Below are positions 1 through 64,000 of a stretch of DNA of 64,000 nucleotides, in pieces. Position 1 is the stretch's first letter; each line of letters starts with the position of its first letter. The notes beneath the pieces are model-generated. The model did no database searches, had not been told where the DNA came from, and saw only the letters and a program-made list of their open reading frames with translations. This stretch comes from Halomonas sp. MCCC 1A13316. Lineage in GTDB: Bacteria > Pseudomonadota > Gammaproteobacteria > Pseudomonadales > Halomonadaceae. The translations under genes and the position numbers were made by a program. The DNA lies in assembly GCF_014931605.1 (NCBI RefSeq), contig NZ_CP053382.1, positions 1-64,000 on the forward strand. The letters are read 5' to 3'.

Positions 1-48
1 AAGTTATTTGATTAATGAAAGATCAAAGACATAGGTTGGGGCATGATC

Positions 49-57
49 TGTGGAAAA
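49..57 (-). promoter_or_regulatory. DnaA box, one mismatch
   Basis: The top strand reads TGTGGAAAA, so the bottom strand is TTTTCCACA, one change from the consensus TTATCCACA. It lies in the putative origin. Confidence 0.55.
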
Positions 58-146
58 GCGTTTGGTAAGTCCTGCGCATCAGGGGCGGTTGAAGAAGCGA
101 ATCCAAGGCACGCAGCCAGACTGTCGAGAGCCTGCTGCAGAGCCGC

Positions 147-155
147 TTTTCCACA
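147..155 (+). promoter_or_regulatory. DnaA box, one mismatch
   Basis: TTTTCCACA on the top strand, one change from TTATCCACA. It has the opposite orientation to the boxes at 49 and 179. Confidence 0.55.
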
Positions 156-178
156 GGGTTGTCTGGTGTCGAACCGCA

Positions 179-187
179 TGTGGATAA
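179..187 (-). promoter_or_regulatory. DnaA box, perfect
   Basis: TGTGGATAA is the exact complement of TTATCCACA. It overlaps the candidate -35 element of the dnaA promoter (181-186), the arrangement expected for DnaA autoregulation. Confidence 0.75.
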
Positions 188-209
188 CCCGCCAGGCGAA
201 GGATACAAT
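181..209 (+). promoter_or_regulatory. Candidate dnaA promoter
   Basis: TGGATA (181-186), a 17-base spacer and TACAAT (204-209) make a plausible sigma-70 promoter 36 bases before the dnaA GTG. The -35 is weak (4 of 6) and lies inside the perfect DnaA box. Confidence 0.4.
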
Positions 210-244
210 GGCCGGTCATGCATCAACGGGTATGGTGAGGTCGA

Positions 245-1720
245 GTGTCTCTTGCTCTCTGGCAACAGTGTCTGGATTACCTGCAGGACGAGCTGAATGC
301 ACAGCAGTTCAATACCTGGATTCGCCCGCTTCAAGCCGAAGAGGGGGAAGCCAACGAGCTGCGCCTGCTGGCACCCAATCGCTTCGTTCGTGATTGGGTT
401 GGCGACAAGTATGCCAAGCGCATCAACGAACTGCTCCGGGATCTGGCCCCAGCCAAACCGCCAAGGGTAGTGCTGACAGTCGGAAGCCGCAGGGCGGCAG
501 CGGTCAAGCCACAGCCACGAGACCTGGGAGCCCCGGTATCGGCCAACCCTCACTCTCCCCTGGCGCCGGCCGTGCAAGTTCCACCGCGAGGAGATATCGG
601 CGACGAGCGTGAAATTGACCAGCTGCGTGAAGAGGGGCTCGGCTCGGGGCGTCGTCCGAGCGGGGATCGCGAAGTACAGGTCGAAGGCAGCCTGAAACAC
701 AACAGCGGCCTCAATCCTACGTTTACCTTCGAGACCTTTGTCGAGGGCAAGTCGAACCAGTTGGCGCGGGCCGCCTCGCGGCAGGTTTCCGAGAACCCGG
801 GAGGCGCCTACAACCCACTGTTCCTGTATGGCGGCGTCGGTCTGGGCAAGACCCACCTGATGCACGCGGTGGGCAACGCGCTGGCAACCCGGCGCGAGAA
901 TGCACGCGTCGTCTACCTGCACTCCGAACGTTTCGTGGCCGACATGGTCAAGGCGCTGCAGCTCAACGCCATCAACGACTTCAAGCGTTTCTACCGCAGC
1001 GTGGACGCGCTGTTGATCGACGATATCCAGTTCTTTGCCGGCAAGGAGCGCTCCCAGGAGGAGTTCTTTCATACCTTCAATGCACTGCTCGAGGGTGGCC
1101 AGCAGATGATCCTCACCTCTGATCGCTATCCCAAGGAGATCAGCGGTGTCGAGGAGCGTCTCAAGTCGCGCTTCGGCTGGGGGTTGACCGTTGCCATCGA
1201 GCCGCCCGAGCTGGAAACCCGTGTCGCCATTCTGATGAAGAAGGCAGACCAGGCCAAGGTGGACCTGCCGCACGATGCCGCCTTCTTCATTGCCCAGAAG
1301 ATTCGCTCCAACGTGCGCGAGCTGGAGGGGGCGCTCAAGAAGGTCATTGCCGATTCTCACTTCATGGGCAAGCCGATCACCCAGGACTTCATTCGCGAGT
1401 CGTTGAAGGATCTGCTGGCGCTGCAGGACAAGCAGGTGGGCGTGGACAACATTCAGCGCACCGTTGCCGAGTACTACAAGATCAAGCTGGCCGACCTGCT
1501 CTCCAAGCGGCGTTCGCGCTCGGTGGCGCGACCGCGTCAGGTCGCCATGGCGCTGGCCAAGGAGCTGACCAATCACAGCCTGCCTGAAATCGGCGATGCC
1601 TTCGGTGGGCGAGACCACACCACGGTACTGCATGCCTGTCGCAAGGTGCAGGCTCTGCAGGAAGAGAGCGCTGATATCCGTGAGGATTACAAGAACCTGC
1701 TGCGGCTGTTGACCAGTTGA
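245..1720 (+). CDS. dnaA: Chromosomal replication initiator DnaA
   Basis: DnaA, 491 residues, starting at GTG. It binds DnaA boxes and opens oriC. The N-terminus ([17 protein letters not shown]) matches domain I of gammaproteobacterial DnaA and fixes the start. Domain II is a variable linker (about 90-150) rich in Pro, Ala and Arg. The AAA+ domain has Walker [10 protein letters not shown] near residue 196 and Walker B LLIDDIQF near 256. The C-terminal box-binding helix-turn-helix ends in the [15 protein letters not shown] signature. Length and order (dnaA-dnaN-recF-gyrB) are canonical. The upstream DnaA box suggests autoregulation. Confidence 0.98.
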
Positions 1721-1789
1721 CGGCTCGTTCGCCTTGACGTCTGACATCAATGCCCGACACCCATCTACAGGACTAGACGTGGAGCCGAC

Positions 1790-2893
1790 ATGAGATTTTC
1801 CATTACCCGCGAAGCGCTGCTACGGCCGCTGGCACTGGTGGCTGGCGTGGTGGAGCGACGCCAGACCCTGCCGGTGCTGTCCAACGTGCTGATCCAGGTC
1901 GATCAGGACGAGGTAGCCCTTACCGGCACCGACCTCGAGGTCGAACTGATCGGACGCACGGTAGCATCACAGGTCGATGCACCGGGTGCCGTTACCGTGC
2001 CGGCCCGCAAGTTGATGGACATCTGCAAGTCGCTGCCCGACCAGGCCGAACTGCAGTTCAGCCTGGAGGAAGGACGCGCCGTGCTGCGTAGCGGGCGTTC
2101 CCGCTTTACCCTTTCGACCCTGCCGGTCGCTGAATTCCCGAATATTGAAGATAGTGCGGGCGATGTTGAGCTTAGCCTGCCACGCGGGACGCTCAAGCAT
2201 CTCATCGATGCCACCTCCTTTGCCATGGCCCAGCAGGACGTGCGCTACTACCTGAATGGTATGCTGCTTGAGCTGCGTTCCAACCTGGTGCGTACCGTGG
2301 CCACCGACGGTCACCGGCTGGCCGTATGTTCTCGCCCGGCAGAGATCCAAGTGGAGCCAGCGCGCAAGCTGATCATACCGCGCAAGGGCGTACTCGAGCT
2401 GGTACGCCTGTTGGATGACAGCGACGAGCCGGTGACATTGACGCTCAGTGCCAGTCATGTGCGTGCCCATACCGGCGATTTCACCTTCACTTCCAAGCTA
2501 GTCGACGGCAAGTTCCCCGACTACGAGCGGGTAGTACCGCGTGGAGGCGACAAGGTCTTCATTGCCGAGCGTGCCGAACTGCGTCAGGTGCTATCACGCA
2601 CGTCCATTCTCTCGAATGAGAAGTATCGTGGTGTCCGTCTGCATCTCCAGGAGGGCAACCTTCAGGTAATGGCGAACAATCCCGAGCAGGAGGAGGCTGA
2701 GGAGAACGTAGCCGTAGAGTACGGTGGCGACTCTCTCGAGATCGGCTTTAATGTTGGCTATCTTATTGATGTTCTTAGTGTTATTGGAGAGGATAGGGTG
2801 CAGATGACTCTCGCCGATTCGAACAGTAGCGCCTTGTTGGAAGAGCCCGGCGGGGGCGATGCCCTGTATGTCGTCATGCCGATGCGCCTGTGA
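1790..2893 (+). CDS. dnaN: DNA polymerase III beta subunit (sliding clamp)
   Basis: Sliding clamp, 367 residues, the family's usual length. It tethers Pol III and other partners to DNA. The start MRFSITREALLRPLALVAGVVERR is typical, and GGAG stands six bases before the ATG. The protein shows the three-fold repeat of the DNA clamp fold and ends in the typical YVVMPMRL, near the peptide-binding pocket. It lies 69 bases after dnaA and is probably co-transcribed with it. No oddities seen. Confidence 0.98.
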   Translation: MRFSITREALLRPLALVAGVVERRQTLPVLSNVLIQVDQDEVALTGTDLEVELIGRTVASQVDAPGAVTVPARKLMDICKSLPDQAELQFSLEEGRAVLRSGRSRFTLSTLPVAEFPNIEDSAGDVELSLPRGTLKHLIDATSFAMAQQDVRYYLNGMLLELRSNLVRTVATDGHRLAVCSRPAEIQVEPARKLIIPRKGVLELVRLLDDSDEPVTLTLSASHVRAHTGDFTFTSKLVDGKFPDYERVVPRGGDKVFIAERAELRQVLSRTSILSNEKYRGVRLHLQEGNLQVMANNPEQEEAEENVAVEYGGDSLEIGFNVGYLIDVLSVIGEDRVQMTLADSNSSALLEEPGGGDALYVVMPMRL

Positions 2894-2980
2894 GGCGACC
2901 GTTCTGCTTGCCTTCCATCACACCTGGCCGTACCACGATCGTGACCCGGCCGGGTGTCACCTAGCTGTGCATCTCGCTGT

Positions 2981-4105
2981 ATGCTGATCGACCGTCTCGC
3001 TTTTACCGGCCTGAGAAATCTCGGCATGCTCGATTTTACACCGAGCCCCGGTATAAACCTGATCGTGGGGCGCAATGGCAGCGGCAAGACCAGCCTGCTC
3101 GAGGGGCTTCACATCCTTGGCATGGGGCGCTCCTTCCGCACACGGCAGCTAAAACATGCCATCTCCCATGACGCCGAGGAAATGACGCTGTTTGCTCGCC
3201 TGGCCGGCGACCCTCCGCTGCCGGTCGGGGTTCGTCGTGCGCGCGATGTGGCGGAGATGGAAATGCGCATGAAGGGAGAGCGGATTTCGCGCTTGGCGCA
3301 GTTGATCGAAGCTCTTCCCTTGCAGCTGGTCAATCCCGATGCCTTCCGTCTTCTCGAGGGGGCTCCGGCCGGCCGAAGGGAGTTCCTCGACTGGGGGGTG
3401 TTTCACGTGAAACACGACTTCTACGATGCCTGGCGCCGCGTCAAGCGAGCGCTGAAGCATCGGAATGCGCTTCTCAGACATGGTAGAATGGATGCCAATA
3501 GCCTGGCTGCGTGGGAGCAGGAGCTGGCACTTTGGGGCGAACGGATCGATATCCTGAGACGCGAGTGGATGGTGAGCTTCGTTCCCGTATTCGAGGAGAC
3601 GCTCGGCCGCTTGATCGATTTGCCCGATTTGAGCCTGCGCTATTCTCGCGGCTGGGACAAGCAGCGCTCCTTGCGTGAGGTGCTTGAACAGGGCCGGACG
3701 ACGGACCAGCAGATGGGGTTTACCCAGAATGGCCCCCAGCGCGCCGACATGCGCATCCGGCTGGGGCGTCGCCCTGCCGTTGAGGTGCTGTCGCGAGGCC
3801 AACAAAAGCTGGTAGTCAGTGCGCTAAAACTGGCCCAGGGGCGACTGCTAGAGCAATCGACAGGGCGCAGCTGTCTCTATTTGGTAGACGATTTACCCGC
3901 AGAGCTGGATGCCGAGCATCGTCGTGTATTTTGCCGACTGCTGGAATCCATGCGCTGCCAGGCTTTCATCACTAGTGTCGAACACGATGCCCTCGTGGGA
4001 CCATGGCAATCCCACACGCCAATGACGATGTTTCACGTGAAACAAGCCTCGTCCGGAGCAGGGCAGCTAGTGCCTCAGGCACAGATAGACTTCACGACGG
4101 AGTAG
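2981..4105 (+). CDS. recF: DNA replication and repair protein RecF
   Basis: RecF, about 374 residues. This SMC-like ATPase, with RecO and RecR, loads RecA at gaps. ATG 2981 (MLIDRLAFTGLRNL) is chosen because it matches the family N-terminus. An in-frame GTG at 2954 would add nine residues without homology. Walker A GRNGSGKTS lies near residues 30-38, the ABC signature LSRGQQKL near 270 and Walker B CLYLVDDLPAELD near 300. Two perfect parS sites lie inside the reading frame (3399 and 4029), where they encode the phase-dependent strings FHVKH and FHVKQ. Three bases separate the stop codon from gyrB. Confidence 0.95.
   Translation: MLIDRLAFTGLRNLGMLDFTPSPGINLIVGRNGSGKTSLLEGLHILGMGRSFRTRQLKHAISHDAEEMTLFARLAGDPPLPVGVRRARDVAEMEMRMKGERISRLAQLIEALPLQLVNPDAFRLLEGAPAGRREFLDWGVFHVKHDFYDAWRRVKRALKHRNALLRHGRMDANSLAAWEQELALWGERIDILRREWMVSFVPVFEETLGRLIDLPDLSLRYSRGWDKQRSLREVLEQGRTTDQQMGFTQNGPQRADMRIRLGRRPAVEVLSRGQQKLVVSALKLAQGRLLEQSTGRSCLYLVDDLPAELDAEHRRVFCRLLESMRCQAFITSVEHDALVGPWQSHTPMTMFHVKQASSGAGQLVPQAQIDFTTE
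3399..3414. promoter_or_regulatory. parS: parS site (inside recF)
   Basis: TGTTTCACGTGAAACA, a perfect 16-base parS palindrome for ParB/Spo0J binding. It lies inside the recF coding sequence. Confidence 0.92.
4029..4044. promoter_or_regulatory. parS: parS site (3' end of recF)
   Basis: Perfect TGTTTCACGTGAAACA, in the extended C-terminal tail of RecF just before gyrB. The tail is longer than that of E. coli RecF, and the site may be what maintains it. Confidence 0.92.
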
Positions 4106-6529
<2,424 letters not shown>

Positions 6530-6538
6530 AGGACGCGG

Positions 6539-6554
6539 TGTTTCACGTGAAACA
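6539..6554. promoter_or_regulatory. parS: parS site (after gyrB)
   Basis: Perfect TGTTTCACGTGAAACA, nine bases after the gyrB stop codon and ahead of its terminator. Confidence 0.92.
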
Positions 6555-6589
6555 CCTTTTTGTCACGTAAGCTCTTGACCTATAAGAAA

Positions 6590-6614
6590 GCCGACCCATA
6601 GCGGGTCGGCTTTT
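6590..6614 (+). terminator. Rho-independent terminator of gyrB
   Basis: Stem GCCGACCC / GGGTCGGC with loop ATAGC, followed by TTTTCTT. The putative group II intron starts seven bases after the T-tract begins to break up. Confidence 0.9.
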
Positions 6615-7063
6615 CTTCATGTGCGCCAGGCATGGCGCGCAGCGCCTGACTGGCGCTGTTCCCGAGAGTGGTGTCTCGGGATGACTTGGGGGTGAAAGTC
6701 CCCCTGCACGCCCGGCAAGGGGAAGTGCTAGCCGACGGCAAGGGTGTCTCCCGCGAGGGGGAATCTGAAGGAAGCCTGAGGCAAAACGCTGGCCTGACGA
6801 ACAGGAAGCGGATACAAGGCGGCATGGCGGGGTGAGGTGTCAAGAGTCACTAAAGCCCAATACTTGCACGGAACGCCATGGCGTAAATCCGACAGGCATA
6901 AGCGGGAAGGTCGCGCGTCTTACCCTGGGAGGTCTGGTGGTCTGCCACGGTGCTACCGGCGTCGAGAGGCGACGGGATGGGCTATCAGACGTCAGCAGAG
7001 GCCATAGTAAGTGCCGATTCACCACGGCACCAAGGGCCGAACATGAGGAACCGCGAGTAGGCG

Positions 7064-7818
7064 ATGACGTCTCGAGGATCGATCATGAAGACCGAAGCTG
7101 GCGCTGATACCGCCACCCACCCAGAGGGGCAGGGGCGGAACCCCGAGCCCCGGCCGGTGGGCGTCGAGACGGTTCCGGCGTCGTCATCGTGGACGAAAGC
7201 GGAGCCCGACCCGCTCATGGAGGCCGCGGTAGAGAAGGCCAACATGGCGCGGGCTTACCGTAAGGTGGTCGCCAACAAAGGCGCACCGGGTGCCGACGGC
7301 ATGACGGTGGTCCCGTTGGCCGACCACCTGAAACAGTACTGGCCGACGCTGCGTGAGCGGTTGCTGGTCGGAGAGTGCCACCCCAGCCCGATCCGAGCCG
7401 TCGAGATCCCCAAGCCCAAGGGCGGGACGCGACAGCTCGGCATCCCCACGGTCACCGACCGGCTGATCCAGCAGGCGCTGCTGCAGGTGCTGACGCCGCT
7501 CTTCGATCCGGGTTTTTCCGAATCGAGCTACGGTTACCGCCCGAAGCGCAGCGCCCAGCAGGCCGTCTCGGCCATGAAGACCCATGTCACTGCCGGCCAC
7601 CGCTGGGTGGTCGTCCTCGACCTGGAAGCCTTCTTCGACCGAGTGAACCACGATCTGCTGATGGCGCGGGTCGCGCGCCGCGTTCGCGACAAGCGGGTGC
7701 TGCGCCTGATCCGCCGCTACCTGGAAGCCGGGATGTTCCAGCACGGCCTGACCACGCCGCGCCGGCAGGGTACGCCCCAAGGCGGACCGCTGAGTCCGCT
7801 GCTGGCCAGTATCCTGCT
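7064..7818 (+). pseudogene. ltrA: Group II intron maturase/reverse transcriptase, 5' part only
   Basis: About 250 residues of an intron-encoded protein. Visible RT blocks are EIPKPKGGTRQLGIPTVTDRLIQQAL (RT-1/2 region, split here as KPKGGTRQLGIPTV and DRLIQQAL), SSYGYRPKRSAQQAV, LDLEAFFDRVNHDLLM (first catalytic Asp) and GTPQGGPLSPLLASILLD. The frame then runs into antisense IS110 sequence at about 7818, before the YADD active-site motif, the thumb/X domain and any endonuclease domain. It therefore cannot be an active reverse transcriptase. The start could be ATG 7064 or ATG 7085. Confidence 0.85.
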
Positions 7819-8629
7819 TGATGCCCAGCAGGCGGTCGCGACCGCCGGTACTATGCTGTCTTGGTGTCAGGCCCAGGGAGGCGGCAAAATCGCGCCCGCG
7901 CTTGAAAGCCTGGGCATCGCCCAGAGCGCTGGCCAACGCACTGGCGGTGACGGTGAGTATGCCGACGCCACGCAGGGTCATCAGCCGCTTGGCGATGGGA
8001 TCGGTCTGGGCGTGGCACTCGATGCCTTCTGTCACCGTGACAATGCGCGCATCCAGGTGGCGCAAATCCTCGGCGAGGCCTGCCAACAAGACACGGAAGT
8101 CATCAGTCAGGCCGTTCTCGGCATCCTCCAGCCAGCGTGGCAAGGCTACTCGCAGCTGGCCGATGCCGGTGGGCGCCACCAGCCCGTACTCGCCGATCAG
8201 GCCACGAATCTGGTTGGCCTTGGCGGTACGCTGCTGAACCAGTTCACTGCGGATGCGATGCGCCGCCTGAACATCTTGCTGGGCGACCGACTTGACGGCG
8301 ACGAAGCGCATGTGGGGGCGGCCCATGGCCTCGCAGATCGCCTCGGCATCCACACGATCGTTCTTGTTGCTCTTGACGTAGGGCTTGACGAACTGGGCGG
8401 CGATCAGCTTGACGTGATAGCCGCGCGCCTGCAGCTCGCGGGCCCAGTGGTGGGCGGAGGCACACGCCTCCATACTGATCTCGGCCCCCATGGGGACGCG
8501 CTTGACGATGGCGTCCAGCCACTTGTCACGCTGGTACTTGCCGCGCCATTGGACCTGATCATGACGATCGACGCCGTGGACATGAAAGACGGATTTGGCA
8601 ATATCGACACCAACGCGTGAAATGTTCAT
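7819..8629 (-). pseudogene. IS110-family transposase, C-terminally truncated
   Basis: About 270 residues of an IS110-type (DEDD) transposase. The N-terminal RuvC-like domain is intact, with D9 (VGVDIAKS), E54 (EISMEACAS), and D91 and D94 (NDRVDAEAI). The C-terminal Transposase_20 domain starts (LMTLRGVGILTVTA; GRDFAASLGLTPRQHSTGGRD) but stops at LLGI, before the conserved serine region. The frame stays open as an antisense read-through of the intron maturase to 7184, giving a 481-codon chimera that is not a natural protein. The right end of the element is missing. Confidence 0.85.
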
Positions 8630-8710
8630 GGGATGCGCTCCTCAGCAGATAGCCTCACCCTCTCAGTGTGGCGCATCGGCGCCGGGGTAGGGTGGGGAGG
8701 ACTCATCCCA
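7819..8710 (-). mobile_element. IS110-family insertion sequence, 3'-truncated
   Basis: This covers the transposase fragment plus the roughly 80 bases of non-coding sequence ahead of its ATG. In IS110-group elements this left end encodes the bridge RNA. The outer boundary is not sharp: it lies somewhere between 8640 and 8720, before the intron domain VI hairpin. No terminal inverted repeats are seen, as usual for IS110 proper. Confidence 0.55.
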
Positions 8711-8720
8711 TTGGTGGTGT

Positions 8721-8757
8721 GGGAGGGCGCCGGGGGCAACCCCGGCCCCTACCCGAT
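8721..8757 (+). other. Group II intron domain VI-like hairpin and 3' splice end
   Basis: Stem CCGGGG / CCCCGG capped by GCAA, with a lower stem GGG (8721-8723) / CCC (8752-8754). A8751 is unpaired and is the predicted branch-point adenosine. The end is GAT, fitting the group II AY 3' terminus. It is separated from the 5' half of the intron by IS110 sequence. Confidence 0.6.
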
Positions 8758-8773
8758 TAGCGCCTGTCTTGTT

Positions 8774-9325
8774 CTATGGGTTTAGTAACCAATCGACGAA
8801 GGCAGCAAGATCGTCAAAAATTAATGCCTTACCGATACCTGTCCCCTTTGTCTCGGTCCTGCGTCCTTTTCCGGTGCGCACAAGAACTGTATGGCAACCC
8901 ATCGATTCCCCAGCCTGCAAATCGCGCAGACTGTCGCCCACCATCCAGCTTCCCTCCAAGTTAGGCAGCCGTAACACGTCGCGTATTTCAGCCAGAAGCC
9001 CGGGTAAAGGCTTGCGACAGGAACACCCTTCATCGGGTCCATGCGGGCAGTAGGCGATATGCGTGATTGCACCTCCCGCCTCGTTGACCCGCCTTTCGAG
9101 CTCGGTGTGCATCGATGCCAGGGTGGCTTCATCATAGTAGCCTCGCGCGATTCCGGATTGGTTGGTGGCGATGGCAACGGCCCAGCCCGCACGGGACAGG
9201 CGTGCCATGGCTTCGATGGCGGTAGGGTAGGGGATCCATTCGTCCAGCGACCGGATATAGTCGTCTGAGTCCAGGTTGATGACGCCATCCCTGTCGAGAA
9301 TAACGAGTCGGGTTGCCTCGGCCAT
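8774..9325 (-). CDS. gmhB: D-glycero-beta-D-manno-heptose-1,7-bisphosphate 7-phosphatase
   Basis: HAD-family phosphatase, 183 residues. It removes the 7-phosphate of heptose bisphosphate in the ADP-heptose route to the LPS inner core. HAD motif I is LDRDGVINLDSDDYI (nucleophile and acid Asp near residues 11-13). Motif II is in IATNQSGIARGYY, and motif III/IV in CRKPLPG and GDSLRDLQAG. The zinc loop CPHGPDEGCSC, specific to GmhB, is present. hldD and hldE of the same pathway are in this window. The gene lies downstream of glyS, separated by a terminator and two parS sites. Confidence 0.95.
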   Translation of the reverse strand: MAEATRLVILDRDGVINLDSDDYIRSLDEWIPYPTAIEAMARLSRAGWAVAIATNQSGIARGYYDEATLASMHTELERRVNEAGGAITHIAYCPHGPDEGCSCRKPLPGLLAEIRDVLRLPNLEGSWMVGDSLRDLQAGESMGCHTVLVRTGKGRRTETKGTGIGKALIFDDLAAFVDWLLNP

Positions 9326-9360
9326 TGACTCACCATGAACAGATTCGGAGATAGGAGAAG

Positions 9361-9376
9361 TGTTTCACGTGAAACA
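9361..9376. promoter_or_regulatory. parS: parS site (gmhB-glyS intergenic)
   Basis: Perfect TGTTTCACGTGAAACA, 35 bases upstream of the gmhB start on the other side of its probable promoter. Confidence 0.92.
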
Positions 9377-9411
9377 GGCGCTGCCAAGACGGGCTTCGCC
9401 AGGATGTGTCA

Positions 9412-9427
9412 TGTTTCACGTGAAACG
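9412..9427. promoter_or_regulatory. parS: parS site, one mismatch
   Basis: TGTTTCACGTGAAACG, 15 of 16 bases. It lies 51 bases from the previous site, so the two could load ParB together. Confidence 0.85.
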
Positions 9428-9436
9428 CCAGAAGCA

Positions 9437-9470
9437 AATAAAAAACCGGCCGGGAGAGTCCCGGCCGGTT
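9437..9470 (-). terminator. Terminator after glyS
   Basis: Perfect 12-bp stem AACCGGCCGGGA / TCCCGGCCGGTT (9444-9455 and 9459-9470) with a 3-base loop. On the bottom strand it is followed by a run of T (top-strand AATAAAAAA), just after the glyS stop codon. Confidence 0.9.
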
Positions 9471-9489
9471 GGTCGCGCAGGGGTATAGC

Positions 9490-11559
9490 TTATTGCTGTA
9501 GCAGGGCGATGTCCGCCACCTCGAGAAATAGCGCCTGGAGAGCGGCCAGTAGCGCCAGGCGGTTGCGCCGGATGGCATCTTCGTCAGCCATGACCATGAC
9601 CTCATCGAAGAACGTATCCACCGGGGCGCGCAGCCCAGCCAGAATGTCCAGCGCTTCGCGATAGCGTCCTGCAGAGAACAGCGGCATGACTTGCTCGGAG
9701 CTGGATGAGACGGCATCGTTCAGCGCCTGCTCGGCGGGTTCCAGCAACAATGACCGGTCGATCTGGCCACCGGCATCGTCGGCCTGCTTGGCGAGGATGT
9801 TGGAGACCCGCTTGTTAGCCGCCGCCAAGGCAAGAGCTTCCTCGCGCTGGGTGAACGCGTGCACCGCACGCAAGCGACGGGCGAAGTCGAGAGGTTTGGT
9901 CACGGGCCGGGCACGCACCGCGAGATACACTTCGGCCGGGATGCCTTCTTCCTGACCCCAGGCGCGGAAGCGGTCTAGCATGTAGCCGAGCACATCCTCG
10001 ACCAAGCCCTCGGCATAGGGCAGCTCCTGGTGCTGTGCCGCAGCGAGTTCGAGCAGTTCGCGCAGGTCGAGATCCAGTTCGCCCTTGATCAGGATGTTGA
10101 GCAGACCAATGGCGGCGCGGCGCAGAGCGAAGGGGTCCTTGGTGCCGCTGGGACGCTGACCAATACCGAAGATGCCGGTTAGGGTGTCGAGCCGGTCGGC
10201 CAACGCCAGGGCCTGGCCGGTGCGGCAGGCAGGAATCTCATCGCCGGCGAAGCGCGGCAGGTACTGCTCTTCCAGGGCCTGTGCCACCTCGCCGGGCTCC
10301 CCGTCATGGGTGGCATAGTAGCGACCCATGATGCCCTGCAGCTCGGGAAATTCGAGCACCATCTCGGTGACGAGGTCGCACTTGGCCAACTCGGCGGCAC
10401 GACGCGCCAACGCCACGTCACCGCCGATGCGGCCGGCAATGAAGGCTGCGACGGCCGCACTACGATGCGCCTTGTCGGCGAGAGTACCGAGCTGCTGCTG
10501 GAACACCACGTTGGCGAGACCGGGGAGGCGTGCCGCAAGTGGCTGCTTGCGGTCGGTGTCGTAGAAGAAGGCAGCATCGGCGAGGCGTGGGCGAATGACC
10601 TTCTCATTACCTTCGATGACCCGTTGTGGCTCCTGACTGTCGATGTTCGCGATGGTGATGAACTGCGGCTTGAGTCGCCCCTGCGCATCGAGCAGATGGA
10701 AGTACTTCTGGTTTGCCTTCATCGATGAGATCAGGCATTCCGCCGGCACTTCGAGGAAGCGTTCGTCGAAGCTGCCGGCCAATGCCACCGGCCACTCGAC
10801 CAGTCCACTGACTTCAATGAGCAGCTCTTCGTCGATTACCGCCTGGGCTTCCTGAACCTCCGCCTCGGCCAGCACCTGCTCGCGGATTCGCTCGCGGCGG
10901 CGCTCACGATCGGCCAGCACCCAGGCCTGCTCGAGGGCGGCGAGATAGTCGTCGGCATGGCTCAGTTCGATGGGCTCGGGCGCGTGGAAGCGGTGTCCGC
11001 GAGTGGTACGACCCGCAGTCAGCCCCAGCGACTGGGCCTCGATCACCTCGTTTCCGTAAAGCATGACCAGCCAATGTACGGGGCGCGAAAACTCGATTCG
11101 GGACACGCCCCAGCGCATGTTCTTGGGCACCGGCAAGGTCGCGATGGCCCGGTCGACGATGGCCGGCAGCAGTCGGATCGTCGCCTCGCCCTGCTGCTGC
11201 TCACGATAGCCAAGCCATGTGCCCTTGTCGGTCTCCAGATGGATCAGGTCTGCTACGGTGACGCCACAGGAGCGCGCGAAGCCCTCGGCGGCCTTGGTCG
11301 GCTGACCGTCCTTGAAGGCGGCGGCGAGCGCCGGGCCGCGACGTTCCACCGCGCGGTCCGGCTGCTTGTCGGCCAGTTCGGCCACTTGCACAGCCAGGCG
11401 GCGCGGTGTGGCATAGGCGCGAACGTCGCCGAAACTGACCTCGGCCTCGGTGAGCCCGCGGCGAATGCCACCGGCGAGCGCATCCGAGAGCGAATCGATA
11501 GCGCTCGGCGGTAGCTCCTCGACGCCCAGCTCGATCAGAAAGGTATTGGCAGCCATCAT
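9490..11559 (-). CDS. glyS: Glycyl-tRNA synthetase beta subunit
   Basis: Beta subunit of the tetrameric bacterial glycyl-tRNA synthetase, 689 residues as in E. coli. It provides tRNA recognition. The N-terminus [15 protein letters not shown] is the family signature. [24 protein letters not shown] and [18 protein letters not shown] motifs are present in the usual order, each over 16-20 residues. The ATG overlaps the glyQ stop by four bases (ATGA), giving translational coupling. The conventional alpha-beta operon is preserved. Confidence 0.97.
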
Positions 11560-12593
11560 GCGTCTCCCTGTTCGGCGTTCATGTCCTGGGCCAGCAGTCC
11601 CTGACGCAGCGCCTCGGGAGCCAGCGGGAAGCCGGCAGCCTTGCGCGAGGCATAGTAGGCGTGGGCCACGTCGCGAGCCATGGTGCGTACGCGCAGGATG
11701 AAGCGCTGACGTTCGGTCACCGAGATGGCGTGGCGGGCATCCAGCAGGTTGAAGGTGTGCGAGGCCTTGAGTACCTGCTCATAGGCGGGCAGCGGCAGGT
11801 TGGCCTCGAGCAGCTTGGTACACTCTCGCTCCTGATGGTCGAAAGCCTTGAACAACGCCGGCACGTCGGCATGCTCGAAGTTGTAGGCCGACTGTTCGCG
11901 CTCGTTCTGCAGGTAGACGTCGCCATAGGTGACCTTGGAGCCGTCCGGTGCGATGGTCCAGACCAGATCGTAGACGCTGTCGACGTTCTGCAGGTACATG
12001 GCGATACGCTCAAGGCCATAGGTCAGCTCGCCGGTGACCGGGTAGCACTCCAGCCCGCCCGCCTGCTGGAAATAGGTAAACTGGGTCACCTCCATGCCGT
12101 TGAGCCAGACTTCCCAGCCGAGCCCCCAGGCGCCGAGGGTCGGCGACTCCCAGTTGTCCTCGACGAAGCGAATGTCATGCACCAGCGGGTCGAGCCCGAG
12201 GCGAGCGAGCGAGCCCAGGAAGCGCTCCTGCAGGTCGGCAGGGGAGGGCTTCATCACCACTTGGAACTGATAATAGTGCTGAAGGCGGTTGGGGTTCTCG
12301 CCGTAGCGGCCGTCGGTAGGGCGCCGGGAAGGCTGCACATAGGCGGCATTCCAGGTTTCCGGGCCGATGGAGCGCAGGAAGGTGGCGGGGTGGAAGGTGC
12401 CCGCCCCGACCTCCATGTCAAGCGGCTGGAGCACCACGCAGCCTTGTTCGGCCCAGTACTGTTGCAGGGCGAGTATCAGGCCTTGGAACGTGGTCGCGTC
12501 GGACGTCGACCCTGGAGCCGAGGTCGACGGGGATGTCGAGAGCGTCTGCGACGGGTTTGGCGAGGGAGTCATTGCGGAAGCACCGTTGGCCAT
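11556..12593 (-). CDS. glyQ: Glycyl-tRNA synthetase alpha subunit
   Basis: Catalytic alpha subunit of glycyl-tRNA synthetase. The core starts at [18 protein letters not shown] and shows [37 protein letters not shown] and [18 protein letters not shown], all strongly conserved. E. coli GlyQ has 303 residues. Here there is an extra Ser/Thr/Pro-rich N-terminal stretch of about 40 residues. ATG 12593 is chosen (345 residues). ATG 12572 would also work, and a GTG at 12629 would precede the candidate -10. None has a clear ribosome binding site, so the start is uncertain. Confidence 0.95.
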
Positions 12594-12610
12594 GAATTCA
12601 CGAGGCGTCA

Positions 12611-12616
12611 AGTATA
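12611..12616 (-). promoter_or_regulatory. Candidate -10 element for glyQS
   Basis: TATACT on the bottom strand, 18 bases before the chosen glyQ ATG. No good -35 is visible. If real, transcription would start downstream of the alternative GTG start at 12629, supporting the shorter protein. Confidence 0.3.
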
Positions 12617-12671
12617 CAATCACAGGCACATCGGTTATAGGCGCAGCAGCTGCGCCCCAGTGAGGTTCACA

Positions 12672-13637
12672 ATGATCGTAGTGACAGGTGGCGCCGGCTT
12701 CATCGGCTCGAATCTGGTCAAGGCTCTCAATGCGCGCGGGCGCAATGACGTACTGGTGGTCGACGACCTGCGCGACGGGACCAAGTTCGTCAACCTGGCG
12801 GACTGCACCCTTGGCGATTACCTCGACAAGGACGACTTGCGCGCACGTATCGAGGCGGTGCTACGAGGCGAGCCTGCTCGCCTGCCGCCGATCGAGGCGA
12901 TCTTCCACGAGGGCGCCTGTTCGGACACCACCGAGTGGGACGGACGCTTCATGCTCGACAATAACTTCGAGTACTCCAAGGTGCTGCTGCACTTCTGCCA
13001 GCAGCAGGGGATTCCCTTCCTCTACGCCTCCTCGGCGGCCACCTACGGGGGTAGCCAGGTGTTCCGCGAAGAGCCCGAATACGAGAAGCCGCTCAATGTC
13101 TACGGCTATTCCAAGCTGCTGTTCGACCAGTACGTGCGCCAGCACTGGAACGAGTTGACCAGCCAGGTGGTGGGCTTTCGCTACTTCAACGTCTACGGAC
13201 CGCGCGAACAGCACAAGGGCAAGATGGCAAGCGTGGCCTACCATAACCATACCCAGGTCAGCGCGGGACAGGATCTCCGGCTGTTCGGTGCCTGGGACGG
13301 CTATGATGCCGGCATGCAGAGTCGCGATTTCGTCTACGTCGGTGACGTGGTGGACGTCAATCTGTGGTTCCTCGACCACCCCGGACGGTCCGGTATCTTC
13401 AACCTCGGCTCGGGGCGTGCCGAGCCGTTCAAGGCCATCGGCGAAGCGGTGATTGCCCACCATGGCCGCGGCCGAATCGAGTACATCGATTTCCCCGACG
13501 AACTCAAGGGGCGCTACCAGAGCTATACTCGGGCCGATATCTCGCGGTTGCGCGAGGCTGGCTACGACCGAGAGTTCCGCACCGTGGCCGAGGGAGTGAA
13601 GGCCTATCTCGCCTGGCTGGACGGGGCCAAGGGATGA
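12672..13637 (+). CDS. hldD: ADP-L-glycero-D-manno-heptose 6-epimerase
   Basis: HldD (RfaD), 321 residues. It is an extended short-chain dehydrogenase that epimerises ADP-heptose at C6, the last step of the precursor pathway. The N-terminus [20 protein letters not shown] is the NADP-binding Rossmann motif and sets the start. [26 protein letters not shown] and [15 protein letters not shown] (catalytic Tyr and Lys) match E. coli HldD nearly throughout, as do [19 protein letters not shown] and [15 protein letters not shown]. It is divergent from glyQ, and its stop overlaps the waaF ATG. Confidence 0.97.
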
Positions 13638-14677
13638 ACCAGGCGGCCACGCCGGAATCCAGTATCCTGGTGGTCGGACCCTCCTGGGTCGGCGACATGG
13701 TCATGGCGCAGAGCCTGTTCAAGACGCTCAAGCAGCGCCAGCCGAGCCATATCGGCGTGGTGGCGCCGGGTTGGTCACAGCCAATTCTCGAGCGCATGCC
13801 GGAGGTCAACGCGGTGGCGACCCTGGACGTCGGTCACGGTGAGTTTGGCTGGGGGGCTCGTCGCATCCTGGCGCGACAGCTGCGTGGACGCTTCGATACC
13901 GCCATCGTGCTGCCGCGCTCGTGGAAGTCGGCCCTGGTGCCGTTCTTGGCGCGCATTCCCCATCGGGTGGGTTTTACCGGCGAGCAGCGCTACGGGCTGC
14001 TCAACGAGCGGCGCGAACTCGACAAGGCGCGGCTCGACCAGACCGTCAAGCGCTTCGTGGCGCTAGGTTTGCCGGCAGAAGAGGCCCGGCGAGGCGATTT
14101 TGCCATCCCTCGGCCACGTCTTCGTATCGATTCCGCCAACCTGGCAGCACTGCACGCAAGACTGGAATTGGGGCGGCGGCCAGCCATTGGCATGATGCCC
14201 GGCGCGGAGTATGGCCCAGCCAAGCAGTGGCCTCTGGGGCACTTTCGCGAGCTTGCCGGACGCTTGACCGCGGAGGGCTTCGAGGTGCGCGTAATGGGCG
14301 GCCCCAAGGACGCCGCCGCGGGTGAGGCAATCGCCGAGAGCCAGGCACAGGTGCACAACCTTTGTGGCCAGACCCGCCTGGCAGATGCGGTAGACCTGCT
14401 TGCCGACTGCCAGCAGGTGGTCACCAACGATTCGGGTCTTATGCATGTGGCCGCCGCGGTAGGGACCCGGGTGCAGGCAATCTACGGCTCATCGTCACCG
14501 TCCTATACGCCACCGCTGACCGACAGCGCCGAGATTCACTACCTGGGCCTTTCCTGCTCACCCTGTTTCGAACGTAGTTGCCCATTGGGTCATACCAACT
14601 GCCTAGTGCAGCTCTCGCCCCAGCGCGTGCTCGCCGCCTTGCTGGCGGCGAGCACGGCGGTGATCGCACGCGTCTGA
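13634..14677 (+). CDS. waaF: LPS heptosyltransferase II
   Basis: Family-9 glycosyltransferase, 347 residues. It adds the second heptose to the LPS inner core at the cytoplasmic face of the inner membrane. The start [22 protein letters not shown] is the WaaF hallmark. [14 protein letters not shown] and [16 protein letters not shown] are the donor-binding motifs. It overlaps the hldD stop by four bases (ATGA), so precursor synthesis and transfer are coupled in one transcript. The C-terminus [17 protein letters not shown] is cysteine-rich, as in many WaaF proteins. Confidence 0.95.
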
Positions 14678-14695
14678 GCAGCCTGCGGCAGGTGG

Positions 14696-16375
14696 CTACT
14701 GTACCGCTGCAGGTTCCTCACCGATGGCATCTTCCGGGGTCTCCACGATCTGCTCTTGGGGCACCTCCGGTTCGAGCTCCTGGCTAGGCGGTGCCAGCCC
14801 CTCCCAGAGACGTTCCTGCAGCACGATCTCCTCGCGCATACGGTCATTGAAGAACTCCTTGCTATGCTCCTCGAGCAGGGTCGGCTCGTCCGAAAGCAGC
14901 GAAACTCCGAGACCGGCGCGATGCCAATCGATGGTATAGCCCATCGCCTCGAGAATGGTGGGGAAGACATCCACCATGGAGGCTTCGCGCTTCTGCCGAC
15001 CTTGGGGAATGCCGGGCCCCATCAGGATGAAGGTGTTCTCGCGATCGCCCTCGATCAGTTGCTCCCAAGCCGATACGCGCATGGTCAAGTGATCGCTGGC
15101 AACGATTACGACAGTGTTGTCGAGCAGGCCCTCGGCCTCGGCCCGGGCGAGAAAATCCCGGGCCAGCCAGGCCGAACATTCCACAGAGTAGAGGATGTCG
15201 TTGCCGTCGAACTCCCCCTGGCGGTCGAGGCAAGCCTGGGCGGGATAGCCATAAGGCGCATGGCCCGATAAGGATAGGTTGACCAGGCCCCAGGGGCCTC
15301 CCTCGGCATTCAGGCGGCGAAGCTCCTGCAGGCTGAATTCGAAGAGCGAGTCGTCATAGAGACCCCAATTGTTGACGTACTCGGGATCGTCGAGCAGGGG
15401 CTGCAGCTCCTCGCGACCCAGTACGGTATCGAAGCCATGCCCTTCGTAGAACAGGCCCTTTCCGGCGAAGTTGACGCTGGCGCCCCCAATGTAGGTGAGT
15501 TGGTAGCCCTGAGCCGACAACAGGTCGCCGAGGCAGTCGACGCCGGGCACGACTTTGTCCAGTGGCGAGAACTGGCGGTCGTGCAGCAGGCCGGCCGGCA
15601 TGAGAGGTGCGCCGCATTGGCTTGCGATCATGCCGGCCATGGTCCAGCCGGTATTGTCGACCTGACGAATACCTTCGTAAACCAGGCCATGCTCACCGAT
15701 GGCGTCCAGCTCGGCATAGGCGTCGCCGAAGCGCTCGCGGTCGGCATAGGTACGCTCGATGCTCTCCAGATACAGCAGCAACAGGTTGGGCGGATCCCGG
15801 GGCGCTTCGAGAAGGATCGGCTCGACGTATTGGCGTTCTAGCCAGGCGCCGGGCTTGGTGACGATGGCGGCACCGCGCTGGCCCACGCCATACAACAGGG
15901 GGTTGCTCACCAGCAGCAAGATGGCCAGCAGCGGTTCGCCGCGGCGCCAGCGATGGTCATGGCGTATCAGCCAGGTGAACGAAGCCAGTAGAATGATCAT
16001 CGAGAGGGTGTAGAAGAACGCCGCACCGATGCGGCTGACCCCACCGTGGTCGGCCATGCCGGCTTGCAAGTGAAAGAATACCGCGCTCAGGTCGACGATG
16101 CCGAAGCTCTCGGCAAGGTAGAGATAAAGCCCCCACAGGGCGATGGGCAGCAGTGCCCAGGGCCACCGGCGACTCAGCGAGGTACCAGGTGCCGAGCGTG
16201 GTGCGCCCCAGTGGAAGTGGGCGCCCAGTCCCAGCCAAGCAAGTGCCGGTAGGGGCAGCATCCACTGGGGCATCCGGGTAAGAACGGTGACGGCATAGCC
16301 CAGGCAGAGTCCGATCATCAACAGCGACAGCCAGCGCGGGCGAGCCAGCTCGAGGAGCGTGGATGGGATCGACAT
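14696..16375 (-). CDS. OpgB/MdoB-like phosphoglycerol transferase, membrane sulfatase fold
   Basis: Membrane-anchored alkaline-phosphatase/sulfatase-fold protein of about 559 residues. About four transmembrane segments (residues 1-165) precede a periplasmic domain. That domain has LLYLESIERTYADR (metal ligand Glu), NTGWTMAGMIASQCG (nucleophile Thr) and VASDHLTMR (metal ligands). It follows E. coli MdoB/OpgB closely in CLGDLLSAQGYQ and the FAGKGLFYEGHGFD region. The likely role is transfer of phosphoglycerol to osmoregulated periplasmic glucans; an LPS-modifying role is also possible. The start is ATG 16375, with GGAAG ten bases upstream. GTG 16405 is an alternative. It is convergent with waaF. 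Confidence 0.75.
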   Translation of the reverse strand: MSIPSTLLELARPRWLSLLMIGLCLGYAVTVLTRMPQWMLPLPALAWLGLGAHFHWGAPRSAPGTSLSRRWPWALLPIALWGLYLYLAESFGIVDLSAVFFHLQAGMADHGGVSRIGAAFFYTLSMIILLASFTWLIRHDHRWRRGEPLLAILLLVSNPLLYGVGQRGAAIVTKPGAWLERQYVEPILLEAPRDPPNLLLLYLESIERTYADRERFGDAYAELDAIGEHGLVYEGIRQVDNTGWTMAGMIASQCGAPLMPAGLLHDRQFSPLDKVVPGVDCLGDLLSAQGYQLTYIGGASVNFAGKGLFYEGHGFDTVLGREELQPLLDDPEYVNNWGLYDDSLFEFSLQELRRLNAEGGPWGLVNLSLSGHAPYGYPAQACLDRQGEFDGNDILYSVECSAWLARDFLARAEAEGLLDNTVVIVASDHLTMRVSAWEQLIEGDRENTFILMGPGIPQGRQKREASMVDVFPTILEAMGYTIDWHRAGLGVSLLSDEPTLLEEHSKEFFNDRMREEIVLQERLWEGLAPPSQELEPEVPQEQIVETPEDAIGEEPAAVQ

Positions 16376-16617
16376 TGGGTGGATTCTTCCATTGGTTTCG
16401 TTCACCAGCTTACCAAGCTCGGCTTGCCTTGCACCACGAATCGCGGCGCAGGCAGTCTGTCGCCGGGTTTGCTGGCCTCGTGGTTGCGACAGTAAACTGG
16501 CCAGCCGCCGAACCGACGAGGAGTGGTCGATGACCCTGGCTGTAACACTTGCTTGCTGGTATATCTAGGTTCGGGTGTGGTGTTCGAGAGGCACCGTTAG
16601 ATGATTGACACTAAAAC

Positions 16618-17373
16618 TCACTTGGCTTCTTCGTTTTCATAAAGTTCATTTAGCTTGGCGTATTTCATATAGGCATGGAAGGCGGTTGTCATGGCTACAG
16701 TCAAGCCATCGCTACCTTGGAGCAGCCCGCCTTTCAACACAAGCTTACGAATAACGGCACTCAAGGCATGCATGGCGGGCCGAAGTCCAGACGGCGGAAT
16801 GCCTTTTTCCTTCATGGCCCAGGCATCTCTGGTTGATAGCTGATCGATGCGCTTGATCCAATGAGACAAGCTATCATAGGTGAAATGTCTTATATGGGCG
16901 CCGGTATCTTCGGTTTTGGGAGATTTAACCGAGGAGTGTGCCTTCTTTGACAAATAGCCCGAATGTATCCGGTTGTAGAGTCTGACAACCTCGTCAGGAT
17001 AGAATCCAGCTGCCTTAATCCAATGCTTGCCACAAAAGTTGCGCCTTCGGAAGCTGTAGGCTACCGAAGGATCATTGAGAGACAAGCGACGGATGGCGTC
17101 GATGGCATCCTCATCCAGCCTTTCATCGGCATCGAGAGCAAGTATCCAGTCGTTGCTTGCATGAGGCACGCCAAAAGCCTTCTGTGGCCCATCGCCCAGA
17201 TAGTCCTGTAACAGGACAGTAGCTCCTTTACTTTCGGCAATCGCTACCGTGCCGTCCTGACTACGAGAATCAACAACGATTACCTCGTCGCATACTGATC
17301 GCAGGGAGTCTATACAATCGCCGATACGCTTCTCTTCGTTGAGCGTGATGACGATACCAGTGATGGAGGTCAT
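16618..17373 (-). CDS. Family-2 glycosyltransferase, WaaE/KdtX type
   Basis: Glycosyltransferase of 251 residues with a GT-A fold. It starts TSITGIVITLNEEKRIGDCI, with EVIVVDSRSQDGT and the metal-binding DADERLD (LALDADERL). RRRNFCGKHWIKAAGFYPD and LSKKAHSSV match the WaaE/KdtX group, which adds glucose to heptose I of the LPS core. Base composition is visibly more AT-rich than in all neighbouring genes, with AT-rich codons such as TTT, AAA and ATA, suggesting acquisition by transfer. Its ATG overlaps the stop of the upstream family-9 gene by four bases, so the two are coupled. Confidence 0.85.
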   Translation of the reverse strand: MTSITGIVITLNEEKRIGDCIDSLRSVCDEVIVVDSRSQDGTVAIAESKGATVLLQDYLGDGPQKAFGVPHASNDWILALDADERLDEDAIDAIRRLSLNDPSVAYSFRRRNFCGKHWIKAAGFYPDEVVRLYNRIHSGYLSKKAHSSVKSPKTEDTGAHIRHFTYDSLSHWIKRIDQLSTRDAWAMKEKGIPPSGLRPAMHALSAVIRKLVLKGGLLQGSDGLTVAMTTAFHAYMKYAKLNELYENEEAK

Positions 17374-18479
17374 GGTGAGGCCTGTCGGAAATTGTGCGAT
17401 AAGAGTAAGTGGACGATTCGTTCGGCCGCGCTGGCCATACTGATGCTGGCCATGTTTCGCTCATCAGAATCGTCAGCAGGACTGAAGGCAAGTCGATGCT
17501 CGGCCCGGTTGCAGGTCTGCCAGCGTAGTGGTGTAGCCGAACGATGGGCGGGATAGAATCCGGCGGTGGCAATGTCCATGCAGCCGGCGATGTGTAGCGG
17601 TCCAGTGGAACCGGCGATAAACAGGTCGGCCACAGCAAGCGTCAGGGCAAAATCGCCCAAGCCCTGGCGTGGTGGGAGTACTCTCGCCTGTAGTCCCGCA
17701 GCGCTCAACTGGGCACTCAATTCGTGAGCGGCCGGCTCCTCGCCGGGGCCGGCGGTCAGTAGCCAGTGTGGGCGGATCTCTTCTTCTGCCAGCCGAGAAT
17801 CGACGCGGATCGCCAGTTCGGTGTACTGGGTCGGCGAGAGGTTGACTGCCGAGCCGCCACTGCCCGCATGTAGGAACAGCCAAGGGTACGTATCATCGAG
17901 ATCTAGTTCGCTGCAGATCGCCTGGCGTTGAGCCTTCACTTCCTCGTGCGCCAGCGGCCAGTAGGGTGGCGATGGGCACGGCCTGGGCTGGCGTCCCAAG
18001 GCCTTTAGCAGTGCCTCGGCGAGTTCGATATTGTACTGGTATTCCGGCTTGGCCGAACGCGACCTGCGCTGAACGATGCGATGATTGTAGAATAGCTGCG
18101 CCCATTTGGTGGCAGGCGCCAGGCGGTGCGGAATGCCGGCGCGCCAGCCCAGCCAGCCGATACGTGGCGTGGAGAACAGCGTCAGCATGGCCGTGAAGCG
18201 CTCACTGCGCAGCCGTGCGAGCAGCTTGCGCTGTTCCTCTTTACCGGCGGCGTCGCCGGGGTCGAGAATCACTTCGTCGATCCAGGGACACAGCCGGGCG
18301 ATCGGTGCCGTATAGCTCGGCACCAGTACGCTAATGCGTGCCTCGGGAGCGCCGGCCTTGAGGCAGGCGAGCGCCGGCCAGGCGAGCATGAAGTCACCGA
18401 GCTTGTCGTTGCGCACCACCAGGATATGCAGTGGCGGATCCGTTGCGTGGCGACCGGCCACGGAGGAAGAAGGCATCAT
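17370..18479 (-). CDS. Family-9 glycosyltransferase (heptosyltransferase-like)
   Basis: About 369 residues, starting at ATG 18479 with GGGAG five bases upstream. A longer frame to 18629 lacks homology. The N-terminal motif LHILVVRNDKLGDFMLAWPAL is that of the WaaC/WaaF/WaaQ group. The donor-site region has WLFLHAGSGGSAVNLSP and the end FIAGSTGPLHIAGCMDI. It probably transfers heptose to the LPS core, but the acceptor cannot be told from sequence. It is divergent from the broken family-4 gene at 18522. Confidence 0.88.
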   Translation of the reverse strand: MMPSSSVAGRHATDPPLHILVVRNDKLGDFMLAWPALACLKAGAPEARISVLVPSYTAPIARLCPWIDEVILDPGDAAGKEEQRKLLARLRSERFTAMLTLFSTPRIGWLGWRAGIPHRLAPATKWAQLFYNHRIVQRRSRSAKPEYQYNIELAEALLKALGRQPRPCPSPPYWPLAHEEVKAQRQAICSELDLDDTYPWLFLHAGSGGSAVNLSPTQYTELAIRVDSRLAEEEIRPHWLLTAGPGEEPAAHELSAQLSAAGLQARVLPPRQGLGDFALTLAVADLFIAGSTGPLHIAGCMDIATAGFYPAHRSATPLRWQTCNRAEHRLAFSPADDSDERNMASISMASAAERIVHLLLSHNFRQASP

Positions 18480-18521
18480 CTGGGCTCCCGAGCCCCGGTT
18501 GATCGACACAAGGAGACAGCC

Positions 18522-19338
18522 TTGTCGCACAAGGTCATGCACATCTGCCTCTCGGATGGCTGGGGCGGACTCGAAATGTATCCTGCGCGGATTATACCCG
18601 AGCTGCAACGTCAGGGGTGGGAGCCCCACGGTCTGGTGCTGGCCGGCTCGCGAGTGGCTGAAAGCCTGTCGGCCGCCGGCATCGAGCCGCTTACGATGGC
18701 CTCACGGGGCCGGGCGCTGCTACAGGTGGGGCGCGTGCTGGCCTATCTTCAGCGCCACGCCATCAATGTCGTGCACTGCCACAAGTCCAGCGACCTGCGC
18801 CTGGGGGCGCTGTTGGCAAGCCTGCGACCGGGGCTCAAGCTCTTCTTCACCGACCACATGGGCGTGACCCGGCCGAAGAAGGATCTCTATCATCGTTGGG
18901 CCTACGGTCGCGTCACGCGGCTGTTCGCCATCAGCGAGGCGACGCGCGTGCGCAACCTGGCAGCCTTTCCGCTGCCTGCTGAACGCATCCGGCGGCTTTA
19001 CCTGGGCATCGACCTGGCGCTCTATGCCCCGCAGTTGGATGAGGCATCGCGCGAGACGCTGCGCGACACGCTGGGAGTGGCGCCTGGCCAAGTGGCGATA
19101 GGCCTCCCCGGCCGGCTGACGCCAGGCAAGGGCCAAGCGCTTTGGCTGGAGGGGCTGGCCCGACTGCGGTCGCCTCGCCGCGCCCGAGGAGCCGCAGGCC
19201 TGGGCCGAGGCCATGGCGGAACTTGGGCTGGATACGCCTCTGCGTGAGCGCTTGGGCCGGGCGGCGAGAGCGAGGGCGGAACGCCTCTTCGACGTTCGGG
19301 CACATGTGCGTACCCTGACCGAGGAGTATGCCGGTTAG
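18522..19338 (+). pseudogene. Family-4 glycosyltransferase, internal deletion and frameshift
   Basis: This starts at TTG 18522, supported by AGGAG six bases upstream; ATG 18537 is an alternative. The N-terminal half of a GT-B glycosyltransferase is intact: KVMHICLSDGWGGLEMYPARI, VVHCHKSSDLRLG, FFTDHMGVTRPKKDLYHRW and LPGRLTPGKGQALWLEGLARL (split runs). Near 19170 the frame changes. The extreme C-terminus (QAWAEAMAELGLDTPLRERL to LTEEYAG, stop 19338) continues in another frame. Roughly 90-130 codons, including the nucleotide-sugar-binding EX7E region, are missing. It cannot encode an active enzyme. Confidence 0.85.
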
Positions 19339-19385
19339 TGGGCTCACTGTTGTACTTGTCAGCGGCCTGGGTGTGGCAGGTCGGG

Positions 19386-20090
19386 TCAGGCCTCGGTGGC
19401 ATAGCCCTGACGGATGAGTGCGAGAGCGTCCCTTGCACCGAACTTGGCCAGCGAACGGCCGAGACGCTCGAGGTTGGCCTCGCGCCATGGTCCCGCTGCG
19501 CGCAGCCGGCAGCGGTCGAGGTCGATCAGCCACACCTTGGCCTGGGCGTCCACCAGCAGGTTGCGAGCATTGAGGTCGACGTGGTCGAGGCCGGCCTCAT
19601 GAAAGCGGCGTACGGTGGCGCCCACCCGTTCGAGAAGCGTCGCTTCGGCCTCGCCAAGGCGCTCCGCCAAGGCGCGGGCACCCTCGATGCGCACCGTGAT
19701 CAGGGCCGCGGTATAAGTCAGGCCGTGATGAGTGACGCCGGCTGCCACCGGTCGCGGCACCGGCAGCCCCTGCGCATGGAGGTGGGCGGTGAGGCGCAGT
19801 TCGCGAAAGGCCCGGGTGCGCTCGAGCCCCGTCCACAGGTAGCGGCTCGTGCTCAGTCGCGCCGCCAGCCCCCCGCGGCGATAGGGGCGCAGCACCCACT
19901 GTTCGCCCCCGGCGTCGACAAACAGGCTGCTGCCGCGCCCGGGGGCTTCGCCCACCACGCGCCCAGCGTGGCGCCAATGCTGAGGGTCGAAAAGATACGG
20001 AGCGATTTGTGGCGCCTGCTCGGCGTCACATACACTGTCCGCATCATATAGAATGAAAGCCTTTCCCGTCCGACATGTTGCCAAGTGCAT
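19386..20090 (-). CDS. kdkA: 3-deoxy-D-manno-octulosonic acid kinase (KdkA/WaaP family)
   Basis: LPS inner-core kinase, 234 residues from ATG 20090 (AGAGGAAG lies five to six bases upstream). It phosphorylates Kdo or heptose in the inner core. The protein-kinase-like fold shows WVLRPYRRGGLAARL near residue 66, catalytic HVDLNARNLLVD (D172) and the metal-binding WLIDLDRCR (D190). The ATG is only two bases away from, and overlaps, the ATG of the divergent family-9 gene. Promoters of each must therefore lie in the coding sequence of the other, or the neighbour starts at 20053. Confidence 0.88.
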   Translation of the reverse strand: MHLATCRTGKAFILYDADSVCDAEQAPQIAPYLFDPQHWRHAGRVVGEAPGRGSSLFVDAGGEQWVLRPYRRGGLAARLSTSRYLWTGLERTRAFRELRLTAHLHAQGLPVPRPVAAGVTHHGLTYTAALITVRIEGARALAERLGEAEATLLERVGATVRRFHEAGLDHVDLNARNLLVDAQAKVWLIDLDRCRLRAAGPWREANLERLGRSLAKFGARDALALIRQGYATEA

Positions 20091-21186
20091 GAAGCTTCCT
20101 CTGCCTGCCCAACCGCGCCATATCGCCGTGCTGCGACTCTCCGCCCTCGGCGACGTGTGCAATCTGGTGCCCACCGTACGCGCCCTGCAGCGTCAGTGGC
20201 CCGACGCTCGCATCACCTGGATCATCGGCAAGGCGGAACACAGTCTACTGGCTGGCCTGTCGGGGGTCGAATTCGTCGTCTACGACAAGGCCAGCGGCCT
20301 GGCCGGCATGCGCCGGCTATGGAGCGAGCTCTCCGCCACCCGTTTCGACGTACTGCTACACATGCAGCAGGCGCTGCGTGCCAGCGTGCTCTCGTTTGGG
20401 CTCAAGGCCAAGGTGCGGGTGGGCTATGACAAGTCGCGGGCCAAGGATGCCCAGCATTGGTTCACCCACCGCCAGTTGGAGCCGCATCCGCGAGCCCATG
20501 TACTGGAGTCGTTTCTCGACTTCGCCCGTCTGCTGGGCGTGGAGGACCTGTCGCTCGAATGGAACCTGCCGGTACCGGCCGAGGCCTTCGAGGAGGCCGA
20601 CACCCTGACCGGCGACGCTCCCTATCTGCTGATGAGCCCCTGCGCCAATCCGCGGCTGCGCAATTTTCGCAACTGGTCGGCTGAGGGCTACGCCGCCGTC
20701 GTCGAGCATGCCTGGGTCCAGTATGGCCTGGAGACGGTGCTCACCGGCGGCGGCAGCACAGTGGAGCGGGAGATGGGCGAGCGTATCGTCGCGCTCAGCC
20801 GTCCGGAGGCGATGATCGACGCCATTGGTGCTACTTCGCTAAAGGGACTGTTGGCGCTGATCGCCCGCGCTCGGGTGGTCATCGCCCCCGACTCCGGTCC
20901 GGTGCACATGGGCAATGCCATGGGCACGCCGGTGATAGGGCTGTTCGCCACCACCAACCCCGACCGTGCCGCGCCCTATCGATGGCGCGACTACGTGGTC
21001 AATCGCTACCCTGATGCGGTGCGCGCCTACCTGCACCGTGAGCTCGACGAGATCAACTGGGGCCAGCGTGTCCGTCATGCCGACGCCATGACGCTGATCC
21101 GCATCGAGGATGTGATCGGCAAATTCGATGCGCTGATGACACGACCGAACGAATGCAAGGAAGAGGAACGACCCGATGAAGCTTGA
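20089..21186 (+). CDS. Family-9 glycosyltransferase (LPS heptosyltransferase-like)
   Basis: 365 residues from ATG 20089; ATG 20053 would add 12. The N-terminus [21 protein letters not shown] is the family-9 glycine-loop motif. [17 protein letters not shown] and [19 protein letters not shown] are the donor-binding regions. It is unlike WaaC in its N-terminal sequence, so a third or alternative core sugar transferase is likely. The stop overlaps the hldE ATG by 11 bases, starting a three-gene set with hldE and waaA. Confidence 0.88.
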
Positions 21187-22606
21187 CCTTACCGCGCTGG
21201 AGCAGGCGCACGTGCTGGTGGTGGGCGACGTCATGCTCGACCGCTACTGGCAGGGCGCCACCTCCCGCATCTCCCCGGAGGCTCCGGTGCCGGTGGTACG
21301 AGTGGAAGAGTGCGAGGACCGCCCCGGTGGCGCGGCCAACGTGGCGCTCAATATCGCCTCGCTGGGCGCTCACGCTGCTCTGAGCGGCATGGTCGGCGAC
21401 GACGACAATGCCCGCCGGCTGACAGAGCGCATGGACGCTGCCGGCGTCGATACCTATTTCGAGAGCAGCCCAGGGATTCCCACCATTACCAAGCTGCGCG
21501 TGATGAGCCGCAACCAGCAGCTGATCCGGCTCGATTTCGAGGACGGCCTGGAAGAACTCGATACTCGGGGGCTGCTGGCGCGCGTCGAGCAGGGGTTACC
21601 CGACTGCGACCTGGTCATTCTCTCGGATTACGGCAAGGGAACCCTCAACCGGGTCGAGGAATTGATCGCCCTGGTGCGCAGTGCCGGCAAGCGGGTGCTG
21701 ATCGACCCCAAGGGCAGCGACTTCGGCAAGTACCGCGGGGCCAGCGTGATCACGCCCAACCTGACCGAGTTCGAGGCGGTAGTCGGACGCTGCCGCAGCG
21801 ACGACGACCTGGCTGCCAAGGGCGCGGCGCTGTGCGCCGAGCTGGAGCTGGAGGCGCTGTTGATTACTCGCAGCGAGAAGGGCATGACACTGATCCGTGG
21901 CGACCATGAGCCGCTGCACCTGCCGACCCGGGCGCGTGAGGTCTTCGACGTCACCGGTGCCGGCGACACCGTGATCGGCGTGCTGGGGCTGGCACTGGCG
22001 GCCGGTCACGGTTTCCCCGAAGCCATGACGCTGGCCAACCTGGCGGCCGGCCTTGTGGTGGCCAAGCCCGGTACCGCCACGCTCTCGATCGCCGAACTCT
22101 ACACTGCGGTGCACGGCGACAAGCTGGCCGAGTTCGGCGTCATCGGCGAGGCACCACTGATCGAAGCAGTGCGTGCCGCCCAGTTGCGCGGTGAGCGGGT
22201 GGTAATGACCAACGGCTGCTTCGACATCCTGCACGCCGGCCACGTGGCCTATCTGGAGCTCGCCCGTCAGCTTGGCGACCGGCTGGTGGTGGCGGTCAAT
22301 GACGATGCCTCCATCGGCCGGCTCAAGGGCCCCAGACGGCCGATCAACCCGCTGGCCCGACGCATGCAGGTATTGGCTAGCCTCGGTGCGGTGGACTGGG
22401 TGGTGCCGTTCGGCGAAGACACCCCGCAGCGGCTGATCGAAGCGGTGCTGCCCGACGTGCTGGTCAAGGGCGGCGACTATCGCGTGGAGGAAATTGCCGG
22501 GGGCGATGCGGTACGCGCCGCAGGCGGTGAAGTGAAGGTGCTGGGCTTCGAGGATGGCGTGTCCACTACCGCCATGATCGCCACCATTCTCGATCGCGAA
22601 AGTTGA
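21176..22606 (+). CDS. hldE: Bifunctional heptose 7-phosphate kinase / heptose 1-phosphate adenylyltransferase
   Basis: HldE (RfaE), 476 residues, the E. coli length. The N-terminal ribokinase-type kinase (1-320) has [21 protein letters not shown] and [11 protein letters not shown] near residue 258. The C-terminal nucleotidyltransferase has [17 protein letters not shown] near 343. It makes ADP-heptose, acting before and after GmhB. The gene overlaps both neighbours (11 bases upstream, 1-3 downstream), implying coupled translation. The pathway hldE-gmhB-hldD is complete in this window apart from gmhA. Confidence 0.97.
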
Positions 22607-23910
22607 TGACAGCGGTGTCGCGCCGCTGGCCCCGCTGGCTCTACTCGGCGGGGCTCTATCTGCTCGCGCCTCTCATCTGGTGGCGTGTCTGGCGTGAGCA
22701 TGCGCTCACTAACCTGCGTCGGGAGCGGCTCGGGTTGATACCACGCCTGCCTGCCGGTGTGCCCCGGCTGTGGCTGCACTGCGCCTCGGTGGGTGAGGTG
22801 CAGGCCGCCCGCCCGCTGATCGAGGGGCTGCTTGCGCGCTACCCGAACCATTGCCTGGTGGTGACCACCATGACCGCTACCGGCGCCGAGCGGGTGCGGG
22901 CGCTGATCGCGACGAGACGCGAAGCCGGCGATTCCGGGCGCCTGCGCCACTACTTCGTACCGCTCGACTTCCCCGGTGCCGCGAACCGTTTCATCGCGCG
23001 GCTGCAGCCTTCGCTGGCCATTTTCTTCGAAACCGAGATCTGGCCCAACCTGTTGGCTGCATGTCGCCGTCGCGCTGTGCCCACGGCGGTGATCAACGGC
23101 CGACTCTCGCCGCGGGCCCTTCGTGGTTACCGCCGCCTGCGTCCGCTGATGGCGGCGGCCCTGGGCCAGCTCGACTGGCTGGCCGCCAAGTCGCGCGGCG
23201 ACGCCGAGCGCTTTCGCGAACTGGGCATGCCGACCACGCGCATCGACGTGGTGGGATCGCTCAAGTACGACCTGACCCCGGACGACGCGTCGAGCGAGGC
23301 GAGCAAGCGCCTGTGCACACGCCTGGGCTCACGTCCCGTGTGGGTGGCCGGTTCCACCCACCCCGGCGAGGATCAGCAACTGCTGGAGGCCCATGCCCGC
23401 CTGCGCCAACACTACGCCAATGCCCTGCTGATACTGGTGCCGCGCCATCCGCAGCGCTTCGATGCGGTGGCCGAGCTCTGCCGCGAGCGCGGCATGGCAC
23501 TGGCGCGTCGCTCGCTCGGCGAATGGCCCGACGGGCGCACCGCCGTTTACCTGGGCGACACCATGGGCGAGCTGCTCACGCTCTATGGCGCCGCCGATCT
23601 GGCCTTCGTCGGCGGCAGCCTGGTGCCGGTGGGAGGACACAACCTGCTCGAACCGGCCGCCATGGGCGTGCCGGTGCTGACCGGGCCCGAGCTCGACAAT
23701 TTCGCCGATATTGCCGAGACCCTGCGCCAGGGTGGCGCACTGGTCGAGGTGACCAGCAGTGCGGCGCTGGCCGACACTCTGGTCACCCTATTCCTCGACG
23801 AGGCCGAGCGTCATCGGCTGGCTGAGGCCGGCCTGGCGGTGGTGGCGGCCAATCGCGGTGCCCTGGCAGGCACCCTGGTTGGCCTGCAGAGCCTGCTCTC
23901 GGGTAAGTGA
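22606..23910 (+). CDS. waaA: 3-deoxy-D-manno-octulosonic acid (Kdo) transferase
   Basis: KdtA/WaaA, 434 residues. It attaches Kdo to lipid A precursor at the inner membrane. The ATG at 22606 shares bases with the hldE stop (TGATG). One N-terminal membrane anchor is followed by LRRERLGLIPRLPAGVPRLWLHCASVGEVQAA (split), FFETEIWPNLLAACRRR and a GT-B donor domain with WVAGSTHPGEDQ, FVGGSLVPVGGHNLLEPAAMG and GVPVLTGPELDNF. Together with kdkA and the heptosyltransferases it completes an inner-core module. Convergent with rpiA. Confidence 0.96.
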   Translation: MTAVSRRWPRWLYSAGLYLLAPLIWWRVWREHALTNLRRERLGLIPRLPAGVPRLWLHCASVGEVQAARPLIEGLLARYPNHCLVVTTMTATGAERVRALIATRREAGDSGRLRHYFVPLDFPGAANRFIARLQPSLAIFFETEIWPNLLAACRRRAVPTAVINGRLSPRALRGYRRLRPLMAAALGQLDWLAAKSRGDAERFRELGMPTTRIDVVGSLKYDLTPDDASSEASKRLCTRLGSRPVWVAGSTHPGEDQQLLEAHARLRQHYANALLILVPRHPQRFDAVAELCRERGMALARRSLGEWPDGRTAVYLGDTMGELLTLYGAADLAFVGGSLVPVGGHNLLEPAAMGVPVLTGPELDNFADIAETLRQGGALVEVTSSAALADTLVTLFLDEAERHRLAEAGLAVVAANRGALAGTLVGLQSLLSGK

Positions 23911-23935
23911 GGACCAACCAACCGGCGTGTGACCC

Positions 23936-24610
23936 TCAGGCCGGTGTCAGGCGCTCCACGCCCTTCTCGGTGCCCAAGAGCAGCACATCGGCACCGCGCG
24001 CGGCGAACAGGCCGTTGGTGACCACGCCGACGATGGCGTTGAGACGTGCCTCCATGGCCACCGGATCATCGATCATGAACTCGAAGCAGTCGATGATCTG
24101 GTTGCCGTTGTCGGTCACCACGCCCTGGCGGTAGACCGGGTCGGCACCCAGCTTGACCAGCTCGCGCGCCACGTAGGAGCGGGCCATGGGAATTACCTCT
24201 ACCGGCAGCGGGAAGGCGCCGAGGCGCTCGACCCGCTTCGAGCCATCGGCGATGCAGATGAAGCGCTCGGCGCAAGCGGCCAAGATCTTCTCACGGGTCA
24301 GCGCCGCACCGCCTCCCTTGATCATGTGCAAGTAAGCGTTCACTTCGTCTGCGCCGTCGATATAGAAAGGTACCGTCCCGACGTGGTTGAGTTCGAACAC
24401 CTCGATACCATGGCCGCGCAGGCGCTCGGCGCTGGCCTCGGAGCTGGCCACGGCGCCCTTGAAGTCGTGGCGCAGCCGAGCGAGGCGGTCGATGAACAGG
24501 TTGGCGGTGGAGCCGGTGCCGATGCCGAGAATGGTGTCGCGCTCGAGTCTTGGTTCGACCTCCGCGATGGCGGCGGCGGCCACGGCGTCCTTCAGTTCGT
24601 CCTGGGTCAT
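23936..24610 (-). CDS. rpiA: Ribose-5-phosphate isomerase A
   Basis: RpiA, 224 residues, close to the E. coli 219. It interconverts ribulose-5-phosphate and ribose-5-phosphate in the pentose phosphate pathway. Signatures: [15 protein letters not shown] near residue 28, DGADEVN near 85 and [12 protein letters not shown] near 96, then FICIADGSK. It stands divergent from ilvA, as in pseudomonads. Confidence 0.97.
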
Positions 24611-24780
24611 GTCTTGCTCGCATCAGTGAGTGGCGGGTGCGGCGCCATTATAGGCCAGGCGAGGCCTGCTGCCGATGCGTACGCTGGACGGCGAGGCGGC
24701 AGAGATGCTACCTATAGGGGTTCTCTGCAGTGCAGCAGACGCTGCCGCCCCTCTGCGCCACTTTCCTCCGGGACATCAGG

Positions 24781-26295
24781 ATGCTCGAAGCTACCGTCAA
24801 GAAGATCCTCCAGGCTCACGTCTACGAAGCCGCACGTGAAACACCCATTTCCCCGGCCCCCTTCCTGTCACGGCGTTTCAACAACCAGATTCTGATCAAG
24901 CGCGAGGACCTGCAGCCGGTCTATTCGTTCAAGATTCGCGGCGCTTACAACAAGATGGCGCAGCTCACCGAGGAGCAGAAGGCCAAGGGCGTCATCGCCG
25001 CCTCGGCCGGCAACCATGCCCAGGGCCTGGCCATGGCGGCCAGGCTGATGGGCGTCAAGGCGGTTATCGTCATGCCGCGCATCACCCCGGAGATCAAGGT
25101 GCAGGCGGTACGCGCCCGGGGCGCCAAGGTCGTGCTCAAGGGCGATGCCTTCGCGGCCGCCGCCGAACATGCCCAGGAGCTGATCGCCGAGCATGGCTAC
25201 ACCTACATTCCTCCCTTCGACGACATCGACGTGATCGCCGGCCAGGGTACCGTGGCCATGGAGATCCTGCGCCAGCACAGCGGGCCGTTGGATGCCATCT
25301 TCGTGCCAGTGGGCGGCGGCGGGCTGATCGCCGGCGTGGCAGCCTACGTCAAGTATCTGCGTCCAGACATCAAGGTGATCGGCGTCGAAGCCGAGGACAG
25401 TGCCTGCCTCAAGGCGGCACTGGCCGCCGGCAGACGCGTGACGCTCGATCAGGTCGGCGTGTTCGCCGAAGGGGTGGCGGTAGCGCAGATCGGCAAGGTA
25501 CCGTTCAAGATCATGCGCGAGCTGGTCGACGACGTCATCACCGTCAATGCCGACGAGATGTGCGCCGCGGTCAAGGACATCTTCGACGATACCCGGGCGG
25601 TATCGGAGACCTCGGGTGCGCTGTCACTGGCCGGGCTAAAGAAGTACATCCAGCAGACCGGCGTCGAGGGCCAGACCCTGCTGTGCATCAACTCGGGGGC
25701 CAATACCAACTTCGACCGCCTGCAGCACATTGCCGAGCGTACCGAACTCGGCGAGCAGCGTGAGGCGATCCTGGCGGTAACCATTCCCGAGCGGCCGGGC
25801 AGCTTCAAGAAGTTCTGCCGAACGGTCGGCAAGCGCATGGTGACCGAGTTCAACTATCGCTACGCCGATCCCGAGGAGGCGCACATCTTCGTCGGGGTGC
25901 AGGTCAAGCCAGGTGGCGAGGACCGCCAGTTGATGATCGACAAGCTGCGTGAAGCCGGTTATCCGGTGGTCGATCTCACCGACAACGAGCTGGCCAAGCT
26001 GCACATTCGCCATCTCGGTGGCGGCCGGCCCAAGGAACACTTCGATGAGGAAGTCTATCGCTTCGAATTTCCTGAGCGTCCCGGCGCCTTGATGAACTTC
26101 CTCACCCACCTGCCCCAGGACTGGAACATCTCACTGTTTCACTACCGTAACCACGGGGCTGCCTTCGGCCGCGTACTGGTTGGTATGCAGGTACCCAATG
26201 GCGACCGCTCCCACGTCGAGGAGTACTTCGACGAGATCGGCTACCGCTACTGGAAGGAGTCGGATAACGACGCCTACCGTCTATTCATGGCCTGA
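24781..26295 (+). CDS. ilvA: Threonine ammonia-lyase, biosynthetic
   Basis: IlvA, 504 residues. It is the PLP enzyme that makes 2-oxobutyrate from threonine for isoleucine synthesis. ATG 24781 is chosen; an in-frame start 51 bases upstream has no homology. PLP lysine K51 is in SFKIRGAYNKM, the SAGNHAQG loop is near residue 78 and VGGGGLIAG near 178. Two ACT-like regulatory domains occupy about 325-504, as in the isoleucine-inhibited enzyme. No attenuator was seen upstream. Confidence 0.96.
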   Translation: MLEATVKKILQAHVYEAARETPISPAPFLSRRFNNQILIKREDLQPVYSFKIRGAYNKMAQLTEEQKAKGVIAASAGNHAQGLAMAARLMGVKAVIVMPRITPEIKVQAVRARGAKVVLKGDAFAAAAEHAQELIAEHGYTYIPPFDDIDVIAGQGTVAMEILRQHSGPLDAIFVPVGGGGLIAGVAAYVKYLRPDIKVIGVEAEDSACLKAALAAGRRVTLDQVGVFAEGVAVAQIGKVPFKIMRELVDDVITVNADEMCAAVKDIFDDTRAVSETSGALSLAGLKKYIQQTGVEGQTLLCINSGANTNFDRLQHIAERTELGEQREAILAVTIPERPGSFKKFCRTVGKRMVTEFNYRYADPEEAHIFVGVQVKPGGEDRQLMIDKLREAGYPVVDLTDNELAKLHIRHLGGGRPKEHFDEEVYRFEFPERPGALMNFLTHLPQDWNISLFHYRNHGAAFGRVLVGMQVPNGDRSHVEEYFDEIGYRYWKESDNDAYRLFMA

Positions 26296-26383
26296 ACGTG
26301 AGAAGTTACCGTTGGTAAGCGACGACTTACGCTAAAGCCTCGAATTGGCCTGGGTTTCATTATGTAATCATTGCTTGAACCGG

Positions 26384-26413
26384 TTGTCATCAACGCGTCA
26401 CAGGCCCTATAGT
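26384..26413 (+). promoter_or_regulatory. Sigma-70-like promoter of the microprotein
   Basis: TTGTCA (26384-26389), 18-base spacer, TATAGT (26408-26413). It lies 62 bases before the small gene at 26475. Confidence 0.55.
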
Positions 26414-26474
26414 CGGCGCTGTCGCGGGCCCTTGCGACGCTGTTCAAACAAGGCAACGTCAGGAGCAGGTAACA

Positions 26475-26570
26475 ATGAAGCGTAAGCCCGATCTGGTCAT
26501 GGCACTGGTGCTGGCATTCGGCATTGGTGTAGTGGTCACCGGCTATGCCCAGGCGCTGGCAGGCGGCTGA
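26475..26570 (+). CDS. 31-residue membrane microprotein
   Basis: The gene encodes 31 residues: a basic start (MKRKPD), one hydrophobic helix (LVMALVLAFGIGVVVTGYA) and a short tail (QALAGG). AGGAG lies nine bases upstream of the ATG. It has its own promoter candidate (26384-26413) and a strong terminator (26606-26638), so it is probably a genuine single-gene unit. The basic-in topology predicts the N-terminus in the cytoplasm. I recall similar short proteins annotated as hypothetical in Halomonas and Marinobacter but know of no function. None is proposed here. Confidence 0.7.
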   Translation: MKRKPDLVMALVLAFGIGVVVTGYAQALAGG

Positions 26571-26605
26571 GTCGGCAGACAGTGCCATGAGCAGATACTA
26601 TCAGG

Positions 26606-26638
26606 ACCGGTCGAAGCCAGGCTTCGGCCGGTTTTTTT
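26606..26638 (+). terminator. Rho-independent terminator after the microprotein
   Basis: Stem ACCGGTCGAAGC / GCTTCGGCCGGT with loop CAG and one G-T wobble, followed by TTTTTTT. Confidence 0.9.
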
Positions 26639-26688
26639 GTATTCACGTTTTGCTACAGGCCGTTCTCGACGGCCGCTTGGCGAGTATT

Positions 26689-27318
26689 TCAGGGACGAAC
26701 CACCTGCATATCACTGACGATCGCATCCAGCGGCACGTCCCAGGACGCCGTCGGCAGGCGGTCCACCCGCTGGCAATCGTGGGCCAGGCCAATCAGCGTA
26801 GGTCGAGGACCGGGGCGGCGGGTAAAGGCCAGGCTGCGGTCGTAGAAGCCGCCGCCCATTCCCATGCGCTGGCCCCGATCATCGAAGCCCACCAGCGGCA
26901 GCAGAATCAGGTCCAGTGCCCAGGTCGCCAGTCGACGGGCGCGGTGAGCGCCATGGCGCGTTTGCGGTTCCGGTATGCCGAAGCGGTTGCGCCGCATGGG
27001 GGTACCAGGATGGTAATGCACGAACCAAAGGCTGTTTTCCGACAGCGGCTTCAGTACGGGCAGGTAGACACGCACCCCGCGGCGGGTCAGCCAGGGGATC
27101 AGCGGCCGGGGGTCGATTTCGCCATCGTTGGGCAGGTAGAGTGCCACGCGTCTGGCACGGCGCACCTCGGGCAATTGGCGTAAGCGTCGACACAGGGCAC
27201 GGTCGGCCAGATGCCGCTGCTGTGGGCTCAGCGTTCGCCGCCGATGGCGCAGCGCCTGGCGCAGTTGGCGCCGAGAAGCGAAGTCTTCGCTGACGAGAGG
27301 GTCGTGCAGGGCGTGCAT
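26689..27318 (-). CDS. fthC: 5-formyltetrahydrofolate cyclo-ligase
   Basis: MTHFS family, 209 residues. It converts 5-formyl-THF to 5,10-methenyl-THF. The basic N-terminus RRQLRQALRHRRRTLSPQQ, then ALYLPNDGEIDPRPLI and the nucleotide-binding GMGGGFYDRSL near residue 153 are typical. It lies directly downstream of 6S RNA on the same strand, the arrangement (zapA-ssrS-ygfA/fthC) conserved across gammaproteobacteria. It is probably transcribed from the ssrS promoter. Confidence 0.95.
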   Translation of the reverse strand: MHALHDPLVSEDFASRRQLRQALRHRRRTLSPQQRHLADRALCRRLRQLPEVRRARRVALYLPNDGEIDPRPLIPWLTRRGVRVYLPVLKPLSENSLWFVHYHPGTPMRRNRFGIPEPQTRHGAHRARRLATWALDLILLPLVGFDDRGQRMGMGGGFYDRSLAFTRRPGPRPTLIGLAHDCQRVDRLPTASWDVPLDAIVSDMQVVRP

Positions 27319-27326
27319 GATAAGGT

Positions 27327-27511
27327 GGAGTTCCCCAGAGTGCCGCTGTCGTTCTGGCCCTTGAACCCTTGGTTCAAGGTGGGTGGTCGCAGCCGAACCG
27401 TCAGGCTTTCCGACGCACGGACATGCACACGGGTCCGGCTAGCAAATGACCGCCCTGGGTATTGCTCATAGGCTCGAGGGACTTCAACGACTGGCCAACA
27501 CCCCAGGGAAC
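27327..27511 (-). ncRNA. ssrS: 6S RNA
   Basis: On the bottom strand this stretch reads like the gammaproteobacterial 6S RNA that sequesters sigma-70 RNA polymerase. The hallmark CACCTTGAACCAAGGGTTCA followed by AGGG is present as in E. coli. The closing stem pairs GTTCCCTGGGGTGTTGG at the 5' end with the CACTCTGGGGAAC region at the 3' end, and GGCCAGTCG and CCGTGCGTCGG match conserved blocks. The position between zapA and fthC is the conserved one. Ends are estimated from the closing stem, giving about 185 nt. Confidence 0.93.
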
Positions 27512-27517
27512 ATCTTC

Positions 27518-27546
27518 ATCCTATCAGAGCTCACGAGCAGGTCCAA
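27518..27546 (-). promoter_or_regulatory. Candidate ssrS promoter
   Basis: Bottom strand: TTGGAC (27541-27546), 17-base spacer, TAGGAT (27518-27523), with a predicted start about seven bases on, near 27511. Both hexamers are imperfect; the spacing and position support it. Confidence 0.45.
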
Positions 27547-27548
27547 TG

Positions 27549-27869
27549 TCATTCGGTGGAAGTTATGTTACCCGTCACCGCACCTGCCATGGCCTGCTCG
27601 AGGCGCTCGCTCATCCGATCGAGCTGCTGCTCCTCGCTGCGCCGCGTATCCAGCACCTCGAGCAGTTCATGGGTGATGTTCAACGCGGCCATGAGTGCCA
27701 CGCGTTCGCTGCCGAGCAGATTGTTCTGGGAATGAATGCCTTGCATGGCCCGATCGAGATAGCGGGCGGCCCGTTCCAGCTTACGCTCTTCGCCGGTGTT
27801 GCAGGCGAACACATAGTGCCGGCCTAGCAGGGTCACCTGCGCGGTGGGGCGAGTGGCGTCATCGCTCAT
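27549..27869 (-). CDS. zapA: Cell division protein ZapA
   Basis: ZapA, 106 residues. It cross-links FtsZ filaments at the division site. ATG 27869 (MSDDATRPTAQVTLLGRHYVF) with GGAG six bases upstream is chosen over an upstream in-frame start. The N-terminal FtsZ-binding beta-strand domain is followed by RYLDRAMQGIHSQNNLLGSERVALMAALNI (conserved over two shorter blocks) and a C-terminal coiled coil rich in Glu, Arg and Leu. It precedes 6S RNA, as usual. Confidence 0.93.
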   Translation of the reverse strand: MSDDATRPTAQVTLLGRHYVFACNTGEERKLERAARYLDRAMQGIHSQNNLLGSERVALMAALNITHELLEVLDTRRSEEQQLDRMSERLEQAMAGAVTGNITSTE

Positions 27870-28028
27870 GGAGGGCTCCGGTGTCGGCTTGTTGGCCCGA
27901 TGCGTTAACATCCGATGGAACAGGACACATCAATTCAGTCGTCCACTATAAGAGAGCCCTTCGCAGGCGGTCAACGCAGCGAGCCCTGCAGGAGGCAACT
28001 CACCGCTATTCGATAAGGGATTCTTCGC

Positions 28029-28604
28029 ATGTCACCGATCGATGATCGTCCGGATTTTTCCACCCTGGCGGACCTCTTCCTCTCTCATGGCAGCATGCAA
28101 TCGCCCGCCTTCCTCGACGGCCGGTTGTGCGCCGAGCTGGCGCTGCACGATCTTACCGCCGAAGCCTGGCTGGAGGAGGTCTGCCTGGGGCTGGGTGTCG
28201 AACAGCCCCGCGACCGCGAGAGTGCCGAGGGACTTCTGGCCTGGCGTCGCCAGACCCTGGAAGCCCTTGCCGACAGCGCTCTCAACTACGAGCCACTGCT
28301 GCCCGACGAGCTGTTCTCACTGGCCGAGCATGCCCGTGGCCTGCAGGAGTGGACGCTCGGCTTCCTGGAAGTCATCGCCGATGCCGGCAACGAACCGCGT
28401 GAGAACTGGTCCGCGGCATTGCGCGAGGCCGTGGATGACCTCGCCGGAATCGCCGACATCGAGACCGATATCGATGACAGCGCCGAGAACGAGAACGACC
28501 TCTTCGCGCTGACCGAGCATGCCCGCATGGCGGCGATGCTGCTGTACACCGAGCAGCACCCCGGGCAGCCGCAGGTGGAAAGCAGCGAGCCCACCCGCCA
28601 CTAA
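28029..28604 (+). CDS. UPF0149 family protein (YgfB/YecA-like)
   Basis: 191 residues, very acidic and leucine-rich. DFSTLADLFLSHGSMQSPAFLDGRLCA matches the UPF0149 N-terminus (two blocks), with a conserved WTLGFLEVI and the terminal EHARMAAMLLYTE. Its place between zapA and pepP-ubiH-ubiI equals that of ygfB in E. coli, and in Pseudomonas the homologue modulates the alpA cell-lysis pathway. Function here is not established. A MITE-like repeat starts immediately after its stop codon. Confidence 0.88.
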   Translation: MSPIDDRPDFSTLADLFLSHGSMQSPAFLDGRLCAELALHDLTAEAWLEEVCLGLGVEQPRDRESAEGLLAWRRQTLEALADSALNYEPLLPDELFSLAEHARGLQEWTLGFLEVIADAGNEPRENWSAALREAVDDLAGIADIETDIDDSAENENDLFALTEHARMAAMLLYTEQHPGQPQVESSEPTRH

Positions 28605-28761
28605 GGAAACACTGCACAAATGCCTACGCGAGCGAATCGCCGCGTTGCGCGGTGCCGAAGCGTCGGACCGTCGGAATCCTCACATATATCCCATATGCTC
28701 CGGTTCCTGTGCTTCGTGCGCCTTGCGCTTCATCTCGCTCGCCGATTTGTTCAGCGCTTCC
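28605..28761. repeat. MITE-like element, 157 bp
   Basis: The 157 bases are bounded by imperfect inverted repeats: GGAAACACTGCACAAAT (28605-28621) and ATTTGTTCAGCGCTTCC (28745-28761), which match at 14 of 17 positions when inverted. The interior has no coding potential. Short flanks (CTA on both sides, one base offset) could be a target duplication. The terminal sequence resembles ends of IS5-like elements; that is recalled, not searched. Confidence 0.65.
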
Positions 28762-28798
28762 CTACGACTTTCATTTCCGGAGCACGCAAGGAGACATG

Positions 28799-30136
28799 AT
28801 GCTGTCCGATCCCCTTCCCCGCCCCGCGCCGATCGGCAACGACGAGTACCGTGCCCGTCGAGAGGCGTTGATGAAACAGCTGCCGGCGGAGAGTGCCGTG
28901 CTTCTGCTCGGCGCCTCGCTCGTCACTCGCTCACGTGATAGTGATTACCCCTTCCGCCAGAACAGCGACTTTCACTACCTCACCGGCTTTCCGGAGCCAG
29001 ATGCCCTGCTGTTGCTGCTGCCGGGACGCAGCGAAGGCGAAAGCGTGCTGTTCTGTCAGGATCGCGATCCGAGCCTGGAGGCCTGGACAGGCATTAGGCT
29101 GGGGGCCGAAGGCGCCTTGCGCGTGCACGCGGTCGATCAGGCCTTCGAGAATGTCGATCGCGATGAGCACCTCGAGGCGCTGCTCGACGGCCGCACCAGT
29201 CTCTACCTGATGCTCGATGACGCCGAGGCCATGGCCTTGGCCGATGACGTGCGCGCACGCCTTGCCGCCCGGGTTCGCCGCGGCGCACAACCTCCTCGGA
29301 GCTACGTCGACCTGGCCCCGCTGTTGCACGAGCAGCGGCTGACCAAGAGCGAGGCGGAGCTCGAACTCATGCGCCACGCGGCCAAGCTCTCGGCTCGGGC
29401 GCACCGACGCGCCATGCGCACGGCCCACCCCGGCCTTGCCGAATACCACCTCCAGGCTGAACTGGAGCATGAATTCCACTGGCACGGCGCCAGCGGGCCG
29501 GCCTATGCCAGCATCGTGGGTGGCGGTGCTAACGCCTGTGTGCTGCACTACATCGAGAATAACGCGCCGTTACACGACGGCGAACTGGTGTTGATCGACG
29601 CCGGCGCCGAGTTCGATCTCTATGCCGGCGACATCACCCGCACATTCCCGGTCGGTGGCCGCTTCAGCGATGCCCAGCGTGAAGTGTACGAGGTGGTGCT
29701 GGCGGCCCAGGAACGCGCCATAGCCGCCGTCAGGCCCGGCGTCACCCTGGCCGAGCTGCACGAGGGCGTCGTGCGCGACCTCACCGCCGGACTGGTCCGG
29801 CTGGGCCTGCTCGCGGGCGAGGTCGAGTCGCGCATCGAGGACGAGAGCTACAAGCGCTTCTATCTGCACTCGACCTCGCACTGGCTGGGACTCGACGTCC
29901 ATGACGTGGGCAGCTATCGCATCGAGGGCAAGCCACGGCCGCTGGTGCCGGGCATGGTATTGACGGTGGAGCCCGGCTTGTACCTCCCGGCCGACGAGGA
30001 TCTCCCTCAGCGGTTTCGCGGCATCGGCATTCGGATCGAGGACGATGTCGTGGTAACGGCCGAAGGACATGAGGTACTGACCGCCGAAGTGCCCAAGCGA
30101 GTAACGGAAATCGAGGCCCTGATGGCGAAGAAATGA
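28799..30136 (+). CDS. pepP: Xaa-Pro aminopeptidase
   Basis: Aminopeptidase P, M24B family, 445 residues. It releases N-terminal residues next to proline. ATG 28799 has AGGAG five bases upstream; ATG 28796 is too close to it. The N-terminal domain holds RRDSDYPFRQNSDFHYLTGF-like sequence (RSRDSDYPFRQNSDFHYLT). The C-terminal pita-bread domain has the dimetal ligands DAGAEFDLYAGDITRTFP, HSTSHWLGLDVHD, VEPGLY and IRIEDD. It heads the pepP-ubiH-ubiI order also seen in E. coli. Confidence 0.95.
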   Translation: MLSDPLPRPAPIGNDEYRARREALMKQLPAESAVLLLGASLVTRSRDSDYPFRQNSDFHYLTGFPEPDALLLLLPGRSEGESVLFCQDRDPSLEAWTGIRLGAEGALRVHAVDQAFENVDRDEHLEALLDGRTSLYLMLDDAEAMALADDVRARLAARVRRGAQPPRSYVDLAPLLHEQRLTKSEAELELMRHAAKLSARAHRRAMRTAHPGLAEYHLQAELEHEFHWHGASGPAYASIVGGGANACVLHYIENNAPLHDGELVLIDAGAEFDLYAGDITRTFPVGGRFSDAQREVYEVVLAAQERAIAAVRPGVTLAELHEGVVRDLTAGLVRLGLLAGEVESRIEDESYKRFYLHSTSHWLGLDVHDVGSYRIEGKPRPLVPGMVLTVEPGLYLPADEDLPQRFRGIGIRIEDDVVVTAEGHEVLTAEVPKRVTEIEALMAKK

Positions 30137-30161
30137 GCAGGGAGAGAGGTGGTTTCTAATG

Positions 30162-30175
30162 AAATTACGTAATTT
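30162..30175. promoter_or_regulatory. AT-rich palindrome before ubiH
   Basis: AAATTACGTAATTT is a perfect 14-base palindrome in the 78-base gap between pepP and ubiH, 40 bases before the ubiH ATG. It is surrounded by further TTACG repeats. It could be an operator or part of a promoter; nothing more specific can be said. Confidence 0.4.
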
Positions 30176-30214
30176 ACGTTACGCTATGGCGGGCCGTAGC
30201 AGCGGCCCTCGCGC

Positions 30215-31426
30215 ATGACAGTGGAGACCGGGCGTCAGGTCGATATCGCCATCGTCGGAGGTGGTCTGGTGGGGGCCAGCCTGGCCTGCGCCCTGGCCCC
30301 GTTGATCGAGCGTCACGGCCTGACGGTTGCCGTGATCGAGACGGCTCCCATCCTCGACAGCACCGCGGCGCCCTGGCAGCCCAGCTTCGATGCACGCTCA
30401 AGCGCGATTGCCCAAGGCTCGGCGGAGCGCTTTCGCGCCATGGGTCTGTGGCCGACGATGGCCGAGCAGGCGGCACCCATCCTGCGTATCCACGTCAGCG
30501 AAAGAGGCCGCCTGGGCGTGACCCGGCTCACCGCGGCCGAACTCGACAAGACGGCACTGGGTTACGTCATTCCCAATGCATGGATGGGACGCGTGCTGCA
30601 TCGACGCCTGGCTGAGCTGCCCCTCGATTGGCACTGTCCGGCCAGCGTGGAGACGATCGTGCCCGAGGCGGAGGGATATCGACTCGCTCTCTCCAATGGC
30701 TGTACGCTGCGGGCCGGCCTGACGGTGCTGGCCGATGGTGGGCGCTCGGGGCTCAAGGAGCAGTTGGGCATCGGCAGCGACTCGGCGCCATACGACCAGG
30801 TAGCGCTGATTGCCAACGTCGAGATGAGCCAGCCCCACGATGGTGTCGCCTACGAGCGCTTCACCCGGGAGGGGCCGATTGCCCTGTTGCCGCTGACAGG
30901 GCAACAGATGACGCTGATCTGGACCCACACCGCAGGGCGTGAAAAAGCCCGGTTGGCGCTCGGCGATGGCGATTTCCTGACTGAATTGCAGCGGGCCTTC
31001 GGCGACCGGGCCGGGCGCTTCCGTCGCGTCGGCAGTCGGCATGCCTATCCGCTGACGCTGGTCACGGCGCGGGAAACCATTCGCCCGGGGTTAGCAGTGC
31101 TGGGGAATGCCGCCCATTCGCTGCATCCAGTGGCCGGGCAGGGCTTCAATCTGGCGCTGCGCGGTGTGACCGACCTGGTGGCCGCGCTGGAGCAGGCGCT
31201 GGCCAGCGGCGAGTCGCTCGGCGGTATGCTTGCCCTGCGTGACTTCGAGGCCAGGCGCATCGTCGATCGGCATCAGGTGATCCGCTTCAGCGATGGCCTG
31301 GTACGCCTGTTCGGTGTTGATAATGGCCTGCTGGCGCATGCCCGCGCGGCGGGGCTGGTAGGGCTCAACCTGATCGGTCCGCTGCGCCGGGGGTTGGCAC
31401 GCCGAGCCATGGGCCTGGAGCGCTGA
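30215..31426 (+). CDS. ubiH: 2-octaprenyl-6-methoxyphenol hydroxylase
   Basis: FAD monooxygenase of ubiquinone synthesis, 403 residues. Dinucleotide motif VDIAIVGGGLVGASLACAL near residue 10, ADGGRSGLKEQL (DG motif) near 174 and GNAAHSLHPVAGQGFNLALRG near 296. UbiH hydroxylates C1 of the ring. Neighbours pepP and ubiI support the assignment. No clear ribosome binding site precedes the ATG; a short GGGCCG/CGGCCC hairpin lies at 30191-30208. Confidence 0.92.
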   Translation: MTVETGRQVDIAIVGGGLVGASLACALAPLIERHGLTVAVIETAPILDSTAAPWQPSFDARSSAIAQGSAERFRAMGLWPTMAEQAAPILRIHVSERGRLGVTRLTAAELDKTALGYVIPNAWMGRVLHRRLAELPLDWHCPASVETIVPEAEGYRLALSNGCTLRAGLTVLADGGRSGLKEQLGIGSDSAPYDQVALIANVEMSQPHDGVAYERFTREGPIALLPLTGQQMTLIWTHTAGREKARLALGDGDFLTELQRAFGDRAGRFRRVGSRHAYPLTLVTARETIRPGLAVLGNAAHSLHPVAGQGFNLALRGVTDLVAALEQALASGESLGGMLALRDFEARRIVDRHQVIRFSDGLVRLFGVDNGLLAHARAAGLVGLNLIGPLRRGLARRAMGLER

Positions 31427-31491
31427 GGCGACATCGAGATCACGGACCGTACAGGGCCGGCTGCGGACGGCCGAGAGCGAGAGAGTGAGCA

Positions 31492-32739
31492 ATGACGAAA
31501 ACGGCGGAACAGCCGACAACGCACTTCGAGGTCATCGTGGTGGGCGGTGGCATGGTAGGCGCCGCACTGGCGGCGCTGCTGGGTCAGGCGGGAGTCGCGG
31601 TGGCACTGCTCGACGCGCGCCGCGCGCCGCTGGCCGCCGAAGCGGTGGGAAGGGGGCTACCGGCGATGCGCGTCAGTGCCTTGACGCCGGTCTCCCAACG
31701 GCTGCTCGAAGGCCTCGGGGCCTGGTCCTGGATGGCGGCACGCCGGGTGACTCCCTACCGCTTCATGCAGGTATGGGACGGTGAGGGCAGCGGTGAGGTG
31801 AGTTTCTCGGCGGAGCAGGCCGGCGTGCCGCTGCTCGGACATATCGTCGAGAACGACGTGATCCTGGCGGCCCTCGAGAGGAGGCTGGCCGAACTCCACA
31901 CGGTCTCCGTGCAGCTGGGCACGCGGGTGACCGGATTGCACGAGGGGACTGCGGGGCGTGAGGTGGCGCTCGAGGACGGCCGTCTGCTGTTGGCGCCACT
32001 GGTGGTGGCGGCCGATGGTGCGCACTCGCCGCTCCGCGAAAGCGCGGGAATCACGGTGCAGGCGCAAGATACAGGCCATGTGGCCGTGGTGACCACGGTG
32101 CATACCGAGTGCAATCATGGCGGCGTGGCGCGCCAGGTCTTCCTGGCCACGGGTCCGCTGGCGTTCCTGCCGCTGACGGTGGCGGGCGACGAGCGCTACT
32201 GCTCGATCGTCTGGTCGACCTCGCCCGAGGAGGCCGCACGATTGACGGCGCTTACTCCCGAGGCGCTGGGCCGTGAACTGGAATCAGCCTTCGAGGCTCG
32301 GCTGGGCGCGGTGGAAGTCGTCGACCGCGCATTGGCGGTGCCGCTGACCCAGCGTCATGCCGAGCATTACGTGCAGACCGGCTTCGCCCTGGTGGGCGAT
32401 GCGGCCCACAGCATCCATCCGCTGGCGGGGCAGGGCGTGAACCTGGGGCTGATGGATGCCGCGGTGCTGGCCGAGGAACTGCTCGTCGCACGCCGTCGCG
32501 GTATTCCCTTGGGAGAGTTGCGCATGTTGGAGCGTTATTCGCGCCGTCGCCGTGGCGACAACGCCGCGATGCTGGCGCTGATGGACGGCTTTCGCCTGTT
32601 GTTCGGGGCCCGTCATCCGGCGTTGACACTGCTGCGTAACCTGGGGCTTTCCGGTGTCGATCGGCTCACGCCGGTCAAGCGGGTGATCATGCAGCAGGCG
32701 ATCGGCCAGCGAGGAACGCTGCCGACCTCCTGTCGCTGA
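31492..32739 (+). CDS. ubiI: 2-octaprenylphenol hydroxylase (VisC/UbiI type)
   Basis: Second flavin monooxygenase of the same family, 415 residues. It has VIVVGGGMVGAALAALLGQ near residue 13, ADGAHSPLRESAGI near 173 and GDAAHSIHPLAGQGVNLGL near 301. By position directly after ubiH it corresponds to E. coli ubiI/visC, which hydroxylates C5. UbiF-like activity (C6) cannot be excluded from sequence alone. It is convergent with ctpA, with nine bases between the stops. Confidence 0.88.
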   Translation: MTKTAEQPTTHFEVIVVGGGMVGAALAALLGQAGVAVALLDARRAPLAAEAVGRGLPAMRVSALTPVSQRLLEGLGAWSWMAARRVTPYRFMQVWDGEGSGEVSFSAEQAGVPLLGHIVENDVILAALERRLAELHTVSVQLGTRVTGLHEGTAGREVALEDGRLLLAPLVVAADGAHSPLRESAGITVQAQDTGHVAVVTTVHTECNHGGVARQVFLATGPLAFLPLTVAGDERYCSIVWSTSPEEAARLTALTPEALGRELESAFEARLGAVEVVDRALAVPLTQRHAEHYVQTGFALVGDAAHSIHPLAGQGVNLGLMDAAVLAEELLVARRRGIPLGELRMLERYSRRRRGDNAAMLALMDGFRLLFGARHPALTLLRNLGLSGVDRLTPVKRVIMQQAIGQRGTLPTSCR

Positions 32740-32748
32740 GCGGCAGCC

Positions 32749-34056
32749 CTAGCGTTCGCGGCGCTCCAGGACGTTGAGCGCCTTGAGCAGGTTGAGCGCC
32801 TCACCGAGCTGGTAGTCCTCGCGCAGGCGCTCGGCCAGCTCGCGGTCGGTCGTCCGCGCCTCGCTGCTGGAGCGCAGATGGCCTTCCAGGTCGGCCTCGC
32901 GCAGCTGGCGGCTGCCCTCGGTTACTTCGACCCGGCCGCGTACGACGGTGACGTCGGGCTCGATGCCGAGCGCCTGGATCGAGCGACCGTTGGGCGTGTA
33001 GTAGAGCGCCGTGGTCAGCTTCAGCCCCTCGCCATTGCCCAGCGGCATGACCTGTTGCACCGAGCCCTTGCCGAAGCTCTCGGTGCCCATGATCACGCCG
33101 CGGCGCTGGTCCTGCAGCGCTCCGGCGACGATTTCCGCCGCCGAGGCACTGCCGCTATTGATCAACACCACCAGCGGCACGTCGGGGGCCGCCGTCTCGC
33201 GGCTGGCCGAAAAGCGCATCTGGGTATCGGGCAGGCGGCCTTCGGTGTACACCACCAGGCCGCTCTCGAGGAAGGCGTCGGCCACGGCCACGGCGGCCTG
33301 CAGCACGCCGCCGGGGTTGTTGCGCAGGTCCAGAATCAGGCCCTGCAATGCGCCGTCGCGTTCCAGCCGGCGGATGGCAGCGTCGACTTGTTCGCCGGTG
33401 CGGCTCTGGAACTGGCTGACGCGCAGGTAGCCGTAGCCGCTTTCCAGGATTTCGCTGCGCACGCTTTCGGTACGAATGTTCTCTCGGGTCAGCGTCACGT
33501 CGAGGGGGGCATCTTCGCCGCTGCGCAGAATGGTAAGGTCAATCTCGCTGCCCGCCTCGCCACGCATCAGGGTCACGGCCTCCTGTAGCGACAGGCCTTC
33601 GGTGGGCGTGCCGTCGATGCTCAGGATGACGTCACGGGCCTGCAGGCCGGCGCGTGCGGCAGGGGTGTCGTCGATCGGCGTGATCACCGTCAGACGCCCA
33701 TCCTCGAGGCCGACCTCGATGCCGATACCGCCGAATTCGCCCTCGGTCGACTCCCGCAGGCTCTGGAACTCTTCGCTGTCGAGGTAGGCGGAGTGGGGGT
33801 CGAGCTCGCTGAGCATACCGCGCATGGCGTTGCGCAGCAGCGTGCTGTCGTCGACCTCCTCCACGTAGGCTCGTTTGATGCGCTCGAAGACTTCGGCGAA
33901 GGTCTGGATATCCTCCAGCGGCAGTTCGTCCGTCGCCGGCTCGGTTTGCGCATCGGCCGGGGCAGGCACGAGGGGCAGGGCCAGCAGCGCCGTCGGCAGC
34001 AGCGCCGCCAGCAAGCGTCGTGGTGCGGGCAGTAGGCGGGCAAGGCGTGAAGGCAT
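32749..34056 (-). CDS. ctpA: Carboxy-terminal processing peptidase, S41 family
   Basis: Periplasmic serine protease, 435 residues from ATG 34056 (GGAG five bases upstream). The signal peptide (LLAALLPTALLALPLVPAPADA) is followed by a PDZ domain (about 105-195) with EGEFGGIGIEVGLEDGRL. The peptidase core has LRNNPGGVLQAAV, the catalytic serine region INSGSASAAEIVAGAL and the lysine in ESFGKGSVQQV. It likely degrades envelope substrates such as cell-wall hydrolases. It forms an operon-like run with envC and gpmI, an order shared with pseudomonads. Confidence 0.93.
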   Translation of the reverse strand: MPSRLARLLPAPRRLLAALLPTALLALPLVPAPADAQTEPATDELPLEDIQTFAEVFERIKRAYVEEVDDSTLLRNAMRGMLSELDPHSAYLDSEEFQSLRESTEGEFGGIGIEVGLEDGRLTVITPIDDTPAARAGLQARDVILSIDGTPTEGLSLQEAVTLMRGEAGSEIDLTILRSGEDAPLDVTLTRENIRTESVRSEILESGYGYLRVSQFQSRTGEQVDAAIRRLERDGALQGLILDLRNNPGGVLQAAVAVADAFLESGLVVYTEGRLPDTQMRFSASRETAAPDVPLVVLINSGSASAAEIVAGALQDQRRGVIMGTESFGKGSVQQVMPLGNGEGLKLTTALYYTPNGRSIQALGIEPDVTVVRGRVEVTEGSRQLREADLEGHLRSSSEARTTDRELAERLREDYQLGEALNLLKALNVLERRER

Positions 34057-34127
34057 GCGAACTCCGCTGTTTCGAGGCGAGGCCGTCCAGCATATCCCGT
34101 GGTCCGGGCCTTGTGAAATCTCTCTCG

Positions 34128-35279
34128 TCATCTGCGTGCGATCCAGGCCTGGGGGTCGATGGGGTCGCCGTTACGGCGAACTTCGAAGTAGAGCGCCGGC
34201 GTGGTATGGCCGCCACTGTTGCCTACCGTGCCGACGGCGTCGCCGCGCGCGATGGGTTGGCCGACCTCGACGCTGAAGTGCTGAAGGTGAGCATAGAGGG
34301 TCATGATGTTGTCGCCGTGATCGAGTATCAACAGGTTGCCGAAGCCCCGCATCCAGTCGGCAAACACCACGCGCCCGGCATGCACCGACTCGACTGGCGT
34401 GCCCTCCCGGGCCTCGATCAGGATGCCGTTGTGGTGTACGCCGTCGTCGCGACGGAAGCGCGAGGCGACGTTGCCCTCTACCGGCCAGGGCAGGTCGCCC
34501 TGGGTGCGTTCGATGGCCGTTGAGGGCGGCGGACGCTCCAGCCGGGCGAGCTCCTCGCGCACGCGCTCGAGCATCTGCTCTGCTTCGCTGCGATCGCGTT
34601 CGAGGCGCTCCAGGCGCGATTGCTCGTCGCTGTAGCGCGAGTCCAGCTCCGCCAGCAGGCGCTCGCGTTCGGCCACGCGTTCGGTCAGCTCACCGCTTCG
34701 CTCGGCCAGCTCGTCGGCCAGGCTATCCAGCCGCTCGCCGCGGATCTGCTGTTCGCGGCGATTCTCGGCCAGCTCGGCATCGAGCCGGGCGATCTCGTCG
34801 AGCCGCTCATTGCGTGCCCGAGCCAGGCGATTCAGATAGGTCTGTAGCCGGTCGAGCCGGGCCGGGTCGTCCTGATTGAGCAGCAACTTGAGCTGTGGCG
34901 TGAGGCCCAGGCGGTAGAGTGCATCCAGTTGAACATTGAGCGCCTCGACCTGTTCGGCGCGCTCGTCCTGCAGCGCGCCACGGGCGGACTCGAGTGCGTC
35001 GATCTCGTCGGCGAGGCGGCGGCGGTCGGCCTGGATGGCGTCCAGCCGGCGGTGAGTCTCGGCCAGGGCGGTTTCCACGTCGCGCAACTCACGGGAGGCC
35101 TCGTCCTGGGCCTGGCGCGTCTGGCCGAGGCGCCGGTTGACCGCCTGGATTTCGCTGCCGATGGCGTCGAGACGCTCGCGAGCATCCCGTTCGCTGGGCT
35201 GGGCGCTGGCCAGCTCCGTCAGCAGGGCCAGGGCCACCAGCACGGCCCCCAAGGCGTGGTACTGACGGGTTCGGGTCAT
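34128..35279 (-). CDS. envC: Murein hydrolase activator EnvC
   Basis: 383 residues: a signal peptide (to about residue 27), a long coiled coil (about 30-250, rich in Glu, Arg, Leu) and a C-terminal LytM domain (275-383). The LytM metal site is degenerate. HxxxD has become HHNGI, and the HxH motif has become ALYFE, as in E. coli EnvC, which activates amidases AmiA/B at the septum instead of cutting murein itself. It lies between ctpA and gpmI. Confidence 0.93.
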   Translation of the reverse strand: MTRTRQYHALGAVLVALALLTELASAQPSERDARERLDAIGSEIQAVNRRLGQTRQAQDEASRELRDVETALAETHRRLDAIQADRRRLADEIDALESARGALQDERAEQVEALNVQLDALYRLGLTPQLKLLLNQDDPARLDRLQTYLNRLARARNERLDEIARLDAELAENRREQQIRGERLDSLADELAERSGELTERVAERERLLAELDSRYSDEQSRLERLERDRSEAEQMLERVREELARLERPPPSTAIERTQGDLPWPVEGNVASRFRRDDGVHHNGILIEAREGTPVESVHAGRVVFADWMRGFGNLLILDHGDNIMTLYAHLQHFSVEVGQPIARGDAVGTVGNSGGHTTPALYFEVRRNGDPIDPQAWIARR

Positions 35280-35301
35280 GGCAGGCAGGGCTTGTGCTCG
35301 A

Positions 35302-36870
35302 TCATGCCGGCTCGATCAGCACCCGTCCGCTCATCTCCTCGGGAATCGGCTGGTCCATCATGGTCAGCAGCGTCGGTGCGATGTCGCACAGACGGCCATC
35401 GTCGAGCAGCCGGACGGCACGCGGGCCGACATAGATCAGCGGTACCTCGAAGGTGGTGTGGGCGGTCTGGGTCACGCCGGTGGCGGGATTGACCATCTGC
35501 TCGGCGTTGCCGTGGTCGGCGGTGATCAGGCAGGCGCCATCGGCGCGCTCGATCGCCTTCACCACGCGGCCGACGCAGGCATCCACCGTCTCGATCGCCT
35601 TGACCGCGGCGTTGAAGTCGCCGGTGTGGCCGACCATGTCGCCGTTGGCGTAGTTGCACACGATCAGATCGTAGCGGCCGGAATCGATCGCCTCGACCAG
35701 GCGGTCGGTCACTTCCTCGGCGCTCATTTCCGGCTTCTCGTCGTAGGTCTTGACGTCCTGCGGCGAGGGCACCAGCACGCGGGTTTCGCCCTCGAACTCG
35801 GCTTCACGACCGCCGGAGAAGAAGAAGGTGACGTGGGCGTACTTCTCGGTTTCGGCGATGCGCAGTTGGGTCAGGCCGCGGCTTTCCATCACTTCGCCCA
35901 GGGTGTTGTGCAGATCGGCCGGCGGGAAGGCGGCAGGGGCGGGAATGTCGGCGGCGTACTGGGTCAGCGTGACCAGGCTGCCACCGGCCAGCGTCGGGCG
36001 CGCGCGGCGCGTAAAGCCGCTGAAACCGTCCTCGACGAAGGCGCGGGTGAGCTCGCGTGCGCGGTCGGCGCGGAAGTTCATGAAGATCGCGGCGTCGCCG
36101 TCGGCGATAGGCGCCGGCCCCTCGCCATCGCGGATGACGGTGGCAGAGACGAATTCGTCGTTCTCGCCGCGCTCGTAGGCGGCGCGCAGGCCCTGTTCGG
36201 CGCTGGAGGCCTCGAATTCGCCGACGCCTTCGGTGAGCAGCCGATAGGCCTTTTCGACGCGATCCCAGCGGTTGTCGCGGTCCATGGCGAAGTAGCGGCC
36301 GATGACCGAGGCGACGAAGCCGTTGTCGGCACCGACCAGCTCGGCGAGCCGGGCGTTGGTGCGCTCGATGGAGGCCAGCGCGCTGCGCGGCGCCGTATCG
36401 CGGCCATCGAGGAAGCCATGCACGTAGATGCGCTGGGCGCCGCGGCGGGTGGCCAGTTCGGCCATAGCCAGAATATGGTCCTCATGGCTGTGCACGCCGC
36501 CCGGCGAGAGCAGGCCCAGCAGATGCACGGCACGGCCTGCGGTCACGGCCGCATCGATGGCGTCGGTCAGCGCCGCGATGATGTCGAGGTCACCGTCCTC
36601 GATCGCCTTGGTGATCCGGGTGAGTTCCTGATACACCACCCGGCCCGCACCCAGGTTCATGTGGCCGACCTCGGAGTTGCCCATCTGCCCTTCGGGCAGG
36701 CCCACGTACTTGCCGTCGGTGTGCAGCAGCGCATGGGGGCGCTCCTGCCACAGGCGATCCATGTTAGGGGTGCGCGCGGCGGCCACGGCATTGTCGGTGG
36801 GGTCGGGGTTGTGACCGTATCCATCGAGAATGATCAGGGCGACAGGGCGTGGGGCGGTCTGGGTCGTCAT
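35302..36870 (-). CDS. gpmI: 2,3-bisphosphoglycerate-independent phosphoglycerate mutase
   Basis: iPGM, 522 residues from ATG 36870 ([21 protein letters not shown]). It interconverts 3- and 2-phosphoglycerate with two Mn ions. The phosphoserine motif is in [19 protein letters not shown]. Metal ligands lie in DYGHN-like (ILDGYGHN), [24 protein letters not shown] and [10 protein letters not shown]. The family's usual length is about 510. An in-frame extension to 36951 lacks homology. Confidence 0.96.
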
Positions 36871-37193
36871 GGGGATGTGGGCCTCTTGAGCGTGATGGGC
36901 GCGACAGCGGGCCGTCCGGGAGGCTGTCCGCACCTGCCTGGCTTGCTGCAAAAACGTGGCGGCGGGGTCCTGCGTCGATTCCGGACCGCTCGAGACAGGC
37001 GCCTGGACGACGGGGGTCGCGACTTGAGTCGGCTTGCGGCATCATAACGCACGGTCAGGCGAGCGTCATGGTCCCGGCTCATCGTCGGCGGGTCATGCCG
37101 CGGGGTGTTGCCGCATGGTGTATACTCTCGCCTTTCGGGTGCCCTACCCTACCGATATCCTCGCTATTTTCGAAACAAGAGTGTGCCGGATCC
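36871..37193. other. Intergenic region between divergent gpmI and rhodanese gene
   Basis: 323 bases without a supported gene. A TATACT hexamer at 37121-37126 could be the -10 of the rightward rhodanese-secB-rsmE run, though no good -35 stands 17 bases before it. I see no terminator, repeat or RNA in the rest. Confidence 0.5.
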
Positions 37194-37616
37194 ATGATCG
37201 ATCAGCTGTTCGAATTCGTGCAGAACCACCCGCTTCTGGTGGGCGCTTTCCTCGTGGTGTTGACCGCCTGGGTCGCCTACGAGGTCCGCAACAGCGCTGC
37301 CAGCGGGGTATCCTCCAGCCAGGCCACCCAGCTGATCAACCGCGAGGACGCGGTCATCGTCGATACCCGCGAGGCGGGAGATTTCAAGGCCGGCCACATC
37401 GCCGGCGCGCGCAATATTCCCCAGAGCCGCATCGACGAACGCGTGGGAGAACTCGAGAAGGTCAAGGACAAGCCGATCGTCGTGGTCTGCAAGAGTGGCC
37501 AGGCATCCGGCATCACCGTGGCCAAGCTGGCCAAGGCCGGCTTCTCGAGGGTCCACAAGCTCAAGGGCGGCATGATGCAGTGGCAGGCCGACGGTCTGCC
37601 GGTGGTCAAGAAATAG
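37194..37616 (+). CDS. Membrane-anchored rhodanese-like protein (YibN type)
   Basis: 140 residues. An N-terminal membrane helix (about 11-29) is followed by a single rhodanese domain with VIVDTREAGDFKAGHIAGA near residue 54, the active-site loop CKSGQAS with C99, and a terminal KGGMMQWQADGLPV. It corresponds to E. coli YibN, next to secB there too. A sulfur transferase role is plausible; the substrate is unknown. The E. coli neighbour grxC is absent between it and secB. Confidence 0.9.
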   Translation: MIDQLFEFVQNHPLLVGAFLVVLTAWVAYEVRNSAASGVSSSQATQLINREDAVIVDTREAGDFKAGHIAGARNIPQSRIDERVGELEKVKDKPIVVVCKSGQASGITVAKLAKAGFSRVHKLKGGMMQWQADGLPVVKK

Positions 37617-37656
37617 CCAATACACAAGACGCAAGCACGCAAAAGGAACCTTTCCC

Positions 37657-38184
37657 ATGGCCGAAGAGAACAGCCAGAACGCCGCCGGCGGCAATCAGGC
37701 CGCGGCGGACCAGCAGAACAAGCAGCAGCTCCAGTTCGCCGTTCAGCGCATCTACGTCAAGGACATCTCCTTCGAGGCACCGAACTCGCCGGCGGTCTTC
37801 CAGCAGCCGTTCAAGCCCAAGGTCAGCCTGGACTTGAACACCAGCAGCAGCAAGGTCGGCGAGGATCTCTACGAGGTCACGATCAAGGTGACTGCCCAGG
37901 TTCGTCACAGCGAGGAGGGCACCACCTCCTTCCTGGCCGAGATCGAGCAGGCCGGCCTGTTCCGCATCAGCGGCATCGAGGGCGCGCAGCTCGAGCACAC
38001 GCTGGGCGCCTTCTGCCCCAACGTGCTGTTCCCCTATGCCCGCGAGTGCGTCGACAACCTGGTCAACCGCGGTGGCTTCCCGCCCCTGATGCTGGCGCCG
38101 GTCAACTTCGAGGCGATCTACGCCCAGAAGAAGAAGCGCGAGGCCGAACAGGCCCAGCAGCAGGGCGAGCAGACCACTCAGTAA
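37657..38184 (+). CDS. secB: Protein-export chaperone SecB
   Basis: SecB, 175 residues. It holds preproteins unfolded and hands them to SecA. LQFAVQRIYVKDISFEAPNSP starts the conserved core, and FCPNVLFPYARECVDNLVNRGGFPP (two shorter conserved blocks) and LAPVNFEAIYAQ follow. A Gln/Asn/Ala-rich N-terminus and a Gln-rich C-terminus are typical. AAAGGAA lies seven bases before the ATG. Confidence 0.97.
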   Translation: MAEENSQNAAGGNQAAADQQNKQQLQFAVQRIYVKDISFEAPNSPAVFQQPFKPKVSLDLNTSSSKVGEDLYEVTIKVTAQVRHSEEGTTSFLAEIEQAGLFRISGIEGAQLEHTLGAFCPNVLFPYARECVDNLVNRGGFPPLMLAPVNFEAIYAQKKKREAEQAQQQGEQTTQ

Positions 38185-38195
38185 GGCCTCGCCGC

Positions 38196-38924
38196 GTGTC
38201 AGGCCCGCGTATCCACGTCGCCGCCGACTTCACCGTCGGCGGCGACGTCGTTCTGCCCGAGGGGCCCGCGCGGCATGTGGCGCGCGTGCTGCGCCTGGGC
38301 GAAGGCGCGCCCGTACGACTCTTCGATGGCGCCGGCCACGAGGCCCGGGCGGTTATCGTCGAGGCGAGCCGTAAGCGTGTGGTGGTGTGTATCGAATCCG
38401 TCGAGGCGGGCCGCGGCGAATCGCCGCTGGCGGTGCACCTGGGCCAGGCGATTTCCAAGGGCGACCGCATGGACTACGCCATCCAGAAGGCCGTCGAGCT
38501 CGGTGTCGCCGCCATCACGCCGCTCTATACCGAGCACGGCGATGTGCGACTCAAGGGCGAGCGCGAGGCGAAGAAGCTCGCCCACTGGCAGGCCGTGGCC
38601 GCCAGCGCCTGCGAGCAGTGTGGGCGCGCCGTGGTACCTGTCGTTCATACACCCAGCACACTGCACGAATGGCTGGGCGAACGTGGCGAGATGCTGCGCC
38701 TGGTGCTGCATCCCGGTACGGCAGGCGCTCTCGAACAGGACGTCGCCCCCGCCTCAGCCGCCTTGCTGATCGGCCCCGAAGGGGGGCTCGCCGACAGCGA
38801 AGTCGAGGCCGCGATGGCCTGCGATTTTTCACTTCTTTCCCTCGGCCCGCGCATCCTGCGCACCGAGACCGCCCCGGTGGTGGCGCTGTCACTGCTGCAG
38901 TATCGCTTCGGCGATCTGGGCTGA
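38196..38924 (+). CDS. rsmE: 16S rRNA (uracil(1498)-N(3))-methyltransferase
   Basis: RsmE, 242 residues from GTG 38196, 11 bases after the secB stop. It is a SPOUT methyltransferase: an N-terminal PUA-like domain (1-70), then GQAISKGDRMDYAIQKAVELGV, the SAM knot motif LLIGPEGGLADSEVEAA near residue 190 and LGPRILRTETAPVVALSLLQ. The GTG start is chosen because upstream codons overlap secB without homology. Confidence 0.94.
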   Translation: MSGPRIHVAADFTVGGDVVLPEGPARHVARVLRLGEGAPVRLFDGAGHEARAVIVEASRKRVVVCIESVEAGRGESPLAVHLGQAISKGDRMDYAIQKAVELGVAAITPLYTEHGDVRLKGEREAKKLAHWQAVAASACEQCGRAVVPVVHTPSTLHEWLGERGEMLRLVLHPGTAGALEQDVAPASAALLIGPEGGLADSEVEAAMACDFSLLSLGPRILRTETAPVVALSLLQYRFGDLG

Positions 38925-39045
38925 ACCTTCGGACCGACAACGCCGACATTCACCAACGCTGATTTCGCATCCAAGGCGCCTGCAAGACCTTGGCCTACTC
39001 TTGTATGCTGCGCGTTGCAGGAACGACAGCCATTCATTATTTTAT

Positions 39046-39062
39046 TTGTATGATGTATGACA
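39046..39062. promoter_or_regulatory. Candidate regulator operator 1 (TGTATGA repeats)
   Basis: TTGTATGATGTATGACA contains two tandem TGTATGA heptads. It lies 65 bases before the kdgD remnant and so upstream of gudD. A related triple heptad stands before kdgD (40782). The FadR-type GntR protein of this island is the obvious candidate binder; that is inference. Confidence 0.5.
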
Positions 39063-39126
39063 GATCATCATCTAACCGCGTCGCAGGCTCAGACCAGCGA
39101 TACGGATTAACCGAAGGGAAGCATTC

Positions 39127-39291
39127 GTGAAACTTTCCAGAGCAGCAGCGGTGGATACCGAGGGCGATTGGCTGTTGGCATTTCCGTCACCGCTTTCGAC
39201 GGTGGCCGACGGCATCGACCTCGACGCGGGATGCATCGCCATCGGCGATGCCAACATCACGGCGCTGTTCAATCCGGCCCCCGTGACGTGA
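39127..39291 (+). pseudogene. Remnant of a second kdgD 5' end
   Basis: A 54-codon frame from GTG 39127, with AAGGGA upstream. Its start aligns with the start of kdgD: S-R-A-A, G-D, L-L and F-P are identical (about 10 of the first 20 residues), and the leader ATTCGTG and CTTTCCAGAGC DNA is also shared. After about 35 codons similarity fades and the frame stops. It looks like a decayed duplication of the kdgD promoter and 5' end. It could still be translated as a leader peptide ahead of gudD. Confidence 0.6.
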
Positions 39292-39337
39292 CGCACAGGC
39301 CAGACCTCTCCTTTAAGACTCACAGGTAGAATGTCTC

Positions 39338-40663
39338 ATGTTTCCCAAGATCAAGAAGATGCGCATCGTCCCGGTCGCCGGCTACGACGGCTTCCTGTTG
39401 AACCTCAGCGGTGGCCATGCGCCCTGGTTCATTCGCAGTGTGGTCATTCTCGAGGACGATGCCGGCAATCAGGGCGTCGGTGAGGCCCCCTCCAGCGCTG
39501 GCATCCTCAAGGGGGTCGAGCAGTGCCGTTCGCTGGTCGAGGGGTCGCGCGTCAACGATATCAAGCAGACCCTCAACCAGGCGCGCCTGTTGCTGGCACA
39601 GAACGGACGCGAGGAGCGCGGTCGCCAAACCTTCGACCTGCGCGTAGCCGTTCATGTCCTCACCGGCATCGAGTCGGCCCTGTACGACCTCTATGGCCAG
39701 GCGGTGCAACTGCCGGTAGCCGACCTGCTGGGCCAGTACGGCCGCCAGCGCGACGAGGTCGAGGCGCTGGGTTATCTGTTCCTGCTGGGTGATCCGGCCA
39801 AGACCGATCTGCCCTATCCCCGGCCCGTGAACCCTAGCGACGAGTGGGACGAGGTGCGATGCCGCGAGGCGCTGACTCCGGAGGCAGTCGCCGACCTGGC
39901 CAAGGCGGCCTATGCGCGCTACGGCTTCAAGGACTTCAAGCTCAAGGGCGGCGTACTGCGCGGCGAGGAGGAGGCCGACTGCATTCGCGCCCTTCACGAA
40001 GCTTTCCCCGAGGCGCGCCTGACGCTCGACCCCAACGGTGCCTGGAAGCTCGATGAGGCGGTGCGGGTGCTGGAGCCGATCAAGCACCTGCTGAGCTATG
40101 CCGAGGATCCCTGCGGTCAGGAAGAGAGCTATTCGGGGCGCGAGACCATGGCCGAGTTCAAGAAGCGCACCGGCCTGCCCACCGCGACCAACATGATCGC
40201 CACCGACTTCAAGCAACTGCAATACGCCGTGCAGCTCAACGCCGTGGACATTCCGTTGGCGGACTGCCACTTCTGGACCATGCAGGGTGCCGTCAAGGTG
40301 GGCGAGCTGTGCAATGAGTGGGGCATGACCTGGGGCTCGCACAGCAACAATCACTTCGATATTTCCCTGGCGATGATGACGCATGTGGCCGCGGCCTGCC
40401 CCGGCGAGATCACCGCCATCGATACCCACTGGATCTGGCAGGACGGCCAGCGCATCACCAAGGAGCCGTTCCGCATCCGCGACGGCAAGCTAACGGTGCC
40501 GACGACGCCGGGCCTAGGTGTCCAGGTCGACGAAGACAAGCTGATGGAGGCCCATCTCCTCTACCAGAGCCTCGACGTGACCCAGCGTAACGACGCCATG
40601 GCCATGCAGTACCTGATTCCCGGCTGGGAGTTCAATCCCAAGAAGCCGGCGCTGGTGCGCTGA
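39338..40663 (+). CDS. gudD: Glucarate dehydratase
   Basis: Enolase-superfamily glucarate dehydratase, 441 residues (E. coli 446). It turns D-glucarate into 5-keto-4-deoxyglucarate, the substrate of KdgD next door. It shows [19 protein letters not shown], the catalytic KLKGG lysine pair region near residue 205, [13 protein letters not shown] (metal Asp), [10 protein letters not shown] (metal Glu), TNMIATDF (metal Asn) and [15 protein letters not shown] (catalytic His). First intact gene of the aldarate island. Confidence 0.95.
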
Positions 40664-40781
40664 AAGCGCGAGGTGAAGAAGCGCGCCGTACGAGAACACA
40701 GCATGGGCACACACATCTAGTTTGAACTTTAGTCGAGTCGACCATGGGCTGGCTTGCAACCTTCGGTGCGGCAGATTAGCT

Positions 40782-40802
40782 TGTATGTTGTATGATGTAT
40801 TA
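40782..40802. promoter_or_regulatory. Candidate regulator operator 2 (three heptads)
   Basis: TGTATGT, TGTATGA and TGTATTA in tandem, 83 bases before the kdgD GTG. The last heptad merges into TATTATAAA, a good -10 candidate, so a bound regulator would block or position RNA polymerase. It shares TGTATGA-TGTAT with operator 1. Confidence 0.55.
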
Positions 40803-40884
40803 TAAAACAACACCGCTATCGCTCTCTTCGAGCCGTCTGGCTTCTGGGCGGAAGCGGTGAAGAATCTACCAAGAGGAACGATTC

Positions 40885-41802
40885 GTGGAGTTTTCCAGAG
40901 CCGCCGTGATGAGAGCCGTAGGCGATGGGTTGCTGTCCTTTCCCATCACCGATTTCGATACTGATGGCCGCTTCGATGCCGACAGTTACCGTCGTCGCCT
41001 GGAGTGGTTCGTCAGCTATGACATTTCCGCCGTCTTCGTGGCAGGCGGCACGGGTGAATTCTTCAACCTGTCTCTCGATGAGTACCGGGACGTCGTGCGT
41101 GTGGCCGTCGAGACCGTTGGCGGCAAGCTGCCCGTGATCGCCAGCGCCGGCCTGAGCGTGGCGAGCGGCAAGGCTTTTGCCGAGGCTGCCGATGACGCGG
41201 GGGCCGACGGCATTCTGCTGATGCCGCCTTACCTGACCGAGTGCCCGCAGCAAGGGCTGGTCGAATACGCTCGACAGATCTGCGATGCGACGCCGCTGAA
41301 CGTCATTTACTACAACCGCGGCAACGGTGTGCTTGGGGCCGACGCGGTGCAGCGGCTGGCAGACGCCTGTCCGAATCTGATTGGCCTGAAGGATGGCAAG
41401 GGCGATATTCAGTTGCTCAACAAGATCGTCAAGACGGTGGGCGACCGACTGGTCTACGTGGGGGGCGTACCCACCGCGGAGATTTTTGCCGAGGCCTACC
41501 TTTCCATCGGGGTGAACACCTATTCATCGGCCGTGTTCAATTTCGTGCCGGACATGGCAGTGAAGTTCTACCGTGAACTCCGCTCTGGCAATGCCGATGT
41601 CGTAAAACGAATCACCAATGAATTCTTCATTCCTTTCGTTGACCTCAGGGATCGAAAAGCAGGATACGCCGTCAGCCTGATCAAGGCCGGGGCGGAAATC
41701 ATCGGCCGACCGGCCGGGAATGTCAGGGCACCTTTGGTAATGCCCACGTTGGAGGAGCGAAATCAGCTGGAAAAACTCATAGGCCTCGCTCAGCAGCCGT
41801 GA
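40885..41802 (+). CDS. kdgD: 5-dehydro-4-deoxyglucarate dehydratase
   Basis: DapA-family aldolase-fold dehydratase, 305 residues, starting at GTG 40885 with AGAGGA seven bases upstream. It makes 2,5-dioxopentanoate (2-oxoglutarate semialdehyde) from 5-keto-4-deoxyglucarate with loss of water and CO2. GDGLLSFPITDFDTDGRFD is the family start, AGGTGEFFNL the substrate loop, YYNRGNGV holds the catalytic Tyr, and the Schiff-base lysine is near residue 169 in GLKDGKGD. It links both dehydratase branches of the island to the final aldehyde dehydrogenase. Confidence 0.95.
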   Translation: MEFSRAAVMRAVGDGLLSFPITDFDTDGRFDADSYRRRLEWFVSYDISAVFVAGGTGEFFNLSLDEYRDVVRVAVETVGGKLPVIASAGLSVASGKAFAEAADDAGADGILLMPPYLTECPQQGLVEYARQICDATPLNVIYYNRGNGVLGADAVQRLADACPNLIGLKDGKGDIQLLNKIVKTVGDRLVYVGGVPTAEIFAEAYLSIGVNTYSSAVFNFVPDMAVKFYRELRSGNADVVKRITNEFFIPFVDLRDRKAGYAVSLIKAGAEIIGRPAGNVRAPLVMPTLEERNQLEKLIGLAQQP

Positions 41803-41861
41803 TGCCAAGTCAACTAACTTTATGACCCCATCCCAACAGAAAAACAATCGAGGAGTACGTC

Positions 41862-42857
41862 ATGAAAACAATATCAATCAAGCACAAGAAGCTCTGCGCC
41901 GTTGCCGCATCCGCCGCCGTGATGCTGCTGTCGCTACCGGCCCAGGCCGAGGATTGGCGCGGCTGGAACATTCACCCGCCGGGTTATCCCAATAGCGAGG
42001 CGCTCGAGTCGTTCGCCGAGAGCGTGACGGAGAGGACCGAGGGGCGTCTGACGTTGCAGGTCTACAACAATGGCGTGCTCGGCGACCAACCGGACGCGAT
42101 CGAACAGACCCGTAACGGTGCGCTGGACTTCGCCAACTTCAATATGGGCCCGATGGGTCCCATCGTGAATGAAACCAACGTGCTCTCGCTGCCCTTCATC
42201 TTCAGCAGCATCGATCACATGCATGAGGTGATGGACGGCGAGATCGGCCAGCAGTTCGCCGATGCCCTGGCGGAGAAGAACCTGGTCGCCCTCTCCTGGT
42301 TCGACTCGGGCGCTCGCAGCCTCTACAACACCGAACGCCCCATTCACACGCCTGACGACGTGCAGGGCCTGAAGGTCCGGGTCATGAACAACGACCTCTA
42401 CGTCGAGATGATCGAGGCCCTCGGAGGCAATGCCACCCCGATGGCTTACGGCGAGGTCTACCAGGCGCTCAAGACCGGCGTACTCGACGGCGCGGAGAAC
42501 AACTATCCCTCGTTCGAATCCAGCAACCACTACGAGGCTGTCGATTACTACTCTCTCACCGAGCATCTGATCATCCCCGAGTGCCTGTGCATCGCCAAGG
42601 CAAGCTGGGAAGCGTTGTCGCCCGAGGATCAGGAGATCGTGCGCGAGGAGGCCATCAAGGCGTCCGAGCTGCAGCGTGAGCTGTGGGTCGAGGGCTCCCA
42701 GGAGAGCCGGCAGATCGTGCTCGATGCCGGCATCGAAATCAACGAAGTGGAGGACAAGGCACCCTTCCAGGAGAAGATGGAACCCGTCTATGCGGCCTTC
42801 ATCGAGGAGAACCCTGACCTCGAGAGCCTGATCGACGCCATCCGGAACTCGAACTGA
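41862..42857 (+). CDS. dctP: TRAP transporter substrate-binding protein, DctP family
   Basis: Periplasmic binding protein, 331 residues, with signal peptide (cleavage after LSLPAQA, near residue 29). The DctP fold shows ESVTERTEGRLTLQVYNNGVLGD, SLYNTERPIHTPDDVQGLKVRV (arginine for carboxylate binding) and MAYGEVYQALKTGVLDGAENN. Ligand is probably an aldarate or uronate, by context. AGGAG six bases upstream. A GC-rich hairpin separates it from dctQ. Confidence 0.93.
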   Translation: MKTISIKHKKLCAVAASAAVMLLSLPAQAEDWRGWNIHPPGYPNSEALESFAESVTERTEGRLTLQVYNNGVLGDQPDAIEQTRNGALDFANFNMGPMGPIVNETNVLSLPFIFSSIDHMHEVMDGEIGQQFADALAEKNLVALSWFDSGARSLYNTERPIHTPDDVQGLKVRVMNNDLYVEMIEALGGNATPMAYGEVYQALKTGVLDGAENNYPSFESSNHYEAVDYYSLTEHLIIPECLCIAKASWEALSPEDQEIVREEAIKASELQRELWVEGSQESRQIVLDAGIEINEVEDKAPFQEKMEPVYAAFIEENPDLESLIDAIRNSN

Positions 42858-42872
42858 GCTTCGCCGTGACGT

Positions 42873-42903
42873 CCCCCCTCGGCGTCAGGCGCGTCGAGGG
42901 GGA
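42873..42903 (+). other. Hairpin between dctP and dctQ
   Basis: CCCCCTCG (42874-42881) pairs with CGAGGGGG (42895-42902), immediately before the dctQ Shine-Dalgarno AAGGAGG. No T-tract follows. It probably protects the dctP message or dampens dctQM expression, giving excess binding protein. Confidence 0.5.
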
Positions 42904-42917
42904 AGGAGGCTTACGCC

Positions 42918-43457
42918 ATGAGAACTTACGCTGACCATGAGGCCGCCGTGAACCCACCCCAGCTGCGAGAACGGGTAAGCCGAATACTGGACGCTATCTC
43001 CAATCTCTGCCTGGCGGTGGCGGGCGTACTGCTGGTCTTTCTTATCGCCATCTTCGGCTGGCTGGTGTTCGGCCGCTACGTGCTGAACAACACGCCGACC
43101 TGGGTGGAGCAAGCTTCCCTGCTGCTCGTGGTCTACATCACCTGCCTGGGGGCGGCATCGGGCGTCAGAGGAAATACTCACTTGAGCATCGATTTCGTAC
43201 GCGAGGGAATGCCCGAGCCCTTCAGGACGATCTTTCGCTACATCGCCGATCTGTTCATCGTGACCTTCGGTGCCTTCATGGCGTTCCAAGGCTGGGGCCT
43301 GGTCATGACCAACCTCGAACGGGCGATCCCCATGATCGGCCTCTCCGAGAGCTGGCGTGCCGCGCCACTGGTGATCTGCGGTGGGCTGATCATGCTGTTT
43401 GCCGTGGCCAATATGGTGTCGCGACTCTCCGGCAACGACTCTGACGAGGGCAACTGA
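42918..43457 (+). CDS. dctQ: TRAP transporter small permease, DctQ family
   Basis: 179 residues with four predicted membrane helices (about 28-50, 62-80, 100-122, 140-165). FGRYVLNNTPTWVEQASLLLVVYI carries the DctQ motif with the conserved W-x-E-E-like segment. Subunit of the DctPQM sodium-driven importer. AAGGAGG lies eight bases before the ATG; two bases separate it from dctM. Confidence 0.9.
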   Translation: MRTYADHEAAVNPPQLRERVSRILDAISNLCLAVAGVLLVFLIAIFGWLVFGRYVLNNTPTWVEQASLLLVVYITCLGAASGVRGNTHLSIDFVREGMPEPFRTIFRYIADLFIVTFGAFMAFQGWGLVMTNLERAIPMIGLSESWRAAPLVICGGLIMLFAVANMVSRLSGNDSDEGN

Positions 43458-43459
43458 CC

Positions 43460-44740
43460 ATGGGCCTTGCCATTCTGTTCGGTATCTTCTTTCTCGGCCT
43501 GCTGGCAGGCGCGCCCGTCGCCTTCGCCGTGGGGCTGGCCGCCGTCGCGACCTTTCTCTACGAGGGGCTGCCGCTGTTCGTCGCTTTTCAGCGCATCCTG
43601 TCGGGCATCTCGGTCTTCTCCCTGCTGGCCATTCCGTTCTTCATCTTTGCCGGCGAACTGATGCTGCACGGCGGCATTTCCACCCGCCTGGTGCGTCTGG
43701 CGTCGGCTGCGGTAGGCAAGGTGCGGGGCGGCCTGGGCATCGTCAACGTCACCTCCTCGATGCTCTTCGGCGGCATCTCGGGTTCCGCCGTGGCCGATAC
43801 GTCGGCGCTCGGTTCGATCCTCGTGCCGGTCATGAAGGAGAAGGGCTACGACGCCGATTACGCGGTCAACGTCACGGTGACCTCGTCGGTCGCCGGGGTG
43901 GTGATTCCGCCGAGTCACAACATGATTCTCTATGCCGTGGCGGCAGGCGGCGGTATTTCGGTCACGCAGCTGTTCATCGCCGGCATCGTACCGGGAATCC
44001 TGATGTGTCTGACCCTGGCCGTGGCGGCCTACCTGGTGGCGGTGAAGCGCGGCTACAAGGGCGAGACCTTTCCCGGCTGGAATGCGCTGGTCATCAGCCT
44101 TGCCGCGGCCCTGCCGGGCCTGATGACCGCGGTAATCATCGTCGGCGGGGTGCTGTCGGGCGTCCTCACCGTGACCGAATCCGGGGCCTTCGGCGCCATC
44201 TACGCCATCGTGGTCACTGCGCTGGTCTACCGTGAGCTGCGCTGGGCCTCGTTCAAGGCCGCGGTGCTGCAGTCGGTCAGGACCACGGCACTGGTCATGA
44301 TCCTGGTCGGCTGCGCCTCGGCGTTCTCCTATCTGCTGGCGCTCTACAATGTGCCGCAGCTGCTGACCGAAGTGCTGATGTCGCTGTCCGACAACCCCAT
44401 CGTTATCTTCCTGTTGCTCAACCTGCTGCTGCTGGGGCTCGGCATGATCATGGACATGGCGGCGCTGATCCTGATCTGCACGCCGATTTTCCTGCCGGTG
44501 GCCATGCAGTTCGGCATGGATCCGATCCAGTTCGGCATCATCATGATGATGAATCTGGGGCTCGGCTTGTGCACCCCGCCGGTGGGGGCCTGCCTGTTCG
44601 TCGGATGCGTGATCGGCAAGATCAAGATCGAGCAGGCCGTGCGTACCATCTGGCCATTCTACCTGGCGCTGTTCGTCGCCCTGATGCTGGTGACCTATGT
44701 GCCGGCCGTCTCGCTGTCGCTGCCTGCGCTGTTCCGCTGA
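43460..44740 (+). CDS. dctM: TRAP transporter large permease, DctM family
   Basis: 426 residues, about 12 membrane helices. GAPVAFAVGLAAVATFLYEG, FIFAGELMLHGGIS, SSMLFGGISGSAVADTSALG and PPSHNMILYAVAAGG are the DctM signatures for sodium and substrate handling, with MMNLGLGLCTPPVGACLFV near the C-terminus. Completes the importer of the island. Confidence 0.95.
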   Translation: MGLAILFGIFFLGLLAGAPVAFAVGLAAVATFLYEGLPLFVAFQRILSGISVFSLLAIPFFIFAGELMLHGGISTRLVRLASAAVGKVRGGLGIVNVTSSMLFGGISGSAVADTSALGSILVPVMKEKGYDADYAVNVTVTSSVAGVVIPPSHNMILYAVAAGGGISVTQLFIAGIVPGILMCLTLAVAAYLVAVKRGYKGETFPGWNALVISLAAALPGLMTAVIIVGGVLSGVLTVTESGAFGAIYAIVVTALVYRELRWASFKAAVLQSVRTTALVMILVGCASAFSYLLALYNVPQLLTEVLMSLSDNPIVIFLLLNLLLLGLGMIMDMAALILICTPIFLPVAMQFGMDPIQFGIIMMMNLGLGLCTPPVGACLFVGCVIGKIKIEQAVRTIWPFYLALFVALMLVTYVPAVSLSLPALFR

Positions 44741-44776
44741 GCACCTGACGACCGAACCGTAAAACGGACTCAACGT

Positions 44777-45913
44777 ATGAAGATTGCAGCCGTACATACT
44801 CATATCCTCGACCATGCGCTGGAGACCGCGTTCGAAAGCGCCTCCATGCACTTCACCCGGCGACAGCACTGCCTTGTCGAGGTCGTCTGCGACGACGGCA
44901 CTACGGGCTGGGGTGAATGCCTGGGGCCTGCCAAGCTCAACGCCGCCGTCGTGCAGGCCTACGCCGCCGCCCTGGTCGGCCAGGATCCGCTGCAGACCGA
45001 AAAAATCTGGCTCGACCTCTATAACCGGCTGCGCGACCAGGGCCAGCGCGGCCTGACCGTCACCGCGCTGAGCGGCATCGACATCGCCCTGTGGGACATC
45101 AAGGGTAAGCACTTCGGCGTGCCGGTCTCGATCTTGCTCGGCGGACGCTTCCGCGCCAGCGTGCGGGCCTACGCCACCGGCTCCTTTCGCCGTGAAGGCG
45201 TGGATCGCGTCGAGGACATCGCGCGTGAAGTGGCGGGGTACCGCCGCGAAGGCTTCCATGCGGTGAAGATCAAGATCGGCTTCGACGTCGAGGAGGACCT
45301 GCGCGTGATCGAGGCGGTGCGCGAGGCGATCGGTCCCGAGCTGCGCCTGATGATCGACGCCAACCACGGCTACGATTATCTGGAAGCCGTTGAAGTGGGG
45401 CGGCGAGCGGCGCAGTTCGGCATCGACTGGTTCGAGGAGCCGGTGCTGCCCGAGCACGTCTCGGCCTACCGCGCGGTGCGCGCCGACCAGCCGATCCCCG
45501 TCGCTGGGGGCGAGACATGGCACGGCCGCTATGCCATGCAGGAGCCGCTCGCCACCCGCGCCGTGGACATCCTCCAGCCCGACATCTGCGGTGTCGGTGG
45601 CTTCAGCGAGATTCGCCGCGTGGCCGATATGGCGGCGCTGCACGGCGTTCGCCTGGTACCGCACGTGTGGGGTACCGCCGTATGCCTGGCCGCCAGCTTG
45701 CAGTTCATGGCGGCGTTGCCGCCCAATCCGCCGCGGCGCAGCCCGATCGAGCCGATTCTCGAGTTCGACCGCACCGTCAACCCTTTCCGCCAAGCGGTAG
45801 TGACCACGCCCATCGAGCACGACCGGGGCGTAGTGACGATTCCCGATGGGCCCGGGCTCGGCATCGAGATCGACCGCGAGGCGCTCAGCCGCTTCGCCCT
45901 CAAGGAGGTATGA
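44777..45913 (+). CDS. gci: D-galactarolactone cycloisomerase
   Basis: Enolase-superfamily enzyme, 378 residues, the same length as Agrobacterium Gci, which I recall in close alignment (FESASMHFTRR, WGECLGPAK, RDQGQRGLTVTALSGIDIALWD, GGETWHGRY, DILQPDICG). Gci opens galactaro-1,4-lactone to 3-deoxy-2-keto-hexarate. Catalytic KIK is in HAVKIKIGF near residue 164, metal ligands in LMIDANHGYD, WFEEPV and AGGE, and the His in PHVWGTAV. It belongs with udh and gli in the oxidative galacturonate route. Confidence 0.9.
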   Translation: MKIAAVHTHILDHALETAFESASMHFTRRQHCLVEVVCDDGTTGWGECLGPAKLNAAVVQAYAAALVGQDPLQTEKIWLDLYNRLRDQGQRGLTVTALSGIDIALWDIKGKHFGVPVSILLGGRFRASVRAYATGSFRREGVDRVEDIAREVAGYRREGFHAVKIKIGFDVEEDLRVIEAVREAIGPELRLMIDANHGYDYLEAVEVGRRAAQFGIDWFEEPVLPEHVSAYRAVRADQPIPVAGGETWHGRYAMQEPLATRAVDILQPDICGVGGFSEIRRVADMAALHGVRLVPHVWGTAVCLAASLQFMAALPPNPPRRSPIEPILEFDRTVNPFRQAVVTTPIEHDRGVVTIPDGPGLGIEIDREALSRFALKEV

Positions 45914-45917
45914 CGAC

Positions 45918-46781
45918 GTGACAGCGATACCTGCCAATTCCCGGCCGCTGGAAGGGCCGGCGCCGCGGCTCGGGACACCGCCGGGCGCCACCGACTGCCA
46001 CATTCACCTCTACCTGCCCGGCTTCGAGGCCCAGCCCGGCGGGCCCGGCATCGCCGAGCTGGCGACGCCGGAGGATTATGCCAGCGTGCAGGCGCGCCTG
46101 GGGCTGGAGCGGGTGGTGGTCACCCAGCCGAACGCCTATCAGCTCGACAACGGCGCCCTGCTCGAGGCGCTGACCCAACTGGGCACGACGTCCGCCCGCG
46201 GTGTGGCGGCGGTGTCACCGCAAACCTCTGGCGAAGCGTTGCGCGCCTGGCACGAGAAGGGCGTGCGCGGGGCGCGGATCATGAACCTGCCCGGGGGTGC
46301 GGTGACGCATGCCAGCATGCTCGAGGTCGAACGCCGGATTCGCCCGCTGGGCTGGCATCTGATGGTTCAGTTCAACGGCCAGCAGCTGGACGATTATCTC
46401 GAAGGCCTGCAGCGTATCGAGGGCGAGTACATCATCGACCACATCGGCAAATTCATGCCGCCGGTGGCGGCAGACGATCGCCGCGTCGACGACATCCTGC
46501 GGCTGCTTGACCGCGGCAATGCCTGGTTCAAAATCTGCGCCGGCTACGAGGCGAGCGTGACCGGCGGGCCGCGCTACGAGGACGTGGGCGCGATCGCCCG
46601 CCGGGTCATCGCCCATGCCCCCGAGCGGGTGATCTGGGGCTCGAACTGGCCTCACGTCGGCGTGCCTCGCGAGCAGTACCCGGATGATGCCGAACAGCTC
46701 GACGTGTTGCTCGAGTGGGCCGGTCCCGAGGACCGCCGTCGCATCCTGGTCGACAACCCCGCCGCCCTGTACGGCTTCTGA
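45918..46781 (+). CDS. gli: D-galactarolactone isomerase
   Basis: Amidohydrolase_2 family, 287 residues from GTG 45918 with AAGGAGG ten bases upstream. ATDCHIHLYLPGF is the metal-binding start. Further motifs are IIDHIGKFMPP, FKICAGYEAS and RVIWGSNWPHVGVP. It matches Agrobacterium Gli, which converts galactaro-1,5-lactone (the Udh product) to the 1,4-lactone used by Gci. It starts five bases after gci. Confidence 0.88.
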   Translation: MTAIPANSRPLEGPAPRLGTPPGATDCHIHLYLPGFEAQPGGPGIAELATPEDYASVQARLGLERVVVTQPNAYQLDNGALLEALTQLGTTSARGVAAVSPQTSGEALRAWHEKGVRGARIMNLPGGAVTHASMLEVERRIRPLGWHLMVQFNGQQLDDYLEGLQRIEGEYIIDHIGKFMPPVAADDRRVDDILRLLDRGNAWFKICAGYEASVTGGPRYEDVGAIARRVIAHAPERVIWGSNWPHVGVPREQYPDDAEQLDVLLEWAGPEDRRRILVDNPAALYGF

Positions 46782-46809
46782 CTCTCATACCCGCTCGAAG
46801 GAGGAACGC

Positions 46810-47607
46810 ATGATCGATCGTCTGTTGGTAACCGGGGCCGCCGGCGGCATGGGCCGCATCATCCGGCCCCACCTGTCGCAGCTGGCCCGCACGGTGCGCT
46901 TGTCGGACATCGCCGACCTCGGCGAGGCGGCCGACAATGAGGAGCTCATGCCGTGCGACCTCGCCGATGCCGAAGCCGTCGATGCGCTTGTCCAGAATTG
47001 CGACGCCATCGTGCACCTGGGCGGCGTCTCGGTGGAAAAACCCTGGGCGAGCCTGCTGCAGGCCAACATCGTGGGTACCTACAATCTGTATGAGGCGTTG
47101 CGTCGGCATGGCAAGCCGCGGGTGATCTTCGCCAGCTCCAACCACACCACCGGATACTACGAGCGCACGCAGCGGATCGATGCCGACGTGCCGCGTCGGC
47201 CCGACTCGCTCTACGGCGTGACCAAGTGCTTCGGTGAGGACCTGGCGTGTCTGTATCATGACAAGTTCGGCGTCGAGACCCTCAGCGTGCGCATCGGCTG
47301 GTGCCACCCCAAGCCGACCGATACGCGCAAGATGGCGATCTGGTTGAGCGCCGAGGACTTCGTCGCACTGGTGCAGCGCGCCATCGTCACGCCGCGCCTG
47401 GCCTATACCGTGGTTTACGGCTTCTCGAACAACGCCGAACGCTGGTGGGACAACAGTAAGGCCACCTTCCTCGGCTGGGTGCCGAAGGACAGCTCGGAGC
47501 CTTGGCGCGAAGAGATGGAAGCGCTCGATGCCGATCTCGACCCCAAGGATCCGGCGGTCATCTACCAGGGCGGGCCGTTTGCCACCTCCGGGCACCCCGA
47601 CGACTGA
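46810..47607 (+). CDS. udh: Uronate dehydrogenase
   Basis: NAD-dependent SDR enzyme, 265 residues, the same length as Agrobacterium Udh. It oxidises D-galacturonate or D-glucuronate to the 1,5-aldarolactone. LLVTGAAGGMGRIIRPHL is the NAD motif. FASSNHTTGYYERTQRI and SLYGVTKCFGEDLA hold the catalytic Ser, Tyr and Lys, and RIGWCHPKPTDTRKMAIWLS is characteristic. GGAGG precedes the ATG by six bases. Confidence 0.92.
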   Translation: MIDRLLVTGAAGGMGRIIRPHLSQLARTVRLSDIADLGEAADNEELMPCDLADAEAVDALVQNCDAIVHLGGVSVEKPWASLLQANIVGTYNLYEALRRHGKPRVIFASSNHTTGYYERTQRIDADVPRRPDSLYGVTKCFGEDLACLYHDKFGVETLSVRIGWCHPKPTDTRKMAIWLSAEDFVALVQRAIVTPRLAYTVVYGFSNNAERWWDNSKATFLGWVPKDSSEPWREEMEALDADLDPKDPAVIYQGGPFATSGHPDD

Positions 47608-47655
47608 CGACGATCCGGTGGCGAGATACTTCTCAACGACGGCGACCCATGACCG

Positions 47656-48423
47656 ATGGATGGCGATATGACGGGCAAGTGCATTCTCAAGGCTGACTCG
47701 AAGCCGCTGAAAATTCAAAAGCTTTTACGCCAGGGAAGCCTGTCCCTGCACGTCGCCGACCAGCTCGAGGCGCTGATCATCAATGGCAGTATCAGCGTGG
47801 GCGAAAAACTACCGACCGAGAACGGGCTGTGCGATGCCTTTGGTGTCAGCCGCACGGTGATCCGCGAGGCCATCACCCATCTCAAGTCGTTGGGGCTGGT
47901 CGAGACGCGCCGCGGCGTCGGCACCACCGTGCTGCGCTCGACCACCGTCGAGGCAATGCCGGCCGAGCGCATAAGTCCGACCACCGTCGAGGACATCCTC
48001 CATGTGCTCGAGCTTCGGCTCAATCTCGAGCCGGCGGCGGCGGCGCTGGCCGCCGAGCGGCATGACGACGAGGATCGTCGCATCCTCGAGGAGAAGCACG
48101 CCGCTTTCATCGCAGCGCGAGCGGCAAAGTCCCAGGCGCGTGAGGAGGATTACGGGTTTCACTATGCCATCGTCGCCGCCACCAAGAATCCCTTCTTCCA
48201 GGTCTTCTACGAACAGCTGAGCCAGAGCGTGATTCCCCGCGCCAAGCTGATGAGTATCGAAATCAACACTGCGGCCACGGACAAGTATCTCGCTCGAGTG
48301 GAGAAGGAGCATACCTACGTGCTCGAGGCGATCCTGGCCCGCGATCCCGAAGCGGCGCGCGAAATGATGTTCCAGCATCTCAACCGCGCGCGGACCATGT
48401 ACGCCAAATTCCAAGAAGCTTGA
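47656..48423 (+). CDS. FadR-type GntR family transcriptional regulator
   Basis: 255 residues; ATG 47668 is an alternative. The winged helix (about 25-95) has LHVADQLEALIINGSISVGEKLPTE and FGVSRTVIREAITHLKSLGLV. The FCD ligand domain (about 110-250) keeps the metal-binding His residues in DYGFHYAIVAAT and the late HLNRARTMY. It sits inside the catabolic operon and is the natural sensor of an aldarate or uronate intermediate. The TGTATGA repeats at 39046 and 40782 are candidate targets. Confidence 0.9.
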   Translation: MDGDMTGKCILKADSKPLKIQKLLRQGSLSLHVADQLEALIINGSISVGEKLPTENGLCDAFGVSRTVIREAITHLKSLGLVETRRGVGTTVLRSTTVEAMPAERISPTTVEDILHVLELRLNLEPAAAALAAERHDDEDRRILEEKHAAFIAARAAKSQAREEDYGFHYAIVAATKNPFFQVFYEQLSQSVIPRAKLMSIEINTAATDKYLARVEKEHTYVLEAILARDPEAAREMMFQHLNRARTMYAKFQEA

Positions 48424-48507
48424 AGAGCACCAAGAAGCCTGAAAAGTACCAGGAAGCCCGAACTCACGGCTCTCCTGGCGACGCGACACCGGAGAATAGG
48501 AGCCATC

Positions 48508-50085
48508 ATGACTCTGCAAGGCAAGATGCTGATCGGCCAGGCGGCCGTCAGCGGCAGTTCCAAGCCCATCAACGGCGTCAATCCCGCCACCGGCGAGACT
48601 CTCGAGCCCACCTACGCGGGCGGTGGCAAGGCCGAGGTCGAGCGCGCCTGTGAGCTCGCCGAAGCGGCGTTTGTCAGCTATCGCGAGACGTCGCTCGAAG
48701 AGCGCGCAACGTTTCTCGAGACGGTCGCCAGCGAGATCGAGGCCATCGGTGACGAACTCATCGAGCGCGCCATCGCCGAGACCGGCCTGCCCCGGGCGCG
48801 CCTGGAGGGCGAGCGCGGCCGCACCTGCGGCCAGCTGCGCCTGTTTGCCTCCGTGGTGCGCGCCGGCGAGTGGCTCGACGTGCGCCTCGATCCGGCCCTG
48901 CCGGAGCGTCAGCCAATGCCGCGCGCCGACCTGCGCCAGCGCCATATCGGCCTGGGCCCGGTGGCGGTGTTCGGCGCCAGCAACTTCCCGCTGGCGTTCT
49001 CCGTGGCCGGCGGCGATACCGCCTCGGCACTCGCCGCTGGCTGCCCGGTGATCGTCAAGGGCCACTCCGCCCACCCCGGCACCTCGGAGCTGGTCGGCCG
49101 CGCCGTGCAGCGTGCGGTCGACAAGAGCGGCCTGCCCGAAGGCGTCTTCTCGCTGCTGTTCGGTTCGGGCAGTGAGATCGGCCAGGCGCTGGTCAGTGAT
49201 CCGCGCATTCAAGCCGTCGGCTTCACCGGCTCCCGCGGCGGCGGCACGGCGCTGATGAAGACGGCGCAAAGCCGCCCGCAGCCGATCCCGATCTACGCCG
49301 AGATGAGTTCGATCAACCCGGTATTCCTGCTGCCCGAGGCGCTGCGCGCCCGCGGCGCCCAGATCGCCGAGGGCTTCGTCGCCTCGCTCAACATGGGCGC
49401 CGGGCAGTTCTGCACCAATCCGGGCCTGGTCATCGCGGTCAAGGGCCCCGAGCTCTACGCCTTCGTCGAGGCGGCGGGCGGCGCCGTGAAACAGAGTGGC
49501 GCCCAGACCATGCTCACGCCGGGCATTCACGCGGCTTATGAGCAGGGCGTGGGCCGGCTTTCCGGCAATGGCAAGGTCAGGGAAGTGGCCCGCGGCCAGG
49601 CCGGCGAATCCGCCCACCCCTGCCGGGCGGGGCTCTACGTCACCGCCGCCGAGGCTTTCCTCGCGGAACCCGAGCTGCAGGAGGAAGTGTTCGGTTCCAC
49701 CTCGCTGGTGATCGAATGCACCGACCTGGAAGAAATGAAGCGCGTGACCGGCCGGCTCGAAGGCCAGCTCACCGCCACCCTGCAGATGGACGACGGCGAC
49801 CTGGACGCAGCCAAACAGCTGCTGCCGATCCTCGAACGCAAGGCGGGCCGGATACTCGCCAACGGCTGGCCCACCGGGGTTGAGGTATGCCACGCCATGG
49901 TCCACGGCGGGCCCTACCCGGCCACCTCCGACAGCCGCACCACCTCGGTGGGCAGCGCGGCGATCTATCGCTTCCTGCGCCCGGTGTGCTACCAGGCGCT
50001 GCCCGAGGGCCTGTTGCCCGAGCCGCTGCGTGACGGCAACCCCTGGGGTGTGTCACGCCTGGTGGATGGCAAGCGCGAGGCGTAG
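48508..50085 (+). CDS. 2,5-dioxovalerate (2-oxoglutarate semialdehyde) dehydrogenase
   Basis: Aldehyde dehydrogenase, 525 residues, of the KGSADH group that accompanies kdgD. It oxidises 2-oxoglutarate semialdehyde to 2-oxoglutarate, which enters the TCA cycle. [21 protein letters not shown] is the NADP fold, E265 ([10 protein letters not shown]) the general base and C302 (GQFCTNPG) the nucleophile. AGGAG is five bases upstream. Last gene of the operon, followed by a strong terminator. Confidence 0.93.
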
Positions 50086-50116
50086 GCAGTACCCCTGTAA
50101 GAAGTGCATCATTTTT

Positions 50117-50139
50117 GGCGGCCTTCGGGCCGCCTTTTT
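50117..50139 (+). terminator. Terminator of the aldarate operon
   Basis: GGCGGCC / GGCCGCC stem with UUCG tetraloop, followed by TTTTT. Confidence 0.95.
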
Positions 50140-50187
50140 CCTTCCCTTTTTGCCATAATGGTTCCCCACCCACCAGCGGAGCTGTTC

Positions 50188-50934
50188 ATGGCCTCTTCCC
50201 CTCATGACCGTCGCCAGGGCCGCCCGAATCCCTCTCGGCCCCCATCGGATCGTCAGCGCGCGCGACGGCCGAGTGCGCCCAAGGCCCAGGTGGGTGAAGT
50301 GGCCTACCTCGAAGTGGTCACGGTCAACGAGACCGGCGCCTTTCTCGACTGGGGCCACCCCAGCGACGTGCTGCTGCCCTTCGGCGAGCAACGCTTCAGG
50401 CCCACCCCCGGCAAGCGGGTGCTGGTGCGCCTCTACGAGGACCAGCAGGGGCGGCCAGTGGCTTCGCAGAAACTCGACCGCTTCGTCCAGGACGAGGCGA
50501 CGGGGCTGGCGCCGGGCGATGAGGTCGAGCTGGTCATCGCCGACGCCACCGACCTGGGCTACAAGGCAGTGGTGAATCATCGCTTCTGGGGACTGCTCTA
50601 TCGCGACGACGTCACCCGACCGCTGCGCCGCGGCCAGCGGGCCAAGGGCTACGTGAAGCGGGTACGCGACGACGGTCGGCTCGACCTCTCGCTGCTGCCG
50701 CCGGGACCGGCGCGCCTCGATGTGGTAGGTGAACAGGTGCTCCGGGCGTTGCGCGAGAGCGGCGGCTACCTGCCGCTCTCCGACAGCAGCGAGGCCAGCG
50801 CGATCAAGGCGCGGCTGGGAATAAGCAAGAACGCCTTCAAGCAGTCCATCGGACGGCTCTACAAGCAGCGCCTGATCGTCATCGAGGCACACGGAATCCG
50901 TCTGGTGCCCGGCGCCACGTCCGACCCGGCCTAG
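50188..50934 (+). CDS. S1-domain RNA-binding protein, CvfB/YitL-like
   Basis: 248 residues from ATG 50188 (GGAG six bases upstream). A basic N-terminal tail is followed by S1-like repeats: VGEVAYLEVVTVNETGAFLDWG, LLPFGEQ, AVVNHRFWGLLYRDD and AKGYVKRVRDDGRLDLSLLPPG. A C-terminal winged helix (IKARLGISKNAFKQSIGRLYKQ) completes the CvfB architecture. In staphylococci CvfB affects virulence gene expression by binding RNA. The role here is unknown. Confidence 0.85.
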   Translation: MASSPHDRRQGRPNPSRPPSDRQRARRPSAPKAQVGEVAYLEVVTVNETGAFLDWGHPSDVLLPFGEQRFRPTPGKRVLVRLYEDQQGRPVASQKLDRFVQDEATGLAPGDEVELVIADATDLGYKAVVNHRFWGLLYRDDVTRPLRRGQRAKGYVKRVRDDGRLDLSLLPPGPARLDVVGEQVLRALRESGGYLPLSDSSEASAIKARLGISKNAFKQSIGRLYKQRLIVIEAHGIRLVPGATSDPA

Positions 50935-50958
50935 GCCGGGCCTCGCGGCGATCGGCGT

Positions 50959-51504
50959 TCAGTCGAGCGCCTTGAACTCCTCCTCGTGCAGCCAGGCGGC
51001 ATGCTTGGGTGCCCGTTTGGTCTTCGACCACTCCTCGATCATGGCCGGCGCCACTGCCTTGAGCTGCTGCATCTGCTCCGGCGTGCCCTTCACGTAGGTC
51101 AGCTCCAGGCGATGGCCGTTGGGGTCGAAGAAGTAGATCGAGCCGATGATGCCGTGCTCGGTGGGTCCCACCACCTCCACGCCCTTGCGTTCGAGTTCCT
51201 CCTTCGCTTCAAGCAAGGCCGCCTCGTCGGCCACGCGGAAGGCGATGTGCTGGACCCACTCGGGCGTATTCGGGTCGCGCCCCATCTCCGGTGAGTTGGG
51301 CAGCTCGAAGAAGGCCAGGATGTTGCCGTTGCCGGCGTCCAAGAACAGGTGCATGTAGGGGTCGGGCGCCTTGGTCGAGGGCACGCGGTCCTCGGCGATG
51401 GCGACCAGGAACTCCATGTTGAGCTTGTCCTGGTACCACTCGACGGTTTCCTTGGCATCGCGGCAGCGATAGGCGACGTGGTGGATCTGCTGAATTTTGA
51501 TCAT
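50959..51504 (-). CDS. VOC family (glyoxalase/dioxygenase fold) protein
   Basis: 181 residues. A paired beta-alpha-beta fold with metal-site candidates H8/H9 (IQQIHHVAYRCRD), E67 (AFFELPN), H86 (VQHIAFRV) and E133 (NGHRLELTY). This is the layout of glyoxalase I-like enzymes and extradiol dioxygenases; the substrate is unknown. It is divergent from gshB, with a 36-bp palindrome between them. A glutathione-linked detoxification role would fit that context but is inference. Confidence 0.82.
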   Translation of the reverse strand: MIKIQQIHHVAYRCRDAKETVEWYQDKLNMEFLVAIAEDRVPSTKAPDPYMHLFLDAGNGNILAFFELPNSPEMGRDPNTPEWVQHIAFRVADEAALLEAKEELERKGVEVVGPTEHGIIGSIYFFDPNGHRLELTYVKGTPEQMQQLKAVAPAMIEEWSKTKRAPKHAAWLHEEEFKALD

Positions 51505-51560
51505 GACGGGGCTCGCGTTAGTGGGCTGGGAGCGCCAGGGACTTCTCAGGGCTTTTTCAG

Positions 51561-51596
51561 CCTCTATTTTAGTTTCATTTGAAACTAAAATAGAGG
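51561..51596. promoter_or_regulatory. Perfect 36-bp palindrome, putative operator
   Basis: Two 17-base arms (51561-51577 and 51580-51596) are perfect inverted repeats around TT. The core AGTTTCA-TT-TGAAACT recurs as AGTTTCA-GT-TGAAACT at 61089. On the bottom strand the arm holds TAAAAT, a good -10 for the VOC gene, so a bound dimer should block it. The size and symmetry suggest a MarR- or TetR-type repressor. The matching regulator is not in this window. Confidence 0.7.
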
Positions 51597-51689
51597 CGCT
51601 CGACGTACCCTGTCAAGCCGTCTTGGTGTTGCTTACGACCCTGCGTCATACTGCGCTCATTTCCCCGTGCCACGATGGAAACGGTGCCG

Positions 51690-52667
51690 ATGAGCCAACA
51701 GACGAGCGAACGACCCCTGCGGGTGGGTGTGGTGATGGACTCCATCGCCAACCTCACCTACAAGAAGGACACCACCCTGGCCATGCTGTGGGCGGCCCAG
51801 GAGCGTGGCTGGTCGCTGCACTACATGGAGCAGGAAGACCTGTTCCTGCGCGACGGACGCGCCCACGCCCGCATGCGCGACCTGACCGCCTTTCGCAACC
51901 CCGACGACTGGTATGCGCTGGGCGCACCGGAGCAGCGGTCGCTGGCCGACCTCGACGTGATCCTGATGCGCAAGGACCCGCCGGTCGATGCGCACTTTCT
52001 CAATGCCGTGCATTTGCTTGGCTTCGCCGAACGCGAGGGCGTCCTGGTGGTCAATCCCACGCGGGCGCTGCTGGAGTGCAACGAGAAGCTTTTCGCCCAG
52101 CAGTTCCCGCAGTGCTGCACGCCGACAGTGGTCTCCTGCAGCGAGGCGGTGCTGCGTGACTTTCATGCCGAGCACCGGGACGTGATCTTCAAGCCGCTGG
52201 ACGGCATGGGCGGCAGCGGCATTTTTCACGTTCAGCCAGAAGGTCGGAACCTGGGCGCCATCATCGAGACGCTGACCGAGCGCGGCCAGCGCCAGATCAT
52301 GGCCCAGCGCTACATTCCCGAGATCAAGGATGGCGATACCCGTATCCTGCTGGTGGAGGGAGAGCCGGTGCCTTTCGGCCTGGCGCGGGTGCCCATGGCC
52401 GGCGAGACCCGCGGCAACCTGGCCGCGGGCGGCACCGGCGTCAGCCGCGAGCTGACCGCCCGCGACCACTGGTTGATCGAGCAGGTCCAGCCGATGATCC
52501 GCGATAAGGGGCTGATGTTCGTCGGGCTCGACGTGATCGGCGATTACATCACCGAGATCAACGTGACCAGCCCCACCTGCGTGCGCGAGATCGATGATCA
52601 GCGCGGTACCGACATCGCCGGCCTGCTGATGGATGCCATCGAGCGGTGCCTGGCCCGGCGCACCTAG
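51690..52667 (+). CDS. gshB: Glutathione synthetase
   Basis: ATP-grasp enzyme, 325 residues (E. coli 316). It joins gamma-glutamylcysteine and glycine. VGVVMDSIANLTYKKDTTLAML is the family start, LMRKDPPVD and NPTRALLECNEKLF follow, then VIFKPLDGMGGSGIFHV (ATP lysine) near residue 165 and VGLDVIGDYITEINVTSPTC near 280. ATG 51690 or 51675 may be used. Head of the gshB-tonB-algH-ruvX order known from Pseudomonas. Confidence 0.96.
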   Translation: MSQQTSERPLRVGVVMDSIANLTYKKDTTLAMLWAAQERGWSLHYMEQEDLFLRDGRAHARMRDLTAFRNPDDWYALGAPEQRSLADLDVILMRKDPPVDAHFLNAVHLLGFAEREGVLVVNPTRALLECNEKLFAQQFPQCCTPTVVSCSEAVLRDFHAEHRDVIFKPLDGMGGSGIFHVQPEGRNLGAIIETLTERGQRQIMAQRYIPEIKDGDTRILLVEGEPVPFGLARVPMAGETRGNLAAGGTGVSRELTARDHWLIEQVQPMIRDKGLMFVGLDVIGDYITEINVTSPTCVREIDDQRGTDIAGLLMDAIERCLARRT

Positions 52668-52700
52668 GCATCGCGCAACCCAAGGAGGACGAGCCCGCCC

Positions 52701-53612
52701 ATGGTGGCCTCTGACCTGATCCACTATGCCCCGGTCACGCGGCCCTACCGCCGCTGGCTAGCGCTGTCGGCCGCGCTGCTGCTGCACCTGGCGCTGATCG
52801 GCGCTGTGGCGAGCTGGCAGTTCTCCCCGGCGCCGGCCGAGCGCACGAGCCTGGACGTGGTACTGGTGACCCGCCCGGCCGAGGCACCGGATGATGCCGA
52901 AGCCATTGCCGAGGCGGATCAGCAGGCGGCCGGCGAACAGGCCGAGGAGGCACCCGCCGAGCAGCGTGCAGCACCCCTGGACGAGCTGCCGGTGCTCGAG
53001 GCGCCGGAGAGCACCCTGGACCCGGCCGCTCCCGCCGAGGCCGAGCCGGCTGAACGTGCCGTCACCGAGCCGGAGCCTGTCCCTGTCGAAGAAGCGCCTA
53101 TCGAGGCCGAGCGGGACAGCGAGGCAACGCCGCCGTCCGAGCCGCGCGAAAGTACGCCTCCGGCGGCGTCATCTTCGCCGGCTGCGCCTTCTGCCTCGGG
53201 GCGCGACCTGCTGGCACAGGCCACCAGCAGCATCCGCCAGCAGGGGCTCGACACCAGCCTAGCCGGGCCGGATGACGGCCAGCCGCGCACAGCGGCCCAA
53301 CGAGCGGCCGAGGCGCGCTATATCGACGACTGGACCCGACGCGTCGAGGACTACGGCAACCGCGTCCATCCCGCTCCGAGCCACCTGCATGGCCAGCTGC
53401 GTATTCGCGTGGTGATCGGACGCGATGGTCAGCTTCGCCAGGCGGAGGTGGTACAATCCTCAGGACATACCGAACTCGATCAGGCGGCATTGGCAACCGT
53501 GAACGGTGCCGGGCCCTATCGGCCCTTCGATAGCACCATGGGGGGGCTGGACAGTCTCTCCATCACCCGCGTCTGGCGGTTCGGAGAAGGTAATCAATTT
53601 GGCGTGCGCTAG
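52701..53612 (+). CDS. TonB family energy transducer (TonB3-like)
   Basis: 303 residues. The N-terminal membrane anchor (about 19-40, LSAALLLHLALIGAVASWQF) carries the His typical of TonB proteins. A long linker (50-170) very rich in Ala, Glu and Pro spans the periplasm, and the C-terminal TonB domain (about 205-300) has LRIRVVIGRDGQLRQAEVVQSSGH. The position between gshB and algH equals Pseudomonas tonB3, linked there to twitching motility. ExbBD are not nearby. Confidence 0.87.
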   Translation: MVASDLIHYAPVTRPYRRWLALSAALLLHLALIGAVASWQFSPAPAERTSLDVVLVTRPAEAPDDAEAIAEADQQAAGEQAEEAPAEQRAAPLDELPVLEAPESTLDPAAPAEAEPAERAVTEPEPVPVEEAPIEAERDSEATPPSEPRESTPPAASSSPAAPSASGRDLLAQATSSIRQQGLDTSLAGPDDGQPRTAAQRAAEARYIDDWTRRVEDYGNRVHPAPSHLHGQLRIRVVIGRDGQLRQAEVVQSSGHTELDQAALATVNGAGPYRPFDSTMGGLDSLSITRVWRFGEGNQFGVR

Positions 53613-53640
53613 GGTCATTGGTTCGCCGCCCGGGAGTCCC

Positions 53641-54213
53641 ATGCAATCCGTGCAAAACCTAGGCTTGAGACATCATTTTCTGCTGGCGATGCCGCACCTG
53701 GAAGATCCCAACTTTGCCGGCAGCCTCAGCTATCTGTGTGACCACGACGAGAACGGCACCATGGGCGTGATCGTCAACCGACCGCTGGAAATCACCCTGG
53801 ATGCGTTGTTCGAGCAGCTCGAGCTCGACGGCGAGGAGAGCCCGCATCGCAGTGCGCCGGTCTACTACGGCGGCCCGACCCACAAGGATCGCGGCTTCAT
53901 CCTGCATCGCGGTTCCAGCGAGCCTTGGGATTCCAGCATCCAGGTGGACGACGACATTGCCTTGACCACCTCCATGGACATCCTGCTGGCGCTGGCCGCC
54001 GGGAACGGGCCGGAGGAGTTTCTGGTGTGCCTGGGCTGTGCCGGTTGGGAAGCGGGCCAGCTTGAACAGGAGCTCAAGGACAACGCCTGGCTCACCGTCG
54101 AGGCGCAGGGCGACATCCTGTTCAAGGTGCCACCGGAGCAGCGCCTCGGCGCCGCCGCCGGCATCCTCGGTATCGACCTCAATCTGATGTCGCGGGAAGC
54201 GGGCCATTCCTGA
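53641..54213 (+). CDS. algH: AlgH/YqgE family protein
   Basis: UPF0301 family, 190 residues from ATG 53641 with GGGAG upstream. HHFLLAMPHLEDPNFAGSLSYLCDH, MGVIVNRPLE and VYYGGPTHKDRGFILHR are conserved. A regulator of alginate in Pseudomonas by name; molecular activity is unknown. Its stop overlaps the ruvX ATG. Confidence 0.93.
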   Translation: MQSVQNLGLRHHFLLAMPHLEDPNFAGSLSYLCDHDENGTMGVIVNRPLEITLDALFEQLELDGEESPHRSAPVYYGGPTHKDRGFILHRGSSEPWDSSIQVDDDIALTTSMDILLALAAGNGPEEFLVCLGCAGWEAGQLEQELKDNAWLTVEAQGDILFKVPPEQRLGAAAGILGIDLNLMSREAGHS

Positions 54214-54671
54214 TGGCCGAAGCAGGAGCGCGCCTGATCCTGGCCTTCGACTTCGGCACCCGGCGCATCGGCGTGGCGGTGGGTAACGAGTTGCTCGCCA
54301 GCGCCCGCCAGCTAGCGCCCTTGCCGGCGCGCGACGGCATTCCCGATTGGAACGCGGTCGCGCGGTTGGTGGAGGAGTGGCAGCCGGACCTGTTCGTGGT
54401 GGGGCTGCCCCTCAACATGGATGGCAGCGAATCGGAGATGAGCGCGCGGGCACGCAAGTTCGGCAAGCGCCTCTACGGCCGCTACGGCAAGCCCTGCGAG
54501 ATGGCCGACGAGCGCGGCTCAACGCGCGAGGCCAAGGCCGTCGCCCGCGAGTCGGGGCTGCTGCGCAACCCGCGCAAGAGCTATCGCGACGATGGCGTCG
54601 ACGGCATCGCGGCGGTGCTGATCCTGGAGAGCTGGTTTGCCCGCCGCGAGGGCCTGCCGTCGCGAGGTTGA
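54213..54671 (+). CDS. ruvX: Holliday junction resolvase-like protein RuvX/YqgF
   Basis: RNase H-fold protein, 152 residues. LAFDFGTRRIGVAVGNE (catalytic Asp), VVGLPLNMDGSESEM, MADERGSTREA and DDGVDGIAAVLIL keep the acidic catalytic set. The family processes the 16S rRNA 5' end and resolves branched DNA. Overlaps the algH stop by one base. In Pseudomonas pyrR-pyrB follow; here pyrR is missing. Confidence 0.94.
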   Translation: MAEAGARLILAFDFGTRRIGVAVGNELLASARQLAPLPARDGIPDWNAVARLVEEWQPDLFVVGLPLNMDGSESEMSARARKFGKRLYGRYGKPCEMADERGSTREAKAVARESGLLRNPRKSYRDDGVDGIAAVLILESWFARREGLPSRG

Positions 54672-54725
54672 CGGCTGGCCTGGGGAAAACCCCGGTTGGG
54701 TCCTGGCTGTCAGAGAGTAGCGAAC

Positions 54726-55373
54726 TCAGGTCGTCAGCACCCGCTCCTCGGCATACTGCGCGGCAATATCGTTCACCGAGATGCAGGTGTACTTGATGAC
54801 AAAGAAGGCCAGGGTGGCGGGGCAGGTGAAGCTCTCCTCGAAGCGTTCCACCTCGGTGCCGCGTCCGCGGGTGACGCTGGCGCGGTAGTTATTGCCTGCC
54901 TTGGTCAGCCTGACCGTGGCCTGGCGGTCGACCTCTTGCTTCTCCAGCACCAGCTCGCGCTGCCTGGTCAGCAGCTCGTCAAGCATCTTGCCGCCTTCCA
55001 GCTCCTCGGGTGTAGCCCACACTTCCTGGTCACGCTTGCCGTACTGGAACAGCAGGATTGCCGGCATCACGGAGAAGATGGCGCCGGTCAGCAGCCAGGT
55101 CAGTTCGGCACCGGGGGGATGTAGCGCGAACACGGCGAAAATTTGTATCAAGAAGGCTGCCACCAGGATGCCCGCCAGCGGGCGCCACATGCGTGGGTTC
55201 ATCATGGGCTTGCCCAGGGTATGGCCCCACAGGCCGGCCGCTACCAGCGCACCCAGCACGACCGATGCCAGCCCCCAAAGAGGGCCGCCGCCCACCAGCA
55301 GGGCAATGACGCCGATCGCCACCAGGGCGCTGTAGAACACCGCCAGCAGTATGTACGCTCGTTCCAGGGTCAT
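54726..55373 (-). CDS. Membrane protein of unknown function
   Basis: 215 residues from ATG 55373 (AAGGAG nine bases upstream). Four hydrophobic segments (about 8-28, 34-52, 64-86, 92-108) form the N-terminal half. The C-terminal 110 residues are soluble and charged, with EELEGGKMLDELLTRQREL and RGRGTEVERFEESFTC. I do not recognise a family. It lies where pyrR would be in Pseudomonas but on the opposite strand, next to pyrB. Confidence 0.7.
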   Translation of the reverse strand: MTLERAYILLAVFYSALVAIGVIALLVGGGPLWGLASVVLGALVAAGLWGHTLGKPMMNPRMWRPLAGILVAAFLIQIFAVFALHPPGAELTWLLTGAIFSVMPAILLFQYGKRDQEVWATPEELEGGKMLDELLTRQRELVLEKQEVDRQATVRLTKAGNNYRASVTRGRGTEVERFEESFTCPATLAFFVIKYTCISVNDIAAQYAEERVLTT

Positions 55374-55552
55374 GCGTCGCATCTCCTTTCTACCGGTTGC
55401 CTGGGCGGCAACGCCATTGTTATTCGAGATCGTCGTTCGTCAGCTGGCTCTCTCGAGCCTTATCCTCCAGGGGGCAGCCAATGGCTGCCAGCACAGCTTC
55501 GCATATTCCACGATCGTCATCAGCATAGCGATGCCGAGCGTTGGCTGCATCG

Positions 55553-56581
55553 TTACAAGGCGGGGTCGTCCACGCCGACTCGCTCGGGCACGAACCAGCG
55601 CACCGGACGCAGGTCCTTCTCGATCAGCGCTTCCACCTGCAGCAGGGTGGCGAAGATCGCCATGCGCACCGGGATGCCGTTGTCGGTCTGGCGGAAGATC
55701 GCCAGGCGCGGATCGCCGTTGAGGTCCACGTCCAGGTCGTTGGCATCCGGGCGGCTGTCGCGCGGCAGCGGGTGCATGACGATGGTGTCGCGGCCGCAGC
55801 GCTTGTCCATGAAGGCGCGGTCGACGGTGAAGTCGCGCGACAGGCTGAAGCCCTCGCTCATCTCCGCGGTGAAGCGCTCCTTCTGGATGCGGGTGGTGTA
55901 GACCACGTCGACGTCGGCGTAGTCGTCGGCCAGGCTGGCGCGCTCCTCGACGCGGTGGCCGCGGGAGGCGACCAGATCGATCAGGTGGCTCGGCATCTCG
56001 AGCCCGGGCGGCGCCACCAGAGTGATGCGCATGGGGGCATAGAGCGACAGCAGCTTGATCAGAGAGTGCACCGTGCGGCCGTACTTGAGGTCGCCAGTCA
56101 GCAGCACGTGCGCGTCGGCGAGCTTCTTGCCCAGCCGGTTGAACTCCTTGTCGATGGTGTAGAAGTCGAGCAGCGCCTGGCTGGGGTGTTCGCCGGGGCC
56201 GTCGCCACCGTTGATCACCGGCACGTGGGTGGCGGCAGCGAACTCGGCCACCGAGCCCTGATCGGGGTGACGCATGACGATGGCGTCGCAGTAGCCGCTC
56301 ATCACCCGGCTGGTGTCGTAGAGCGACTCGCCCTTGGCCATCGAGGAGAAGGTGAAGCCGGTGGTGTCGCACACGCTGCCGCCCAGGCGACAGAAGGCTG
56401 CATGGAAGCTGACGCGGGTGCGGGTACTGGCCTCGAAGAACAGGTTGCCGAGCACGGCCCCCTCCAGCACCCGCGTGACCTGGCGACGTTGGGCGATGGG
56501 CTCCATGCGGGCGGCGACGCGCATCAGGTGGTCGACGCGATCGCGGGACAGGGAATCGACGGAGAGCAGGTGGGGACTCAT
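55553..56581 (-). CDS. pyrB: Aspartate carbamoyltransferase
   Basis: 342 residues from ATG 56581. It condenses carbamoyl phosphate and aspartate in pyrimidine synthesis. FFEASTRTRVSFHAAFCRLGG holds the carbamoyl phosphate STRTR site, HPSQALLDFYTI the aspartate side, GDLKYGRTVHSL the domain hinge and VMHPLPRD a late active-site loop. It is longer than E. coli PyrB (311), and no pyrI or pyrC neighbour is visible. A start at 56644 would add 21 residues without homology. Confidence 0.94.
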   Translation of the reverse strand: MSPHLLSVDSLSRDRVDHLMRVAARMEPIAQRRQVTRVLEGAVLGNLFFEASTRTRVSFHAAFCRLGGSVCDTTGFTFSSMAKGESLYDTSRVMSGYCDAIVMRHPDQGSVAEFAAATHVPVINGGDGPGEHPSQALLDFYTIDKEFNRLGKKLADAHVLLTGDLKYGRTVHSLIKLLSLYAPMRITLVAPPGLEMPSHLIDLVASRGHRVEERASLADDYADVDVVYTTRIQKERFTAEMSEGFSLSRDFTVDRAFMDKRCGRDTIVMHPLPRDSRPDANDLDVDLNGDPRLAIFRQTDNGIPVRMAIFATLLQVEALIEKDLRPVRWFVPERVGVDDPAL

Positions 56582-56663
56582 CGAAGGCCTCGAAGTGGCA
56601 GCGAAGGATGGCGGTAGTGTAACTCTCCCGGGCTGCAGCTTCACGGACCCGAATCGGCTTGCG

Positions 56664-57341
56664 TCAGTGACCGACCAGTTCGGCCAGCCTGCGTGCGTGA
56701 GCCTTCACTTCGCGTATCGCCCGTTCGCTATCGAGATCGTCCATCGCCACCACGCCCACGCAGGCCTCGACGCCGGGACGAAACTGCGGCGTGGCGACGG
56801 GGCTGGCCACGCCCACGGCGCCGCGCTGTAGCTGGCCACGGGTCAGGCTGTAGCCATCGGCACGTGCCTGGCGCACCTCCTCGCTGTCGTCGTCGCGCGG
56901 GGCGCGTCCAGCCAGTATAGCGATACCCGCCGCCCCGCGGCTCAGCGGATGGCGGCTGCCGATCCGGTAGCTCACGCGTAGCAATCCCTCCTCCGGTTCC
57001 GCCACCAGCAGCACCACGCACTCTTCGCCCTGGGCTACCGAGACGAAGGCGGTGGCTCGGGTCGCCTTGGCCAGCGCCTGCAAGAGGGGCTGGGCCACGG
57101 CGCGTAGCTGCGGCTCGAAGCGCGAGGCGAGCAGCGAGATGCCGGCACCCAGCCGCAGCGAGCCCTCGCCGGAGCGTGCCACCAGACCGTGCTGCTCCAG
57201 AGTGGTGACGATGCGATAGGCGATGGCACGGTGCACGTCCAGTCGCTCGGCGAGCTCGGCGACGCTGATGCCGTCGGCGTGCTCGGCGATGAGTTCCAGC
57301 GCGTGCAGGCCGCGATCCAGAGTTTGCAGGGTGGTGGCCAT
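56664..57341 (-). CDS. IclR family transcriptional regulator
   Basis: 225 residues from ATG 57341. The N-terminal winged helix (about 1-65) has LQTLDRGLHALELIAEHADG and VAELAERLDVHRAIAYRIVTTLE. The C-terminal IclR effector domain includes RIGSRHPLSRGAAGIAILAG. It is divergent from the P450 fusion gene with 192 bases between starts, so it most likely controls that gene in response to the substrate. The frame remains open far upstream antisense to the P450, which is not coding. Confidence 0.88.
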   Translation of the reverse strand: MATTLQTLDRGLHALELIAEHADGISVAELAERLDVHRAIAYRIVTTLEQHGLVARSGEGSLRLGAGISLLASRFEPQLRAVAQPLLQALAKATRATAFVSVAQGEECVVLLVAEPEEGLLRVSYRIGSRHPLSRGAAGIAILAGRAPRDDDSEEVRQARADGYSLTRGQLQRGAVGVASPVATPQFRPGVEACVGVVAMDDLDSERAIREVKAHARRLAELVGH

Positions 57342-57437
57342 TCGAACGTGAGCCCTCGAGTCGTTGGGTGGCGGAGCAAGGTAGCGCAGTCGCTCGGGAT
57401 TGACGTCTTCGGCGAAACTGCCTATGTTCTGCCATGT

Positions 57438-57448
57438 GTTCGCTGAAC
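57438..57448. promoter_or_regulatory. Candidate IclR operator
   Basis: GTTC-GCT-GAAC, a short perfect palindrome midway between the IclR gene and the P450 gene. Short GTTC/GAAC-type palindromes are seen at IclR-type promoters. Single weak site. Confidence 0.3.
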
Positions 57449-57533
57449 GATACCAATTGTGCGATAAAAGTAAAACAAGGCGCCGCCACGCATGACAGCC
57501 ACGATTCCGGATGACAGCCCCGCGGGAGGTTCC

Positions 57534-59879
57534 ATGACAAATGCCATTGATCGGACCCAGGCCGGCGCGGGCGGCTGCCCCTTCCACGCCGCTCAAGAGC
57601 CACCCACGGCACCCAACGGCTGCCCCGTGTCGCCCCGGGCGGCGGCCTTCGACCCCTTCGACCGCCCCTATCAGCTCGACCCCGCCGAAGCGCTGCGCTG
57701 GTCGCGGGAGCAGGAGCCGGTGTTCTACAGCCCCAAGCTCGGCTACTGGGTCGTGAGCCGCTACGACGACATCAAGGCGATCTTTCGCGACAACCTCACC
57801 TTCTCGCCGTCGATCGCGCTGGAGAAGATCACGCCGGCAAGCCGAGAGGCCCAGACGGTGCTTCAGCGCTACGACTACGGCATGAACCGCACCCTGGTGA
57901 ACGAGGACGAACCGGCCCACATGGCGCGCCGCCGCGAGCTGCTCGAAGCGTTCACGCCAGAGGCGCTCGAGGCCCACGCGCCGATGGTGCGCCGCCTGGT
58001 ACGCGAGAAACTCGACGCCATCGTCGACCGTGGCCGTGCCGACCTGGTCGCCGAGATGTTCTGGGAGGTGCCGCTCACCGTGGCGCTGCATTTCCTCGGC
58101 GTGCCCGAGGAGGACATGGATCAGCTGCGCCGCTTTTCCGTCGCCCACACGCTCAATACCTGGGGGCGGCCCTCGCCGGAGCAGCAGGTCGAGGTCGCCG
58201 AGGGCGTCGGCAGGTTCTGGCAGTACTCGGGCCAAGTGCTCAAGAAGATGCAGGACCAGCCCAGCGGCCACGGCTGGATGTACGACATGATCGAGAAGAA
58301 CCGGCAGAAGCCGGAGGTGGTCACCGACAACTACCTGCATTCGATGATGATGGCGATCATCGTCGCCGCCCACGAGACTACCGCGCTGGCCACCGCCAAC
58401 GCCTTTCGTCAGTTGCTCTCGCGCCCCGCAGTGTGGGCCGAGCTTTGTGCCAGCCCGGCGCTGATCCCCGCCGCGGCCGAGGAGTGCCTGCGCCACTCCG
58501 GTTCGGTAGTGGCCTGGCGGCGCATCGCCACCCGCGATGTCGAGGTGGGCGGCGTGAGCATTCCCGAGGGCGGCAAGATCCTGATGGTCACGGCCTCGGC
58601 CAACCACGACCCGGCCCACTTCGAGAACCCCGACGAGCTCGACATCTACCGCGACAATGCCGTCGATCACCTCACCTTCGGCTACGGCAGCCACCAGTGC
58701 ATGGGCAAGAACCTGGGACGCATGGAGATGCGCATCTTCCTCGAGGAGTTCACCCGCCGCCTACCGCATCTCGAACTCGAGGAACAGGAATTCACCTTCC
58801 TGCCCAACACCTCCTTCCGTGGCCCCGAGGCGCTGTGGGTGCGCTGGGATCCGGCGCAAAATCCCGAACGCCGCGAACCGGCAGTGCGCAGCGCCCAGCG
58901 CGATTTTCCCGTCGGGGCGCCGTCGCGCCAGGACATCGCCCGGGAAATGGTCGTCGCCAAGATGCAAGAAGCGGCACAGGGTGTGCTCCAGGTCGCCCTG
59001 GAAGACCCTCATGGACGCCGTGTGCCGGAGTGGAGCCCCGGCTCCCACATCGAGCTGATCGTGGGGGAGTACGTGCGCAAGTACTCGCTGTGCGGCGAGA
59101 TGGAAGATCCCTACTGGTTGCAGATCGCCGTGCTGCGCGAGCCCCAGGGGCGAGGCGGCTCGGCCTGGATCCACGAGCACCTCACGCCGGGCATGACCCT
59201 GCGCCTGCGCGGGCCCAAGAATCACTTTCGCCTCGATGAATCTGCCGAGCACTACGTGTTGATTGCCGGCGGCATCGGCATTACGCCGATCATCTCCATG
59301 GCCGACCGCTTGAAGCGGCTGGGCAAGTCGTATGAGCTGCACTACGCCGGCCGCTCTCGCTCCAGCATGGCCTTCATCGAGCGGCTCGATCGCGATCACG
59401 GCGAGGCGCTGCACCTCTACCGCAAGGACGCGGGCAAACGGCTCGACCTCGCCGGATTGCTTGCCGAGCCTGGCGAGGACACGCTGCTCTACGCCTGCGG
59501 CCCCGAGCGGCTGCTCGCGGCGCTGCAGGCCGGCACCAGCCATTGGCCGGAGGGCAGCTTGCATGTGGAGCACTTCTCGGCGGAGGGCGCACTGCTGGAC
59601 CCGGCCAATGAACACGCCTTCGAGGTCGAGCTTGCCGACTCCGAGCTGATCGTCGAGGTGGCGCCGGACCGCACCCTGCTGCAGGCACTGCGCGCCGCCG
59701 GCGTCGACGTGCCCAGCGACTGCGAGGAGGGCCTTTGCGGCTCCTGCCAGGTCGATGTCGTGGAGGGGGAAATCGACCACCGCGACAAGGTGCTTACCAC
59801 CGCCGAGCGTGCCGGCCAGGACCGCCTGATGAGTTGCTGTTCGAGGGCGAAGGGAAAAAAGCTCAAGCTTGCCCTCTGA
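57534..59879 (+). CDS. Self-sufficient cytochrome P450 fused to FMN reductase and ferredoxin (CYP116B type)
   Basis: 781 residues from ATG 57534, which has GGGAGG five bases upstream; ATG 57492 is less likely. The P450 domain (1-450) shows I-helix AAHETT near 279, ExxR EECLR near 316 and heme ligand C389 in FGYGSHQCMGKN. A phthalate-dioxygenase-reductase-type module follows: FMN motif RKYSLCG near 515 and NADH motif AGGIGITPIIS near 577. A C-terminal 2Fe-2S ferredoxin has C-x4-C-x2-C (CEEGLCGSC, about 728-736) and a last Cys near 767. This is the class VII layout of P450RhF. Substrate unknown, likely an imported aromatic or aliphatic compound. Confidence 0.95.
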   Translation: MTNAIDRTQAGAGGCPFHAAQEPPTAPNGCPVSPRAAAFDPFDRPYQLDPAEALRWSREQEPVFYSPKLGYWVVSRYDDIKAIFRDNLTFSPSIALEKITPASREAQTVLQRYDYGMNRTLVNEDEPAHMARRRELLEAFTPEALEAHAPMVRRLVREKLDAIVDRGRADLVAEMFWEVPLTVALHFLGVPEEDMDQLRRFSVAHTLNTWGRPSPEQQVEVAEGVGRFWQYSGQVLKKMQDQPSGHGWMYDMIEKNRQKPEVVTDNYLHSMMMAIIVAAHETTALATANAFRQLLSRPAVWAELCASPALIPAAAEECLRHSGSVVAWRRIATRDVEVGGVSIPEGGKILMVTASANHDPAHFENPDELDIYRDNAVDHLTFGYGSHQCMGKNLGRMEMRIFLEEFTRRLPHLELEEQEFTFLPNTSFRGPEALWVRWDPAQNPERREPAVRSAQRDFPVGAPSRQDIAREMVVAKMQEAAQGVLQVALEDPHGRRVPEWSPGSHIELIVGEYVRKYSLCGEMEDPYWLQIAVLREPQGRGGSAWIHEHLTPGMTLRLRGPKNHFRLDESAEHYVLIAGGIGITPIISMADRLKRLGKSYELHYAGRSRSSMAFIERLDRDHGEALHLYRKDAGKRLDLAGLLAEPGEDTLLYACGPERLLAALQAGTSHWPEGSLHVEHFSAEGALLDPANEHAFEVELADSELIVEVAPDRTLLQALRAAGVDVPSDCEEGLCGSCQVDVVEGEIDHRDKVLTTAERAGQDRLMSCCSRAKGKKLKLAL

Positions 59880-59959
59880 CCCTGGCGTTTACTTTGCACC
59901 ATGGCGATAACCCAAGTACGCCAACCCTGACAAACAAACGGGACTGACGAGGAACGACA

Positions 59960-61015
59960 ATGAAAAGACTCGCGACACTGACCGCATTGACCGCGCTCTC
60001 CCTGGGTGCCTTCCAGGGGGCCGCTGCCACCGAGCTGACGGTGAGCACCTGGGCCGGCCCCAACCACGGCGTCAATACCATCGTCTGGCCGACCTGGGGA
60101 AAGTGGGTCGAAGAGGCCACCGAGGGTCGCGTCAGCGTCAACGTGGTCCACGACATGGGCCCGCCGGGTTCGCAGATGGAGCTGATCGCCGACGGGGTGG
60201 CCGACGTCACCTGGCTGTTCCACGGCCTGATGCCGGGACGCTTCGAACTGACCAAGCTGCCGGAATTGCCCACCTTCGAGGACTTCTCCTCCGAGGCCGC
60301 GTCGGTGGCCTACTGGCGCACCCATAACGAATACTTCGCCGAGGCCGGCGAGCATCGCGGCGTCGAGGTGATCGGCGTCGGCGTGCATGGCCCGGGCTCG
60401 CTGTTCCTGAACGAATCGATCGACAGCCTCGACGATCTCGATGGCAAGCGCGTGCGCATCGGTGGCGGCGTGATGGGAGATATTTCCCAAGCGCTGGCGC
60501 TCACCGGTGTGGCGTTGCCGCCGGCCAGTACCTACGAAGCAGCGACCCAGGGCGTCATCGACGGCGCCATGCTCACCCTGGAAGGCCTCAAGAGCTTCCG
60601 CCTGGCCGAGGTGCTGCCCTACACGGTGCAGATGCCGGGCGGCTTCTATCGCGGCAGTTTCTCTCTTGTGATCAACCCCGACACCTGGGCCTCGCTCTCC
60701 GAGGAGGACCGCGCGGCGATCGAGGAGGTTTCAGGTGAGCGCCTCTCGCGGCTGTTCGGCTACATGATGGACGTGGTCGACGTACGCGGCATCGAATTTG
60801 CCGAAGAGCAGGGCAATACCTTCATCGAACTGCCCGCCGAGGAGATCGAACGCTTCCAGCAGATGGTCGACGACCTGCCGGGGGTCTGGATGGAAGCGGC
60901 CGGCGCCAGGGGTGTCGATGGCGAGGCCGCCCACGCCTACTTCTACGAACAGCTCGACGCCGCCGAGGGTGAGGAGGGGTTGTCGCCCGACGAGGTGATC
61001 GATCCCGAGGCGTAA
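59960..61015 (+). CDS. TRAP-type substrate-binding protein without permease partners
   Basis: DctP-family binding protein, 351 residues, with signal peptide (cleavage near residue 23, after GAAA). ELTVSTWAGPNHGVNTIVWP begins the mature part, FLNESIDSLDDLDGKRVRIGG holds the carboxylate-binding arginine region, and GVIDGAMLTLEGLKSF follows. The end is long and acidic. No dctQ or dctM lies nearby. It follows the P450 gene by 80 bases in the same direction (GAGGAA before the ATG), suggesting it delivers the P450 pathway substrate or a related acid. Confidence 0.9.
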   Translation: MKRLATLTALTALSLGAFQGAAATELTVSTWAGPNHGVNTIVWPTWGKWVEEATEGRVSVNVVHDMGPPGSQMELIADGVADVTWLFHGLMPGRFELTKLPELPTFEDFSSEAASVAYWRTHNEYFAEAGEHRGVEVIGVGVHGPGSLFLNESIDSLDDLDGKRVRIGGGVMGDISQALALTGVALPPASTYEAATQGVIDGAMLTLEGLKSFRLAEVLPYTVQMPGGFYRGSFSLVINPDTWASLSEEDRAAIEEVSGERLSRLFGYMMDVVDVRGIEFAEEQGNTFIELPAEEIERFQQMVDDLPGVWMEAAGARGVDGEAAHAYFYEQLDAAEGEEGLSPDEVIDPEA

Positions 61016-61033
61016 ACCGCGCCCTTTTTCCCC

Positions 61034-61070
61034 ACGCATGCGAGCACGGCCCCGGCCGTGCTCGCTGCGT
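61034..61070 (+). terminator. Strong hairpin after the orphan binding protein
   Basis: GCGAGCACGGC / GCCGTGCTCGC with loop CCCG, extended by ACGCA / TGCGT around one bulged base. No T-tract follows, so it is either a weak terminator or an RNA-stabilising end. Confidence 0.5.
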
Positions 61071-61088
61071 TATGGCAAGAGTAATTTA

Positions 61089-61104
61089 AGTTTCAGTTGA
61101 AACT
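61089..61104. promoter_or_regulatory. Putative operator, same core as 51561
   Basis: AGTTTCA-GT-TGAAACT, a perfect palindrome with a two-base centre, directly upstream of a TTGACC hexamer (61108-61113) and 76 bases before the DUF6455 gene. The core is identical to that in the VOC/gshB promoter. Confidence 0.65.
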
Positions 61105-61179
61105 ATTTTGACCTCCGTCAATGCTGCCCAGCGATAGGAGAACGATACTGCGGAAAACGTAACGGGAAGGAGAGGCAGC

Positions 61180-61605
61180 ATGAACCAGGCACCCAGGAAC
61201 TCATGGTGGAACCGTCTCTGCGAAGGCAGCTATCGCGCCTCCACACGGCGGATGGTCCGCGAGATCGAGGCGGAATCGCCGCAGGTCTACAGCGAGATGC
61301 TCAAGGATCTGGAGACGCCGCTGGAACCCACCTTCGAGCGTGAGATGTCACGCCATCTCGACCGCGGCGGCTATCGCGCCTTCGTGCCGGCCGAAACCCT
61401 GATGCCGGCCATGCTTCAGCGCTTCGGTCTCGACCAGGAGAGCGTTACCGAGCATGTCAGCTACCCCAGCCTGCGCGGCAACTGTAACGCCTGCCCGGTG
61501 GCCGGTCATTGCTGGGGTGCCATGCGTCGGGATGCCGGAGTCGACGAGTGTCGCGCCTTCTGTCCCAATGCCTTGGCCTTCGAGCGGTTGGCCGAGACGG
61601 CCTGA
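61180..61605 (+). CDS. DUF6455 family protein with cysteine motif
   Basis: 141 residues, AAGGAG upstream of the ATG. The C-terminal third has a cysteine set C102, C105, C111, C124, C128 (NCNACPVAGHC and ECRAFCPNA) followed by a conserved FERL. This pattern is that of DUF6455 as I recall it, and it looks like a zinc or redox/iron-sulfur site. There is no signal peptide, so the protein should be cytoplasmic. Function unknown. Its promoter palindrome matches the VOC/gshB site, pointing to a shared stress regulator. Confidence 0.75.
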   Translation: MNQAPRNSWWNRLCEGSYRASTRRMVREIEAESPQVYSEMLKDLETPLEPTFEREMSRHLDRGGYRAFVPAETLMPAMLQRFGLDQESVTEHVSYPSLRGNCNACPVAGHCWGAMRRDAGVDECRAFCPNALAFERLAETA

Positions 61606-61609
61606 CATC

Positions 61610-62962
61610 CTACGGCAGGGACAACAGTACGCCGGCCAGGGCGCAGGCGCCGAGCACCTTGAGCATGCCGACGCCGAAGCGGAAGATCGCCAGCAGGGCG
61701 GCCACCGAGAGGGCCAGGGCGGCCACGTCCAGGCTGGCGACGTCGGGTATCTGCAGGCGCAGCCCCACGCCGCGCCACTTGCCCACCTCGGCGAACACCA
61801 CGTGCAGGCCGAACCACACTGCCAGATTGAGCACCACGCCCACCACCGCGGCAGTGATCGCGGTCATGGCACCGCTCAGTGCAGCGTTTTCGCGCAATCG
61901 TTCGACATAGGGTGCGCCGAGGAAGATCCACAGGAAGCAGGGCACGAAGGTGACCCAGGTGGTGAGCAGCGCCGCCAGGGTGGCGGCCAACCACGGATCG
62001 AGGGGGGCGGCATCACGGAAGGCACCCATGAAGCCGACGAACTGCACCACCTGGATCAGCGGGCCGGGCGTGGTTTCGGCCATGCCCAGGCCGTCGAGCA
62101 TCTCGCCCGGTGCCAGCCAGCCGTAGCGCTGTACCGCCGCCTGGGCCACGTAGCTCAGCACCGCGTAGGCACCGCCGAAGGTCACCACCGCCATCTGGCT
62201 GAAGAAGGTGGCGATCTGGCTGAAGACGTTATCCGATCCCAGGGTCAGCAGCAGCACGGCCACCGGCGTCAGCCACAAGGCCAGACAGATAACCGAAATC
62301 TTCAACGACCAGACGCGATTGGGCCGCGCGTGGTCGGGCAGCCTGGCGCCCAGCAGCGAATCGCTGTCGGCAAGGCCACCAGATTCCGTTCCCTCGTGCC
62401 CGCCGCCGACCCGAAACAGCGGCGAACCGGCCTTGCCGCCAACAAAGCCGATCAGCGCTGCGCCCAGGATGATCAAGGGAAAGGGAATATCGAGAAAGAA
62501 GATCGCCACGAAGGCCGCCGCGGCGATGCCCAGCATGGCGCCGTTGCGCAGGGCGCGCTTGCCGATGCGCACCACCGCGTTGACGACGATGGCCAGCACC
62601 GCCGCTTTGACCCCGAAGAACAGCCCTTCCACCAGGCCCACATTGCCCAGCGCGGCATACAGGTAGCTGAGCGCCAGGATGCTGATGAAACCGGGCAGCA
62701 CGAACAGCGTGCCGGCCAGCAGCCCGCCCTTGGTGCGGTGCATCAGCCAGCCGATGTAGATCGCCAGCTGCTGTGCTTCCGGCCCCGGCAGCAGCATGCC
62801 GTAATTGAGCGCATGCAGGAAACGGTTCTCGCCGATCCAGCGCTTCTCCTCCACCAGGATGCGATGCATCACGGCGATCTGTCCCGCCGGGCCACCGAAA
62901 CTGAGTAGCGCAATGCGCAGCCAGACGTGAACGGCCTCGCGGAAGGGAACGCCATGGGGCAA
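61610..62962 (-). CDS. chrA: Chromate transporter ChrA
   Basis: Long-chain CHR family member, 450 residues, with two homologous membrane halves (about 1-185 and 230-450) and roughly ten helices. Half-specific motifs are SFGGPAGQIAVMH near residue 21 and TFGGAYAVLSYVAQ near 263, each followed by a PGP or TTPGP region (LPGPEAQQLA; ETTPGPLIQVVQF). It extrudes chromate. It is convergent with the DUF6455 gene (four bases apart). Confidence 0.93.
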   Translation of the reverse strand: MPHGVPFREAVHVWLRIALLSFGGPAGQIAVMHRILVEEKRWIGENRFLHALNYGMLLPGPEAQQLAIYIGWLMHRTKGGLLAGTLFVLPGFISILALSYLYAALGNVGLVEGLFFGVKAAVLAIVVNAVVRIGKRALRNGAMLGIAAAAFVAIFFLDIPFPLIILGAALIGFVGGKAGSPLFRVGGGHEGTESGGLADSDSLLGARLPDHARPNRVWSLKISVICLALWLTPVAVLLLTLGSDNVFSQIATFFSQMAVVTFGGAYAVLSYVAQAAVQRYGWLAPGEMLDGLGMAETTPGPLIQVVQFVGFMGAFRDAAPLDPWLAATLAALLTTWVTFVPCFLWIFLGAPYVERLRENAALSGAMTAITAAVVGVVLNLAVWFGLHVVFAEVGKWRGVGLRLQIPDVASLDVAALALSVAALLAIFRFGVGMLKVLGACALAGVLLSLP

Positions 62963-63059
62963 GGGGGGGCGGCATGCTGTCTCCAGTCAGGACAGGGCTC
63001 GAGTCAAAGGCAAGCCTATCCTAACGGCAGAAAATGACGGAGTCGTGTGGCTACCGTAT

Positions 63060-63845
63060 TCACCGTCGCCGACACAGCGCCACGAGCCGCGCCTTGGAGG
63101 GTACGCCGAGCTTGGCGTAGGCGCGCTTGCGGTAGGTCTCGGCCGTGGAGAGCGCAATATCGAGTTCGGCAGCGGCGGTCTTGAGGGTATGGCCCCGCAG
63201 CAGGTAGAGACAGAGCTGGCGCTCGCGTTCGGAGAGCGGAGCAAGGATGGCGACTTCCTCGGCGCTGGGTCGCTGCGGTGAGTCGGGGCGGGCCTGATCG
63301 TAGTGGCGGCGGATCAGGCTCGCCAGCAGCGGGGCCAGGGCGTCGAGCCGTGCCAGATCTTGGCGCTCGAAGGGGCCGGCCGCGCTGCCGCGGTAGAGGT
63401 TGAGGTAGTAGACACTTTGCTCGCCGGGCAGAGTGAGCGCCACCTTGTCGATCAGATCGGGAAAGGCGAACAGGTGGCTGCGGTAGGCTTCCGGCATCGC
63501 CCCGGCCTGCATCGGGGTAACTTCGGCGGCTGTATCTTCGCTGTTCCTATCCATCAGCTGGCGCAAACGCTGATAGTTGGGGTCCTGGCGGAACAGGCCG
63601 CCGGTGTAGAGCTCGGCCAAGCGGCCGGCCACCTGCGGTGCTCGCTGGTTATCGGCCAGCAGGCAGTCGACCTCGTCGCGGCCATCGAAGGCGAATACCA
63701 TGCACTGCTCGATGCCCACCGCCCGACGCAGCAGGGTCAGCAGCGCCTCGTCGAAGCCCGCCTCGCCCAGCCGAGCCACGCACTCCGCCACGGCCGGCAT
63801 CAGGCTCGGCCAGTCGGCGCTCTGCTCATCGCTCACTGCGGCCAT
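63060..63845 (-). CDS. LuxR-type transcriptional regulator
   Basis: 261 residues from ATG 63845 with GGAGG five bases upstream. The C-terminal LuxR helix-turn-helix (about 190-261) has LSERERQLCLYLLRGHTLKTAAAEL and STAETYRKRAYAKLGV. The N-terminal 185 residues show no PAS, receiver or autoinducer motif that I can recognise. It is divergent from the gene at 63951, with an inverted repeat between them as a candidate target. Confidence 0.87.
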   Translation of the reverse strand: MAAVSDEQSADWPSLMPAVAECVARLGEAGFDEALLTLLRRAVGIEQCMVFAFDGRDEVDCLLADNQRAPQVAGRLAELYTGGLFRQDPNYQRLRQLMDRNSEDTAAEVTPMQAGAMPEAYRSHLFAFPDLIDKVALTLPGEQSVYYLNLYRGSAAGPFERQDLARLDALAPLLASLIRRHYDQARPDSPQRPSAEEVAILAPLSERERQLCLYLLRGHTLKTAAAELDIALSTAETYRKRAYAKLGVPSKARLVALCRRR

Positions 63846-63915
63846 TTCATCCTCCACCTGCAAGCGCCTTGTCCCCGCTTTTGCGGGACAGTCGGCATGT
63901 CGTCTTCGCGATAGT

Positions 63916-63941
63916 CTGTCAGTAGACAACAATACTGACAG
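63916..63941. promoter_or_regulatory. Inverted repeat overlapping a ribosome binding site
   Basis: CTGTCAGTA (63916-63924) and TACTGACAG (63933-63941) form a perfect 9-bp inverted repeat with an 8-base spacer. The right arm runs into the Shine-Dalgarno CAGGAG of the gene at 63951. It may be a LuxR-type operator or an RNA hairpin hiding the start. Confidence 0.5.
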
Positions 63942-63950
63942 GAGCCGCCC

Positions 63951-64000
63951 ATGCGACCCGCCGGACGCGCCGAGACCGACTCGCTCTACTTCGATTATCC
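63951..64000 (+). CDS. Start of a gene cut by the window end
   Basis: ATG 63951 with CAGGAG eight to nine bases upstream; 16 full codons are visible (MRPAGRAETDSLYFDY). I recall MBL-fold hydrolases with a similar N-terminus, but this is too short to assign. Divergent from the LuxR-type gene. Confidence 0.5.
   Translation, partial: MRPAGRAETDSLYFDY

Follow-up and report, generated by a model that had tools for sequence, protein, structure and literature searches.

The 64,000-nt stretch of Halomonas DNA analyzed here (the window) carries two copies of a 16-bp palindrome, which, judging from sequence, are very probably operators read by one regulator. We consider it highly likely that they are operators of an HmgS-like, MarR-family regulator of homogentisate catabolism encoded at genome positions 81755-82264, and homogentisate (tyrosine/hydroxyphenylacetate) catabolism is the regulated pathway that the findings favor. 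This reading names a regulator, an operator, and a set of targets as candidates for the control of this pathway in halophilic bacteria, and it would place two uncharacterized proteins, the VOC and DUF6455-like proteins of the window, in a defined pathway.

Operator A, AGTTTCATTTGAAACT (51571-51586), and operator B, AGTTTCAGTTGAAACT (61089-61104, upstream of the DUF6455 gene), neither assigned a strand, were confirmed by exact match where a preliminary description had placed them. These are the only two exact copies in the 4.49-Mb genome, and the whole-genome scan found no one-mismatch copies. Operator A had been described as a 36-bp perfect palindrome; the inverted repeat is indeed present, but it spans 38 bp (51560-51597), with 18-base arms (51560-51577 and 51580-51597) around a TT center that is not self-complementary. 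The 16-bp core is conserved, unlike the long outer arms in general, which are kept in one relative (G110) and altered in four others (G030, G010, G005, and G006).

The distribution of the sites was surveyed in 90 genomes of the genus, with at most one mismatch to the core allowed and gene identities at relatives' loci taken from tblastn with window or neighbor proteins. The operator pattern gave 78 sites, three of them placed from loci (one in G109, two in G110), compared with 5 forward matches for a backward control pattern. Seventy-two were assigned: 29 to DUF6455 genes (within 320 bp), 20 to hmgA, 17 to VOC, and 6 to MBL/TRAP-marR. The survey counted one DUF6455 match per genome, leaving out low-scoring and DctM-adjacent paralogues, and excluded one truncated VOC gene (G025), which was examined separately; the MBL/TRAP assignment was made by distance from hmgA and was confirmed in five of six cases by a locus in which MBL adjoins the site, the exception being G096. 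Among the six unassigned sites, one is parS-like (G070) and one precedes a transporter gene (G106). The sites are located in promoters rather than at random positions, and the two window sites are conserved in related strains.

The presence of sites follows that of the pathway and its candidate regulator. The 25 genomes that lack hmgA and a strong marR, several of which are incomplete (six at 72 to 88%), yielded not a single site with one mismatch or fewer. A strong MarR orthologue occurs in 47 of the 52 genomes with assigned sites, and in the remaining 5 a contig ends short of the expected marR place. At this threshold, no site was assigned in 13 of the 60 genomes with a strong marR; four of these (G009, G019, G065, and G089) carry a degenerate site before DUF6455. 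When two mismatches are allowed, the window contains seven matches, where shuffled sequences averaged 0.05. The seven include five parS-like sites at 3399-9427, which differ at two outer bases and raise the question of whether the operators are themselves variant parS (ParB) sites. This is scarcely credible: by eye, the CG center of parS occurs in none of the 72 assigned sites, and the sites stand at promoters of orthologous genes and track the presence of marR/hmgA. Genome-wide, the two-mismatch places comprise these five, a site at 78490 (site C), and positions 780063 and 2861826.

The preliminary description had seen in the two sites a small regulon, perhaps for an electrophile or metal response, that included glutathione synthesis. 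The regulon survives the survey as a conserved promoter signature, one that indicates homogentisate catabolism rather than glutathione or electrophiles. The neighborhood of the sites does include a glyoxalase-fold protein, a cysteine protein, and a glutathione gene, and homogentisate oxidizes to a reactive quinone; VOC or DUF6455 may therefore serve in detoxification within the catabolic regulon. As an account of the regulon itself, electrophile or metal stress is very improbable, since the sites that recur are those of a single aromatic pathway and its neighbors, and the 25 genomes lacking hmgA and marR carry none.

The preliminary description had recommended looking for a MarR/TetR-type gene preceded by the same site; outside the window there is a marR gene whose operon promoter carries a related one. 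Its product, the best regulator candidate, scores above the cutoffs for PF12802 (57.0 bits) and PF01047 (47.5 bits). The gene lies 20 kb past operator B and is the last of a predicted TRAP transporter operon, in whose promoter lies the degenerate site C, with only one of its half-sites good in this genome. Site C also faces a run of closely spaced, same-strand genes, MBL-FAD hydroxylase-DUF2783-hmgA-fahA-maiA, of which hmgA and maiA score above NCBIfam cutoffs; it is conserved at MBL/TRAP-marR in relatives. No site was found directly before hmgA in this genome, where the linkage of hmgA, site, and marR seen in genus, class, and alphaproteobacterial loci runs through the MBL-led genes. In many loci, including one of a Marinobacter metagenome-assembled genome (MAG), hmgA and a divergent marR flank the site; seven alphaproteobacterial loci have the same arrangement, with MarR proteins 34 to 41% identical to the G033 query. 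Looking roughly 700 bp upstream from marR revealed a site in 17 of 58, 9 of 22, and 10 of 29 loci (one match, in L281, falls inside hpd). A crude control, in which dinucleotide blocks were shuffled, predicts 0.15, 0.10, and 0.05. By the search rule used, 14 of the 58 gammaproteobacterial marR loci have no site; six of the 14 were reexamined, and all six carry a three-mismatch form. The MarR tree is poorly resolved, and one paralogue, with a very long branch, falls within the group.

An IclR gene also lies near marR in 30 of the 58 loci, and its product could be the regulator in place of MarR. We think this quite improbable, because none was seen in two Marinobacter loci, an Ectothiorhodospiraceae locus (L159), or 22 alphaproteobacterial loci, and in many IclR-less loci the sites stay with marR. 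The best model for this IclR protein is BhcR-like, just below the cutoff (344.2 versus 350).

With MarR as the regulator, three promoters would be bound here: those of VOC and DUF6455, and site C, which would be shared by the divergent TRAP-marR and MBL-FAD hydroxylase-DUF2783-hmgA-fahA-maiA operons. We infer that MarR represses when the aromatic substrate is absent and is released by a pathway intermediate, probably homogentisate itself or a precursor of it.

At the first promoter, the likely direct target is the gene for the VOC/glyoxalase-fold protein (50959..51504, minus strand; 181 aa; PF00903, 67.5 bits). Its predicted promoter (51587..51616, minus strand) has a -35 element, TTGACA (51611-51616), 18 bp from a -10 element, TATTTT (51587-51592). 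Operator A is just downstream of this -10 element, on and around the predicted start site. A TAAAAT had been proposed as a -10 element within the arm of the palindrome; this hexamer exists, but the opposite strand offers the better promoter match, directed toward VOC. VOC occurs in 18 of the 90 genomes, truncated in one, and all 18 have a site at its promoter, 17 with at most one mismatch and G025 as GGTTTCAAATGAAACC. The sequence GTCAAG is present in all six VOC genomes aligned and remains in three of nine VOC-less ones (G065, G009, and G028). In distant gammaproteobacteria, VOC is found in the gene orders hpd-VOC-fahA, hpd-VOC-fahA-maiA, and hpd-fah-VOC-maiA. One such genome (G374) has two operator-like sites between hpd and marR; in three with VOC and hpd near a MarR gene (G253, G365, and G461), the operator-like sites either are weak, fall within hpd, or could not be found.

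Divergent from VOC is the glutathione synthase gene gshB (51675..52667, plus strand; NF003573, 419.5 bits, above the cutoff), which the preliminary description had counted in the regulon. It is probably a bystander of operator A, because the site tracks VOC and is absent from nearly all the VOC-less gshB regions read, and because gshB has its own conserved promoter. That predicted core promoter, TTGGTG-N18-CATACT (51623..51652, plus strand), stands outside operator A, 36 bp beyond it; among 15 aligned gshB upstream regions (6 with VOC, 9 without), CATACT is conserved in 15 and CTTGGTG in 14. Although gshB is present in 88 of the 90 genomes, a site occurs there only with VOC: of the 70 genomes with gshB and no VOC, 40 upstream regions were read and 39 had no site, the sole decayed one being in G028, a genome in which neither marR nor hmgA was found. 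In G065, only a stub of VOC remains and the operator is lost, while gshB is intact. It is conceivable that gshB is a real co-target, with the operator linking the supply of glutathione to MaiA, the maleylacetoacetate isomerase that depends on it: the intergenic region between VOC and gshB contains site A in 18 genomes, the genes that site C faces include maiA, and the isomerase HmgC is described as glutathione dependent in the portion of the source available (PMC8449657). Against this stand the VOC-less regions, the G065 locus, the separate gshB promoter, and the finding that no site among the 78 precedes gshB apart from the 17 at VOC (positions compared by eye); we regard co-regulation as unlikely.

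The gene behind operator B (61180..61605, plus strand) encodes a 141-aa cysteine protein that is only a remote relative of DUF6455 (PF20056, 16.6 bits, below the gathering cutoff of 23.7). Cysteines C102, C105, C111, C124, and C128 are invariant in 15 aligned sequences, the window protein included. In the literature searched, the term DUF6455 appeared only in one table row of a single paper. The promoter of the window gene has a conserved composite layout, in the order operator, 3 bp, FNR-type box, 22 bp, GATACT. The FNR/ANR-type box, TTGACCTCCGTCAA (61108..61121, no strand assigned), is the only one in the window, and the predicted -10 element GATACT is at 61144..61149 (plus strand). Among 18 operator-bearing DUF6455 promoters, the window one included, the box is at the exact 3-bp spacing in 15, and GATACT is at the exact 22-bp spacing in 15. 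Class II FNR/ANR promoters have a TTGAY-N4-RTCAA box about 41.5 bp before the start. The DUF6455 promoter has the same box class and placement, at -41.5 of the predicted start, and differs in having a MarR-type operator at fixed spacing 3 bp upstream. The genome encodes two FNR/ANR proteins (near 201565 and 928055; 248.0 and 286.8 versus the NF008365 cutoff of 228).

Operator B, at about -60 from the predicted start, is not in a classical repressor position; MarR bound there would abut the activator box. The composite arrangement suggests joint oxygen/aromatic control of the cysteine protein, a gate at which oxygen and substrate signals would meet on one compact, testable promoter. More tentatively, and with doubt slightly outweighing confidence, the gene may be expressed only under a shortage of oxygen combined with the presence of aromatic intermediates, the conditions in which HmgA stalls in its O2-dependent ring cleavage. 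If so, DUF6455 would be an unrecognized protein, perhaps one that binds metal or Fe-S, serving aromatic catabolism that has stalled.

Between the two operators lies a gene for a self-sufficient P450 (57492..59879, plus strand; 795 aa), a P450-reductase-2Fe2S fusion (PF00067, PF00111) with the architecture of the CYP116B type: p450 and Fer2 above cutoff and NAD_binding_1 at cutoff. The subfamily name is a provisional assignment, taken in part from a published description (PMC8449657) rather than from direct alignment. No AGTTTCA-type operator was found at the P450 gene. The enzyme is likely a feeder to homogentisate; a relative (65%) lies inside an hmgA-site-marR cluster of a Marinobacter MAG (L153). 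In the window, the P450 gene is followed by a TRAP solute-binding protein gene, dctP (59960..61015, plus strand; PF03480), whose product is 61% identical to the DctP of the marR operon, and is divergent from an IclR-type regulator gene (56664..57344, minus strand; PF09339, PF01614) in an OhpR-like arrangement.

That arrangement recalls the ohpR-ohpT-ohpA 2-hydroxyphenylacetate cluster of Cupriavidus, which, in the part of the report available, combines an IclR regulator, a substrate-binding protein gene, and a self-sufficient CYP116B P450; the same source notes that in some bacteria P450 genes of this kind lie close to hmgA (PMC8449657). The window likewise has all three components, OhpA being compared by description, whereas its binding protein is instead a TRAP DctP, encoded downstream of the P450. 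In Pseudomonas putida, according to the section available, HmgR represses the homogentisate operon, with homogentisate as antirepressor (PMC5343134); HmgR is of the IclR family and so differs from the MarR candidate here. The closest known system is HmgS of Alteromonadales, a MarR-type local regulator predicted, in the same partial account, to control the homogentisate genes hmgAB (PMC5343134). The likeness, compared by description, lies in a MarR-family protein linked to homogentisate genes. The hosts differ, those of the present system being Halomonas/Billgrantia, Marinobacter, and alphaproteobacteria; its targets would also include VOC, DUF6455, the TRAP transporter, MBL, and the FAD hydroxylase; and its operator sequence is given explicitly.

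The two 16-base sites reported in the preliminary description are present at 51571-51586 (operator A, between the VOC gene, 50959-51504 on the minus strand, and gshB, 51675-52667 on the plus strand) and 61089-61104 (operator B, before the DUF6455-like gene). The 4,490,931-base genome contains no other exact copy and none with a single mismatch. Operator A is embedded in a 38-bp inverted repeat with 18-base arms flanking TT; its 16-bp core is preserved in relatives, while the outer arms are preserved in G110 and altered in G030, G010, G005, and G006. Conservation in related genomes, proposed earlier as a check on the regulon, was borne out by a survey of 90 genomes of the genus: 54 carry a site at ≤1 mismatch, and 72 of the 78 distinct sites lie at DUF6455, hmgA, VOC, or MBL/TRAP promoters. 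Comparison of all 78 positions with gene positions placed 29 sites before a DUF6455 gene, 20 before hmgA, 17 before VOC, 6 in the MBL/TRAP class (taken from the distance to hmgA and borne out by the loci in 5 of 6 cases), and 6 elsewhere. A control search of the same 90 genomes with the backward pattern gave 5 forward matches. Twenty-five genomes lack both hmgA and a strong MarR orthologue, 6 of them being <90% complete, and none of the 25 has a site at ≤1 mismatch.

Among the 6 sites outside the main classes, that in G070 has a parS-like core. The window itself holds five parS-like sites at 3399-9427 (core TGTTTCACGTGAAACA, one with a final G), among open reading frames that we take to be dnaN, recF, gyrB, and glyS, which suggests a replication origin area. 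Between gyrB and glyS (7064-8629), a reverse-transcriptase frame (PF00078) and an IS110-type transposase frame (PF01548, PF02371) overlap on opposite strands and resemble nested or remnant mobile elements.

A candidate regulator was found outside the window. In the related genome G029, hmgA and a MarR gene diverge from each other with a site between them. The orthologue of this MarR gene in the genome under study (genome 81755-82264) closes a TRAP operon, whose promoter contains AGTTGTAATTGAAACT at genome 78490 (site C); a MarR gene with a related site in its operon promoter, of the kind that the preliminary description had proposed to look for, thus exists. Related sites occupy the equivalent position in relatives, with the half-site GAAACT in 19 of the 20 rows shown. 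Leftward from 78490, an MBL-fold gene, an FAD hydroxylase (NF006002, 808 bits), DUF2783, hmgA (TIGR01015, 686.5 bits), fahA, and maiA (TIGR01262, 303 bits) follow on a single strand with gaps of <100 bp; no site lies immediately upstream of hmgA itself. The homogentisate genes are therefore probably also under the operator. A strong MarR orthologue (E value of 1.1e-48 or better) is present in 60 of the 90 genomes and in 47 of the 52 with assigned sites; in the other 5 (G012, G031, G068, G087, and G102), the contig stops short of the expected marR place. Thirteen genomes with a strong MarR orthologue lack an assigned site at ≤1 mismatch, and 4 of these have a degenerate site upstream of DUF6455.

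The association extends beyond the genus. The order hmgA-site-marR or MBL-site-TRAP-marR occurs at named loci in Halomonas, Billgrantia, Litchfieldella, Onishia, Marinobacter, and others; a Marinobacter metagenome-assembled genome (MAG; L153) has hmgA, site, marR, P450, and TRAP genes in that order. Under a looser matching rule, 44 of 58 gammaproteobacterial loci (L117-L174) have a site, and AGTTGTNNNTGAAACT was found in 6 of the other 14, namely, those re-examined. In a class-wide draw, a MarR match was found in 30 of 369 genomes, and a site lies within ~700 bp of marR in 10 of 29 loci, versus 0.05 expected from rough shuffles. Near marR genes of Bosea and other alphaproteobacteria, whose MarR proteins are 33-41% identical to the G033 query, an AGTT-palindrome of the operator kind occurs in 9 of 22 loci. 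An Anderseniella MAG, also alphaproteobacterial, has an exact AGTTTCATTTGAAACT (L183:7353-7475) adjoining a second MarR gene and divergently oriented TRAP genes.

The preliminary description had counted gshB as a regulon member, a claim that was not supported: the site tracks VOC and is missing from 39 of the 40 upstream regions read for gshB genes without VOC. Of the 90 genomes, 18 have VOC and 88 have gshB (70 have gshB without VOC). The operator is present at every one of the 18 VOC promoters, including that of G025, where VOC is truncated at a contig end and the operator reads GGTTTCAAATGAAACC. The one exception among the 40, G028, has a decayed site, and neither marR nor hmgA was found in that genome. 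G065 offers a natural deletion (L197 1311-1438), in which VOC is a C-terminal stub, the operator is lost, and gshB is intact. The predicted gshB promoter, TTGGTG-N18-CATACT, is kept in 14 to 15 of 15 aligned regions (6 with VOC, 9 without), and operator A overlies the start region of the predicted VOC promoter, TTGACA-N18-TATTTT. Judged from sequence, operator A probably belongs with VOC, and gshB is probably a bystander.

Of eight distant VOC relatives in the class-wide draw (64-72% identical), six lie with pathway genes: hpd-VOC-fahA (G374), hpd-VOC-fahA-maiA (G276), hpd-VOC (G127), hpd-fah-VOC-maiA (G253), and, in G365 and G461, hpd, then VOC, then maiA. G374 has two operator-like sites in the interval from hpd to marR; near marR of G253, G365, and G461, such sites are weak, within hpd, or not found. 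In G259 (L304), VOC has a two-mismatch site and stands ahead of an FAD hydroxylase that is 51% identical to, and of one family with, the hydroxylase facing site C in the MBL-hmgA run. No pathway genes were in view at the VOC locus of G249, nor at those of the weaker relatives G217 and G333 (43-45%), and these three loci count against the link between VOC and the pathway.

The protein downstream of operator B scores 16.6 bits against the DUF6455 profile cutoff of 23.7, which makes it only a distant relative of that family; five cysteines are invariant across 15 aligned DUF6455-like sequences. TTGA-N6-TCAA is present in 28 of 36 distinct DUF6455 upstream regions. A stricter FNR-like box occurs 8 times in 454 kb read as overlapping stretches, some of the 8 being at DUF6455 itself, and once in the window. 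In 15 of the 18 operator-bearing DUF6455 promoters, that of the window included, the box stands exactly 3 bp past the operator; likewise, GATACT lies exactly 22 bp beyond the box position in 15 of 18, the spacing of class II FNR promoters. Sixteen operator-less paralogues or distant relatives retain the box in 10 cases and lack it in 6. The genome encodes two FNR-type proteins. Since the centers of the operator and the box are 18 bp apart, MarR and an FNR-type protein should compete or cooperate, and we infer that this promoter may act as a two-signal gate.

A Bcr/CflA-type MFS transporter (TIGR00710, 306 bits) is a possible further target: a three-mismatch site, GATTTCAAATGAAACC, at genome 70361 (L041:10361) lies ~85 bp upstream of its gene, and in G106 a one-mismatch site, another of the 6 outside the main classes, precedes a similar MFS gene. 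Between operators A and B lie likely feeder genes of the pathway, for an IclR protein, a P450 fused to a reductase, and a TRAP solute-binding protein, none preceded by an operator of this kind within two mismatches. This set resembles ohpR/ohpT/ohpA of Cupriavidus, which convert 2-hydroxyphenylacetate to homogentisate (PMC8449657).

As far as literature searches show, the wider targets, the explicit Halomonas operator, and the composite DUF6455 promoter are new. The regulon as a whole has a known counterpart: a MarR regulator, HmgS, was predicted for hmgAB in Alteromonadales (PMC5343134). The Halomonas regulon would work like that of HmgS, and the two regulators may be of one family.
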